The notes under the pieces: model-generated | Database searches by the model: none | What the model was told of the DNA's origin: nothing | Seen by the model: only the letters and a program-made list of their open reading frames with translations | Part shown: in pieces, positions 1 through 64,000 of the stretch | Layout of the letters: the number at the start of each line of letters is the position of its first letter | Numbering within the stretch: position 1 is the stretch's first letter | Position numbers and translations under genes: made by a program | From: Citrus sinensis | Taxonomy: Eukaryota; Streptophyta; Magnoliopsida; Sapindales; Rutaceae | Reading direction: 5' to 3' | NCBI RefSeq assembly: GCF_022201045.2 | Contig: NC_068559.1 | Location: 21,025,501-21,089,500 of the forward strand | DNA length: 64,000 nucleotides

Positions 1-719
1 TTACGTACAAAATGGGGTGCCCGGCCTATTTAGGTCCACCTCTGATTACCTGTTTGTGTGGGTTACTACCATACAGATAATGTTAATTACCTATTTGTGA
101 GGGTTAGTACCTTAAAGATTATGTTATGAAAGCCAAGCTTTGGGCTAAAGTTAGTTCAAACGTCAAGGGTCACTAGGATTTTCGGTTCATGATGACTATA
201 ATTGTTAGGCTTAAAAGAAGAAAAACAATTTTTTTTTTAAATAAATCATTCGTATAGTACTAACCTTCAATTACGATTTACTAATAAAGAACTTGTATTA
301 AGAAAAATAAGATCATTTGTAGCATATGTCTAATCAGTAATCGAAATGGATTGAAATAAAAATCCGACCAAATTATTTATTTGTACTACATGAATTAGAA
401 TAAGAATAATTTGTGTTCTCATTAATGAGTTTTTTTTTTTTGGGAATCGAAATCAAAATTGTTACAATTTATTAAAAAGCACTTAGTTAACTATTGTCAT
501 CATTATTAGTCATTATATTAACAATAATACTAATACTTGCTTAGTCAAAATAATTAGTTTGTAACACAATTGATTGTCAAATGATGTGTACTAAATGATT
601 GATTCATATGATAGATAATTAATATGATCTTTGGTCTGTTCACAGACAATTAATTCTTTTTGAGCAATTTGCTTGTTTATATTTTAAGCACCATCTAAAG
701 CAAGGCCATGATCTTTATT
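1..719. other. intergenic, no gene seen
   Basis: AT-rich sequence without a credible coding region. Bases about 120-220 resemble the 3' half of the local R repeat (the words 'caagggtcactagg' and 'catgatgacta' recur), in the same orientation as every other R copy in the window. Nothing else is recognisable. Confidence 0.5.
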
Positions 720-1880
720 TTCTTCATTTCTACATAACAATATTTTTTTAACCAAATGGTCTACTACGCTTCAGGCATGCCGTAGACAATTCCTCGATAT
801 TGGATTTTCATGTCGCTTCAAGGGCTAGTGTCTCCTCAGGGACTTCCATTGCTCCAAGGACTTACGTCTCTTTATGGATTTTCAACACTTCAAAGAGTTG
901 TATCTGTTGGATTTTTAATCCAATAATGTTGGATCCTTAATCCAATGTTGAGCTTATTTGTGAATAATTATGTGTTGTGGACTGTCATATAAGGTTAAGC
1001 TCAATTAAAAGTGATCTATTTAGGTTTTCAGTATTATGAGCTTTAATGTATCTAATAAGGTGTTAGCTTTTAATGCGTAGAGACTCAATAATATTATAAT
1101 TCTATGACGGGCAGAATTAAAAATACCCAGTGACAATAGGAAAATGTTGTCTATATAAGTGGCTGGTCCCCATGTCACACATATCTTTTTATTCTTTCTG
1201 AAATCTCATTGTCAGAGAGAGACCCTGAGAAAAACTTAAAGGATTCTCTAAGAGAACATATAGATCTGGAAGGCCAACCACACAACCCTATAGAGGAATT
1301 AAGCGTTATGGATTCATGTACACTTAAGCATAATTTTATTATTAATTCTTGGTGATACAACATAAATGTTCATGTGTTATAATTGATGGTTTTCACCAAA
1401 GGTTTTCTTGCCCCAACAGTATCACTTAAGAGACACATATTTCTTTGGAGACTTTTTTTTCTTTAGAAACTTCTATCTCTCTGGAGACTTTGTCTCTTCT
1501 AGGACATGTTCATATAGGACATGTCTCTTTAGAGACGTCTTTACTATGACCATTAGTTCATTTGGAACCAGTGATTAATGGGAATTTTAATTGCTCGAGC
1601 ATTATTTGCAACAGAATCTTCTTTTGAGGAATTGTATTTTTAGAAACAAGTGATTTGCCACACTTTTGACATGTAGCAGACGTTTCATTATCTATCTTTA
1701 CACTTGATTATTCGATAGGAACAATCATCTTAGTTAATGTAATAACATCTCTAATATGTAACTTGGTTACGTTTTCTGCATTTAGTAATGCATCAAGTGA
1801 TTGATTTGCAATTTTGTTGTAAATGAACTATCTTTCATAGTTCATTTTCACATTGACTGGTACAAAGATCTAAATAAAAC
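720..1880 (-). pseudogene. decayed Copia polyprotein fragment
   Basis: Read on the minus strand, about 1860-1600 gives a long coding-like stretch with only two stops. It has the character of the variable linker between integrase and reverse transcriptase of plant Copia elements: an 'IANQSLDAL' segment, a valine/threonine-rich part, then a Cys/Lys-rich part where intact relatives have a 'RGRP.GSKDKNPRK' motif. The reading appears to continue through acidic PEE-type repeats at about 1550-745, interrupted by the solo LTR at 905-1418. Stops and frame changes show it is dead. The family assignment rests on remembered motif pattern, not an alignment. Confidence 0.4.
905..1418 (+). mobile_element. 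solo LTR (514 bp) with 5-bp TSD
   Basis: The element begins TGTTGG and ends CCAACA, the canonical short inverted LTR termini. It is flanked on both sides by the direct repeat GTATC (900-904 and 1419-1423). A TATA-like 'ctatataag' near 1150 suggests plus orientation. No internal retrotransposon domain or second LTR lies nearby, so this is a solo LTR left by LTR-LTR recombination. It sits inside the decayed Copia fragment and is therefore younger than it. Confidence 0.88.
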
Positions 1881-2159
1881 ATAATAAAGAAATAAATGTA
1901 TTGAGATATATTGTGCCTTAAGGTTATCTTAGGTGCTAATTAACTTAGTTCTTGTGTGGTATTGAGGTATTGTGCTTTTTCAGGTGTTGTAGAAAAAAAT
2001 TATAGTTAAGAAATAAAAATTGATAGTGCATTTAATTAGGACTTTTAAAAAATAATTTTAATAAAAACAGTAAATATGTTATAGGTTTTCATTGTATAAA
2101 TGTGAGAAAAAATCAACTTATTATTTATTCCCAACTATAATAATAAGTATTTACCAAAT
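1424..2159. other. intergenic
   Basis: Up to about 1880 this is the upstream part of the decayed Copia fragment. From 1880 to 2159 it is AT-rich sequence with no supported feature. Confidence 0.4.
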
Positions 2160-2490
2160 ATTTGGCCGAGAAGGCCTCAAAGTCTTCGTCAACCACAGCT
2201 TTCATCCAACTGTATTATTTTTGTTGCCTCTTGAGGGCTTTGTTGTGGTGCTAATTGACTTGAAGTCTTCGATCATCAGCCACATAATCCCAATATGACC
2301 TAAAAGACTTCTGTTGTATGATAAAGATGTTTCTTCAATTATTTCGCCTCCCTTTCGTTTTCTTTTAAGCTCAAAAGCCAGAAAATTCTTGGAAAAGCTT
2401 GTGATTGGTGAACTTTTGTCCACACGTGAGGGCTCTTTAGGGAATTTCGTTTGATGATGACTATTGTTAAGCATAAAAGAAGACTAGAAA
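2160..2490 (+). repeat. R repeat copy 1
   Basis: One copy of the locally dispersed R family. The shared order is: a 'ttgtggtgct..ttgac' word, 'aagtcttcg', 'ctaaaagactt', a pyrimidine run, 'cttttaagctcaaaa', 'gaaaattctt', 'aagggt.a.tagggaatttcg', then 'gatgatgactattgttaagc'. The family is diverged and noncoding; its class is unknown. Same strand as all other copies. Confidence 0.6.
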
Positions 2491-2549
2491 TCATTCGTAA
2501 TAGTTAGTATAGTTTACTAACCTTCGTTTACAAATTTTAATAATATAAA

Positions 2550-3059
2550 GGGTAAAAGCTCATTTAGTCCATGTATTTTAAGATTAGTGTCCATTTAGTC
2601 CCTGTATTTTAAAAAATACCTCGAAATATTTCTGTTGTTAAAGTATTGATACCCCTACTGTTACTTTTTATTTCTTTTGGCTTACTTTTATAATATTACC
2701 CTTTTATAATAATTTTTTTGTTTGGACATTAATAAAAAGAAAATAATTAAATTACCAATTTAACCCTAGAAAATAAAAAAATTATATTAATTTTTTTGCA
2801 AGCACCATTTGCACACTTGGTAGTTTGCATACAATTTTTGAAAATTAAAAATTAATATAATTTTTTTTTATTTTTTAGGGTTAAGTTGGTAATTTAATTA
2901 TTTTCTTTTTATTAATGTCTAAAAAAATTATTATAAAATGGTAATATTATAAAAGTAAGCCAAAAAAAATAATAAGTAACGGTAGAAGTATCAATATTTT
3001 AACGACATGGATGTTTCAAGCTATTTTTAAAAATACAAGGACTAAATGTTCTTTTACCC
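2550..3059. mobile_element. MULE-type fold-back MITE (510 bp)
   Basis: The element starts GGGTAAAAG and ends CTTTTACCC, and its two halves are long imperfect inverted repeats (the 'tcatttagtcc' region near the left end answers 'ggactaaatg' near the right). It is flanked by a perfect 9-bp direct repeat TAATATAAA (2541-2549 and 3060-3068). Nine-base target duplications and long fold-back arms point to a Mutator-superfamily nonautonomous element. It has no coding capacity. Confidence 0.85.
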
Positions 3060-3068
3060 TAATATAAA

Positions 3069-3740
3069 ACTTAAAGTAACTCAAGTAAAATCATCATTAA
3101 CATATAATATTTTTTAACACATCATTAACGTACAATAATATTTATTAACACTGTTTGCCTATTTTATGTTCACAGCTACAAATTTAGATATAATATTAGT
3201 ATTTTTTTCATTTGGCTTAATTAACGGTAATACAATACGCTCCCACCCTTGTAAGTGGATTTGAAACTTTTTATTTTCAACATAAGAGATTTTAGTAACT
3301 CCATTAATAATGACACCCACAAATAAAATTAACAATTAGATAATATAGATAACAGTACTACATCATCGCAATAGATGATGGTCCAAATTAGTGATTAAGA
3401 ATTTGTTTGTTTATAACAGGAGATGGAATAAAATTTAATTTCAGTTATAACAGGAGATGGAATAAAATTTAATTAGTGATTAAGAATTTGTTTGTTTTTA
3501 AATGCATTTATATTTAATTGAACTCTGGAAACTATTGCTCCAAGTGTATGAACAAAAAAGTCAAAATTTTGAACTTTTTAAACATATAATAATTGTTTTC
3601 ACAAGAATCATATTTTTTTAATAGGCGTCAATTAATTTATATGATTAAATCTATTGTGTGGAAACAATAAATTATGGGTTCAAATTCCGCTTACATGAGA
3701 GAAAACTCATGTAAGAGAAAATTACGTAGTACGTATGTTT
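3069..3740. other. AT-rich intergenic
   Basis: No gene seen. A short imperfect direct repeat of about 45 bases occurs at 3392-3490, where 'aagaatttgtttgttt' and 'ggagatggaataaaattt' each appear twice. Confidence 0.5.
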
Positions 3741-4110
3741 TCATGCAACTTGTCTTAGGATTGTTCTGTGGTGATTAATTGAGTTGTTATACGAACTCAT
3801 TTAATTTGTACGCTTTCAAGCAACTTGTCTTAATTAGGGTTGTCTTGTGGTGCTTATTTGAGTTGTAGGACCTCTTTTGATTTGTACTATTTTATATGAT
3901 TCATGCCCTTTACCCTCTTACCTTTAAAAAAAAAAAGATGATTATGATTTTTCTCCCATTATTGCCGCCTTCTTTTGTTTTCTTTTAAGCTCAACAGATG
4001 GAAAATTATTTCAAAGCATGGTATTGCGTGAGCTATAAAGTTCACACCTCAAGGGTCATTAGGGAATTTCGTTTGATGAGATTATTATCGTTAAGCTTAT
4101 AAAATAGAAG
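3741..4110 (+). repeat. R repeat copy 2
   Basis: R family member with a partly doubled 5' part ('ttgtcttagg..tgtggtg' near 3755 and again near 3840), then 'cttttaagctcaac', 'gaaaattatttcaaagcatg' and 'gaatttcgtttgatgag'. Its right flank, including the 'gtttacaaattttaataat' word, is shared with copy 1. The two copies therefore represent a duplicated segment into which different elements later inserted. Confidence 0.6.
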
Positions 4111-4689
4111 ACAAATATATTGCATACTAATCTTTGTTTACAAATTTAATAATGTTGATGCAAATTTTTGCTCAATTTACAATGATTGATTTGTGTTATG
4201 ACTTTTTTCTAAATTAGGTTTTATTACTTATTTTCTCCTTGAAGCAAGTGTCTTAAATTACGTGTCTCCTTGTGGTAAATTATCTAGCAAAAAAGAAATA
4301 ATTGTCAAAGGGGGGGCAGCGTGCCGGCGATAACCCTCTAACGCTTAAATCAGTTCTTTTTACTCAACTTTTAGAGGGAGAAAATCTAGAGTGAGATAAG
4401 CAGGGTTTTTGTACTCATTTTATGCTCTTTTTTCTCTTACCTTCAAATGAGGGGTCTTAGCCTTTATATAGGCAACTTAGAGTCAATTGGAGAGGTTATA
4501 TGACACTTTTCTTGTGACAAATGTCAGCCAAAACCCATGCATGGAGACACATATTCATGTGTCAATACTTGTTCATGACAGGTAATCTTTGGACATTTGT
4601 TATGTTTTTGGGCCCTTAACCTTTAATGGACTTAAGCTTAAATTCAACACTTATATTGGTTTCTTACAAAGAGGATTGATTTTGCAATA

Positions 4690-5085
4690 TTTTATTCGTA
4701 AGTGCATTCTGAAGAATGTTTGTTAGCCCGTAGGCTTATTCCGTAGAATGCTTATTGGCCCGTCGGCGCATTCCGTAGAATACATATATTTGCTCGTAGG
4801 CGCATTTTCGTAAGATGTATTTTTACTTATAGGCGCATTCCGTAGAATGTATTTGTTCGTATGTATATTTCGTAGAATGTTTATTTACCCATAGGCACAT
4901 TACGTAGAATGTGTATTTGCCTGGAGGCCTATTCTATAGAATGTTTATTTGCAGTAGGTCCATTTCATAGAATGTGTATTTGTCCATAGGCCCATTCCGT
5001 AGAATGTATATTTGCCCATAGGCGCATTCATAGAATATATATATGCCCATAGGTGCATTCCATAGAATGCTTAGTAGCTCGTGTG
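4690..5085. repeat. tandem repeat, ~35-40 bp unit, ~11 copies
   Basis: Degenerate tandem array inside the solo LTR. Each unit carries a core close to CATTCCGTAGAATG, an imperfect palindrome, separated by 'tatttgcccataggcg'-type spacers. Units differ by several bases each, so the array is old. The palindromic cores could form a series of small hairpins on either strand. Confidence 0.8.
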
Positions 5086-5104
5086 CTCTTACTTAGAAAT
5101 ATTT

Positions 5105-5475
5105 TCTAAGTGTCGAAGTCATTCTTTATAAGGAGTGGACCTAGGTCATTTTTTTGTAAAGAATGGACCTGGGTTGTTCTTTGTAAAGAATGGACCTAGG
5201 TCATTCTTTACAAAGAACGAACCTCGATCACTCTTTGTTAAGTCATGCCTTTAGTACTTTGTCGAAAACTAGCCCTTTGGGCGTTTTATTTAGAACTATT
5301 TTCTAAGTTCCTAAGCCATTCTTTATAAGGAATGGATCTAGATTGTTCTTTGTAAAAAATAAACTTAGGTCATTCTTTGTAAGTATAGGACGGAGGTCGT
5401 TCTTTGTAAAGAATATATTTAGGTCATTCTTTGTAAAGAAATGACCTAGGTCATTCTTTAATGAATCATGCTTTT
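5105..5475. repeat. tandem repeat, ~27 bp unit
   Basis: Second tandem tract of the same LTR, built on 'gtaaagaatggacctaggt' followed by 'cattcttt'. It includes inverted sub-elements (CATTCTTT against AAAGAATG). About ten degenerate units are split by a less regular segment near 5240-5310. Short open frames across this tract are by-products of the repeat. Confidence 0.75.
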
Positions 5476-6317
5476 GGTGTTTTGTCATATCTTGTATTTA
5501 GATACTTTAATTAGAATTGTAAGTACCTTGGTCGTCCTACCTTGGCCGTCTTTATAGAGAATGGGCTTGGGTTATTTTATGTAAAATATTTTTATTGGGC
5601 CTCTAATTTTTTGCAAGTTTTTTGGACCTTTCATAATTTGGTCTAACAAATAATATAAAACTTATATCAACCAAAAAAACATCATCATTAACGTATACTT
5701 ATATGTTGTGTATGGATATAATTTTCATTTTTATTTAAAATTATTTAATTTTTTATCACATATACTACAAAATATAAAATTAGTGAATTAGATAATATCT
5801 TTTATGTATAAATTAATTTTCATTATGATAAGCCATTGTTTGTTTATTTATTTATTTTATTGGAAAAGACATTAATTGACACCCAAAGTTTGCTTAAATT
5901 ATCACACGTAAAACTCTTTAATGTCATAAATGGTCAAATAGACACTTTTTTTTTTTTACTATGATACCCCTTTTTTTATATAATTTTTTCTTTAAAAGGT
6001 AGGAAAGTGTGCAAAGTTTAAATCAATTTTTCAACCCTTACCTACCTCATGCTGGACCGTGGCTGTCCAAATAAAGCTAAGATACACTTAGACTATAGTC
6101 AAAACTATTATACTAAATAAAAATACAATATTAATAGAAATATAAATATAAAATATTAAACTATTATTAATATGTCGGATGATTTTATTAATACTAAAAT
6201 CCATTAACCAAAATTTGACTTTAAAATTTATAGTAAATATAGTTGAAATAATTAAATAAAATTAAAGTGTAAAGTACTTTTTTATTATTAATTATTCCTT
6301 ATTTAAACAATTCACAA

Positions 6318-6594
6318 TGAATTATATCATTTATTTGAATTGTCTAAATTTATTAGGAGTAAAACTAACAAAGGAGCAAAAAAATTGAGAGAAAAAAATG
6401 TGCTGAGGCATTTTACAATTTATGGAGATGTAATGACCTTTTAAAATTAACTGCATGAATTATATCATTTATTTGAATTGTCTAAATTTATTAGGAAAAG
6501 CTATCAAAGGAGCAAAAAAATTGAGAGAAAGAAATGTGCTGAGGCATTTTACAGTTTATGGAGATGTACTGACCTTTTAAAATTAACTGCATGG
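6318..6594. repeat. tandem duplication of ~138 bp
   Basis: Two adjacent copies start at 6318 and 6456 with 'tgaattatatcatttatttg' and run through 'gtgctgaggcattttaca' to 'ttaaaattaactgcatg'. They differ by a few substitutions and a 2-base indel, which implies a moderately recent local duplication in noncoding DNA. Confidence 0.85.
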
Positions 6595-6794
6595 ATGTAG
6601 AAACATCTACCCAAGAGCCAAAGCGTCTGCGTACAGGAAAGACGTCGTAAAGAGGAAAATGTGATATAAACAAACTAAGCATGGAAAATGGTAAAATGTA
6701 TGCTTTCGTTCGAAAATAAATAAATTGCATGCTTACTTCACCTATTGTGATGTCATCAAACGCATCCAATAACTATAAGATAAAAGTTAAGTTC

Positions 6795-6927
6795 GGCTAC
6801 GTTGGATCAGCTCCATAATGGAGCACTGATGATGACTGATTATAGAAATAAATACTAAATCTACACTTACTAATACGATTTAATGGTTCTTATTAGTGTT
6901 CCACCATGGAGTTGATCTAACTTAGCC
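6795..6927. mobile_element. small inverted-repeat element (possible MITE)
   Basis: The ends 'ggctacgttggatcagctcc' and 'gagttgatctaacttagcc' form imperfect inverted repeats of roughly 40 bases around an AT-rich centre. No clear target duplication could be seen, so the superfamily is not assigned. Confidence 0.45.
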
Positions 6928-8259
6928 ACTGCCTTATGCAATCCTTGATAGCTATTCCATGCATAGTTGTAGGCACCATCTTGAGCATCACAAAAAAGAT
7001 TATCTAATTTTATTTTTTAAATATTTATTTATTTATGTGATAGATAACAAAGTAACAAAAAATTCTCTTATAAAAGTCTTCTTAAATATAAATAAGTTTA
7101 AATTATTTTAATTGAATTTTTCTCATTATATATTTTCAATAATAATGATACAAAAAAATAATATAATATTATTTAAAGAGGGTGAAATCACTCTTCAATA
7201 TTATAGAAAGAGAAGACTCTCTCATTTGAATCTCTTAAAAATCCTTTTGTTGATGTAACTCTTCAAATAAGAAGTGAAATCTCATTAGAAAAGTTTTTTG
7301 GTGAATTTAATTTATATTTCCCCAAAAAGATCTCTATCGCATTCAAATAATAGACAGATTTTTAAGCCAAACAAATTTTAAAAATTTCCACCCAAGTCGC
7401 AACAATGAGATAATTGTCATCAGTTGAACAATAATGCTATTTTGGTCGTTTTAGCTGGGCTGTTGTCGGGCTTCATGCTGTGGAAAAAATCAATATTTTT
7501 CGAAGGAAACAGCATTTTTCTTCGCATAAAATTAACTCAAATACGATTAGATCCACAACAATCTTAGGTCAATATTGCTCAAAAGGTCAATATCCTCAAG
7601 CACAAATATCTAGCTCATCAGTCACAAAATTAACTAAAACACAACCAGGTCCATTACAATTATCTCAGACGTCGATCGTCAACCGCTGATTAATCTCGAA
7701 GAAAAAGCTTTGCTATAAGCAGGGCTGCGTCAAAACGAAACTTCCACTCAGGACTTTTTAACTGTTGACAGAAATTTCCCTCACTGCATATTTAGCTGAA
7801 GTATTGGCTATGGAATATTGCTACGTAAATCTCTTAACTAATTTGTAAGTATAAATACATGCTTGACAAAAATGGAATGGATGATAGAGCATACATTGGG
7901 AGCGCCCACCCAAAACTTTTCCAGTACAAATCTCACAATAATTTTTGCAACACACAGCAAATCATGTTTTCCTATGATTTTTTATTTTTTATTTTATTTA
8001 TTTATTCATTTATTTTCAAGCATGATGAAATTAACACAAATATTTCATCATTTTGTTCAACAATCTATGACGTTTCTAAGTTGTTTATACGAATGTGACA
8101 TTTTATTTAATTTCTTTTAAGGTTATTTTAGTATGACACATTTTCTTTTTATTTTTTTAAACAACAATGCTACTAGCAAATACATCTTAAGTAAAATTTC
8201 CTTTTAGTTTCCAATGCGCATTCATTCAACTTGTTTTTCAGCAGCATTTGTTTTGTCTT

Positions 8260-8480
8260 AGCCTTTGTGTTGTCTTGTGGTTCTTGACTCAAGCCTTCAG
8301 TCGACCGATATATAACCTCATTATCAATGGCAACTTAAGGACTTTTTGGCCGCCACACGACGACTACCCATGTTCATTTGTTGTTTTTCTATCCCTGTTT
8401 TTTCCCCTCCTCTTCCCTTTTCTGATAGAAAAATATTGGAACCATCTTATTCTGTGGGCCAAGATCATAAAACATATAGC
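8260..8480 (+). repeat. R repeat copy 3
   Basis: R family member ('ttgtcttgtggttcttgactc', 'cttcagtc', 'caatggcaacttaagg', 'ccgccacacgacgac', 'tgtgggccaagatcataaa'). The upstream breakpoint of the tandem segmental duplication lies inside it, near 8322: homology with unit 2 begins at 'tatcaatggcaac'. Confidence 0.65.
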
Positions 8481-9848
8481 AAGGGGCTTAGGTTTAATTT
8501 AGGTAACTTAAAAACTGAAAGTAATGCGCAAAATTTATAAAACCTGCTTGTTTTCATCATGACATCATAGCCCTTAGCTACACATATATTCATACAAATT
8601 GAACTAAGATCGCCGGTATTATATATTACATCATTAATTCAAAGGCTTAAGGGTGACTTAAAGTATAAGCAAAGTTGGCAGTCGCCTAAGGCCGCATATG
8701 TTATGAAGGTCCCATTGTGATCACCTAGACCTCATATATTAATAAGAGTCTTTTTTTTTAGTTACTTAGTATACTCATATTAATAGATTTTTTAAATTAC
8801 TTATAAGACTAAAACCTTTTTTTAGGCTCTCTTTAATTAATAACTATCTTATAATTAATAAGCTTTATACAAATTCTATATTAATGTTAAAGAGTTATAA
8901 TTAATAATATTGTCTAATCGTTAATTTATTATTAGTTTTTCTAAGAAAAAATTAAATTATTTATCTATTTTTAAAAAATTAATTTTTAACATTAAAAAAT
9001 TTCTTGCACTCTTCTCTATAAAGAAAATTATATTTATTGGTTCACTTTTGAAGTAAAAAAAAAATATTGTTTCTTGAAATAATAATTCTAAAGGAAGTAA
9101 AAAAGATACCTTATTGACTACTTTTATTTTTTAAAATTTCTTATGCCATGTTGATTATTGATATTTAAAATATAGTTAAAAATTAATTAAACTCTGAACT
9201 CATTTTTGTATTAATCCAACAATATATTCCTTTTGAGTGTTGAGGCTGGTGAAAGTAAGGAGGCCTCATAAAAAGTAAGGAGGCAGCCCTGCAAGGGCTT
9301 GCTAGGATTTACCATTCGATAATACAAAAATGATAAGATTTGTTATTGTTGGATTCCAGGTTGAGATATTCATTTGCAGTAAAAGTTAGGGGGAGAGAGA
9401 GAGAGAGAACTAACAATTTGCGTGCATTTTGCTAGAAATTTAGTTAGCTTCATTTGAAATCTTCCATGGACATTAAATGTTGGCATGATTCAAATTCTCT
9501 TGCATATGAATGAAGGTTTGTGCTATGTTACATATAATATAACATAAAGCAACATTTGAGTTGTCACCCAAAATCAAAAAGTTGCAGCATGTGAAAATAA
9601 TATCACGAATGAGTTTGTTTATGGATGCATAAAAAACTTTTAATTACCGTCAATCCATCAGAAAACCTAGAATATTCAATTTGAGGGATATTTTAATATG
9701 ATAGAATTCTAATAACTAAATAAAGAAAATAAAAAGTTGGCTCTTATATCGGAAGTCTAAAGAAAAATAGTAAAAATCTTTAAAAGAACTAGGAAATAGG
9801 AAAATAATTTTTGCTTGAAATTCCTCAAATACCCTTGTGAACTCAGCA
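8481..9848. other. intergenic, duplicated at 23276-24560
   Basis: No coding region. The stretch matches unit 2 base for base over long runs (for example 'ccctgcaagggcttgctagg' at both). It includes a (GA)n microsatellite near 9393-9410. Confidence 0.6.
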
Positions 9849-9857
9849 ATTTTTTAA

Positions 9858-10648
9858 GGGAGATTGTCAATTTTTCCCTACTATAATCAATATAAACCAT
9901 TTACCCCCTACTGTTTTTATAATATCCAATCACCCTTTGAAAGCATAATTTTATAATATTATCCTTATTTTCAAATACACTTTTATTCATACTTATTATA
10001 AGTTAAATATCTTATGAATGGAAATTAAAATAAAAAAATTAAGTATTAAAGACAAGAAATATATGTTTTGATACGAATAAAATATTTTTCTGTTCTTTTT
10101 ATTTCATAAGTTAAATATCTTATGACTGGAAATTAAAATTAAAAAATTAAGTATTAAAAACAAGAAATCTATGTTTTGATGCAAATAAAAAATTAATAAT
10201 AAAATATTTTCTGTTCTTTTTATTTTATAAATGTTTTCTTATAATACAAATTTTACAATATTTTAAAATTAAATGTAAAAAGTACAAGAAAAATATGTTA
10301 TTTTTTATTTATCATTTAAGTTTTCTTATAATAATTTTTATCATTTTTAATAATTTTCTTACATATTGATTATAAGAAAATATTATAAAATAAAAGAGTT
10401 TGAGAAAAAATTTATATTAATTTTTTGTTCACATCAAAATATAGATTTCTTGTTTTTAATACTTAATGTTTTATTTTAATTTTCATTCATATGATTTATT
10501 TAATTTACAATAAATATGAATAAAAGTATATTTAAAATAAGAGTAAAATTATAAAATTGTACTATTAGAAAAATTATTAACTATTATAAAAATAATAGGA
10601 GTAAATGGTATATATTGATTACAATAAAAAAAAAATTGATAATTTCTT
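9858..10648. mobile_element. MULE-type fold-back MITE (791 bp)
   Basis: The left end 'gggagattgtcaattttt' and right end 'ttgataatttctt' are the outer parts of long imperfect inverted arms (the inner words 'ataaaccatttac' and 'gtaaatggtatat' also pair). A perfect 9-bp direct repeat ATTTTTTAA flanks it at 9849-9857 and 10649-10657. It is AT-rich and noncoding. An eroded orthologous copy sits at about 24577-25235 in unit 2, so it inserted before the segmental duplication. Confidence 0.82.
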
Positions 10649-10719
10649 ATTTTTTAACAATGTTAAGATTTTAGTAGTGAACTACGACAGCCCACACACG
10701 GACAAACCACAATACTAAA

Positions 10720-11010
10720 AATATCTTTAAAGTCTTCGTCAACCGTAACTCAATCAGTGAGCTAAAAGACTTTTTGAATAATTGAATGTGAGACGACCCC
10801 GTTTCGCACTAATTTATATGATAGTGATGTTCTCCAATATTATTGTCGTTTCCCTTTTTTTTTTTTTCTTTTTTCTTTTATGCTTAAGAACCGGAAAATT
10901 CTTTGAAGCATGTGATTGTGTTAGCTAGCTGAAGTTCACAAAATAAGGGTCGCTATGGATTTTCGTTTCATGATGACTATTATTGTTAAGCATGAAAGAA
11001 GAGAAAACCA
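10720..11010 (+). repeat. R repeat copy 4
   Basis: R member with 'gtcttcgtcaacc', 'gagctaaaagacttttt', 'acgaccccgttt', a T-rich run, 'cggaaaattctttgaagcat' and 'gatgactattattgttaag'. Its paralog in unit 2 is at 25312-25590. Confidence 0.65.
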
Positions 11011-11589
11011 TTCAAATTAGGAGCCTAAGCTATGGTCCCCCCGGACCGTACATCCCTATGTCTCCAACATTAGATTTCATGAACGGTTACGATTAATTTA
11101 ATTATTGTAACTTGGAACCGGTAATTAAAAAGTTTCCATGAGATGTTAAATGCTTACAATCTAATGGTTGATATTCATCCACATAATCTCTTTGAACACA
11201 TAAATTCTCTCCCTAAAAATTAAATTTTCAATCTCTCAGTAAAATTCACACATCATCTTATTTATATTTAATTTATCTCTCTCAAAAATTAACTCTGGGT
11301 TTGTTTCCATACATATTCACGGTTTGTACTCCGAGTTATTTCTTATAAAAATTGGAGATTTGTACATTGAAACTAGGGGTTTCTTCGTTAACTCTGGGGT
11401 TTTTCCAATGCGTATTTGGGGTCTGTGTACTTTATGTTATTTCCATAAAACTTGGAGATTCATACATTGAAATTAGGGTTTAAAATTTATCGTGGGAACA
11501 GCAACGTTGTTTTTTGGGGTTTGCATATTTACTCCGGGATTTGATCTTGCTCTCGTTGATATTGGGGTTTCCCACCACGCTTTCAAGCA
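11011..11589. other. intergenic
   Basis: Noncoding and duplicated at about 25610-26190. Several 'actccggg.tttg' and 'ttggggtttg' words recur within the stretch, suggesting an old internal repeat. No gene seen. Confidence 0.45.
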
Positions 11590-11860
11590 ACTACTAAAGC
11601 AATAATTTTGCGTCTTATGGCTGTGTTGAGTTGCTTAAATGATCCATAACTCATGGAATCACGATATGAACTAAAAGACTTTTCGACTGTCATACGACCC
11701 CATTTGATTGGAACTATTTTGATACGATAATGTGTTCCTCCCGTTAATTTCGCACCCCTAATTTGTTTTCTTTGAAGCTCAAAAAGCAGGACAATTCTTT
11801 GAAAGCGTGTCATTGTGTGAGCCAAGCTCACACATCAAAGGCTGAAGACAAGACAGCCAT
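11590..11860 (+). repeat. R repeat copy 5
   Basis: R member: 'gagttgcttaaatgatcc', 'gaactaaaagacttttcgac', 'catacgaccccatttgatt', 'aagctcaaaaagcaggacaa', 'gtgtgagccaagctcacac'. Its unit 2 paralog is at 26195-26460. Confidence 0.65.
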
Positions 11861-12296
11861 TCAGACCATGAAATTAAATTTATATTGGCAACAGACTTAG
11901 TAAATGATGAACAATTGTAAAAGCATTAATTGACTATGGTCTTTTTATACTAAAAATTGAACAAAATACATTTAAGAAATTAGTCTTAAGAAAAAGCAAA
12001 AGCGTTTGCATAACAGAAAGACTTCGTAAAGAGTAAAAGGTGGTATAAGTGCATGCTTACTTCACCTGTTGTGATGTCATCATAGCTAGGCATCAAAAAA
12101 TTAGAAGACAAGATCAAAGTTTTAAGCTGTCCTCAATAATTCTTATATGATTTATATTTCCCCAATAAACAATCTCGATTACATTGACATGTAGCTAAGC
12201 TTGATTCCCTTTCATCTGGGCTAAGTTCGCATGGAAGAAGTATTTTTAAGCCAAGCAAATTCAAAAATTGTCACCCAAGTTGCAACAATAAGATAA

Positions 12297-12418
12297 GGCT
12301 GGCGCTAACTTATATTTAACATAACTTGCGCCTCTCACAGCAATAGTACCCGGTCCAATCAGTAGTACTGTTGCTGTGAGAGGGCGTAAATTACGTTAAA
12401 CGTAACTTAGGCCCTCCC
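12297..12418. mobile_element. 122-bp MITE, unit 1 specific
   Basis: The ends GGCTGGCGCTAA and, read inward from the right, GGGAGGGCCTAA begin imperfect inverted repeats. Inner arms 'ctctcacagcaatagtac' and 'gtactgttgctgtgagag' pair almost perfectly. The flanking 9-mers ATAAGATAA (12288-12296) and ATAAGATGG (12419-12427) match at seven positions. Unit 2 at about 31075 shows the uninterrupted site. A related copy lies upstream of GST2 at about 49325-49425. Confidence 0.75.
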
Positions 12419-12450
12419 ATAAGATGGTTGTCACTCTAACAAAAGCTTAC

Positions 12451-13403
12451 TGTTGATGCTGAAATCTGAACTAGTTGGTTAGAGACTCAATATCAGATCC
12501 CTGCATCAGCATTAAATTTGTTTGGTGGGAAGCTGCTGGTTGATCTCTAAGAATATTCTCTGACTATGAGCAGAACATTCATGAGCATATAATCTTCAAA
12601 CTGACGATCAATAAGTACCTGAAATTACAGAGAATGGTCAGAGGTGCCAGAAGTTTTTCCGGCGTAAACCCTCCAACGCTCAAGTCAGTTATGGGGTTTA
12701 CAGGAAAAACCAAATATGCCATTTTTCATATGGCTTAATAAACATTGCTTTAAAACCAAAAGCTTTTTGAATAATTTGCAGAAAAGTAAAATAGAGTATC
12801 CAGAAAGGATTTCTCCATCAGATCTAGAGAAAAAGGGCCCCCCCATTCCGCGTGGTTTTCTCGGGGTCTTTATAAAACACCTCACACCCACGACCTTAGA
12901 TCGTGACAATAACCATTAATTGATCAAATTCGTGCCCTGTTTTTTCGGAGGAGCTTTGTGGTGGTTTATTTTAATTGAGTCTTTATTCTTGGTCATCACC
13001 TGGTCGAGGTGATCTGCTCAAGCTCATAGCACCTGATCGAGGTGATCTGCTCCACCTCATAGCACCTGGTCAAGGTGATCTGCTCCACCTCATAGCACCT
13101 GGTCGAGATGATCTGCTCCACCTCATAGCACCTGGTCGAGGTGATCTGCTCAAGCTCATAGCACCTGATCGAGGTGGTCTGCTCCACCTCATAGCACCTG
13201 GTCGAGGTGATCTGCTCCACCTCATAGCACCTGGTCGAGGTGATCTGCTCCACCTCATAGCACCTGGTCGAGATGATCTGCTCAAGCTCATACCACATGC
13301 TCATCTGCTCAAGCTCACACCACCTGGTCGAGGTGACCTGCTCAACCATTTGCTCACTTTCACTCGGAGGAGATCATGGTCACTCTATTTAATTCCTCAA
13401 ACA
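12451..13403 (+). mobile_element. solo LTR (953 bp) in AP-A1 upstream region
   Basis: The element begins TGTTGATGCTG and ends CTCAAACA, flanked by the direct repeat CTTAC (12446-12450 and 13404-13408). Unit 2 (about 31095-31105) has the site without the insertion. The internal segment near 12660 resembles the larger solo LTR at 4153-5648. A TATA-like 'tctttataaaacacc' near 12868 may be the LTR's own promoter. The right end lies 127 bp before the AP-A1 TATA box and 181 bp before its start codon, so the LTR may supply or disturb regulatory sequence for that gene. Confidence 0.88.
12997..13355. repeat. 33-bp minisatellite, ~11 copies
   Basis: Nine units begin at exact 33-base steps from 12997 (13030, 13063, 13096 and so on to 13261). 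A 27-base variant and a final partial unit from 13321 follow. Each unit opens with CACCTGGTCGAGGTG, whose arms CACCT and AGGTG are inverted, and closes with 'ctccacctcatag' or 'ctcaagctcatag'. Because 33 is divisible by three, all frames stay open over long stretches, but no protein family is resembled. The array lies inside the solo LTR. Confidence 0.92.
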
Positions 13404-13529
13404 CTTACTATGCGAGAAAGTTACATTTTCTTGGAACTTGGAAGCTCATTTTCTTTCCTTTTTTTTTAATTTTTGGTCTTCTATTGAAAATTAATTAAAT
13501 TTTTCAAATTATCTCTCCGTGTCCTCCTC

Positions 13530-13536
13530 TATATAA
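13530..13536 (+). promoter_or_regulatory. TATA box of AP-A1
   Basis: TATATAA, 49 bp before the ATG. The same box, spacing and surrounding sequence occur at 31213-31219 before AP-A2, so it was present before the duplication. The predicted 5' leader is short, roughly 25 bases. Confidence 0.7.
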
Positions 13537-13584
13537 GCATAGACTCGTTGCCACTTTCTTATTATCTCACTCACAGCTTTGATT

Positions 13585-14853
13585 ATGGCGACCTTCTTGA
13601 GTTGTGTATTCATTCTCTTCTTTCTTTGTTTTTATGTCGTCTCTCCTATAGAAGCTCAAACTGGAGGTTTCAGTGTTGAGCTAATCCACCGTGACTCTCC
13701 CAAGTCTCCCTTTTACAACTCCAGTGAAACTCCCTACCAACGATTGAGAGATGCTTTGACTCGTTCTCTCAATCGTCTCAATCACTTTAATCAGAACTCA
13801 TCAATATCTTCATCAAAAGCTTCCCAAGCTGATATAATACCCAATAACGCGAACTATCTCATACGTATATCAATTGGTACTCCCCCTACTGAAAGACTAG
13901 CTGTTGCTGATACAGGAAGTGACCTCATATGGACGCAGTGCGAGCCTTGCCCACCATCACAATGTTACATGCAGGACTCTCCACTTTTTGATCCTAAAAT
14001 GTCATCTACTTACAAATCTCTTCCATGCTCGTCAAGCCAATGTGCATCTCTTAACCAAAAATCTTGCTCTGGGGTAAATTGTCAATACTCGGTCTCTTAT
14101 GGAGATGGATCCTTCTCAAATGGCAATCTTGCTACCGAAACTGTTACTTTGGGTTCAACAACAGGACAGGCCGTGGCTCTGCCTGGAATAACCTTTGGTT
14201 GCGGAACAAACAATGGTGGCTTGTTTAATTCAAAAACAACCGGAATTGTTGGCCTTGGAGGCGGCGATATTTCACTTATTTCTCAAATGCGAACTACAAT
14301 TGCTGGTAAATTCTCCTATTGTTTGGTTCCAGTAAGCTCAACCAAAATCAATTTTGGCACCAATGGAATTGTTTCAGGTCCAGGAGTGGTTTCTACTCCC
14401 TTGACTAAAGCCAAAACCTTTTATGTTCTCACAATTGATGCAATCAGTGTAGGAAACCAAAGACTAGGAGTATCGACTCCAGACATTGTAATCGATTCTG
14501 GTACAACACTTACCTTCTTACCACAAGGTTATAACTCAAACTTGTTGTCAGTAATGTCTAGTATGATTGAGGCACAACCTGTTGCAGACCCTACAGGATC
14601 ACTTGAACTTTGCTACAGTTTTAATTCACTATCTCAAGTTCCTGAAGTTACAATACATTTCAGAGGTGCAGATGTGAAATTGAGTCCTTCCAACTTTTTT
14701 GTGAAGGTCTCGGAGGATATTGTGTGTTCTGTTTTTACAGGTACCAATAGCGTGCCAATTTATGGTAATATAATGCAGACCAACTTTTTGGTCGGCTATG
14801 ACATAGAACAACAAACTGTGTCATTTAAACCGACAGATTGCACCAAGCAGTAA
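13585..14853 (+). CDS. CDR1-like aspartic protease (AP-A1)
   Basis: Intronless gene for a 422-residue pepsin-like protease of the plant nepenthesin/CDR1 group (family A1), predicted to be secreted and to act in the apoplast. In order it has a hydrophobic signal peptide (residues 1 to about 24), a propeptide with the conserved RDSPKSPFY block near 36-44, a first active-site Asp in ADTGSD (D109), a Cys-rich nepenthesin-type insert (about 119-166), a flap Tyr in SYGDGSF (about 172), a second active-site Asp in IDSGTT (D304), and a C-terminal FKPTDC. The ATG follows a TATA box by 49 bp; a TTG two codons upstream is in frame but unlikely. Compared with AP-A2 it lacks six residues, most just before the second active-site Asp. 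Arabidopsis CDR1 functions in disease-resistance signalling; that role for this copy is inference. Confidence 0.92.
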   Translation: MATFLSCVFILFFLCFYVVSPIEAQTGGFSVELIHRDSPKSPFYNSSETPYQRLRDALTRSLNRLNHFNQNSSISSSKASQADIIPNNANYLIRISIGTPPTERLAVADTGSDLIWTQCEPCPPSQCYMQDSPLFDPKMSSTYKSLPCSSSQCASLNQKSCSGVNCQYSVSYGDGSFSNGNLATETVTLGSTTGQAVALPGITFGCGTNNGGLFNSKTTGIVGLGGGDISLISQMRTTIAGKFSYCLVPVSSTKINFGTNGIVSGPGVVSTPLTKAKTFYVLTIDAISVGNQRLGVSTPDIVIDSGTTLTFLPQGYNSNLLSVMSSMIEAQPVADPTGSLELCYSFNSLSQVPEVTIHFRGADVKLSPSNFFVKVSEDIVCSVFTGTNSVPIYGNIMQTNFLVGYDIEQQTVSFKPTDCTKQ

Positions 14854-15454
14854 TTAATTGGGAAGCTTAAGTGATAGTCTCCACTCTACTGGAGTTTTGT
14901 CGAGTGACTTTGAAGCCACTTTCTTCGGCCGACCGACCGATTTCAAATTCTAATGCAACTGGAGCTGAAAAAATAAATGTAGTTTGCAATATTACTGGGG
15001 TGCCCCCCCCCCCCCCCCCCGGGGGGGGGGGGGGGGGGGGTGGGCGAGTCTGTGAAGCTTGGTTTTAATTTTGTAGTTCGCAAGATTGTATCATCCTACG
15101 AACGATTAGCTCGTTTTACTGTGTTTGGTTTTGAATCAATATGGCATAAATTAAGATATTTGATGTTATTTGTGTCACTGTGTCACTCAAAAGATCGTCA
15201 ATCACTAAATCAACACAAAACACAATATCTGGTCCATTATTAATTAACAATCATCTATCAGTCGCCAACAGCTACGATATATATTCCACTCAACACTTTC
15301 TAACAGTTTGACATAATTAACTGCTTCACTGTATTTTCTTTTGTATTAATTACTAAAGTATAAGCTAACAATAGTATATAATTAAGATTTAATTATTCTG
15401 ATCAGTTTCTATAATTCCCATAGCCCATTCTTTCAATATATATAAAAGCTTTTG
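14854..15454. other. AP-A1 3' flank
   Basis: Matches the AP-A2 3' flank (from 32555) apart from the insertion carrying the C/G homopolymer tract around 14980-15055. No gene is seen; the short frame across the homopolymers is an artefact of composition. Confidence 0.6.
15003..15040. repeat. C18-G20 homopolymer palindrome
   Basis: Eighteen C are followed directly by twenty G, then TGGG. It forms a perfect inverted repeat of pure GC in an otherwise AT-rich flank. The matching position in unit 2 has neither the tract nor its immediate neighbours. It is either a real unstable insertion or an assembly/sequencing artefact. Confidence 0.9.
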
Positions 15455-15695
15455 GGTTGTCGTGTGGTGCTTGACTCTTAAGTCTTCAGTCACCGATAAT
15501 AATTTTGCCCTCAATGGGAACTTAAGACCTTTTATGCTTCCATACGACGATCCGAAGACCATGTGCATTTGACTCTGCTGGTTTTCGGTCCCCCTAATTT
15601 TTATCTCCCTTTGCTTTTCTTTAACCTCAAAGAAGGAAAAATTCTTTAAACCATCTTATTGTTATTGTGTGGGCCGAGATCATAAAACATTGGTC
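15455..15695 (+). repeat. R repeat copy 6
   Basis: R member downstream of AP-A1: 'ggttgtcgtgtggtgcttga', 'aagtcttcagtcacc', 'caatgggaacttaagacc', 'catacgacgatcc', 'gaaaaattctttaaacc', 'gtgtgggccgagatcataa'. Paralogous to the copy after AP-A2 at 33115-33370. Confidence 0.7.
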
Positions 15696-15936
15696 ATAAC
15701 CAATAGTCCAACTCCTCAGTTAATTGCTTTGCTAAATATGAAAAGAACGCCGCTAAAACACGCCACTATAGTCCAAATAAAACCCTGTGTCTTGTTTCCA
15801 TCATATTAGAAGAAATATAAATCTAATTAAATCCCCATAATTTCTTTATATAAAGCATTGAAAAATGATATTTATCTAATCGTTATAGAAACAACTATAA
15901 AATTATATGGTATTAATGTAGTTTTTTAATTAATTG

Positions 15937-18900
15937 TAACACCATATACAATAAAACCTCGATAATTTATAACCTCGGGACCATGAAAAATCTATTAATT
16001 TAGCTAGTATTAGTATATCGATAAATTAATAATTTATTAATTTATAAAGATAATATCACGTTCGTAATAGGGACTTTTATGAAGTGTGGTAGTATAATTC
16101 GATCTCTCAAAATCAAAAAGTTCTGATCCTTAATTCTTTATTGTCTCAAGGCTTGTTGTTGTTGGGTCTTCCCTCAAATCTTTATCATGAATATTTACAT
16201 GTAAGCTTTAATTTTTTTAATTTAATTTACCGAATTTAGGGTTTTCAATTGTCAATATAGGATTTCTTATGTTGATTCCATTTTATTTGGAGCAATTTCT
16301 TGTATGTTTGGTTCATTTATTTTTCTTACATTTAGAAGTAATATATCAAAGACCATGAAAATTCTCATTTGTGCCTTAACAATCCGAAATTTTGTATATC
16401 ATTCACATAATAGGTTTTTTCATCTTAATTATTTCTTTTTAGTTAGCAAATACTGAGGTGGATCTGAAAATTGTATCTTATAAATTTGGGTATATGGACA
16501 TCTATTAGAATTTAATCTACGTTCATGCTTTTGGTCTTTAATTAATTGTCTGTCCCTGCCTCATCTTGCTTGAAACCACCTTTTAGTTGTTTCTTGCTGT
16601 TAATGTTTACAGCTTGTAGTAGTCTGTAATCATCGGAAAGATTTCTTTCCATATTTTTTTTAATACCTTTTTTTTTTCCTTGCCTAAGTGTGAAATTTTT
16701 GTGCTATATTTCAACAAATTGGGTTATGATGTAGATCCTTTTAAAGTCCCATGATTTCTTAATGATTTTAAGTCGTGAACTCAACGCTGTTTAACGTATC
16801 TGGGACTCGATGTACTCACTAAATTATTATTATTATTATGACTATTGAGGATGATGATAATCATCGTCATCATCCATATAAATTGCAAACTTGTTATATA
16901 ATTGCCTGATGATGCAAAAAGGGAAAAGCAATAGAGATTAAAATTTAGACCTTTCATTTTAGTATTTCTTTAGGGAGGGTGATAAGAGAATCATTCTGTC
17001 GGTTTCCAACTAGACAATGCATATAGCTAAAGTTTTGCATCAATATTGTGATGTTGTGAAAGAGAGAAATGAGTTGATTGATGTGTAGTGTCTACAAACT
17101 TGGCACTGCAACTGCTGTGCAGTTTCTAAGTTTGAGAATATGTACTGATTTAATTAGAACTTGCAGATTCTTAACAGCCAGAATTTTCTCTTGAGCTACA
17201 ACATATATGGGTTGCATTGGCATTTTAAAGGAGGGAAGACTTCAGTTGAGGTAGATCTTTATGATGTCTCATTATTTGTGGACTTTCCTTTACTAATTTC
17301 AGTTTTGTTGTTTTTGTTGGCTGTACTGTTGATTCTGTTGTTTTGTCACTTCTCTTATTGAGTTGATTTTATTTCTTATATACTAATATCAATCCCTCTG
17401 TCTGGTTAGGGTAATGGTTATTGTTGCATTTTTCCAACCAATTGATGCTTAAGTGCGATCCATAAGTGAAGATTTATCTTGCTGAATTTAGTCTCATGCT
17501 CGTGGTTTTCTTTTTGCTTTGTTTAAATGAAGATTTAAATTAATCTAAATTTTTTTGTTCTTGGTAGTTTTTTGGTTTTATTTGTTAAGCTAGAAAACTT
17601 GAATTTGACTTATTAAATTGGTCATTAGACACAAACAAGGTTATCAATAAGCCCATATTGCTTGATTATTTAGATTGTGCCCATACAAAAGGACTAAATG
17701 CTGAAAGTTCTCAAAAGTCTCTCAAAATTCGTGATAGCCTCGTGTTTTGTTTATATGATTAGCATCAATACATAATTCTTTTAGGTTAAATTGAATGCAC
17801 TAGTACTAAAAAAAAAAGAAAAATTTGTTGTAGAAGGCGATATTTAATTGGTACAAAGGCATGAATAAGTTATCATAATTGCTCCTTGCATTTGTGTAGT
17901 TCGTTCATATTCTTAAATTGATGTCTAACTTAGGTACAAACTCCTGCAGAAGATTAATTGAGTAGATGGAATGTGAAGAAAAATAAAATGGCTTCCATGC
18001 GAATTACAAAATATAGTTATAGAATTTCTTTATTGATGTTTGAGTTGATTTATTGCAACATTTGATTTTCATTTCGTATTAGGTATTGCTATTTTTATCC
18101 TTTTGCCATATACTTATTATATCCTTAATGACCTTGCATTTATGGATTGCATGTCACTGTTGAATGGTTTGGATGAATGTAAGCGTGATTTGAAGTTAAG
18201 TACACCTTAATTTTTCTAATTTACTTATATGGGAAAAGTTTGTTAAGAAAGCATTATTTTGTTTCTTTTTTATTAACAGAATAAAATTCTTATTTATTTT
18301 TAAATTCATAATGCAGGTGATCAAGGATATTCTGCAAAAATGTATTGAAGAGTGAGAACAAATTGAAGATAATATTTAATACTTTTTTAAAGGTCACTAG
18401 AAAGTATAGAAGTATGATATATGATTATGGATGTTTAAGTATTTTTATTTTATCAACGAACAATGTATAATTTTTTTTTCATCAATAGAATGACTAAAAT
18501 GATGTATTGAATTAATGAATTGAATGAAGAATAATTTCTTTTTCATCAATAGAATGACTAAAATTATTTATTGAATTAATGAATTGAATGAAGGGCATTG
18601 AAATGCTATGATAGCATGATGTTAATGTTTTTGTAGCATTTAATAAAAGTTATGTTAGACAATTGCAAGGGAACTGTACACGATTTGGTAGCGTTTTCTA
18701 AATGCTCTCTTTGAACAATGATAGCATTCACCTAAAGCGACAAAAGCTAATTGCATTGCACTAATTCAATGCTATGTATCATAATTTGTGGCATGTAAAA
18801 AATGCTACTAATGTGTAATACTTTTAGTTACACCGGCTAACTTAGCATTGTTCAAAATGCTACCATTCACTTTAATTTGGTAGCATTTTTCAGATGCTAT

Positions 18901-19437
18901 CATACACTGTTTTTGTTGTAGTGTAATTAAAGAATATAGAGATTCTATCAAGCTGTATAATATGATTCTAGTTTGATTTTAATTGAGTAAATCAATGACT
19001 TGATAATTCTTTTGCTAGATTGCATGGTTGCATCACAATTAGATGATAACACATCAAAGAAGACTTTTTTGAGACAATATATTAAGTCAATTTTTCTCTT
19101 GTTTCTCTTAACCTATCACATAGAATACAACACTGGCTTCTCTTCTAAAAGTTGTAGAGAAATAACAATAACCAATGGAATGCATAAATCATTATGCTAG
19201 TACAACAAAGAAAATCTTAAACATATCATATGTGTTTAATTCTAAATTGGTTAATTATTAATTTATGTTTAGTTGAGTCCTATAGAAAAATAAGATTTCT
19301 TACTTTTCTACAACAATTATTGTTTAATAAATTTATTGAATTATTAATTTACTAAGTTGGGCCCACGTCTGAGTTGGCGAAAACTATTATTTAATCAATG
19401 TTATTAATTTATCGAGGTTCCACTATATATAGTGTTA
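15937..19437. mobile_element. TIR element split by a CACTA-derived insertion
   Basis: The left terminus, from 'taacaccatatacaataaaa' with 'cctcgataattta', and the right terminus ('taaatttatcgaggttc'-like, ending 'tagtgtta') are inverted relative to each other over about 38 bases. The uninterrupted paralog at 34265-34938 is only 674 bp and carries the same ends. The extra length here is the insertion at about 16098-18923. No transposase frame is seen; superfamily not assigned. Confidence 0.6.
16098..18923. mobile_element. CACTA-derived insertion (~2.8 kb)
   Basis: The right end reads TTTTTGTTGTAGTG, the reverse complement of a CACTACAACAAAA terminus, preceded by many subterminal words such as 'gtagcatttt' and 'tgctatcata'. 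These are typical of CACTA elements. Unit 2 reads straight through at 'agtataattaaag', which places the insertion. The left end lacks a CACTA motif, so it is truncated or rearranged. The flanking words 'agtataatt' and 'agtgtaatt' nearly match. No transposase frame was found. The first 2 kb has exon-like and polypyrimidine/AG stretches that may be captured host sequence. Confidence 0.65.
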
Positions 19438-21279
19438 ATGTGTATTCTGTTGTCAAATATAAAAATAGTGCTGCTATTAACACCTCCACTTACAATGCAA
19501 ATAAAACCCCTTTTTGGTCACAGTTACATCAAAAGAAAGAAAATCCATCCAAATACTCCCTGAACCTAATTTTAATAGATATTTTTGTTACATATATATC
19601 CTTTTGTCTCTTTAACGTGTTTTACAACCTTTTGTCTCTGTTTTCCCTCTCTACAATTGTTTTTCAACCTGATGACGGATTTTTAATCTTTCTGCAATTG
19701 TTTTTCAACCAGATGATGGATTTTTAATCTTTAATATTTATTCTTATATTTTGTAAAACTTCTCTTAATCTAGGCTTCCTTTCAATTAATTAGCTTTGTT
19801 TCTTAGTTTTTATTGCATACATTATGTATGATGCAATGCACTATATGAAACTTTAACAATTAGGTTTCCACTAAAAAAGAAGTGAATTTGAAAATGATCT
19901 CCTATAAAGATCAAAAGATTGCAAATTTGTTTTGAATTTGATTTGTAGTAAGATTTATAATACTTTATTGTCATTGATATAAATTAAACAACAATACACT
20001 TGGCGTTAAAAAAGAAATTAATGGAGTTTCAAATGAGATAGATTTTCATTTAAGGAAAAAACAAAAAAACAAAACTGGAACAAGCCAATAATGAAGGATT
20101 TGGTAATAAAACCATGATTAAGACAAAATAAATATTAGAGCTAGAATCCGCTAATAATTATAAAGATGATAAGGATATATTGAGTATATAGTAAAAGATG
20201 AAATTTCAAATTTTAATAATAGATCTATTGAGTATTATGATGGGTTCAAATAGAGCTCATCATAAAAGAAATATAAATAATATTAAACTCTTATATTCTC
20301 TAAATATAAAGCTTATTACACCTACACAATACACAGCCACTTAAACAATTGGACATTTTTTTTTCCTCCTTACAAACACTTATGAAAATTGATGCAGGTG
20401 CTCTTCGTTCATATATATATCGTGACAATAAACGGATTCTAAATATGTACATTTCCAAATACAAAATAATATTCGTTAGCGAGTATTTACTACAGTTAGA
20501 AACTCACCTCATACTTATGTTAAAGAATTTCTTGATTGATTTCTCTGGACATATTCCTGGGCATTACCAGCATGAATTTAAGGAAAAAATAACTAAATAA
20601 TAACTAAAACAATCAAAATCCCCATACTCTCAAGAAACCTTTTGATGAAACGGAAACGTAAAGGGCTGAAAGATAGACGAAACACAAATTTTTGAATAAC
20701 AAAGTTTGATTGAGTAAGCCTGAATTTAAAAAATTAGGATTTTGGACCCCTTTATATATATATAACCCTAAATATCGATAATTTAATAAAATAGATAAAT
20801 TCAAAATATTATTTTATAATAAAATTCTCATAATTGAACTAAGAAAAGCAAAACAAACGGTGTTAAAATCCGATATTTAGAAAAAGAAAAAGATAAAATC
20901 CTAAAAAGAATTAAAAAAAAAGAAAATTCTTTAAAACTGAAAAATGACTAGGAAAGAATCAGAATTTCTAGCTTCTCCACGGGATAGAAAGCCAAACTTC
21001 GAAATAGTATATTATACGCTAAAAACGGACACCTATAGCCTAAGTTGTGCCCTCCGAAAGATACTTCACTCGAAATACACAACCATCCCACATCATCTTT
21101 GATATTACCATTACCTTATACTATTAATTAAAGATTGCGAATTTAATGTTCCCAACTTGCAACGATCTATGCTTTCCATTATTTTTTGCAAACAACATTT
21201 TCAGCATTTGAGTCGAAGACATGTACTTGTTTAAAAATTTTGCTAAAAACATGATTTAATAATAATACGGAATGTATTT
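19438..21279. other. intergenic, including T segment copy 1
   Basis: Noncoding. About 20140-21080 ('T segment') recurs at 40615-41562 and partly at 46425-46790. In unit 1 and at 46.4 kb it leads into AP-B upstream sequence. At 19772-19776 the single AGGCT is the empty site for the Copia insertion of unit 2. Confidence 0.6.
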
Positions 21280-21619
21280 GGTCCCTTATTAATAATTATG
21301 ACGATCAGATTGTTTTAATTAGTTCCGTACAAAGAAATGAAAAGATGTGTGTAAATTGTATTTGTATCCGGCCTTTGACCTTTGAAAATTGCAACGTTAA
21401 TATTTTTTCGTGCATCTCTAAATTACATTCTTTCATGATTCACTTGAAGATTATACAGCCAACAAATGCTACAAAATCCATGCAATAATGGAAATCATGA
21501 GTTGTTAATTTTTAAGAAAATCATTGTATATAAGGAAACTAGATTATATACGTTGAACCTTCCTTATTTTCCCTTTCTCAATTTCTTATTTCTAATTCAT
21601 CTTTAACTCCATTTCCTCC

Positions 21620-21626
21620 TATATAA
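21620..21626 (+). promoter_or_regulatory. TATA box of AP-B1 pseudogene
   Basis: TATATAA 53 bp before the ATG of the broken AP-B1. The context matches the box of intact AP-B2 (45823-45830, minus strand). Confidence 0.6.
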
Positions 21627-21678
21627 ACACCCAAAAAAGTACTCTTTTTAGTTACAAATTAACATCTTATAATTAGTC

Positions 21679-22244
21679 ATGGCAACTGTTAATGCTTTAG
21701 CAATTTCATTCTTAATTCTTTGTCTGTCTACTGTCTCCATAACAGATTCTAAGGGAGGCTTTAGCCTTGATCTAATCAGTCGTGACTCGCCTAAATCTCC
21801 CTTTTACAATCCTGATGAAACTCACCACCAACGAGTCACAAAGGCCTTGAAACGGTCTGTTAATCGTGTCAGTCATTTTGATCCAGTTATTATCACAGCA
21901 AGCACTGCCCAAGCTGACATAATCTCATCCCTTGGCGAGTATATGATGAATATATCAATAGGAATTCCGCCTGTTGAGATTTTAGCCATTGCTGATACTG
22001 GAAGTGATCTTATATGGACTCAGTGCAAGCCTTCACTGAGTGTTACAAGCAAGCAGCTCTGTTCTTTGATCCTGAACAGTCCTCAACTTACAAAGATCTT
22101 TCTTGTGACTCAAGGCAATGCACTGCTTATGAGAGAACTTCCTGCTCAACGGAAGAAACTTGTGAATACTCGGCTACGTATGGCATAGATCTTTCTCAAA
22201 TGGTTCGACAAACGGCAGGCCTGTAGCTTTGCGCAATATAATCT
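21679..22244 (+). pseudogene. truncated CDR1-like aspartic protease (AP-B1)
   Basis: Copy of AP-B2 (44493-45773) that keeps the promoter, start codon, signal peptide, propeptide and first ADTGSD active site. It then has a 1-base deletion at about 22028, where the intact gene has CCTTGCACT and this one CCTTCACT. It loses another G near 22187 and 30 in-frame bases near 22202, a deletion bounded by GGT repeats. Similarity stops abruptly at 22244, where unit 2 of the segmental duplication starts, so the second catalytic lobe is absent. The truncation is the duplication junction itself; the small lesions came independently. No active protease can be made. Confidence 0.93.
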
Positions 22245-22276
22245 ATCATGGCAACCTAAGGACTTTTGGCTGCCAA

Positions 22277-23163
22277 AGGGGTGGCATCGGATTCGGATTA
22301 ACCTCCAAATCCGATCGGATAAAAACTTTGCAATCCGATCGGATTTGATTCGGATTGGTTCGGACCCGGATCAATCCGATCGGATTGCGCTTTGCAATTA
22401 GAAAAACTAAATAATTGAATTATAAATAAAAAAAATAGTTGAACGGCAGCCCCAAACTAAATCCTTAAAATCCCAAACTAGAAAGAATCGAAGAAGCCCT
22501 TGCAGTCGCACAAAACCAGCCAAAGAATGGAAGAAGCACTTGCAGGTTGCAGCTGCACAAACCCATCCAAAGAATCAAAGAAGCATTTGTAGTCTGCAGC
22601 CGCACAAACCCAGCCAAAGAATCAGAGACGTTGCTACGCTTCCAGCTGAAGCCGCAAGCAAAAGTTGAAGTCCCAAAGCCAGCCGCTGCATTTATTTCTT
22701 TATTGCAAGGGTTTCCAATGGAGTCGGATCCATCAAAGCTTGTGAGTTGTAGAGGAATAAGAATAGATACTTTGACTTTCAAAAAGTTACAGAGATTTGG
22801 GTCTCTTGACTTTCAAGTTTTGTCTGTCTTTCTCCATTTGCTAGTTTGCTGCATTCTTTCTTATTTCCTCCATTTGCTAGTTTGCTGCATTTTTCTTATT
22901 TTGTGATTTCAATTTTGTATTGCAACTCAAAAACGATCTGAATTCATCTGATTTATTTTAGATCATCTGAATCCAATTTCATTATGGTATTACTGATCCG
23001 AAGAATTAATCCGAATTATTCATTCAATCCAAATCTGATTCGAACATATCCGAATATGTTCATATCGGATTCGGATCCGTTTTGAATTCGGATTACAATC
23101 AGATGAATTTTTTACCAAACCGAACAATTCGAATCCGATCCGTATCCGAATTTGCCCACCCTA
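22277..23163. mobile_element. hAT-like nonautonomous element (~887 bp)
   Basis: The left end AGGGGTGGCATCGGATTCGG and the right end, read inward as TAGGGTGGGCAAATTCGG, are hAT-type termini. Subterminal regions repeat ATCCGATCGGAT at least three times on the left and related words on the right. It interrupts the R repeat that is continuous at 8340-8380, giving an empty-site comparison. No clean 8-bp target duplication survives. A 119-codon open frame inside has no recognisable domain. Confidence 0.7.
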
Positions 23164-24576
23164 ACGGACAACCCCATGTTCATTTGTTGTTTTTCTATCC
23201 CTGTTTTTTCCCCCTCCTCTTCCCTTTTCTGATGGAAAAATCTTGGAACCATCTTATTCTGTCGGCCAAGTTTAGGTTTAACTCAGGTAAGTTAAAAATT
23301 GAAAGTAACGCACAAAATTTATAAAACCTGCTTGTTTTTATCATGACATCACAGCCTCATATATTCATACAAATTGAAGTAAGATTGCCGCTATTACATA
23401 TTACATCATTAATTCAAGGGCTTAAGTGTGACAATAAGTATTTATGAAATAAGTGATCGCCTAAGGCTCCATATGTTAGGGATGGCCTCATTGTGATCAT
23501 CTAGACCCGATATATTAAGAAAACTCATATTTTTTAGTTCCTTAGTATACTCTTAAATTACTTATAAGACGAAAGCCTATTTTTTAGGTTCTCTTTAATT
23601 GATAATTATCTTACAATTAAGAAGCTTTATACAAATTTTATATTTAATAATCTTAATGTTAAAGAGCTATAATTAATAATATTGTCTAATCCTTAATTTA
23701 TTAGTAGTTTCTCTAAGAAAAAATTAAATTATTTATCTATTTTAAAAAAATCTTATTTTTTTAACATTACAAAATTTCTTCTGCTCTTCTTTATAAGGAA
23801 AATTATTACATTTATTGGTTCACTTTTGAAATTAAGAAAAAAAAAAGAATAGTTTCTTGAAAAAATAGTTCTAAAGGAAGTAAAAAAGATACTTATTGAC
23901 TCCTTTTATTTTTTGAAATTTCTTACGCCATGTTGATTTTTTATATTTAAAATTAAAAATTAATTAAACTTTGAGCTCTTATATATTCCTTTTGAGTGTT
24001 GAGGTTGGTGATAGTAAGGAGGCCTCATAAAAAGTAAGGAGCTAGCCCTGCAAGGGCTTGCTAGGATTTATTATTAAAGAATACAAAAATGATAAGATTT
24101 GTTATTGTTGGATTCCAAGTTGAGATATTCATTTGCAGTAAAAGTTGGAGAGAGGGAGAGAAGGGGTGAGAGAGAGAACTAACAATTTGTGTGCATTCTG
24201 TTGGAAATTTAGTTAGTTTCATTTGAAATTTTGCATGGACATTAAATGTTGGGATGATCTTTTCAAATTCTCTTGCATATGAATGAAGGTTCGTGCTATG
24301 CTATATATAATATAACATACAGTAACATTTGAGTTGTCACCTAAAATAAAACAAAATCATAGCATGTGAAAATAATATAATGAATGAGTTTGTTTATTGA
24401 TGTATAAAAATTTTCAATTACCATCAATCCATTAGAAAACCTAGAATTCAATTTTATGGATATTTTAATATAATAAATTCTAATAATTAGATATAAAAAA
24501 ACGCCTCTTAAATTGGAAGTTTATAGAAAAAGATAAAAATCTTTAAAACAACTGGGAAAATAATTTTCTGCTTGAT
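23164..24576. other. R repeat copy 7 (3' part) and intergenic
   Basis: Bases 23164-23275 are the second half of the R copy split by the hAT-like element. The rest matches 8481-9848 of unit 1 and has no gene. A (GA)n tract lies near 24150-24178. Confidence 0.6.
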
Positions 24577-25235
24577 TGTTAATTTTTCCCTACTATAATC
24601 AATACATATCATTTACCTTTTGCTGTCTTTATAATAGTCAATCACCCCCTAAAAAATAATTTTACAATATTATCCTTATTTTCAAATATATTTTGATTCA
24701 TATTTAATATAAATTAAATAACTTATGAATGGAAATTAAGATAAAAAAATCAAGCATTAAAAATAAGAAATTTATGTTTTGACGCGAATAAAAAAATTAA
24801 TAATAAAATATTTTTTGTTCTTTTTTATTTTATAGACATTTTCTTATAATATATATTTCACAATATTTTAAAATTAAATGTAGAAAGTACAAGAAAAATG
24901 TGTTATTATTTATTTTATAATATTTTTATTATAATATTTTTTTATCATTTTATAATAATTTTGTTATGTATTTATTATAAGAAAATATTTTATAAAATAA
25001 AAAGTTCAAAAAAATATAATTAATTTTTTGTTTACATCAAAACATAGTTTTTTTAATACTTAATTTTAATTTTCATTAATATGATTTATTTAATTTATAA
25101 TAAATATGAATAAAAGTATATTTGAAAATAAGGATACTATTGTAAAATTATACTATCCGGAGGATTATTAACTATTATAAAAATGGTAGGAAATAAGTGA
25201 TATATATTAATTAGAGTAAAGAGAAAATTGAGAAT
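24577..25235. mobile_element. eroded fold-back MITE (unit 2 copy)
   Basis: Counterpart of 9858-10648, sharing 'aatttttccctactataatc' at the left. Its left terminus and target duplication have been lost by a deletion relative to unit 1. Confidence 0.6.
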
Positions 25236-25311
25236 CTCCCAATTTTTAGTAGTGTTAAAAATTTTAGTGATGAACTACAACAGCCCAACACCACAATACT
25301 AAAAATAATTT

Positions 25312-25590
25312 TAAAGTCTTCGTCAACAGCAATTCAATCAAAATATGAGCTAAAAGACTTTTTGAATAATTGAATGTCACACGACCCCGTTTTACACTAT
25401 TTAATGTGATAATGATGTTTCTCCAATATACTTGTCGTCTCCTTTTTTTTTCTTTTTTTTTCTTTTAAGCTTAAAATCCGGAAAATTCTTTGGAAGCATG
25501 TGACTGTGCGAGCTAGCTGAAGTTCACAAATTAAGGGTCACTATGGATTTTGGTTTCTTGATGAGTATTATTGTTAATCTTAAAAGAAGA
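25312..25590 (+). repeat. R repeat copy 8
   Basis: Counterpart of copy 4 in unit 1, with 'gagctaaaagactttttgaa', 'acgaccccgttttacac' and 'cggaaaattctttggaagc'. Confidence 0.65.
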
Positions 25591-26882
25591 GACAACCATT
25601 CATATTAGGGTCCTAAGCTACGGTCCGCCCGGACCGGACATCCCTGTGTCTCCAACATTATATTTCATGAACGGCTGCGACTAATTTAATTACTGTAATT
25701 TGGAATTTTTTCAACCGGTAGTTAAAAAGTTTCCATGAGATTTTAAATGCTTACAATGTAATGGTTGATATTCATCCGCATAGTCTCTCTGAACACACAC
25801 ATTCTCACTCTAGAATTTAAATTTTCAATCTCTCTGTAAAATTCACACATCATCTTATTTATAATTAATTTCTCTCTCTCAAAAACTAACTCCGGTTTTT
25901 TTTTCCCGTACATATTTAGGGTTTGTACTCCGAGTTATTTCTTATAACAATTGGATATTGGCACATTAATTGAAACTTGGGTTTCTTCGTTAACTCTGAG
26001 GTTTTTCCCATACGTATTTGGTGTCTGTGTACTTTATGTTATTTCCATAAAACTTGGAGATTTGTACATTGAAATTAGGATTTGAAATTTTTTTGTGGGA
26101 ACAGCAACGTTGTGTTTTGGGGTTTGCATATGTACTCCGGGATATGATCATGTTCTCGTTGATATTGGGGTTTCCCATCACGCTTTCAAGCAACTACTAA
26201 AGCAATAATTTTGCGTCTTGTAGCTGTCTTGAGTTGCGTAAATGAACCGTAACTCATGGAATCACGATATGAACTGAAAGACTTTTCGACTGTCATACGA
26301 CCCCATTTGATTTGAACTATTTTAATACGATAATGTGTGTTTCCCGTTAATTTCGCATCCCTGATTTGTTTTCTTTAAAGCTCAAAAAGCAGGACGGTTC
26401 TTTGAAAGCGTGTCAATTGTGTGAGCCAAGTTCACACATCAAAGGCTGAAGACAAGACAGCCATTCAGACTATGAAATTTATATTGGCAACAGACTTGGT
26501 AAACGATGAACAATTGTAAATTTAAAGCATTAATTGACTATGCTACTTTTATACTAAAAGTCGAACAAAATATATTTAAGAAATAAGTCTTAAGAAAAAG
26601 CAAAAGCGTTTGCATAAAAGAAAGACTTCGTAAAGAGTAAAACGTGATATAAAGACAGTGAAAGTGTATGCTTACTTCACCTGTTGTGATGTCATCATAG
26701 CTAGGCATCAAGTAATTAGACGATAAGATCAAAGTTTTAAGCTGTCCTCAATGATTCTCATAAGTATTATGCTTATAGTTTAGTTTATATATATAATTTA
26801 TATTTCACCAATAAACAATCTCGATTACATTGACATGTGGCTAAGCTTGCTTCCCTTTCATCTGGTCTAAGTTCACATAGAA
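25591..26882. other. intergenic with R repeat copy 9
   Basis: Counterpart of 11011-12236 in unit 1. R copy 9 lies at 26195-26460 ('aactgaaagacttttcgact', 'catacgaccccatttg'). No gene. Confidence 0.55.
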
Positions 26883-29800
26883 CACTACTAGAAAAATGGG
26901 CTACCATGACAGAGAATATATGTCATCCGACCCCTCTTATGACAGAGTTTCCATTTGTCATTGTAGCTCATCTCACAAATCTGTGACAACATTTTATCTA
27001 TCACATGTTCCCATGACAGTGTATATTTATCACACATGTGTCACGAACCAAGCGACGTCGTTTTGAAAGACTTTCGAGAATTAATTGGAAATTTTAGCGG
27101 GTTATTTAAATTATTTTGAATTTGATGGGTTTCTTCAAAAGCTGTCATATATCAATGATTCACATTCTCTGTCATGAGATTTAAGGTTTAAAAAAGAATA
27201 AAATTATTATTTTTAATTTTGAAATTATAATAATATTAATTATTATTATTATTTAAATTCCAGAATTTTGAAATAAAAACAACAAAAACCACATTTAAAA
27301 CTTGAATTAATTGAAATAAAAATTACATTCAAATTCATAAAAACTATCAAATACCAAATTGTGTGATGCGCTAAAAATTTCAATCACTTGAAACTTCCAA
27401 CAAATAGCATCACAAAATATATGGTGAATCAAATCCGTATACAATATCTAATAAATCCTTTACAATATCCAATCACCAACACATCACTAGAAAAACAATT
27501 AATCCATAAAAAAAACACTCTTAGTAAATTCCCGAAAGCCACCAACATCACCTGAAACATAGGTTACAATAAAATGAGTGCCAAAAAAATACATATTAAT
27601 ATATTGCCCACTTACAATTAATCAAATTCATAATAAAATTCATCAGTGTCTAATTGATTTAATCAGCTTTGATACTAAAGGGAAAATGAGAATAAACAAC
27701 CCAAGAGAAAATAGAAAATCACATTCGACAATTGACATAATGAAGCAGTAAGCTCACAAGCTGTAAAAGAGAAAAAGGGAAGAAAATAAAAATGATGATA
27801 AAGCAGTATAACCTGAATGCTTATGTAGCAGTGACAGTTGACTAGGTCTTCCTAAGAGTTGCTGGATTATAAAAGATTAAGTATAAACAAAATATTTTGC
27901 AACATAGTACATAGTAAAGAGAAATATAAAACCAAGTGCAATTAATGCCAAAGACGAGAAGAGAACTTTTAGTCTAGCCTTCTACAGATTTCAATTCTAA
28001 ATTTCTAGATGAATTTTTTTAAAGAGTAGTTTTTCAAGACTACAATTTAATTAATGCACAACATCTAACCTTCCATATATAATTAAATAAAATCCATCAA
28101 AATCAAGCTAATAAAAAGAAAGGAAAAAGTTCTAAAAATCCAAAAGATAAAGAGAAAATGTAGAAAATTCTGGAATCACCAGAATCTCCTCAATCTACCA
28201 ACTTTAATACCATGATTGTAGGCTTGCCAGTCTAAGCCCAAAGCGTAAAGCATAATCTAAAGTTTCCAGTGGGTGAAGAAATGATGATCTCTCAATCAAT
28301 TCAAAAGGCAAAGACATTGTCGAGCGCATAAATTGTTAGCTTCTCTTCTACCACATCAGATCCTTGATGCAAAATTCAATGGGCAAGTAAAGGGACACAT
28401 TGAGATAAATATTGGTCAATTTAAGAATTGAAAATGGAAGAAATAAGTTTAAATATTAGGACAGTCCAGACCAGGGGTTAACATGATAATGAAAAATTAT
28501 AAATCTCATGAGTTATATATATACAAAAACCAAAAAAAGATAGATAGGCTGGAATCTCTTGGTTCTTAGGAGCAAAAGTATCATTATTTATGGACCAGCT
28601 GTTTCAATTTTTCCAAAATTACATCTTCAATTTAGCTTTGCAAGACCATTCTTTGCTCGGCTAGTTTACCTAGTCACCAACTCTGATTGTCCATTTAGGA
28701 TTGAATCTATATACTCTTATATAATGTCTCTTCTGGAGGAAATAAGCAGAAAAAATATTCTAACTAGATGAGACCCTTTAGTGTGATGATGCTACGCAAT
28801 GGATGCTTTAAATGCATCCAATTTAATTTATGATGCTAAAGGACCACCGAATACTGAGGACTAGTAAGTGCAACATGGACCACAAACCAAAACATTTCCA
28901 ATTAACATAGCACAATATGTGACAAATCAAATTGAAAAAAAAAATCTTCCAAAAAGTTCAACATGTCAATTAAGAGAAAAATAATAGGATGCACATTAAT
29001 ACATCCATAAACAGCCTAGTTTCTCTATCAACAAGTTAGTCATAAGCACGAGTCAAAATAAATCATTTGACTGAAATGGTAGAAGACCAAGCAAATAAAT
29101 GCAAGTACCACCACACAAAGCATTTGCATTTCCAAAAGTGAATTTCATAAAGTTTTTGCAGAAGATATCTTTCTAATAAAAAAAATAAACACAAGTACCA
29201 GTCAATTGTAATGGGTTTGAGAACCACATATACCTCTAAATTTGATTAAAACCTTGAAGTCACAGAGGAAATTTTTCAGTGTGTTAACAACATTGATATT
29301 CAGCAAGGCTTTGTGTATGAGATTCAGCTTGTGCAGCTTGGGCAGTGACCTGTGCTAGGGCCTGCTAGTGCTTCATTCTAAAGGCTCCCTAGGTTGCATC
29401 CAATGAATCAGGGAAATTAGTAATAGATAAACGCAAAATTTGGATACCCAAGTAACATAATGCCAGTGAGGCATGACATACAAAGCAATATAGACAATAC
29501 AAGTTATCACTCACTCATTCAAGCTCTGGTCATCAAATTATAACCGGAAGCTAATACTCTTTCATTCTTGGTTGCTAATAAAGTTGTGACTAGATTGGAG
29601 AATTTCTCACATATTTGGCTTAAAGCTACATAAAGATCTCTATATCTTAGATATGGGAGTTAAAAGTGTTCACAGTTTACATGAAGACAATTGGATCTCC
29701 AACACTAGTAATACCAAGAGCTTTTCTTTCATTAATTGTTTGCATTAACCATATGCTTCATCTAAAAAGGGATGAAACTAAAATCAGGAAAGAAAAATGC

Positions 29801-31016
29801 CCGATTACCATTAAAACTTGACCTGGATAGCCTACTATCCAGTCCATTTGGATATTTAGAATACCAAAACAAGATGAGATTATCTCAGCAATGCACAATC
29901 ACATTACAACATTGCTCAAAATGTTCTTCTTTCAGATTAATTAAGTCAAGAGTTTTTATCCCAATTACAGGGCACATTTATAAATTCTATAGTAAACGCT
30001 TCAGCAAGCTCTAATTCAAAATTCCATAGTAAATGCTTCAGCAAGCTCTAATTCAAAATTCCAACCGACTGCTAACAAATCAAGGCAATGAAGAAAATTC
30101 TCCATCCCTCCAAAAAAAAAATCAAAATTCAAACCCAAGGATTATTAGAATTTAAATGCGAAACCCAATAAAAATGAAAGCTTTCCTAAACAAGCTAAAA
30201 TCTAATGAATAAATGAAGAAACTTTAAGTCTGACAAAGTTAAATTGAATTACCTGTGTAGGCGAAAACAAACTGAAATTTAGCGAGTCAAGCAGAATTGC
30301 GGGGCTCAACCTGGGCGGCACCTAAAAAATCGACGGCGGTTGAGCAATCACCAGACCAGCCGATATATTCTGATCAGAGAACCCCAAACCCTAGTGTACA
30401 AATGAAGGAACCCATCAGCTTACTTCTCACAAAAGAAGACAGTAACAGCAACTCGAACTTGAAGAAAATCTAAATTAAGAAGACATTAGCTATAGCTCGG
30501 AGTTGAAGAAGGTAGTAGGCTACCGGCAACAACCATTAAGTTGCGAAACAAAAGGAAATGGGAATAGCCAGCAAGCTAGAGATCGGGGATGAGGACGAAG
30601 ACGAAGACGAAGACGAAGACGAAGAGCAGCAATTTGTTGTCGGCAAGCAGCACAGCAGATGACCAAATCTGTGTAGGCAGCGTGATTGTGTGTTTGTGTG
30701 TGATTAGGTTTGGATTAAGAAATTAGGGCTTGCCATGTGAAGCCGAAGGGGAGTCCAACACTTAAATTTTTTTTTATTGGTATCAAGATACGGTGTCGTT
30801 CCATGCCCAAATTGGCCCATTATAAATTCAATGTTTCATTAAATATTAATATGCTATCATGTGTATTTGATAGATAAATAAACTATCACAAATCTATCAT
30901 GTCTTTACGATATATGAACATTCTATCACATGTCTGTCATATTTTTATGATAAATGATTAATTTTTTAAAATCTATCACAAAAATTCTATCATAGTAGCC
31001 TATTTTTCTAGTAGTA
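26883..31016. mobile_element. CACTA (En/Spm-type) nonautonomous element, 4134 bp
   Basis: The left end is CACTACTAGAAAAATGGGCT; the right end, read inward, is TACTACTAGAAAAATAGGCT. A 3-bp GAA target duplication flanks it (26880-26882 and 31017-31019). Unit 1 shows the empty site with one GAA at 12234-12236. Subterminal regions are packed with 'atgaca', 'tgtcat' and 'tatcaca' words in both orientations, as expected for CACTA transposase-binding arrays. No transposase frame exists. The interior contains unrelated low-copy-looking sequence, including a (GACGAA)n tract at 30593-30624, perhaps captured host DNA. The outermost right base is A rather than the usual G. Confidence 0.9.
30593..30624. 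repeat. (GACGAA)n microsatellite
   Basis: About five perfect hexamer units inside the CACTA element, followed by 'gagcagcaatttg'. On the minus strand this would read as a CTTCGT run. It lies in the more GC-rich part of the cargo (about 30280-30740), which looks like a captured gene leader. Confidence 0.75.
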
Positions 31017-31212
31017 GAAGAAGGATTTTTAAGCCAAACAAATTCAAAAATTGTCACCCAAGTTGCAACAATAAGATAATTGTCACTCTAACAAAAGCTG
31101 ACTACATGAGAGAGTTTCATTTTCTTGGAAGCTCATCTTCTTTACTTTTTTTTTTTTTTGGTCTTCTATTCAAAATTAATTAAATTTTCCAAATTATCAC
31201 TGTGTCCTCCTC

Positions 31213-31219
31213 TATATAA
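31213..31219 (+). promoter_or_regulatory. TATA box of AP-A2
   Basis: TATATAA, 48 bp before the ATG, in the same context as the AP-A1 box. Upstream of it unit 2 has no solo LTR; instead the right end of the CACTA element lies about 200 bp upstream. Confidence 0.7.
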
Positions 31220-31267
31220 GCATAGACCCGTTGCCACTTTCTTATTATCTCAATAACAGCCTTGATT

Positions 31268-32554
31268 ATGGCAACCTTCTTGAGTTGTGCATTCATTCTC
31301 TTCTTTCTTTTTTTTTATGTAGTCTCTCCAATAGAAGCTCAAACTGGAGGTTTCAGTGTTGAGCTAATCCACCGTGACTCTCCCAAGTCTCCCTTTTACA
31401 ACTCCAGTGAAACTCCCTACCAACGATTGAGAAATGCTTTTACTCGTTCTACCAATCGTCCCAATCACTTTAATCAGAACTCATCAATATCTTCATCAAA
31501 AGCTTCCCAAGCTGATATAATACCCAATATCGGAGACTATCTCATACGTATATCAATTGGTACTCCCGCGACTGAAATACTAGCAGTTGCTGATACAGGA
31601 AGTGACCTCATATGGACGCAGTGCGAGCCTTGCCCACCATCACAATGTTACATGCAGGACTCTCCACTTTTTGATCCTAAAAAGTCATCTACTTACAAAT
31701 CTCTTCCATGCTCGTCAAGCCAATGTGCATCTCTTAACCAAAAATCTTGCTCTGGGGTAAATTGTCAATACTCGGTCTCTTATGGAGATGGATCCTTCTC
31801 AAATGGCAATCTTGCTACCGAAACTGTTACTTTGGGTTCAACAACAGGACAGGCCGTGGCTCTGCCTGGAATAACCTTTGGTTGCGGAACAAACAATGGT
31901 GGCTTGTTTAATTCAAAAACAACCGGAATTGTTGGCCTTGGAGGCGGCGATATTTCACTTATTTCTCAAATGCGATCTACAATTGCTGCTAAATTCTCCT
32001 ATTGTTTGGTTCAGGCAAGCTCAACCAAAATCAATTTTGGAACCAATGGAATTGTTTCAGGTCCAGGAGTGGTTTCTACTCCCTTGATTGTTAAATCCAA
32101 AACCTTTTATGTTCTCACAATTGATGCAATCAGTGTAGGAAACCAAAGACTAGCAGTTATGTCTGGATCGACTCCAGGAGGAGGCATTGTAATCGATTCT
32201 GGTACAACACTTACCTTATTGCCACAAGGTTATAACTCAAAACTGTTGTCAGTAATGTCCAGTATGATTGAGGCACAACCTGTTGCAGACCCTAAAGGAT
32301 CATTTGAACTTTGCTACAGTTTTAATTCACTATCTCAAGTTCCTGAAGTTACAATACATTTCAGAGGTGCAGATGTGAAATTGAGTCCTTCCAACTTTTT
32401 TGTGAAGGTCTCGGAGGATATTGTGTGTTCTGTTTTTAAAGGTACCAATAGTCTGCCACTTTATGGTAATATAATGCAGACTAACTTTTTGGTCGGCTAT
32501 GACATAGAACAACAAACTGTGTCATTTAAACCGACAGACTGCACCAAGCAGTAA
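31268..32554 (+). CDS. CDR1-like aspartic protease (AP-A2)
   Basis: Intronless gene for a 428-residue protease, a close paralog of AP-A1 with no frame damage. It has a signal peptide (1 to about 24), an RDSPKSPFY propeptide block, first active-site Asp D109 in ADTGSD, a Cys-rich nepenthesin insert, a flap Tyr in SYGDGSF and second active-site Asp D310 in IDSGTT. The loop before D310 holds an MSGSTPGGG segment that AP-A1 has lost in part. Most other differences fall in the propeptide end (about 57-90) and near residue 250. The start follows the same TATA and leader as AP-A1; the in-frame TTG two codons upstream is not used as start. Predicted role: extracellular proteolysis, by analogy with Arabidopsis CDR1. 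Confidence 0.93.
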   Translation: MATFLSCAFILFFLFFYVVSPIEAQTGGFSVELIHRDSPKSPFYNSSETPYQRLRNAFTRSTNRPNHFNQNSSISSSKASQADIIPNIGDYLIRISIGTPATEILAVADTGSDLIWTQCEPCPPSQCYMQDSPLFDPKKSSTYKSLPCSSSQCASLNQKSCSGVNCQYSVSYGDGSFSNGNLATETVTLGSTTGQAVALPGITFGCGTNNGGLFNSKTTGIVGLGGGDISLISQMRSTIAAKFSYCLVQASSTKINFGTNGIVSGPGVVSTPLIVKSKTFYVLTIDAISVGNQRLAVMSGSTPGGGIVIDSGTTLTLLPQGYNSKLLSVMSSMIEAQPVADPKGSFELCYSFNSLSQVPEVTIHFRGADVKLSPSNFFVKVSEDIVCSVFKGTNSLPLYGNIMQTNFLVGYDIEQQTVSFKPTDCTKQ

Positions 32555-33417
32555 TTAATTGGGAAGCTTATTCGATATTCTCCCCTCTACTAGAGTTTGA
32601 TCGAGTGATTTTCAAGCCACTTTCTTTAGCCGATCAACCGATTTCAAATTCTAATGCGATTGGAGCTGAATAAAATCTATTTAAATAAATCTATTTCATT
32701 TTGTATTTCGCAAGATTATATCATCCTACGAACGATTAGTTCGTTTTACTGTATTTGGTTTTGAATCGATATGGTATAAATTAACTTATTTGATGTTATT
32801 TGTGTCGCTGTGTCACTGAAAAGATCATCAATCACTAAATCTAACACAAAACACAATATCTGATCCATTATTAATTAACAATCATCTAGTAGTCGCCAAC
32901 AGCTACAATATATATTCCTCTCAAGAATTCCTAACCGTTTGATATAATTAACTTCCTCACTGTATTTTCTTTTGTATTAATTACAAAAGTACAAGCGAAC
33001 AATAATATATGATTAAGATTTAATTATTCTGATCAGTTTCTTTTAATTCCCATTCCCCATTCTTTCAATTTTCTTTTTTTTTTATAATTTTCAGTTGCCT
33101 TATTTTTGTCTAAGCTTTTGGGTTGTCGTGTGGTGCTTGACTCTATAAGTCTCTATTCTTCAGTCGCCGATAATAATTTTGCCCTCAATGGGAACTTAAG
33201 ACCGTTTTTGGCTGCCACACGACGACCCGATGTCCATGTGTATTTGACCCTGATGTTTTTCGGTCCCTCTATTTTTATCTGATTATCTCCCTTTCCTTTT
33301 CTTTGATCTCAAAGGAGGAAAAATTCTTTAAACCATCTTATTATTATTGTGTGGGCCGAGATCATAAACATGGGCCATAATCAATAGTCCAACACTTCAG
33401 GTAATTGCTATATTAAG
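32555..33417. other. AP-A2 3' flank with R repeat copy 10
   Basis: Matches 14854-15740 of unit 1 without the C/G tract. R copy 10 lies at 33115-33370 ('ggttgtcgtgtggtgcttga', 'gctgccacacgacgaccc'). No gene. Confidence 0.6.
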
Positions 33418-34059
33418 GCGGCGATTATTTTTTTATTTGAAATCTAAATAGATTTAAATTAATCTGAATTTTAAATAAAGCTGAATGTTTAAATTAGAAT
33501 GATATATTTGTTTTTTTCTGCCTGAATCACTAAAAATAAATATTAAGTTATTTTTTAACTTAAAAATCTGAAAATTAATATTTTTACATTTATGCTCCTA
33601 GAAATTATAAATGTTAAATAAATAATAAACATATCAAATAATATAAATAAAATAATATATTATCATAACATAAATCATATTCAATTGGATACAACTCTTC
33701 ACTATGTTATATTATATATGTTAATCAATTTTATTGTAGTTTATGTGTTTTATATGAAAAATATTAATAAAAAATGAAGATGAATAATTTTAATATGAAG
33801 AAAATAAAAAGATAAAAATAATAATAGTCTACCACTATATATTAGCACAAGTTATATAGAGATGGGTAATAATACTAATTATTAAGTTTTAGTTAGATAA
33901 GAATGAAAATTAATTAATTAGATAGGGAGAAAATCTTTTAATGATATCTTTCAAATTCTTTAGATTAAGAAAAAAGCAAAAAAAATTAGCTTAATAACTT
34001 AATGATTTGACTGATTAAAACTAAGTCAATTAAGTCATTAAGTAAAAAAAAAAAGGGCT
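33418..34059. mobile_element. TIR element, unit 2 specific (~640 bp)
   Basis: Extra sequence relative to unit 1 (about 15735), with ends 'ggcggcgattattttttta' and 'taaaaaaaaaaagggctcc', which are inverted in outline (GG.G.C...T-run). It is AT-rich and has no frame. The flanks do not give a clean target duplication, so the limits are approximate and the hAT-type assignment is tentative. Confidence 0.45.
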
Positions 34060-34264
34060 CCTAAATATAAAAAAAATGCTGCTATAAACGCCTCACTATA
34101 GTTCAAATAAAACCACGTGCTTTGTTTCAATTATATTAGAAGAAATATAAATCTAATTAAATCCCCATAATTTCTTTATATAAAGCTGAAAAATGATATT
34201 TATTTAATTGTTATAGAAACAAGTACATAATCATATGGTATTAACGTAGTTTTTTAATTAATTG

Positions 34265-34938
34265 TAACACCGTATACAATAGAACCTTGACAAATCTATA
34301 ACTTCGGGATCATGAAAAATCTATTAATTTAGCTAATATTAGTATATCGATAAATTAATAATTTTATTAATTTATAAAGATAATATCACATTCGTAATAG
34401 GGACTTTTATAAAGTATAGTAGTATAATTAAAGAATACAGTGATTCTATCAAGTTGTATGATATGATTCTGATTTGATTTTAATTCAATAAATCAATCAC
34501 TTAATAATTCTTTTGTTAGATTGCATGGCTGGATCACAATTACATGATAACTCATCACAGAAGACTTTTTTGAGATGATATATTAAGCCAATTTCTCTCT
34601 TGTTTCTCTCAACATATCAAATAAAATACAATACTGGCTTCTCTTCTAAAAGGTGTAAAGGAAGTAACAACAACCAAGGTAATACATAAATCATTATACT
34701 AGTACAACAAAGAAAATCTTAGACAAATCATATGTGTTTAATTTCAAATTGGTTAATTATTAATTTATGTATTAGTTAAGCCCTTTTAAAAAAAGAACTT
34801 TTTAAAATTTATTATCTAATAAATTTATTGAATTATTAAGTTATCAAGTTGACTTAGGACTGAAGAAAACTGTTATTTAATCAATATTATCAATTTATCA
34901 AGTATTAATTTATCGATGTCCTATTATACATAGTGTTA
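34265..34938. mobile_element. TIR element, uninterrupted copy (674 bp)
   Basis: Unit 2 counterpart of 15937-19437 without the CACTA-derived insertion. Termini 'taacaccgtatacaatag' and 'ctattatacatagtgtta' are inverted repeats. Noncoding. Confidence 0.6.
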
Positions 34939-35259
34939 ACCTATATTCTGATGTCAAATATAAAAATAGTGCTGCTATTAACGCCTCCCCTTACAATACA
35001 AATAAAACCCATTTTCGGTCATAGTTACATTAAAAGAAAGAAAACCCATCCAAATACCCTCTGCATCAAATTTAATATATATTTTTATTTCATATAAATC
35101 CTTAAGTTAAATTATTGTTATAATCCAACTCTTTAACGTGTTTTACTACCTTTTTTCTTTTTTTTTCCCCCTCCCTATCATTGTTTTTCAACCTGATGAT
35201 GGATTGTTAATCTTTAATGTTTATTCTTGTATTTTGTAAAACTTCTCTTAATCTAGGCT

Positions 35260-35557
35260 TGTTAAGATTAAATGATGAGTCATATCATTGTTACTTAGGT
35301 GGAATGCTTAGTCAAGTGCTGAGCTGGATTTCTGTTTTGTAAAGTTGTTGAATACCCGCTAAGAGTTGGTTACGGTTTAGTTGTTTGTAGCTCATGCTTT
35401 GCATGCTTTAGAAGATTCTAGGCTTCACTATAAATATCATTGTATCAATTCAGATTAATAAGATTTTACAAAGCATCTTTTCTGTTTTCAACAATTCTCT
35501 CTCGTTTACATTTTCCTTTACTTTCCTGCCTACCAAACAGAGCTTCTACATTTGACA
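35260..35557 (+). repeat. 5' LTR of Copia element
   Basis: 298 bp, begins TGTTAAG and ends TTTGACA. A TATA-like 'ctataaatatc' near 35430 probably drives the genomic transcript. Confidence 0.95.
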
Positions 35558-35570
35558 TGGTATCAGAGCT
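35558..35570 (+). other. primer-binding site
   Basis: TGGTATCAGAGCT follows the 5' LTR directly and is the standard complement of the initiator methionine tRNA 3' end used by plant Copia elements. Confidence 0.9.
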
Positions 35571-35588
35571 AATTTTCAGATCAATCTA

Positions 35589-38500
35589 ATGGCCTTAACA
35601 AGTTCGAGTTCACAGCTAAATACTTCCTTTACCTTCACCACTCCAATTAAGCTAGATCGCGCTAATTACACGATCTGGAAGCAGCAAGTGCTTTCTTCAA
35701 TTCGTGGAAATGGATTGGAGAGCTATATTGATGGATCTAAACTCTGTCCCACTCAATATCTGTTGTCAGAGTCTGGAATAACTAGTTCTTCGAATGCTGA
35801 AGCTCAAGCACAAGAAAATCCAGAATATGGAGCATGGAAGCGTCAAGATCAACTACTGCTGAGCTGGATCATGTCCTCCATAAGTATCGATATACTAAGC
35901 CTTGTGGTAAACTCTCAAACCTCCTTTGAACTTTGGAAAAGTCTAGAAAAGCAATTTGGATCTGAGTCCATGGCAAAGAAGGTTCATCTGAAAATGCTTC
36001 TTAATAATTTGAGAAAAGGCTCTCTGTCAATGACTGAGTATTTTACTAAACTCAAAACAGTTACTGATGGTCTTGCATTAGCTGGTAGTCCTGTTAGTGA
36101 TATTGACTTCATAACTCATCTCATCACTGGATTAGATCATTCTTATTATCCGGTTGTTGTTTATGTCGAGGCCAATATGTTGAAAATGGATCTGAGTGAA
36201 GCATACTCTATGTTGCTAACACATGAGGCTAGGCTTGCGAATAATAAACTTAGTGAGAATAAGGAAATGAAAAGCAATTATGCAGCAAACATAGCTCAAT
36301 CTGGAAATTTTCAGAAGAAAGGGGGTAGCTCTAATAACTCTCAAGGGAACTGGAATCAAGGCAGGGGTAATAACTGGAATTTTAATGGTGGAAGGAGTGG
36401 TTTTACTGGAAATGGAAGAGGAAATAATCAAGGACAAGGCAGGGGTAATAACTGGAATGGTAACTTCAGAGGTAATCCTGGTGGCTTTAACAATGGATAT
36501 GGAAGAGGTGGTTTTGGTTCTGGTGGATTTGGAAGAGGAAGCTATAGCTCTGCAGCTGTTGTTTGTCAGATTTGCTTTCGATACAATCACACTGCTGCTG
36601 AGTGCAGAGATCGATTTAACAAGAACTTCATTCCAAACTATCCACCTCAAAACCTTTTTCCAGGACAACAGCAAGGACCAAGAGCAGCCTTTATGGCCAC
36701 TTCTGAGGGAGTAGCAGATCAAGGTTGGTACCTTGACAGTGGAGCTACTCACCATCTCACCAACTCAGTGCAGCATCTGAATGATGGTAAACTCTACTCT
36801 GGTTCTAATTCCTTGCTTATAGGAAATGGTCAGGGCTTACAAATCACACACATTGGCTATACTTGCTTTTACACCTCTTGTGGTTCATATCTTCATCTTC
36901 GAAACCTATTATGTGTTCCTAAAATCACCAAAAATTTAATAAGTGTTTCAAAACTTCTTGCTGATAATAACATCACTATTGAATTCATTTCTGATGCATG
37001 TTTTGTTAAGGACAAGGTGAAGGGAACACTACTTGCTCAGGGGATTGCTAAAGGTGGCTTATACAAGCTATTGTCATGTGAAGATTCTGTGCTATCTTTC
37101 AATATCTCAACTCTTAGTCTAAGTTCTATGATGTCAGTCTTATTTTCCAGTCCAAATAAAGAATGTCTTTCTTCTGTTGCGCTCAATAAAGAGTCTGTTA
37201 CAAGTGTAAACTCTGCAAACTTTCTACATAATAGACTTGGTCATCCAAGCAAGCATGTTATTCAAATCATTTTGAAGAATTCTTGTATGTCTTCCAGTTA
37301 CAATAATCAACACTCATTTGAATTTTGCAATGCTTGTCAACAAGGAAAGTTGCATAGGTTTCATTTCTCAACCTCTGAAATTAGAACTAAACAGCCATTA
37401 GAATTAATTCATACAGACCTTTGGGGACCTGCCTCAGAAATGTCTATGAATGGTTACAAGTATTATATTTCATTTGTTGATGACTATACTCGGTATAGTT
37501 GGATTTTTCCTCTTGTTCTTAAATCTGATGCTTTAGAGACTTTCAAAACCTTCAAACGATTGGTTAAAAAACAGTTCAATATGCCCATCAAAACCTTGCA
37601 ATCAGATATGGGAGGAGAGTTTAGAATTTTTCATTCTTTTCTTCAACAAGAGGGTATTCAATCTAGGTTCAGCTGTCCTCATTCACATCACCAAAATGGT
37701 GTTGTTGAAAGAAAACATAGACATATTGTTGAGACTGGTCTAACCCTTCTTGCCCAAGCCAACCTGCCCTTATCATTTTGGTGGGAAGCTTTTCATACTG
37801 CATCCTTTCTCATAAATAGAATGCCCACATCAATTCTGAATAATATGTCACCCTTTCAAAAGTTACACCATCAGTTACCAGATTATCAGTTTCTTAAAGT
37901 GTTTGGATGTGCCTGTTATCCCCTCCTCAAACATTATAATTCACATAAGCATGATTTCCATTCTAAAAAATGCTTATTTCTGGGGTACAGCCCTCTTCAC
38001 AAGGGTTATAAGTGTTTAGATAAATCAGGGAGACTCTATATAGCCATTCATGTTCAGTTCAATGAGTCTGAATTTCCTTATTCAGAAATGTTCTCTTCAT
38101 CCTCTGTGTCTCAGTCTTCTGTTGATCAATCAGTCTTCTCTTCACCACTTTGTACTCTGCATGACAGTAGCTCGTATCAGTCTCCTGCTGCATCACCTTG
38201 TTCAGCTGTGCTGCCAACACCAGGTTCTTTAAATTCAAGACAACATCATGAAGCTTCTTCTTCATCAACATCAGTCCCTCACCAAACACCTCACATATCT
38301 CCTTTGCCTCAACCACCAATTAATCAACATTTCATGACCACAAGAGCCAAATCAGGCATTTTCAAACCAAAAACTTTCCTTACTGTCACACAAAGTTATG
38401 AACCAAAGAGTGTTAAAGAGGCTTTAGCTGATCTCAAGTGGCACATGGCCATGAAAGAAGAGTTTACTGCTCTGGAGAAGAATCAAACCTGGACATTGGT

Positions 38501-39929
38501 ACCAGCAGACACAGCAACAAAAATTGTTGGTAATAAATGGGTATTTCGGGTGAAGTACAATCCAGATGGGAGTGTTTCAAAGTTTAAAGCCAGGTTAGTT
38601 GCAAAGGGATTTCATCAGACTTATGGCATAGACTTCTTTGAAACCTTTAGCCCTGTTGTTAAGCCTTGTACTGTCAGAATTATCTTAAGCCTTGCTGTCA
38701 TGCATCACTGGTCAGTTAGACAGTTAGATATCAACAATGCTTTTCTAAATGGAGAGCTAACAGAGGATGTATATATGCATCAGCCTGCAAGATTCATTAA
38801 TTCACAATATCCTTCTCATGTGTGCAAATTAAATAAAGCCTTATATGGTCTCAAACAGGCTCCAAGAGCCTGGTATGACAGACTCAAAAACTCTCTCTTA
38901 CAGTGGGGTTTTCAAGCTTCAAAGTCTTATATTTCATTATTTTTTCAACACAATGAGAGGGATATAGTAATGGTTCTCATTTATGTAGATGATATACTTG
39001 TTACGGGCTCAAATACAGTTTTCATAGAAAAGGTTATCAAGCAACTTGGTTCTGAATTTGCACTCAAAGATCTGGGGGATTTCAGCTATTTTCTTGGTCT
39101 AGAAGTTACACCATCAGCTGAAGGGTTGCATTTATCTCAGACAAAATACATTTGTGATATTCTAAGCAAAACTAATATGCTTGGTAGCAAAAGTTGCAAT
39201 ACTCCTATAAGTGTTTCTGAGAAGCTTCAAAAAGACTTAGGCAATCCATTTGAGAATCCATCTCTTTATAGAAGTGTTATTGGTTCACTTCAATATGTAA
39301 CTTTAACAAGACCTGAGATAGCATTTACAGTTAGTAAACTTAGTCAATTCTTAGCAGCTCCTACTGTTCTGCATTGGCAAGCCTGCAAAAGGCTGCTCAG
39401 GTATCTTCAAGGCACAGCTCCTTTTGGCCTCCAGTTTCATCATTCTGGTTCACTCAACTTGACAGCTTACTCAGATGCAGATTGGGGTTCTGATCCAGAT
39501 GACAGAAGGTCAATGGGAGGTTATTGTATGTTTCTTGGCTCAAACCTTGTAAGCTGGTCATCAAAGAAGCAAACTCTTGTTTCTCGATCTACTGCCGAAT
39601 CAGAGTATCGAGCACTTGCTTCAGCCACCTCTGAAGTGTTGTGGATAACCTATCTGCTGAAAGAGTTGAAAGTGCAGCTGGACACATCTCCTCTTTTATA
39701 CTGTGACAATAAGAGTGCTGAGGCTTTAGCTAGTAATCCAAAATACCATACAAGAACTAAGCATATCGAGCTGGACCTTCATTTCATCCGAGAGCATGTG
39801 GCTAAGAAAGAATTCACAATTCAGCATGTATCAAGCTCAGACCTACTTGCTGATATCTTTACTAAGCCATTATCATTTGATCATTTTGCTTACATGAGAT
39901 CTAAGCTCAATGTCTCTCCAAGACCTTGA
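35589..39929 (+). CDS. Copia gag-pol polyprotein (1446 aa)
   Basis: Single frame with all domains in Copia order. Gag spans about 1-300, followed by a Gly/Asn-rich stretch and a zinc knuckle CxxCx4Hx4C near 324-337. Protease has DSGATHH (D382). Integrase has an HHCC zinc-binding region (about 547-585) and catalytic D607, D671 and E706 (approximate). Reverse transcriptase spans about 980-1220 with YVDD at 1132-1135, and RNase H has YSDADWG (about 1294) and DNKSAE (about 1372). No stop or frameshift is present, so the element may be autonomous. One unusual residue is SKSYISLF just before YVDD, where relatives usually have Asp or Asn rather than Tyr. The frame ends at the polypurine tract. Confidence 0.97.
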   Translation: MALTSSSSQLNTSFTFTTPIKLDRANYTIWKQQVLSSIRGNGLESYIDGSKLCPTQYLLSESGITSSSNAEAQAQENPEYGAWKRQDQLLLSWIMSSISIDILSLVVNSQTSFELWKSLEKQFGSESMAKKVHLKMLLNNLRKGSLSMTEYFTKLKTVTDGLALAGSPVSDIDFITHLITGLDHSYYPVVVYVEANMLKMDLSEAYSMLLTHEARLANNKLSENKEMKSNYAANIAQSGNFQKKGGSSNNSQGNWNQGRGNNWNFNGGRSGFTGNGRGNNQGQGRGNNWNGNFRGNPGGFNNGYGRGGFGSGGFGRGSYSSAAVVCQICFRYNHTAAECRDRFNKNFIPNYPPQNLFPGQQQGPRAAFMATSEGVADQGWYLDSGATHHLTNSVQHLNDGKLYSGSNSLLIGNGQGLQITHIGYTCFYTSCGSYLHLRNLLCVPKITKNLISVSKLLADNNITIEFISDACFVKDKVKGTLLAQGIAKGGLYKLLSCEDSVLSFNISTLSLSSMMSVLFSSPNKECLSSVALNKESVTSVNSANFLHNRLGHPSKHVIQIILKNSCMSSSYNNQHSFEFCNACQQGKLHRFHFSTSEIRTKQPLELIHTDLWGPASEMSMNGYKYYISFVDDYTRYSWIFPLVLKSDALETFKTFKRLVKKQFNMPIKTLQSDMGGEFRIFHSFLQQEGIQSRFSCPHSHHQNGVVERKHRHIVETGLTLLAQANLPLSFWWEAFHTASFLINRMPTSILNNMSPFQKLHHQLPDYQFLKVFGCACYPLLKHYNSHKHDFHSKKCLFLGYSPLHKGYKCLDKSGRLYIAIHVQFNESEFPYSEMFSSSSVSQSSVDQSVFSSPLCTLHDSSSYQSPAASPCSAVLPTPGSLNSRQHHEASSSSTSVPHQTPHISPLPQPPINQHFMTTRAKSGIFKPKTFLTVTQSYEPKSVKEALADLKWHMAMKEEFTALEKNQTWTLVPADTATKIVGNKWVFRVKYNPDGSVSKFKARLVAKGFHQTYGIDFFETFSPVVKPCTVRIILSLAVMHHWSVRQLDINNAFLNGELTEDVYMHQPARFINSQYPSHVCKLNKALYGLKQAPRAWYDRLKNSLLQWGFQASKSYISLFFQHNERDIVMVLIYVDDILVTGSNTVFIEKVIKQLGSEFALKDLGDFSYFLGLEVTPSAEGLHLSQTKYICDILSKTNMLGSKSCNTPISVSEKLQKDLGNPFENPSLYRSVIGSLQYVTLTRPEIAFTVSKLSQFLAAPTVLHWQACKRLLRYLQGTAPFGLQFHHSGSLNLTAYSDADWGSDPDDRRSMGGYCMFLGSNLVSWSSKKQTLVSRSTAESEYRALASATSEVLWITYLLKELKVQLDTSPLLYCDNKSAEALASNPKYHTRTKHIELDLHFIREHVAKKEFTIQHVSSSDLLADIFTKPLSFDHFAYMRSKLNVSPRP

Positions 39930-39930
39930 G

Positions 39931-39942
39931 CTTAAGGGGGAA
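39931..39942 (+). other. polypurine tract
   Basis: AAGGGGGAA within 'cttaagggggaa' immediately precedes the 3' LTR and overlaps the end of the coding frame by nearly nothing. It is the plus-strand priming site of the element. Confidence 0.9.
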
Positions 39943-40240
39943 TGTTAAGATTAAATGATGAGTCAGATCATTGTTGCTTAGGTGGAATGCTTAGTCAAGT
40001 GCTGAGCTGGATTTCTGTTTTGTAAAGTTGTTGAATTCCCGCTAAGAGTTGGTTACGGTTTAGTTGTTTGTAGCTCATGCTTTGCATGCTTTAGAAGATT
40101 CTAGGCTTCACTATAAATATCATTGTATCAATTCAGATTAATAAGATTTTACAAAGCATCTTTTCTGTTTTCAACAATTCTCTCTCGTTTACATTTTCCT
40201 TTACTTTCCTGCCTACCAAACAGAGCTTCTACATTTGACA
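39943..40240 (+). repeat. 3' LTR of Copia element
   Basis: 298 bp, identical to the 5' LTR except at about three positions, for example 'gagtcagatcattgttgct' against 'gagtcatatcattgttact'. Confidence 0.95.
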
Positions 40241-40245
40241 AGGCT

Positions 40246-41562
40246 TCCTTTCAATTAATTAGTCTGCTGTTTCTCAGTTGTTATTGCACATATTATGCAT
40301 TATGCAGTGCACTCCATGAAACTTTAACAATTAGGTTTCATTAAAAAGAAGTAAATTTGAAAATGATCTCTTCATAAAGATCAAAAGATTACAAATTTAT
40401 GTTGAGTTTTATTTGTAGAATTGTAGTAATATTTATAATACTTTATTGTCATTGATATAAATTAAACAACAATACACGTGGCGTTAAAAAAAATAATAAT
40501 AATGGATTTTCAATTGAGATAGATTTTCATTTAAGGAAGAACAAGGGGAAAAAAAACCAACTGGAACAAGCCAATAATGGAGGATTTGGTAATAAAACCA
40601 TGATTAAGACAAAATAAATATTAGAGCTAGAATCCGCTAATAATTATATAGATGATAAGGATTTGTTGGGTATATAGTAATAGATGAAATTTCAAAATTT
40701 AATAATAGATTTATTAAGCATTATGATGGGTTCAAATAGACCTCATCGTAAAAAAAATATAAATCATATTAAACTCTTATAAATCTAAAACTCATTACAC
40801 CTACACACTACGCAACCACAGCAACAATTGGACTTTTTTTTTTCTTCTTACAATTTACAAACACTTATGAAAATTGATGCCGGTGCTCTCCGTTCATTTC
40901 TTGTGATAATAAAAGGATTCTGAATATTTACACTTCTGAATACAAAATAATATTCGTTAGCAAGAATTTACTACAGTTTGAAATTCACCTCATACTTTTG
41001 TTAAAGAATCTCTTGATTGATTTCCTTGGACACATTCCTGAGCATTACCGGCATGAATGTAAGGAAACGACAATTAAGACATTCAAATCCTCATAGTCTC
41101 GAGAAACCTTTTGACGAAATGGAAACATAAAAGGTTGAAAGGTAGATGAAACAGAAGTTTCTGAATAACAAAATTTATTGAGTAAGTTTGAATTAATAAA
41201 ATTAGGGTTTTGAACCCCTTTATATAATATCCTTAAATATCGTAAATTTATCAAAATAGACAAATTCAAAATATTATTTGATAATAAGATTATCCTAGTT
41301 AAACTAAGAAAAGCAAAACAAACGGTGTCCGATTCCAATATTTAAAAAAAAAGATAAAATCCTAAAAGAATCATGAAAAATAAGAAAATATCTTAAAATT
41401 AAAAAATGAATAGAAAATAAGTAGAATTTCTAGCTCGACCATGTAATAGAAGGGCCAAGTTTTAAAATTGTATATTATACATCGAAAATGAACCCTTATA
41501 GTCCAAGTTATACCCTTTGAAAGTTACCTCGCTCATAATATACTACCAACCTACATTATCTT
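40246..41562. other. intergenic, T segment copy 2
   Basis: Collinear with 19777-21090. No gene. Similarity to unit 1 ends near 41562, the left inversion breakpoint proposed in the findings. Confidence 0.6.
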
Positions 41563-41761
41563 TTAGGCTGCAGTAGGAATGGACACTGCCGCTGAATGTC
41601 CAGAACAATTAGCTTGACTAAACTCCACATTTTTCTCACATGTTTCCATTAGGTAATGTTCGGCGCGAAATCTGATAAGAATGTAACACATCCCGCGCTT
41701 GAGGCTGATGGGCTGAATTGGGTTATTGGGCCTAATATCGATTTTCATATGTAGGCTTCAG

Positions 41762-41974
41762 TTGCTGTCAGCTTGGATTCAAGAGTTCGCTGAGATCCGA
41801 ATGATCAAAGAAAGCTGACCAATACCATGAAAAACTAGTCACCAAATATCGTACCATGCGAGAGCCCTATCGCCCAGCCTAAATGACAAATTTAGTGTGT
41901 GTGGGGAATTTTGAGCCTTGAGTTCTTGAGCTCTTGTTTCGACTACAAGTGGATAATTAAACCAAAAAGGTTGT
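41762..41974 (+). pseudogene. 3' fragment of tau-class GST
   Basis: Matches the last third of exon 2 and the 3' untranslated region of GST3 (52047-52180 and beyond, reverse strand): 'ctgtcagcttgga', 'caagagttcgctgag', 'catgaaaaactagtcaccaa', 'cccagcctaaatgacaaatt'. It has a TGG to TGA change in the ESW part and a short deletion before the stop. No upstream exon is present. It is a relic and shows another GST once lay here. Confidence 0.88.
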
Positions 41975-42993
41975 TCTCGTGTACATTGCATTTGCTTTTA
42001 TGCAAATAATGGAGCTTATTTGGAATTTGATAAAGTTTGTAATTGTGTTAGCTCTATGGTTAGGAAAAAAATTTGCCTTTTTCCATTCAATAGATACATT
42101 GTGTAATTGTGTGTTTCGTGCCTTCATTGTCTCTTTGATTACATATGAATTTTAGTGGTTCTACAATTTTTCTTCTTTACGTTTGAAGAGTGGACAAGAG
42201 TTGATTCGGAATCGATTAAGGTCGAACAACAAAACAAAAATTTGGGGTGGTTATTCAAGAATCCAAAATTAACCCAATTAAAATTGATGCTATTTAGATA
42301 TTGCTGTTATTTTGTTTTAATTAAGATTTTGTTAATTATTTATACAAATAACTTCTGATTTCTCTTATGTTTTAGTTACTTTGACTTTCTCGCAAACCGA
42401 CCCAACGCCTTATTTTATTAATGATAATGTAAAGGGTTGAGTTGGATTATAAAGATGGGACAAAATTCAACCCCAACTCGATAAATGATCCGGGATTGTT
42501 TAGATCGTGGGCTCTGAGTTATTTTAGCCCATCCCAAACTGAATGGTCTAGAAGACAAGAGCCTTAATGGGTCCTACTAGCTTTTGTATTAAAAATATAA
42601 AATCATCAAATTCAAACCTGCTCTGTTCTCCACTCTATTCATCTATCCACACTTTTTGGCTTTGTGAGTTGTGAGTGCTGACTTTTGACATAACTCGGCT
42701 CTGATCGTCAGTTGGGAGCCAACATATTAACATAAAATATTAAATATCTATGAAGCGCAAGGTTTGTACTTTCTTTTATCTTTGGCAATTGACATGAAAG
42801 AAATGGAAAAAAAAAATTTATATACGTCAGTTCTTACATCATTTCCCATCTAAATCAATACTACAAAAAATTAAAAATTGATGCTGAAGCCATTTTACAT
42901 TTGAAAAATAAGGGATAATTTGAGTCTATTTAAGCTAATTTTAAGAAGGTCAAAAACGAAAAGTACAAATATAGATATAACAAGGATCAGCTA
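41975..42993. other. GST1 upstream region
   Basis: No gene. Bases 42510-42760 match, in reverse orientation, the GST2 upstream region at about 49440-49690 (for example 'aacataaaatat', 'tcggctctgat'), so the two promoters share ancestry. Confidence 0.6.
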
Positions 42994-43875
42994 ATGGCGG
43001 AGGTGAAGCTTCTGAAGACATGGTCTAGTCACTTTGCTTTGAGGGTTGTTTGGGCATTAAAGCTGAAGGGTGTTCAATTTGATTCCATAGAAGAAGATCT
43101 CTCCAACAAAAGCCCTTTACTTCTTCAGCACAATCCTGTTTACAAAAAGATTCCTGTGCTTGTACACAACGGCAGAGCAATCTCAGAATCTCTGGTAATT
43201 CTTGAATATATTGATGAGACTTGGAAGCAATACCCTTTGCTCCCTGATGATCCTTATGAGAGTGCCAGGGCTCGATTTTGGGCCAAATTCAGCGATGATA
43301 AGGTAAGAATAATTTCTCTTGAAATTAGTTAACAATTGATCTTACACTCCAGGACCTATTTTCAAAAAGTTGCTTTCTAGCTCGACACATGAGTTTGAAT
43401 CATGATTTTATTTGTTGGTTGCATGTAAAACAGATGTATAAAAGATTTAAGGATGTACAAAAGATTCAAAGGAATGTAATTTGGCATATCTCTTCGATTT
43501 CAATATATATCACAGGTTTTTCCATCAATATGGGGTGTTTTCATCAAACAAGGGAAAGAACAAGAGGAAGCTTTTGCTCAGGTTTTTGAGAATTTTAGTT
43601 TTTTAGAAGAAGAGTTAAAGGGAAAGAAATTTTTTGGGGGAGAGAAGATCGGATATGCAGATCTTGCATTGGGTTGGATTGCTGAGAGGGTCTTTGAATT
43701 GGAAGAGATTGGTGTGAAAGTTATAGAGAAGGAGAAATTTCCATTGGTGTCAGCATGGATGCAAGAGTTTCTTAAGGTTCCAGTAATCAAAGAAAGCTTG
43801 CCACCTCACGAGAAACTAGTCACCAAAATGCGTGGCATCAGAGAGAAATATCTTGGAGCTGCACATCCTGAATGA
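42994..43875 (+). CDS. tau-class glutathione S-transferase (GST1)
   Basis: Two exons, 42994-43302 and 43516-43875, with a 213-bp GT-AG intron, giving 222 residues. The thioredoxin-like N domain ends at the conserved FSDDK splice position and the alpha-helical C domain follows. It has a glutathione-site SES motif ([12 protein letters not shown]) and KIPVLVHNG. The catalytic motif is unusual: tau GSTs have W.SPF, and GST2 and GST3 here keep SSPF, but GST1 reads SSHF. The next GSH-site motif is NGRA rather than NGKP. Frames and splice sites are intact, so it is called a gene, but activity may be altered. Predicted role: cytosolic conjugation of glutathione to electrophiles. Strand is opposite to the other GSTs. 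Confidence 0.9.
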
Positions 43876-44492
43876 ACTGAATTAGCAGCTTCTTGTTGTG
43901 AATTGAATTAGCAGCTTCTTGCTGTGATTCAGGTTTATGTAAAAAATAAAATTGATGGAAATATGCGTGCTCTTGATAAAATACAGCAATAAGATTTCTG
44001 AGCACAATAGAGGTATCTATTGTCAGTGAACATTATCGACTTGGTGAACTATGAAATTGTTTTGTTTCTGATACATGGTTGTTCTTATTGCTGCCGTATT
44101 GCTATTGTATTTACTAGTTTCGATCAATTGATCACAGGGTCTTTGAATTTTACTAGTTCTAAGCTTTGTGCTTATTTGCTTCAACGGAGAGATAATGGTC
44201 TAGTAAAGGCAGTTGAATTTGACCTTGTAATTAGTGCCCTTTTTTCTCAATGCTCATTAAATCTGAAAATCAAATAAGAAGTTCATAATGATAAATGACC
44301 TACAAAGAGAAACATGCAAGCCTAGGACAATAGAGAGGAGAAATCGAAAACTACAAATAATGAGGAAGAGAACTTATTGTATTATCACACATCAAATGAA
44401 AATTCTGAAACATAAGAACACAAATAACAGCAACACAAAAACATAAGGATAACAACATAAACATAAAAACTAAAATACTTCACAATTAATCA
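43876..44492. other. GST1/AP-B2 convergent 3' region
   Basis: The 3' flanks of GST1 (+) and AP-B2 (-) converge here. A 26-base direct repeat, 'tgaattagcagcttcttg' plus neighbours, occurs twice at about 43877-43928. No gene. Confidence 0.6.
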
Positions 44493-45773
44493 CTACTTAG
44501 AGCAATCAGTTGGTTTGAAAGACACAGTCTTTGCCTTTGTATCATATCCCACCAAGAAGTTCGCCTGAGCCAAGTTGCCATAAATTGATTGCCCTTCCAT
44601 TCCTTTAAACGTGAAGCACACACTTGTGTCACTTGTCCTGATAAAGGTGTTCTCAGGACTCAACACCACATCTGCGCCGCTGAAATGTACTGTGATTTGT
44701 GGAGCCTTAAAGTCAGAACTATAAGGGTAGCAAAGATCAAGGACCCCCTCAGGATCACTAATGGGATCAGCTTTGATCAAATCGGACACTGCTGAAGTCA
44801 ATTTTGAGACAATATCCGGAGGCAAAAATGTCAATGTAGTTCCGGAATCAATAATGATGTTGCCCTCTGAAGCATCATCAAAATGAATTTTCTTTTTGCC
44901 GACACTGATTGATTCCAATGTAAGAAAGTAAAATGTGTCAGGATCCTTGGCAACCAAAGGAGTAGTAACAACCCCAGTTCCAGAAACAACACCATTGCTT
45001 CCGAAATTGATTTTGCTGGAGCTTTCAGAAGATAGAAACGGAACCAGACAGTATGAGAATTTGCCACCAATTGAAGAACCCATTTGAGTAACAAGCGAAA
45101 CAGAGCCGCCTCCAAGGCCAACAATGCCAGTTGCATTTTCATTGAAGGTTCCATCATCGTTATGCCCACAACCAAAGATTATATTGCGCAAAGCTACAGG
45201 CCTGCCATTTGTCGAACCTAATGTGACAGTCTCAACAGCAAGATTACCATTTGAGAAAGATCTATCGCCATACGTGGCCGAGTATTCACAAGTTTCTTCC
45301 GTTGAGCAGGAAGTTCTCTCATAAGCAGTGCATTGCCTTGAGTCACAAGAAAGATCTTTGTAAGTCGAGGACTGTTCAGGATCAAAGAACGGAGCTGCTT
45401 GCTTGTAACACTCAGTGCAAGGCTTGCACTGAGTCCATATAAGATCACTTCCAGTATCAGCAATGGCTAAAATCTCAACAGGTGGAGTTCCTATGGATAT
45501 ATTCATAACATACTCGCCAAGGGCTGAGATTATGTCAGCTTGGGCAGTGTTTGGTGTGATAATAGCTGGATCAAAATGGCTGACACGATTAACAGATCGT
45601 TTCAAGGCCTTTGTGACTCTTTGGTGGTAAGTTTCATCAGGACTGTAAAAGGGTGATTTAGGCGCGTCACGACGGATTAGATCAAGGCTAAAGCCTCCCT
45701 TCGCTTCTGTTATGGAGAGACTAGACAGACAAAGAATTAAGAATGAAATTGCTGAAGCATTGACAGTTGCCAT
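44493..45773 (-). CDS. CDR1-like aspartic protease (AP-B2), intact
   Basis: Intronless, 426 residues. It has a signal peptide (1 to about 24), a propeptide with a DAPKSPFY block, first active-site Asp D106 in ADTGSD, a nepenthesin-type Cys insert (about 116-162), a flap region ATYGDRSFSNG, second active-site Asp D309 in IDSGTT and a C-terminal FKPTDCSK. It is the only full-length member of the AP-B subgroup here; AP-B1 (21679) and the stub at 47956 are its broken copies. A TATA box lies at 45823-45830. It differs clearly from AP-A1 and AP-A2, so the two subgroups predate the segmental duplication. Predicted secreted protease; the defence role is by analogy with Arabidopsis CDR1. Confidence 0.93.
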   Translation of the reverse strand: MATVNASAISFLILCLSSLSITEAKGGFSLDLIRRDAPKSPFYSPDETYHQRVTKALKRSVNRVSHFDPAIITPNTAQADIISALGEYVMNISIGTPPVEILAIADTGSDLIWTQCKPCTECYKQAAPFFDPEQSSTYKDLSCDSRQCTAYERTSCSTEETCEYSATYGDRSFSNGNLAVETVTLGSTNGRPVALRNIIFGCGHNDDGTFNENATGIVGLGGGSVSLVTQMGSSIGGKFSYCLVPFLSSESSSKINFGSNGVVSGTGVVTTPLVAKDPDTFYFLTLESISVGKKKIHFDDASEGNIIIDSGTTLTFLPPDIVSKLTSAVSDLIKADPISDPEGVLDLCYPYSSDFKAPQITVHFSGADVVLSPENTFIRTSDTSVCFTFKGMEGQSIYGNLAQANFLVGYDTKAKTVSFKPTDCSK

Positions 45774-46360
45774 GACTGATTAAGATGTTAATTTGTAATT
45801 AAGAAGAGTAATTTTGGGGGTGTTTATATAGGAGGAAATGGTGTTAAAGATGAATTAGAAATGAGAAATTTAGATAGGGAAAATAAGGAAGGTTCAACGT
45901 ATATAATTTAGTTTCCTTATATGCAATGATTTTTTAAAAAATTACCAACTCATGATTTCCATTATTGCATGGATTTTGTAGGATTTATTGGCTGTATAAT
46001 CTTCAAGTGAATCGTGAAAGAATGTAATTTAGAGATGCATGTAAAAATATTAACGTCGCAGTTTGCAAAGGTTAAGGCCGGATACAAATACAATTCACAC
46101 ACATCTTTTCATTTCTTTGTACGAAACTAATTAAAAGAATCTGATCGTCATAATTATTAATAAGATATCAAATACATTCCATATTAAATCATTTTATTAA
46201 CAAAATTTTTAAACAAGTACATTTCTTCGACTCATATGCTGAAAATGTTATTTAAAAAAAAATCATGGAAAGTACAGATAGTCGCAAGTTGTGAACATTA
46301 AATTCGCAATCTTTAATTAATAGTGTAAGGTAACGGTGATATCAAAGATCATGCGGTCCT
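45774..46360 (-). promoter_or_regulatory. AP-B2 promoter region
   Basis: Reverse-complement match to 21110-21678 upstream of AP-B1, including TATATAAA at 45823-45830 (rc). Similarity to unit 1 ends near 46360 at 'gatatcaaagatcatg', the proposed right inversion breakpoint. Confidence 0.7.
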
Positions 46361-46424
46361 ATCACCTGTTACAACTTGTTACATATTTTTTAATAGAGTG
46401 TAAATTACAGCAGCTGTAACTTAG

Positions 46425-46790
46425 CAATTATCTTATAAAGACGATAAGGATATTGGGCGTATTAGTGGGATTATAGAGTAATAGATAAAATTACAAACTT
46501 TGATAATGAATTGACTAAATATATGGATTTATTAAGTATTATGGTAAGTTTAAATAGCTTCACCCTAAAAAAATAAATCTGATTAAACCTTTATATTCTC
46601 TCCATGTAACGCTCTTTACACTTCCACACCAAAAAAATAAATTTGAAATTCACCGCATACTTTTGTTAGAGAATCTCTTGATTGATTTGCCTCGCCACAT
46701 TACTGAGCATTACCGGCATGAATTTAAGGAAAAGATAATTAAAACATTCTAAATCCTCACACTTCCAAGAAACTTGTGGTATTACGTTGT
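46425..46790 (+). repeat. T segment copy 3 (partial)
   Basis: Matches 20150-20620 and 40630-41100 ('gacgataaggatat', 'cattaccggcatgaa'). It leads into AP-B promoter sequence (46800-46892), as in unit 1, so T segment plus AP-B is a repeated module. Confidence 0.7.
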
Positions 46791-46892
46791 ATGATTAATT
46801 AAAAATATTGTTAATAAATGATTTAACAATATTTATGACGATTGGATTCTTTTAATTAGTTGGTACAAATAAATGAAAAGACGTGTGTAAAT

Positions 46893-47732
46893 TAGGGATG
46901 GCAATGGGGAGGAGAGGGGAGGGGACCAATCTCCCCGTACCCATCCCTAATATTTTGCGCATGTCCCCATCCCCGTCCCCTCCCCATCCCCGTTAGAATT
47001 GCTTTAGAGAATCCACATTCTCTCCCCGAATAATAACAAAGGATTCCCGAGGGTCTCCGATTCTCAAATAATTAATATATTTTTTGCTTTCGTTTTTGAG
47101 TTAATTATATTAAATAAAAAATTCAAATAAAAGTAAAGTTCGAAATATATCTTGCATTAACATTGTTCAATTACAAAAGTCACATGCAAAATACAAATTA
47201 TCAAAATAATTATCTTTGTCAATCTTCATAATCCTATAATAAAAAGAGAAAGAATTTACTTTTATATCGATAATAAAATAAATGAAATAAATGTAGATAC
47301 TTAATTAATATTTTTAATAAAATAAAATAAAAATAAAAATTAAAACAAAATTTTTGGTCTAATAGAATCTACCCGGCCTTTTTAATGTCCTAAATAAAAA
47401 TTTAAAATTTTAATTAGTTAATTGGGCCTAAAAGTTTAATAATATAAATGTTTTGATGTTTTTTATTTTTACCAATATTTACAATTTTATAATATAATTC
47501 AAATTTTATTATTTATTTACTAGTAATTTTAAAAATTAAAATTAAAATGGGGGAAATGGGGAGGGGATGAGGATTCCATCTCATTCTCTTCCCTTTCCCG
47601 AATAAAAAACTGGGTAAAAAATTTTCTCTATCTCTTTCCTGAATAAGAAATCGGGTATAAAATTATCTCCGTACTCTCTCCAAATGGAGAAAATCTCCGA
47701 GGATACCCCTGTGGGAATTTTTGCCATCCCTA
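46893..47732. mobile_element. hAT nonautonomous element (840 bp)
   Basis: Perfect 12-base inverted termini, TAGGGATGGCAA and TTGCCATCCCTA, with a perfect 8-bp target duplication GTGTAAAT (46885-46892 and 47733-47740): the hAT signature. The interior has GGGGA-rich and TCCCC-rich subterminal parts and no transposase. It interrupts AP-B promoter sequence that is continuous at about 21350 and 46095, 216 bp before the stub's ATG. Confidence 0.95.
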
Positions 47733-47955
47733 GTGTAAATTGTATCCGGACTTTGGCCTTTGCAAATTTCAACGTTAATATTGCATTCTTTTATGATTCA
47801 CTTGAAGATTATGCAGCCAACAAATCCTACAAAATCCATGCAGTCATGGAAATAATGGATAGTTAATTTTTGGAAAAAAAAAATCATTGTATAAACGCCC
47901 CAAAATTACCCTTTTTGATACAAATTAACATCTCTCATTTGTGTCATTCTCAGTC

Positions 47956-48047
47956 ATGGCAACTGTTACTGCTTTAGCAATTTCATTCTTAATTGTTCGT
48001 CCCTGTAGTGTCTCCATAACAGAAGCTACGGGAAGGCTTTAGCCTTC
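47956..48047 (+). pseudogene. 5' stub of CDR1-like protease (AP-B3)
   Basis: Start codon and signal-peptide region of an AP-B copy, then loss of homology at about 48047 ('ggctttagcctt'). Indels shift the frame so that a stop occurs at 48040-48042 after 28 codons. AP-B promoter sequence precedes it, split by the hAT element. The rest of the gene is missing and GST2 3' sequence follows within about 250 bp. If transcribed it would give only a hydrophobic 28-residue peptide. Confidence 0.9.
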
Positions 48048-48312
48048 GCCAATTTCTTTCAGCTGACGCAAATAAGCACTGCGTTGTGCAACGCTTAGAA
48101 CTTTTATCAAACACCTTGTAGTCAATTGATCCAAGCTCGTTAACAACAATAATAGAGCAATAAATAGCCTAATACAAACTAACGTGTACAAACCGATATG
48201 ATATGAAAGTGATAACAGTTACTTTTTTTTCAGTTATACAAATTCAGTTGGTTTTACACAACTAATCTTCTCATGCCATGAATTACAACAAGAGGCACTG
48301 AATTCATTTAGG

Positions 48313-49085
48313 CTATGCAGCTCCAATAAATTTCTCTCTGATGCCGCGTATTTTCGTGACTAGTTTCTCATGAGGGGGCAAGCTTTCTTTGATGATTGGA
48401 ACCTTAACAAACTCTTGCATCCAAGCTGACACCAGTGGAAATTTCTCCTCCTCCACAATTTTCACACCAATAATCTCTTCCAATACACAGACCCTTTCAG
48501 CAATCCAACCCAATGCAAGATCTGCAAACCCGATCTTCTCTCCCCCAAAAAATTTCTTTCCCTTCAACTCTTCTTCTAAAAATTTCAAATTCTCAAAAAC
48601 TTGATCAAAAGCTTCCTCTCGTTCTTTCCCTTGTTTAATGAAAACACCCCACATTGATGGAGAAACCTGCATAACATATATTGAAATCCAAGAGAGATCT
48701 TGAATTCATCGGTTTGAATAAACTCATTTGCATCAACTGAATTTTAATAAATTTCAAGAGAAATTACTCTTACCTTATCATCGCTGAATTTGGCCCAAAA
48801 GCGAGCCCTGGCTCTATCATAAGGACCATCAGGGAGCAAAGGGTATTGCCTCCAAGTCTCGTCGACATATTCAAGAATTACGAGAGATTCTGAGATCGGT
48901 TTCCCGTTGTGTACAAGCACAGGAATCTTTTTGTGAACAGGATTGTACTGAAGAAGTAAAGGGCTTTTGTTGGAGAGATCCTCTTCTATTGAATCGAATT
49001 GAACACCCTTCAGCTTTAATGCCCAAACAACCCTCAAAGCAAAGGGGCTTGACCACGTCATCAAAAGCTTCACTTCTTCTGCCAT
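48313..49085 (-). CDS. tau-class glutathione S-transferase (GST2)
   Basis: Two exons, 49085-48774 and 48666-48313, with a 107-bp GT-AG intron, giving 221 residues. The catalytic motif TWSSPF has the catalytic Ser at about residue 13, followed by NGKPISES and ILEYVDETW glutathione-site motifs. The C domain contains [23 protein letters not shown] at 49085 is chosen as start because GST3 begins identically; an in-frame ATG ten codons upstream (49115) would add an unconserved extension. It is closest to GST1; the pair share promoter sequence. Predicted cytosolic detoxification enzyme. Confidence 0.93.
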
Positions 49086-49324
49086 CAGATCTTGTTTTGC
49101 ACCTCTCAGAGTCACAGCTGAGCCTCGCTATCTATAATTCATACGTGTATTGCTTGTTATTGACCTTCCTAAATATTAGCTTACATATGGGTGGATTTAG
49201 ATTAAAATTATCCCCTGTTTTGCATCATTCCACTATTCTTCCAGTATTGATTTAGTGGGGAAATGATGTAAGAGATGACGTGTATATAATTTCCTAGAGG
49301 CGTCTCTTTCTTCTTTTCGTGCCA

Positions 49325-49425
49325 AAGTTGAAAGGGCTTCTCACAATAATAGTATCCGATCCTACCAGTAGTACTGTTAGTGTGAGAGGGCCGTAAGTTA
49401 CGTTTAAAAATGTGTACACTATCTT
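49325..49425. mobile_element. partial copy of the 122-bp MITE
   Basis: 'atagtatccgatcc', 'cagtagtactgtt', 'gtgtgagagggc' and 'gtaagttacgttta' match the element at 12297-12418. The left arm is shortened. It lies about 240-340 bp upstream of the GST2 start, within its promoter region. Confidence 0.7.
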
Positions 49426-52046
49426 TCAAGAACGGGATATGTCACTTATGCCTCATAGATATTTTATGTTAATGGGCTCCAACATATAATCAATCAGAGC
49501 CGAATGATTGTATATTTAATTGTGGCACAAGGTGGAAAAATGTGGGCAGATGAATGTGCTGGTTGCAGAGGACATTTGATTTGATGATTTTACTACAAAA
49601 GTTAAATGGGACCAACTTTACAATTAGTCCACAATATTAGGTTCTTGCCTTCATTGACAATCAGTTTGGAGTGGGCTGAAAAAACTCAGAGCCTTTATTC
49701 TAAATTTATCCTCGTTAGAAATTAAAAAAGTACTTATTTTTCTATTTTTTTCTTTTCTCTCTCATGTGCACAATTTCTCTCTCTCTCCTTCAACAATTAC
49801 CATTTTACCCATTTTCATGACCACCAAATCCATCATAATATTGAATTACATTTATGAGAGCATTGATTTGAATGGAATCCAAAATAAGAACTCAGTGCTG
49901 AATTCCAAATCTATTTTATATGTCATTGAAATCCTATTTTACTTTTTGATTGTGAATCAAAGTATCGAAACTTTTACGCGTCCGTACTATAAGCATAGCC
50001 ATAGCTTAAAGGTGGCTGATGAACCAAACTTTGCTTCATTTTGAATGTAATTAAAAAAATGAACCATTAGGTGTCATTATCCTACCCTGATGGTCAAAAA
50101 CAATTAGAGACTGGCTGATGGTAGAGGCTTTGCTAAAGGGGTGGTGACTTATTAATGACTGAGAAAAAAAAAATCTCAATATATGATTGAAAAATCTCAA
50201 TTGCGATTTGGCCAGGTGTTGTGCATAGTTGATTTGAGGATTTGATATGTTTTTATTCATTAAAAACTTTGTTCCCTGTGTTAAACAAAGAAAAATATTA
50301 AAAAATAATTAAAAATAAATGTTGTTCAATATTGGTAATGGATTTTGTTGTGATGAAGGTGAGTATGGCGGTGATTCCTAAAAGAGAGAGAGTGGATGAG
50401 AGAAAAAAATGCAAAAGTTAAAAAAATAAATATATTTTTAATTTTTAATGAAGATGATTTTAGAAATAATGAAGTAAATTGAAAAAAGAAGGTTGCCGAA
50501 ATAAATAAAGGACTCTTTAATTTCTCATATCTATATAACCCGACTCAGGCCTTTTTAAATTGTGGACTATGAGAAGAATGGGTGGGGTTAATTTAAGACA
50601 AGTGACTTGTATAAATCTTCCAATATTCGGTAAAAATGTAAAAATAAAATGTACAAAATAAATGAGATTAATTTTATCCCTCTCTAGACTTTCTTACTCA
50701 TAAATTTCCGTCTAAGGATTTTTGATGACGTAGCCAACACTTCACTAGTGTTTTGTGAAGCTTTCATTAGCAAAATCATCCTAGTCGAGTCCAAAGAAAA
50801 AAATTCATCTTATTCCTTGTTCAAGAAAAAGACAATAATTGCAAATTGCAATCGAATAAAAGGAGTTTATCCTAACGTCTTTCATACGGAACAAGATAAA
50901 AAGTAAAGTGAAGAACACGAAATGCAATATATTAAAGACAAAAAATAGTGCATTAGAATATATGTTTCTTTTTATCTTTTAACTTTATCTTCATTTTAAT
51001 TTTAGGATCACAATTCTCTCTTAATTTGATCATATCCTGAGTAAATAATTCAATTACTGATTGATAGTTAATAAAGAAAAAATAACAAAAGTTAAATCTT
51101 ACCCATATATTATTATTAAAAGACACACGGCAGAAAATTTTAAAAAACTCAATAAAAATCATATCAAGAAACAATCATGTTCCTTAATTTTGTATAGACG
51201 TCCACGTGTGAGCACCATTGACTTATCCTATTCCAAGTCCGCCATTGACTTATCCTTTCCAAGTCCGCGTAGATGAAGGGCCTGAAAACTTTTCTACTTG
51301 ACAATTGGGACTGAATTTTTCGCCAAATAATCCACGTTTCTTTCTCAGTTCCTTTTCAATTATTCATTAGTAATTAAAAAAGAAAAATTGAAAAAGAGGC
51401 TTTTGTGGATAAATAAGAGCAAAGAAATTAGAGAAAGCCAAGACACTTTGAACATATCAAGAAATAGAAGTGTTATCAACGGTGACATATCATAACCACA
51501 AATTTAATGAATTTTCAGGCGCTTTTAAATAATTTTGGTAAGAATAAAAGTTTAACTAAAATAAAAATAATAATAATAGTGGTTTGGTGAGATAGAAAAA
51601 TTATTGAAATAGCTTTTGTTTTTGGGTTCTTATATGAGCAACCCAGAATGGTTTTGGTTCGACCCTAGTCCTCTCGTGCGGACCACTCCAAACCAACTCA
51701 TCAAGTCCACTATTTAGCATAGCCGGGAGAGGTAAAGAAGACTTGTCATAACCAACTAAAATTCATTTGTATAACAAAGACAATGAAGGCATGAAAATAC
51801 ATCATGTATGTATTGAATGGGAAAAGGGAAAAAGGCAAATTTTATTCCAATCTTTAGCGAATGAGAAACAGAACATTCATGAAGCTAACACAATTACATT
51901 CCTTATCAAATTCCAGCAATTAAGCTCCGTTATTTGCATAAAAACATACACAGCTAACATCTACAACCAGACAACCTTGTTGGTTTAGCCTCTTGCAGTC
52001 GAAACAAGAGCGCAAGGCTCAAAATCCCCCACACATACTAAATTTG
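49426..52046. other. GST2 upstream and GST2-GST3 spacer
   Basis: Bases 49440-49690 are homologous to the GST1 upstream region (inverted). Further on it is AT-rich with no credible gene. A short tandem duplication, 'ccattgacttatcc' with 'ttccaagtccg', occurs twice at about 51213-51268. Bases 51980-52046 include the GST3 3' untranslated region. Confidence 0.5.
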
Positions 52047-52810
52047 TCATTTAGGCTGGGCAGCAGCTGCAACATAAGGCTCTCGGATGGCACGAAATTT
52101 GGTGACTAGTTTTTCATGAGGTGGCCAGCTTTCTTTGATTACAGGGGCCTCAGCAAACTCTTGCATCCAAGCTGACAGCAGTGGAAACCGCTCCTTTTCT
52201 ATCAGTTTCACACCAATTACCTCTTCAAATACGCCGATCAAATTAGCAAGCCAGCCCAATGCAAGATCTGCCAATCCAATCTTCTCTCCACCAAAAAATC
52301 TCTTTCCCTTCAGCTCTTCTTCTAAGAATTTCAGAGTCTCAATTGCTAGGCCAATAGCTTCCTCTTGTTCTTTCCCTTGCTTAATGAAAGCATTCCATAT
52401 TGATACCAAAACCTACATCATTGAGAACAATATTGTTATGTCGCATCAATTTGTTCAAAGAATTTGATTAGAATAAACTTAAGAAAATCGATACTGACCT
52501 TATCTTCACCAAATTTAGCCCAGAAGCGAGCCCTGGCTCTTTCGTAAGGATCTTCAGGAAGCAAAGGATTTTGCTTCCAAGTCTCATCAACATATTCAAG
52601 AATTACTAGTGATTCTGAGATTGGTTTCCCGTTGTGTATGAGTACAGGAACTTTTTTATAGACAGGATTAGATTGAAGAAGTAAAGGGCTTTTGTTAGAG
52701 AGATCTTCATCTATGAAATCAAATTGAACGCCCTTGAGTTTCAATATCCAAAAAGCTCTCAAACCAAAGGGGCTTGACCACGTCTTCAAAAGCTTCACTT
52801 CTTCTGCCAT
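52047..52810 (-). CDS. tau-class glutathione S-transferase (GST3)
   Basis: Two exons, 52810-52499 and 52412-52047, with an 86-bp GT-AG intron, giving 225 residues. The catalytic region is TWSSPFGLR with Ser near 13, and NGKPISES and ILEYVDETW are conserved. The C domain has [17 protein letters not shown] and ends in AAAAQPK. The start is MAEEV, with a TATA-like CTATAAATAG (rc of 52851-52860) about 40 bp upstream. It is more diverged from GST1/GST2 than they are from each other. The relic at 41762-41974 is its nearest match. Predicted role: cytosolic glutathione conjugation. Confidence 0.94.
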
Positions 52811-54780
52811 TATGAGGCGTATGTTTTGCAGTTCTCATAGCGGAGCCTTGCTATTTATAGTATTAAATTATTGTTATTGGCCTTTCCAGAAAATTAGTCT
52901 AAACATGAATGGGTATAAATTTTCAATTTTAAAAAATTTCTGCCATAATTAATTCACAGAAAAAAAAATTTTATTAGATCAGAGAAAATAATTAAATTTT
53001 ATTATTACTAGTTTATATTTCAATGTCTTTGGCATCACAAATAAAAGAGCACTGCAATTATTTTTTTAAAAAAAAATGAAAAGACAAAACGCTGATAAAA
53101 TCAACATCAACCTCGAACGTAATTGATAACACGATAATCCCAATTCTGTCTGTACACTATTTTTTTTCAGCATTTAGTGTTTTTATTATTTTTTTCCCAA
53201 AAAATATTGTCGAATGACGTGAGAAATGATGTACATATTTATAATTTTTAAAGGAATCACTAACTCTTCAGACTTCAAAGCTCAAACCAAGAAAAGAAAA
53301 AGAAAATGATTTTTTTTTTAATATATGAGGACAAAAGAATATCGTTAGAATTAAATGTTAGAGTTTTATTGGTATTTCGAAGTATTAATGTCCCACATTT
53401 GAGGGAAGATAGAGAAATCATTTTTATATTTGATTTAAAATTAGTGATGTATTTGATTTAATTACAAGTTACAGTCCAAATAAATCAAATCTCGTTGTGA
53501 TTTAGATTATTTATTTTGAATTAAATTATGAGGCACATGCATGATTAATTTAAATTAAATAAGTAAAGTGGGTAACTAATACAAATTAAATTAGGAAAAA
53601 GATTATAGAGGGTTTTTCTATACAAATGAGACATGCAAACCCTTTACGGCAAATCTATGACCTTCCTTCTATCTCATGTTTTCTTCATCAATTTTTCTTT
53701 TGTTGTTTCAAATTGTTGTCCTTGGAGTGCAACCTCACAACAGTATCAGCATTGAATCCTAGAGATGAATCCATTTATTCTTGTCCTTTATGCATCGAAA
53801 AATCTTCCTATGTAAACCGTATCAACAATTACCATTTATATTTTGAACTTTCAAAGAGGGAATATTGACTTATTTTTTTCAACATGAAACACATGTCTTA
53901 ACGCTGCGTCAGACTCGTTAATTCAATAGTCAGGGCGGCCCTCCAATTAGGCCAATGTAATCAGAGCCACAAGTATAGTTATCTAATTAGGTCACTAAGC
54001 GATAGATAAAATAATGTATGGGAAAGTAGAGGGCAAATTGATGAATGATTCTTACTTTTCTCCGCGCGCAGTGCACTACATAAAGTTAGTAGGTGATGAC
54101 TTATTAGTTCTCTTCATTTTTACACAATTTCAAATTATTAAATAGAGGCAAATGGATAGAAATTTTAAATTTATGAACAATTTCTTGGCAACGGAGGGAA
54201 AAATGTGCTGACTTATGGGTACTCTTGATTTTTATACAATTATTAACATGGCATGTTAATTAGAATATAAATTTTTGGTCCTATGTTACAACTGTGGCAA
54301 GGTACCACACTCCTATGCTCAACAGATGACCACATTTCTCTTAAAGCATGCCGGTCGAGTTGGTTAATGAAAGGTAAATTTACTTGTAACAAAACTGTGG
54401 TAATAGGCAACAATATTTTGGTCGGTTGTGGGTAACAAGATTAAGGTCAGATAAAATTATATAGTGGTTAGAAACAATTTAAAGGTTTAAAACAGATTTG
54501 TGTAAGATAATAGCAATCTCAAAGGTAATGGAACAAAAAATTGGTCATCAGCATCAATTTATAATTATGGAAGAATAAATCCTAAAGACTTCTACAAGCG
54601 AAGTAACATTGTGGATGAATAATGTAGTTAAAGTATATGTGTGCTTGCTACAAGAAAGCATATACAAGTTTACCAATAATGTAATTATCCACAACAGAAC
54701 AATTACGATAAGATATATTTAATGATGTATTATGGACTACAGTGTATCCAAGTAAAGGAAATTCAAAGAAAATGCTCAAC
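52811..54780. other. intergenic
   Basis: AT-rich; no gene, RNA gene or clear element seen. An 80-codon open frame at 53626-53868 lacks any recognisable domain and is not called. Confidence 0.5.
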
Positions 54781-55190
54781 TACAAGGAAAGACTAGTTCC
54801 CCTAAATAATTGTTTCCAATAGCCAGTAATGGAACTTGCCCATTCCCACTCTGTTTCAGTTTAAGCTGATGAGTACCCAGAGTCAGAACATGTGCTGCAG
54901 AGCGGACATCAAACAGTTGGCCTATCCGACATCTTCGAACCCTAATGCATGTGGGTACATCTAACCAAATAACCCACTCTGCTTTCGATTTCAGAAACTC
55001 GAATAGATTACATCTAACGATTGCCTACAAGTGAGAGGCTGTTTTCATGTACTATTTGATCGGAAAATTTTAGTTCCCCAAATTCGATCCTGTACAACCA
55101 ATTTCAGTCTTAAGTGCTGCCAAAAGATCAATGTCGAGATTTTTCCGTGAAATTCCTAATCACTGGTTGGAAAATTCTGAAACTCACGCT
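54781..55190 (-). pseudogene. coding-like remnant, family not recognised
   Basis: On the minus strand, about 55030-54800 stays open for some 70 codons with plausible protein composition (Trp-, Leu- and Val-containing, ending PCS then stop). A polypyrimidine/TTGTAG acceptor-like site lies just before it. A second open stretch upstream (about 55090-55020) is in another frame. GC content is higher than in the surroundings. I cannot name the family; it could be a relic of a captured or duplicated exon. Confidence 0.3.
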
Positions 55191-56779
55191 CTGTTAACAG
55201 CTCCTAGATGAATACACAACCGGTTGTAAAGGTTGCCAGTGGCTGATTAAATCATCCAAAAAAAAAAAAACTCACTAAGAAAGGATTTGGTGACACTCTC
55301 AAAGCTATAATTCTAGTAGCTGACTCATTAAAATTATGCTCTGAACCTATGAAAAGGTGTAAAGATGAGATGCCAATTGCATTCTGTAGTGTTTGGTCCT
55401 ATGTATTTGATTCTTATATAGAGCCGGAACTTTCGCAAGGTACAATGCAATCAAGGGTTCCGTGGATCCATCGAAACAAGATAATTAACATAATTGTTGC
55501 TTGAAGAATTATAAACTATTAAAGATCATTCAATAACTCTCTCTCTGTTTTTTTTTTTTTTGGAAAAAGATTGATAGAGAAACATAAACAATTTGTTAAT
55601 ATATGCATATGTGTCGGCAAGAATTGCCACAAATTATAAAAATTGCTATTCTATTTATTCTACGAATTTAACATCACAATTATCAAAGCTTTCATATGGG
55701 TAGGGACTAGGAAGAAAGTAGCAGAAAGACAATCACAAGAAAACACTGGATATGTCGGCAACTCCTGGACAGGCGGCCAAGATATCAAATTGTAGCATGA
55801 TAAATAATGCTTTTTTGGGAAGATAAATTAAGTTGGATGATCCTGATAGATCAAGAGATAAGAGTCTAATGTACCCCTTCAGGCACTTCCGAATTTTTTT
55901 TAATTAAACCTATTCCACGTTAAACTCAATTACAATTTCTTTTAATGTTTCATCTTTCTCAACATTACAAATTTACAATTGAACATAACCAAAAAACTTT
56001 GTTTACAAATAATAATGAAAAATTTTAAAGACAGAAAGATAAAAAGAAAGAGGGGGTGTCTATAATATGTGGGTGTACATAAAAACATTTGAATATATAC
56101 ATATATAACACTGAATGTGGGTTTCTGCTTAAAAAAGGATATGGATTTTATTTAAACTTAATTTTGTGTCATTTCATGTAATTTTAATGAAGACTAAAGT
56201 TGTAAAATACCTAAAGGAGCTTTCAAATGTTTTTGGAGGGTTGTCAACAGTTCAACTTGGCGGCAAAACCTGATTGATACCTCAACATTCTACTCTTTTT
56301 CTTCACGAGCCAGAAACGTAAGAGCATTGTAATAAAGATGATTTACCTTAGAAAGCAAGCAATCTAAAAGCTTTGTGCCAAGTCTCACTTGCTACAGAGC
56401 TATAAAACCCCAAAAGCTTATAGAGCTACGTAGCCCCAAATCTACTTGGGTGTCGGAGGATTTCGCCATTGACACTGCTGGCGCCCATAACCATCGATTT
56501 TATTCCAAGGACAACGCGTAGGAGCTAACCCCCTTGTCATCATAAGGAAATTGGTACTTGCATCCCAATTTTTAGGGCTGCCAACTCAGTTTAAAACACG
56601 GGCGCAAGCAGCATAAAAATTCGTGTGTGTGTTGCAGAGAAGACAAAACTGTGAAATACTGTAAATTTTTATTCAATCCTATGGCACGTGAGAAACAGAA
56701 CATCGATGACAACACAAGTATAAAACAGAATCATCAATCATTTGCAGAAACCTGACAATTATTAATCTGCTAACTCGAT
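55191..56779. other. intergenic
   Basis: No gene seen. Bases 56340-56640 are less AT-rich but have no supported frame. The end includes the 3' flank of the GST4 pseudogene. Confidence 0.5.
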
Positions 56780-57464
56780 TCATTTAGGCAGTGCAGCAAC
56801 AAGAGAGGCCTGCCGCACGGCATGAAATTTGGCCAATAGTTTCTCATAAGGTGGCCGGTTTTTAATAATCAGAGGAACTTCAGCAAACTCTCGCATCCAA
56901 GCTGACAGCAATGGGGACCTCTCCCTTTCTATAATTTTAAAACCATCTACCACTTCCAATACACAGACAGTATTAGCAAGCCAACCCAATACAAGCTCTA
57001 TCAATCCAATCTTCTCACCGCCAAAAATTTCTTTCCCTTCAGCTCTTCATCTAATGATTTCAAGTTCTCAAAAACTTTACCAATAGCTTCCTGCTATTCT
57101 TCCCCTTGTTTAAGAAAAAAAATCCCATATTGACGGCATAACCTTCAATATTTTATCATCCGAATTATATAAATTATGCTATGTGTGTTAAAATTAATTA
57201 TTTAGCTAACCTTATCGTCGCATAATTTAGCCCAAAACCAAGCCCTGGCTCTCTCATAAGGATCTTGAGGAAGCAATGAGTGTCAATGTATTCAACAATT
57301 ACCAGAGATTTTATTGTAAACAGGATTACACCGAATAAGTAAAGGGCTTTTATTGGAGAGATCTTCATCTATGAAATCAAATTGAATACCGCTTAGCTTC
57401 AATGCCCAAACAATCCTCCAACCAAATAGCTTGACCATGACTTCAACGTCACTTCTTCTGCCAT
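56780..57464 (-). pseudogene. tau-class GST pseudogene (GST4)
   Basis: Two-exon GST remnant: exon 1 at 57464-57211, exon 2 at 57142-56780, splice sites still recognisable. Exon 1 lost one base in the WSS-F catalytic motif and has deletions removing the [12 protein letters not shown] and WKQ parts, with an in-frame TGA after. Exon 2 has a TAG where relatives read GKEQEE and a 1-base deletion in the KKFFGG motif. The last 70 codons remain open and end LPK, as in GST3. Multiple independent lesions rule out a functional enzyme. Confidence 0.93.
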
Positions 57465-58147
57465 TGTGAGCGAGGTTACGTTGTTTGAAGCTCTCGCAGC
57501 TGAGCCTGTACATGCTATTTAGTCTAATTATGAGATGCTAATTGCATTTTGTAGGATTCCATCCGCGGATGCAAAAAAGATTGACTCCGTTACTGCTTAA
57601 AGATATATTAAAGATCAATTATTTGTTTTATCTATGGCAGCAACAGGCGCAACACATCATTAAAATTGCCATTCCATCTGTTGTATATTATATGTATTCA
57701 TTCACTGATAAAATTATCATTTTTTTTAAGAATAAGATTATCAAAACTTATAACAAGATTTTAATATTTCTATTTATGAATAAAAATAGGCCAAGATGTG
57801 CATTAATCTCTCACTTAGTGATTTTTTTAATAATTAAAATGGTTAACTCAATGTTAAGTCAATAGGATCTGGTCTAGGGATTTTCAAGTAGTTTTTAATT
57901 AACTAGCCATTTAAGTTCGAATTGCTGTAATCCCTTACCATGTTACAAATTTGTTAGAATAAATCATATAACTTACAAGATGATCCTAACCCAGATTTTA
58001 ATTAATCAAGTAATGGAAATCTTATAAAATGTAAGCAAAATAATTATCAAGAATATAGGACAAATTAAGGAATTGAACAAGGCATTTCAAATCCAAATTT
58101 TATTGCACCTTTAGAAACCCAAAAACACTTGCGCCTTGAGAATTAGC
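57465..58147. other. intergenic
   Basis: AT-rich spacer between two GST pseudogenes. Nothing further supported. Confidence 0.5.
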
Positions 58148-58632
58148 TTAATAGCTTATTTTGAACGCCCTTTTGTGAAGTAGATCTCCTAAAGGGCATG
58201 GCATTTGGTTGTCTCTATCTGGCTGGTTTTCTTTGATTAAAGGAGAACCCGAAAAGAGTGCCATCCATTCAAATAATAATGGAAACTTTTCTTCAGTGAC
58301 TAATTTCAGGCCAGTTACCTACACAAGCATGTTGACATAGACAGCAGGCCAGCCCATAACAAGGTCTACTAATTCCGTAGTCTCTCCACCAAAGTACCTT
58401 CTTTCCTTTCAGCTCCTCTTCTAGATATTTCAAGCTCTCCAGGGCTAGGATTATAAGTTCCTGTTGCACTTTTCCTCGTCTAAAAGTAGCACCCCAAACT
58501 GCCGGGAAAATCTACATATATTAATTAATATTAACATGAAAGCACTTCACAAAATGCTTTATATATATAGATAGAACAACTTAATTTGATTACCTTATCG
58601 TCACCAAGTTTGGCCCAAAAGCCGGCTTTTTC
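58148..58632 (-). pseudogene. tau-class GST pseudogene (GST5)
   Basis: Exon 2 remnant at 58511-58148 begins IFPAVWG after an AG acceptor and keeps YLEEELKGK, then shifts frame at the KKYFGG position by a 1-base insertion and meets a stop. Exon 1 survives only as its last dozen codons (FWAKLGDDK then a GT donor, 58632-58594). The protein words differ from GST1-4, so it comes from another tau subgroup. Confidence 0.88.
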
Positions 58633-59096
58633 CTAATAAGCAAGGGGCTAGGGTTCTAGTTAAGATTAAGCCAATTTTATACAATGGGTTTCAAGATGGT
58701 AGAATGAAAAATTAGTATCACTAAAAGCATCCTATTTACATCTCATTTATAAGAAGCTCGGTTGAGTGGGTTTTAACTAGTTTCTTTAACTGATTATATG
58801 AGTTTGAATTCTGAAAGAGGTAAGAGTTAAAAAAATCAATTTGCCCACTTCCTTGCCTTTAAAAAATGTATAATAAGAAAAATATTACATTAGATTATTA
58901 AATAATCTATTTCAGTTTAGATTTTCTGTTTAAGGTGATTAGGTGGCTGATCGAAAAAAGGGAAAGCAGGATTCTGGAACCATGATACAATTATGATACT
59001 TTCAAAATAAAAATAAAAAAATTGAAAGAGAGAAAGAAAGAAAAAAGTTGAACAGCACAAACTGTTTACAATCTTATTAGATTTGGGGTATAGTAC
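58633..59096. other. intergenic
   Basis: AT-rich, no feature seen up to the solo LTR. Confidence 0.5.
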
Positions 59097-59392
59097 TGTT
59101 AAAGTAGCTCATTATTTAAGCAGCTCTATAAAGCCACGTCAGCAAAAGGTTGTTAATGAAGAATAACAGCTCAGCATAGTTTGTTAAAGGTCACTGTCCA
59201 GCTCATAAAATTGTTATGTAATAAATTGTAGCTAGCTTGTTAGTTAGGGAAAGTTTATTAGTTACAAGCGGTAGTCGCGTGTAAGCATGAACATGTAAAC
59301 GATTGCTATGGACTGAATCTTCTGGAAATTCATATCTTCATTTTCTCTGAAATTTTCCTTTAAGCCAAACAGCATATCTCTGTTTTTCTTCA
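59097..59392 (+). mobile_element. solo LTR (296 bp), Copia-like
   Basis: Begins TGTTAAAGTAGC and ends TTTTTCTTCA, flanked by the direct repeat AGTAC (59092-59096 and 59393-59397). Length and overall layout resemble the 298-bp LTR of the complete Copia element, but the sequence differs. No internal region is present. Confidence 0.82.
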
Positions 59393-59583
59393 AGTACAGT
59401 AGCTATGTTGTGATAAATTAAAGCTATAATAAATTTGATTTAAAGAAGTTGAATGTAGAACTTGAAGCTCGTATCTCATAATACCCAAAGTCGAGAAAGT
59501 TCGAACATTAATAATTGTATTGTAGTCAATCCTAGCTATCACTTTTTATTTTCTTTCGTTCTATCCTAAGAATCTTCAAGAAG

Positions 59584-59757
59584 ATGAGTTCCAGCTTTCT
59601 AGCGGCCATATTTCTCCTAGAAATTGTCCCTTGCTCCCTTCATTCCGGATGCCAAAGCATACAAGCAGCACGTGTCATAGATTCCCAAAACAAGTATACA
59701 GGAGAGATCGAAAATATTAGGATTTTTCTCGTTTTGATCATCATCTCTACGATCTGA
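59584..59757 (+). CDS. possible small secreted peptide (57 aa)
   Basis: Short open frame starting with ATG in a reasonable context ('caagaagATGAG'). The N-terminus is hydrophobic and signal-peptide-like (MSSSFLAAIFLLEIV), followed by two Cys, a polar middle (about 25-44) and a second hydrophobic run at the C-terminus (IFLVLIII). No known peptide-hormone motif is recognised. It could be chance or a pseudogene; a splice before the second hydrophobic run would change the tail. Confidence 0.25.
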   Translation: MSSSFLAAIFLLEIVPCSLHSGCQSIQAARVIDSQNKYTGEIENIRIFLVLIIISTI

Positions 59758-61173
59758 CAATGAATGGATCATTTGCAGTAAAAAAGGCATACTATATGTA
59801 CACAATGAATTGAAACTTTGTTGTTTAAATTGTTGAGCATAATAAATAAGAAAAAGTGGATGTGAGATTGTAAGTGGCTGATATGAAAGCAAGGAACTTT
59901 GCCCTTTTTAGTTGCCTTCTCCACCATTTGTTTCCTCAAACTGCAAAAGTTACTTTTCTTTCTTCGCATCTTTATTTTCGGTGTATTAAACCATTTGGTA
60001 TGTGAAAACGACATTGAGCCCCGACTAATCCAGATTCGAGTCAGGTAGGATCACTAGAGCGGCAAAGCTCTCCTAACAAGTATTTAACACAGTTGTATTC
60101 CCAAATCTCAAACCAAAGACCTTACTTAAACTAGAACAATCCCATATCAGTTGATCTACGCACTTATTGATTTTTTTTGCATCTTTATTGATTGCCTTCT
60201 TGTGACCTCATCTCTTTTATATTTGTTCTCCTCTCAACTTTTCTGAGTAAAAAATTTCTCCGTGCCCTAACTTCATCTAATTTCCATGAACCTTATTTGT
60301 TTCATATTAAACGAGAGCGGGACTTAAATCTTTTAAGGCATACAAATGTTATAGTAATTAATCCAACTATATAATCATATGGCAAACGATGTAAAAAAAA
60401 AAATGAAAATCCTAAAAAGGTGATAGAGCGACAATAAAAATAACAGCACACCCAGCCTATTTTATAGTGTAATATTATTTTTATCGTCATTATATTAAAA
60501 TTTTTCGGTTTGAATATCAGTGAACAAAAAAATAAATTTATAATTTTTTTATCATTCTATGCCGTCGGTTTGATGTAGGCAGTAGGACCCTCCGTCAACT
60601 GCATTTGTTCCCAATGTTTGCACGTATATAGCATTAATGGACATTTTTAAAACCTGAAAGTGCTAGCGATGACAATTAAAGTATTGAGAGAGTACCTAAA
60701 GTCAAGCATGCGGTTGTGATTTGGTGAATGAATTATGGATTCGGTATGTTCAATAAAGAAATCTACTTTACAGAAGAGACAGAATCGAGTATATATATCC
60801 TTTAATCACCCTTTTAATAAATATTACAGAAAAAAGTATCAACAAAGAAGAAAAGTTGAGCCTTAGAAAAGTATTTATTTATTTGTTTCCTGAATCTTCC
60901 TTCCAAATTCACTATAATCCATTAATTAACTACAGAATTTGTTGATTCTACTTCGCTGGAGAGAGGATTAATGGCTAACTAAAATTGTAGATAATCATGT
61001 ACGTACCAATTTCAACTATGAAGTGTGACCCATATTCAAAATCTAAAATGCAATAGTCATTCTAATACATAATCACAAATTACTAGTGACATTACAACTT
61101 ATTTAAAAGCCTAAATAGTATATAAATAAATCAAGCTTGATATCGTCATTCATCAATAGTATACTATATACTA
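59758..61173. other. intergenic
   Basis: AT-rich; no supported gene. It includes the 3' flank of the F-box gene. Confidence 0.5.
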
Positions 61174-62346
61174 CTAATCTTGCTTACACATCCTCGGCAA
61201 CACATGCACGGCAACCACTTGAAACCCCCTCGGCGGATCCACCAACCAAGCCCTTGCTGGCGAAGCAAGCACGTCCACAACCATAATCCTCTCCCCATTT
61301 TCACAAACTGCACAAACTCTCCCTCTCGCCGCCGTGATTTTCTCGGCACCTTTGAGCTCAGCCAGCTCAATCACCTCATCCCACCAATCATGATCAGCAT
61401 CATACTTGCTCAAACGACCTTTCCCTTCATTCACCACATACAGCTCCTCCTCATTCATCGTCGACGCCGCCGGCCCGTTCCACCCCGCATGCATTCCTTC
61501 GGGCATTTCCTTCCATTTGTCCAACTCAACGTTATAAATGGCACCATCTTTAGCTCCATTGCCTTTAAGATTCACCATGCAAAGATTCCCCTTAAACCCT
61601 ACTGCTTCCACGGCTTCTCTGCTAAACCTACCATCTTTGAGCTGAGCTTTCTTCTCCCATTTCCAATCCTCACGGTCACTCTTCAAATCCCATTTCTTCA
61701 TTGATCTCGCAACGTCTCCTCTATAGTGGGCCCCAACTCCGCTTGCAACGTAGACTACACCGCCAACGGAACCCATGGCACACCACCGGCGAGGGATAGA
61801 GAGTTGAGGGCCGAAGAACCAAGTGTTGGACTGAGGGTTGAAGGCCAATGGGCTAGCAAGAGCAGGGAGAAAATGGGGAGTTGTGGCGGCGATGAGGACG
61901 AGATTGTTACGCACTCCTAAAGATTGCACCGGGAGTTTTCTCGACAAGAAAGACGGGTGGCGGTAGAGGAGGCGGAGAGGAGGGTTTTGAGGAGGGGCGG
62001 GGAGGGGGTTCCATGTCGATGAAATGGGGTCAAAACAAAAGAATTCCATTGATGAGTTGAAAGAATAATAATTATTATTATTATGAGATGGTTTGTTGTT
62101 ATTGAAGAGGAGTGCGTAGAGGGAGAAGAATGGAGGGAAATAGGGAGAGTAAAGGAGGCGCCGCCACGAGTGGCAAACAGAGAAGAGCAGAGCAGGAGGG
62201 AGAGAAGAGAGGCAGCGATCGGCTAGGTGATTTGGGAGGCCAGGCAGTAATAAGAGTATGGTTTCATTTTGTGTGCCATGATCAGAAGTACTATTATTGT
62301 TATTGTCGTTGATGATTTTGCTACGATTTGAGGTGGATTGATCCAT
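61174..62346 (-). CDS. F-box/kelch-repeat protein, SKIP25-like
   Basis: Single-exon gene, 390 residues. A polar Asn/Ser-rich N-terminus (1-28) precedes an F-box at about 31-72 (LLPGLPNHLADRCLSSLP, then FSVCHSWRRLLYSP), which binds SKP1 in SCF ubiquitin ligases. The rest (about 105-385) has kelch-like features: WNPLP, SIPRRWCAMGSVGGVVYVASG, KWKEMPEGM and LYVVNEGKG segments forming a predicted beta-propeller for substrate binding. The layout and F-box wording resemble Arabidopsis SKIP25; the name is from memory of the family. The coding region is GC-richer than its flanks and undamaged. The gene is unrelated to the protease/GST cluster. Confidence 0.9.
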   Translation of the reverse strand: MDQSTSNRSKIINDNNNNSTSDHGTQNETILLLLPGLPNHLADRCLSSLPPALLFSVCHSWRRLLYSPYFPPFFSLYALLFNNNKPSHNNNNYYSFNSSMEFFCFDPISSTWNPLPAPPQNPPLRLLYRHPSFLSRKLPVQSLGVRNNLVLIAATTPHFLPALASPLAFNPQSNTWFFGPQLSIPRRWCAMGSVGGVVYVASGVGAHYRGDVARSMKKWDLKSDREDWKWEKKAQLKDGRFSREAVEAVGFKGNLCMVNLKGNGAKDGAIYNVELDKWKEMPEGMHAGWNGPAASTMNEEELYVVNEGKGRLSKYDADHDWWDEVIELAELKGAEKITAARGRVCAVCENGERIMVVDVLASPARAWLVDPPRGFQVVAVHVLPRMCKQD

Positions 62347-64000
62347 ATCAATCCATATGGGAATTGCAAGGTTTTGTTGTGTGTTCTCTAAATTAATTTT
62401 GTGGGGAGAGTTTGTCTTCTTTGAAGCTAAGCTCTCATATCACTTCATAGGGCGGCTTAGTATTTGTTCATCGAAAAAGGTCGCCTTCTAATTAATGCTA
62501 TGAAGGACAAGGCTTTCTTTTAACTTCTTCCTTCGAATGAGTGTGTTTGTAATTGTATTTGTATGAAATTTTATAGAAATGACAAAGGGGTTAAAACGCT
62601 GTTTTTTTTTTTTTTTTGTTGAAAAAAAAGCGTATAAAGTTGCGTGGAGTCAATGTAATTGCTTAAATCTGCCTAAGGTTACACTCTATATACTAAGGTT
62701 ACACTCTATTTTTATCAACATTTCTTATATTAATAATTGTCTAATTATAAATATATCAGTAACAATCTCATATAATATGAGTTGTAATCTGAAAATTAAT
62801 TTCATGTAATTTTAAAAAAATTATAAATATAAAACAAAAACTTATCTGAGAGAATTTTTGGTTCTTAGAATATGATGATTTATATCTATTTAATGGGTTC
62901 CTCTATGGTGTTGTAATTTTTTTACAGCATTAATAATGTTTTAATTGTATACCATTGGATTTAATCAATGGTACACAATATTTGTAGTAAAGAAAAAATA
63001 AATAATTTAAAAATAATGGCAAACAGTTTGTTAACCGTCTAGGGTGGAGAGTTTTATAAAATAATTATGACCACCCTTAGAGTTTGAAACAATTTCAGTT
63101 AAATAACATATTTTATTTAAAATTATTTTTCAATACTCATTTAAATTGAAATGTGATAATATTTTTTAAATAAATCTTCCAAAATCTATTACTATTAAGT
63201 GTAAAATATAATGGTAGGTTTTTTAAAACAAATCAAATAAATAAGTTGCAATTGTAAAATTTATATATGATATAACACTAATAAATAACACAACTAAGTA
63301 TATATACTTAAGTAAATGCCACATGTCACTTTATTATTTTCACAAAAGCTAAATCTAACACATATTCCTAATTAACTTTAGTTTATGAATCATGAAAGAT
63401 TATTTTATTGTTATTCTTTGATAGTAATTATAAAATTTTTATGTTACGAAAAGTCATTACTTTTATTATGATAATTAATAGTGGCAATAAATAAAAGATT
63501 ATATCAAATAATATTTAATGGACAAAATGAGGAACAAAAATCATTGTATGTTTTTATATTTCCATTATAAAAACATGGTTTGGGATACTTTAACTTAAAA
63601 TTTTGACACAAAATTTGAGTCACTAATATCTCATAGTCTAATGGTTGATATTGAAAGTCAAAGCAACATTTTATAATGTTATATCCTTCGCCATTGAATT
63701 GCATGAAATAAATAGTTTAATTTTTTGTTAAAAATTTAAATCAAAATATTTCTCACTCTACAGTTATATAGACATATATATTTTTCAATAATAATTGGTG
63801 AATAAAATATTTCTCATTTGTTGTGACTCATATAGTATTATTAATAATAAAATATAAAATAGTTTATTGCAATGCCTTTTATTATCATTATTGTTTAGGT
63901 ATTAATGGTTTGTAATTAAATTCATACAATACAAATTATTATAAGACTTTGTGTTAAATAACCTACTTTATATTATATTTTATACTTAATGGTAATTAAT
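62347..64000. other. F-box gene upstream region and AT-rich DNA
   Basis: Presumed promoter of the minus-strand F-box gene up to about 62600, then very AT-rich sequence. A 16-base word, 'aaggttacactctata', occurs twice near 62677-62710. No further gene or element seen. Confidence 0.5.

Follow-up and report, generated by a model that had tools for sequence, protein, structure and literature searches.

Evidence for a 4.8-kb inversion in a tandem aspartic protease and glutathione S-transferase cluster of Citrus sinensis

Introduction

In a tandem gene array of Citrus sinensis, the upstream DNA of an aspartic protease gene (AP-B) is cut off in the second unit, and in the same place a glutathione S-transferase gene (GST1) and a GST relic are oriented against the other GST matches. 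The question raised by this locus is whether one inversion of about 4.8 kb accounts for both anomalies, as an initial annotation had proposed, and how such an inversion would have been made. The analysis covered a window of 64,000 nucleotides (contig NC_068559.1, positions 21,025,501 to 21,089,500), which contains no N bases. The array is best explained by units that would have read T, AP-B, GST, GST before the flip. The features on which the comparison depends are as follows.

20643..22288, plus strand: unit 1 comparator, with an LTR-like repeat (20643-21095), AP-B upstream DNA and the broken AP-B1 (21679-22288)
40241..41111, plus strand: unit 2, T segment proper; its last bases are the 5' target-site copy CCTTT (41107-41111)
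41753..42174, plus strand: GST relic, the 3' part of exon 2 (frames 41753-41879) with downstream DNA, paralogous to GST3 sequence at 51735-52180
42994..43875, plus strand: GST1, intact, 222 aa, two exons (42994-43302 and 43516-43875)
44493..45773, minus strand: AP-B2, intact CDR1-like aspartic protease of 426 aa, by Pfam domains and homologue names
45774..46349, minus strand: AP-B2 upstream region, whose counterpart in unit 1 is continuous with the T segment
48304..49085, minus strand: GST2, intact reading, two exons, by gene model and comparison
52047..52810, minus strand: GST3, intact reading, two exons, by gene model and comparison; paralog of the GST relic

Genes of the segment

AP-B2 is the only intact AP-B gene found here. 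It has TAXi_N, TAXi_C and Asp domains in Pfam, its named relatives are called CDR1, and its translation contains DTGS and DSGT, which are motifs of A1 aspartic proteases. GST1 fits a one-intron model with GST_N and GST_C domains and is 98.2% identical to P0241 of Citrus x aurantiifolia; some relatives are named U7-like or tau 7, and GST1 may be of the tau type. GST1 and the GST relic lie on the plus strand, and the GST matches at 48.3-49.1, 52.0-52.8, 56.8-57.4 and 58.2-58.5 kb all lie on the minus strand.

Comparison with unit 1

Self-comparison of the window aligns unit 1 with two separate pieces of unit 2. Positions 19772-21100 match 40241-41563 on the same strand (82.8%; the T segment proper reaches 88.7% over 837 sites), and positions 21088-22244 match 46356-45176 on the opposite strand (89.9%). 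In unit 1 these pieces adjoin, overlapping by 13 bp, and the sequence of unit 1 runs unbroken through the point at which unit 2 stops (41563) and its reversed continuation ends (about 46349). The self-comparison and the junction alignment thus agree with the earlier observation that unit 2 stops at 41562/41563 where unit 1 runs on into AP-B upstream DNA, and the breakpoint alignment that had been proposed as a check finds unit 1 continuous across the cut. When 41563-46360 was flipped by script, flipped 40241-42747 and 19772-22244 formed one alignment of 2,551 bp (85.6%, E 0.0), which rejoins the T segment, the AP-B promoter and AP-B2 as predicted. The same flip places GST1 and the GST relic on the minus strand, and one event does account for both the cut AP-B upstream DNA and the GST orientation.

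By comparison with unit 1, the segment ends are complementary halves of one ancestral sequence, which is a feature of inversion in place, and in the junction alignment the proximal cut is reciprocal to within a few bases. The inverted orientation of the continuation stands, but its end had been put at 46360; since 46350-46360 align with a dispersed repeat and not with the AP-B upstream region, the end moves to about 46349, and the best coordinates of the segment would be about 41564-46349.

Unit 3 as an internal outgroup

Downstream of the segment lies a partial third unit (46472-49693, with a GST3 part at 51735-52180), which had not been used in the initial annotation.

46433..46790, plus strand: T' of unit 3 and its LTR-free (empty) T'/AP-upstream junction, by comparison with flipped unit 2 and read as an empty site
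46893..47732, plus strand: 840-bp insertion in unit 3, read by eye
47956..48046, plus strand: AP-B start relic of unit 3, by sequence matches

Its order is T', AP promoter pieces, AP start relic, GST2 and then GST3. When 46361-49500 was compared with flipped unit 2, 11 of 12 matches shared a single order and orientation; the remaining match, of 48352-48434 with the GST relic, reflects GST paralogy, and further matches at 49639-49693 and 51735-52180 continue the order. Nine of the eleven ordered matches are inside the segment, and all nine are reversed in its present orientation, so that unit 3 is collinear with unit 2 only after the flip. The unflipped order is thus shown by a paralogous unit of the same array and not by another species. 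At the empty site T' directly adjoins the AP upstream region; because the site is LTR-free, the position of T beside AP-B is taken to be ancestral. The insertion in unit 3 has the ends TAGGGATGGCAA...TTGCCATCCCTA and an 8-bp target duplication GTGTAAAT, read by eye. No T-AP junction was found in 14 stretches of 10 kb with AP/GST paralogs from C4, C3 and C8 when these were compared with flipped 40000-49500; apart from matches to AP and GST they yielded a single 92-bp stretch of T' (46471-46562, L032). With collinearity restored to two other units, the inversion itself is well supported, beyond the evidence on which it was first proposed.

The breakpoints

Three repeats touch the breakpoints.

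41112..41558, plus strand: dispersed LTR-like repeat of 447 bp (TG...TA), interpreted as a solo LTR
41559-41563, plus strand: 3' target-site copy TCTTT of the LTR-like repeat, by empty-site comparison
41563..41564: left (proximal) breakpoint, between TCTTT and TAGGCTG
41564..41745, plus strand: TE-A, a DNA transposon fragment cut off at the breakpoint, from the outer part of a terminal inverted repeat of ~590 bp
46343..46350: right (distal) breakpoint, which can be placed only to within CAAAGAT/C
46350..46438, plus strand: TE-B, MITE-like repeat without its first ~35-40 bp, as estimated by eye

The repeat at 41112-41558 looks like a solo LTR. Its unit 1 copy (20643-21095) reads TG...CA, 44 of the 47 matches to a T query fall in the LTR-like part (40 of 297 candidates scored), and many of 20 aligned copies end near ...TACATCA. 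The word ATCTTT occurs at 41558-41563 and, reversed, at 46344-46349, so that it is indeed shared by both breakpoints, but it does not serve as the mark of a clean flip: it reads as the last base of the LTR-like repeat plus the 5-bp target copy TCTTT, and the LTR that owns TCTTT occupies the same site in unit 1 too.

The outer end of TE-A adjoins the GST relic, and the cut lies about 190 bp inside its terminus. A genome search gave 14 matches to TE-A, counting that of the window, and the copies run on past the position equivalent to 41563; inverted repeats of ~590 bp lie at L027:996-6399, and a DUF4371 ORF was found for the transposon. A search of the window for the missing inner part, with 520 bp from three copies, gave only short or weak matches, the best at 27187-27286 (E 1.5e-5) and none at 46350-46460. 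On the distal side, 14 of 25 genome matches to 46361-46800 lie in the first 78 bases.

TE-A and TE-B are thus both truncated at the ancestral distal junction; the distal break was not a clean one, and a balanced (lossless) inversion does not fit. Flipping back makes neither element whole, so that DNA would have been lost at the distal break, probably including the 5' part of a GST3-like gene. A genome search with 41563-41762 and 46361-46800 for the ancestral distal junction found no second copy; hits outside the window and outside T of units 1 and 2 were repeat-like pieces, which is why the loss is deduced from the truncated families.

The truncations also bear on an assembly artefact, in which a 4.8-kb contig would have been joined the wrong way round. 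Orientation errors in small contigs do occur, but undoing a pure orientation error should give natural junctions, and here TE-A and TE-B stay incomplete. The window is free of N, the inverted GST1/GST2 pair lies elsewhere than the breakpoints, and exact inverted matches are no longer than 6 bp within 30 bp of each breakpoint, 8 bp within 100 and 10 bp within 300. We regard an artefact as a minor and very unlikely explanation.

Likeness to the repeat families beyond the breakpoints

Past the left breakpoint, likeness is 0.81 among TE-A copies (10 copies from 8 loci), 0.55 between window and TE-A and 0.74 between window and unit 1. Past the right breakpoint the corresponding values are 0.63 among TE-B copies (8 copies), 0.51 and 0.925. 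The window nevertheless exceeds all 300 shuffles in its likeness to both families (TE-A 0.553 vs 0.467; TE-B 0.512 vs 0.458), as do the unit 1 counterparts (0.458 vs 0.425; 0.515 vs 0.464), whereas the control stretch 40900-40979 does not, its score being reached by 106 of 300 shuffles. The shuffle standard deviation in this test is too small because the family copies are related. Since window and unit 1 exceed the shuffles and the control does not, some partial likeness or composition effect is left unexplained. This comparison replaced identity tests with free end gaps, which were dropped as unreliable. The earlier one gave 0.62 for TE-A and 0.55 for TE-B (random means 0.42 and 0.40; maxima of 300, 0.67 and 0.62) and counted 12 TE-B pieces, some of them second matches within one locus; the second gave 0.624 for the window against 0.414 shuffled, and 0.138 for the unit 1 control, below its own shuffles (0.228).

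A join through longer partial homology was scored for five of nine fetched TE-B copies at the unit 1 boundary; random window stretches did at least as well in 11, 62, 1987, 826 and 269 of 2,000. For four TE-A copies the figures were 244, 815, 285 and 14 of 2,000 draws, and the best alignments with the boundary were out of junction register. An inversion by staggered breaks would leave an inverted duplication at its two ends; only the 6 bp of ATCTTT are common to both segment ends, and these could partly be microhomology.

Origin of the inversion

The origin that we consider probable is two breaks, inversion and end joining with deletion. Two double-strand breaks would have struck unit 2, the proximal one at the 3' target-site copy of the solo LTR beside AP-B2 and the distal one in transposon-rich DNA past the 3' end of a GST3-like gene. 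The 4.8-kb segment between them, which carries AP-B2, GST1 and, together with a TE-A piece, the 3' end of the GST3-like gene, would then have been rejoined in reverse by end joining. Losses on the distal side would comprise the gene's 5' part, the remainder of TE-A and the first part of MITE B. We infer both this mechanism and the union of loss and flip in one event.

A reversed copy of AP-B2 to GST1 could instead have been inserted by template switching or inverted duplication, with later deletion of the original. Distal loss can accompany such complex events, and a very small duplication could account for the 6-bp word at both ends; this origin is nonetheless improbable. It takes two events where one suffices, the proximal cut is reciprocal, and no second copy was found: the next full-length match to AP-B2 in the genome reaches 58%, and a search with GST2 exon 1 gave no match above 74% except GST1 (88%) and GST3 (79%).

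The meeting of LTR end, TE-A and MITE B at the breakpoints would suit an inversion driven by transposons, through alternative (reversed-ends) transposition or through recombination of inverted transposon copies. At both of its junctions, alternative transposition leaves termini of the transposon together with matching target duplications, as described for maize (PMC8225341). It was rejected here, as both junctions lack them: TE-A is cut inside its terminus, TE-B inside its end, and TCTTT belongs to the LTR shared with unit 1. Recombination between inverted repeats was rejected too. A comparison of 38501-44500 with 43401-49400 at E up to 1 gave seven reverse matches, none at the breakpoints (GST paralogs with their flanks, plus two of 22-24 bp), and neither LTR, TE-A nor TE-B occurs as an inverted pair across the segment. 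Of the origins considered, a transposon-driven one seems the most remote.

Comparison with known inversions and other plants

Breaks followed by end joining have parallels elsewhere. Inversions 2h and 2q of Drosophila mojavensis (PMC3355041) likewise involve two breaks, a reversed segment and end joining, but carry kilobase inverted duplications, whereas the citrus case has at most 6 bp at both ends and a distal loss; inversion 2c of that species has GstD1 duplicates at both breakpoints (PMC3355041). The Ac/fAc inversions of maize (PMC8225341) resemble the citrus case as plant inversions with transposon sequence at the junctions and a gene brought to new upstream DNA, and differ from it in the transposon terminus with matching target duplication, which the two citrus junctions lack. 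A literature search for a citrus inversion in tandem aspartic protease and glutathione S-transferase genes gave no paper, and among the matches listed for small citrus inversions none concerned the present locus by title.

CDR1-like AP and GST genes have nearby locus tags in Jatropha, Craigia, Diplodiscus and Tetracentron. These clusters hold the same gene families in mixed order, as compared by locus-tag number, whereas in citrus one unit is flipped. In Citrus x aurantiifolia the counterparts of GST1 and GST3 are AB3S75_035254 and 035256, with one tag between them. One gene (GST2) separates GST1 and GST3 in the unflipped order and two (AP-B2 and GST2) in the present one; the spacing hints at the unflipped order, and an unannotated gene would explain it equally. 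The inversion is possibly, though rather doubtfully, recent and polymorphic within Citrus, with AP-B2 beside different upstream DNA by lineage.

The 4.8-kb inversion is most likely a real and ordinary kind of rearrangement in a plant AP/GST cluster, and it raises no new question of mechanism. It offers a clearly readable case of tandem gene cluster reshuffling: internal paralogous units serve as outgroup, and the breakpoints bring together the boundary of an LTR, a DNA transposon with long terminal repeats and a MITE. Both AP-B2 and GST1 have intact coding regions. AP-B2 is still preceded by about 576 bp of its original upstream DNA, but the LTR and T no longer adjoin it, and an effect of the flip, if any, would likely be on regulation. 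The turning of GST1 and GST2 from direct to inverted repeats would alter the later rearrangement options of the array.

Evidence for a local inversion in unit 2

Self-comparison of the window (C4:21025501-21089500, from a genome of 299.7 Mb in 11 contigs) shows that units 1 and 2 of the array are diverged tandem copies. Two pieces match between them, 19772-21100 with 40241-41563 in direct orientation and 21088-22244 with 46356-45176 in inverted orientation, and within unit 1 these two pieces are neighbours overlapping by 13 bp. The initial annotation proposed an inversion of 41563-46360; reversing this stretch by script does rejoin unit 2 in the order of unit 1, giving a single alignment of 2,551 bp (85.6% identity, E 0.0). 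The window's other GST matches lie on the minus strand. There is good support for a local inversion that lost sequence at one of its ends, within an ordinary plant tandem cluster.

Unit 3 provides a line of evidence absent from that annotation. When its stretch 46361-49500 is compared with flipped unit 2, 11 of 12 matches follow the order of the flipped copy, a collinearity seen only after the flip. The exception (48352-48434 to the GST relic) is GST paralogy.

Unit 3 segments in the order of flipped unit 2
46472-46595 and 46642-46773, T (segment upstream of AP-B)
46799-46893 and 47740-47893, DNA upstream of AP, the aspartic protease gene
47890-48046, AP start
48049-48151, AP-GST spacer
48281-49076, GST2
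49243-49292, DNA upstream of GST2

The order is kept further on, where 49639-49693 matches DNA past GST1 and 51735-52180, the end of GST3, matches the GST relic; the relic (41753-42174) is thus the unit-2 counterpart of GST3. The AP promoter of unit 3 is split by an 840-bp insertion (46893-47732) with 12-bp terminal inverted repeats TAGGGATGGCAA and an 8-bp target duplication GTGTAAAT, features from which we take it to be hAT-like.

Repeats at the junctions

Repeats at or near the two junctions
20643-21095, LTR-like repeat of unit 1, ends TGATG...CATCA, flanked by CCTTT and TCTTT
41112-41558, LTR-like repeat of unit 2
41564-41745, TE-A, DNA-transposon piece at the left junction, 14 matches including the window's own
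46350-46438, TE-B, MITE-like repeat at the right junction, 14 of 25 matches to 46361-46800 falling in the query's first 78 bases

A dispersed repeat makes up the final 450 bp of T. Of 47 matches, 44 fall there, a lower bound, as 40 of the 297 candidates were scored; twenty of the copies were retrieved for alignment. The TG..CA ends and flanks of the repeat suggest a solo LTR whose target duplication is 5 bp long, and unit 3 is without it (AAGAAACTTGTGGTATTACG vs AAGAAAC-CTTT-GATATTACC). The 'atcttt' word previously noted at the breakpoints is present, but it would consist of the LTR's last A and the TCTTT target copy, because the LTR is bounded by TCTTT and unit 3 represents the LTR-free site.

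Copies related to TE-A run on past the left junction, where ten of them (eight loci) agree with one another at 0.81; agreement of the window there is 0.55 with these copies and 0.74 with unit 1. Upstream of TE-B, which is without roughly 35-40 bp of its first part as judged by eye, eight copies agree at 0.63 (one, L020, is without the family's upstream part), and the window agrees with them at 0.51 and with unit 1 at 0.925. Past both junctions the window's likeness to the two families exceeds 300 of 300 shuffles, which speaks against a perfectly sharp switch; this is also true of unit 1 and not of a control stretch. T', the unit 3 counterpart of T, includes at 46450-46587 a piece of another dispersed repeat (query 90-227 of 46361-46800, 6 of 25 matches outside the window).

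One TE-A copy that looks complete (L027:996-6399) carries a DUF4371 ORF and is bounded by inverted terminal repeats about 590 bp long (92.6%); its ends show no clear target duplication. Since the outer end of TE-A adjoins the GST relic within exon 2, TE-A was probably inserted into the GST3-like gene. A search of the rest of the window for the inner part of TE-A gave nothing beyond short or weak matches. At L009 (C9:18722100-18728203) the TE-A terminal repeat occurs three times, in both orientations, inside 3.1 kb, which looks like the result of nesting or rearrangement.

Loss, mechanism and timing

With 41564 rejoined to 46350, TE-A and TE-B are both still incomplete and the 5' part of the GST3-like gene is still missing, which implies a loss of sequence on the distal side. 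Judged by its GST3 counterpart (52180 to 52810), the gene would account for about 630 bp of this, to which the remaining TE-A is to be added. Loss and flip in one event would be simpler, as an earlier loss would need a later break at the same spot.

No inverted repeat is found at the breakpoints; no exact inverted match lying less than 30 bp from each is longer than the 6-bp word, and the inverted pair GST1/GST2 (43000-43904, 49076-48281) is located away from them. Inversions made by transposase are described as having transposon ends at their junctions together with matching target duplications (PMC8225341); this combination is not seen at the junctions here, and such an origin was rejected. 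The mechanism left would be breakage followed by end joining that used little homology or none. A small stagger could account for the presence of the 6-bp word at both ends, staggered breaks being marked by inverted duplication (PMC3355041), and so could partial microhomology with the two repeats. GST1 and GST2 (43000-43904 and 48281-49076, 87-91% identical) now form a flip-made inverted repeat around AP-B2, which could permit further inversions.

K2P distances between units 1 and 2 are 0.124 for T, 0.235 for the LTR-like repeat, 0.090 for AP-B upstream DNA, and, in coding sequence, 0.055 for AP-B and 0.034 for AP-A; the copia LTR pair gives 0.0134. The flip is presumed to have followed the split of units 1 and 2. 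The Copia-type retrotransposon (35260-40240) has one 1,446-aa ORF, LTRs 98.7% alike and a 5-bp target duplication (AGGCT), and its empty site is in unit 1 at 19756-19795.

Genes of the array

Of the AP-B copies, AP-B2 encodes an intact protein of 426 aa with the Pfam domains TAXi_N, TAXi_C and Asp, AP-B1 is broken into frames at 21679, 22035 and 22184, and only the start of AP-B remains in unit 3. The next best full-length match to AP-B2 in the genome is 58%; its closest named relatives (63-66%, best 120 of 2,278) are from Melia, Dipteronia, Xanthoceras, Mangifera, Pistacia, Carica and Jatropha. Among the matches listed, P0001, from an ENA contig of 1,850 bases, has three residues different from AP-B2. 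GST1 is also intact, its intron is of the GT-AG type, and its product is 98.2% identical to P0241 of Citrus x aurantiifolia. Against Citrus sinensis P0242, the GST2 reading shows no mismatches and one 2-residue gap, removed by an alternative splice choice. On these protein matches the host is a plant, probably a Citrus. AP-B2 and GST1 are convergent before and after the flip.

Just before AP-A1, tandem repeats at 12997-13347 (shifts 66, 99, 198 and 231 bp) suggest a 33-bp period. Self-comparison also gives long palindrome-like stretches (2592-3048, 9860-10646 and 24574-25236; 71-84% to their own reverse complement). Decayed AP copies flank the window on the minus strand (C4:20999087-21000379, 21015077-21015622 and 21217870-21218756), opposite to AP-A1, AP-A2 and AP-B1.

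Gene neighbourhood in other plants

Among the matches listed (best 120 per gene family), CDR1-like AP, GST and kelch (here 61174-62346) have nearby locus tags elsewhere, with GST in the middle.

Locus tags of AP, GST and kelch
Jatropha: JCGZ_02613, 02611, 02610
Craigia: Cryun08bG0052600, 0052900, 0053000
Diplodiscus: Ditri06bG0114700, 0114400, 0114300
Tetracentron: HHK36_028315, 028309, 028302

The order deviates in Reevesia Repub06b and Craigia Cryun16b, where, among the matches listed, kelch is between AP and GST. The lime tags are AB3S75_035254 for GST1 and AB3S75_035256 for GST3. As tags carry no orientation, this synteny is a hint only and is not counted as evidence. The window's own set spans 13579-58502 and 61174-62346, with an F-box/kelch, SKIP25-like kelch gene, and two Hibiscus syriacus kelch proteins (P0167, P0225) bear the name 'Glutathione S-transferase TAU 8'.
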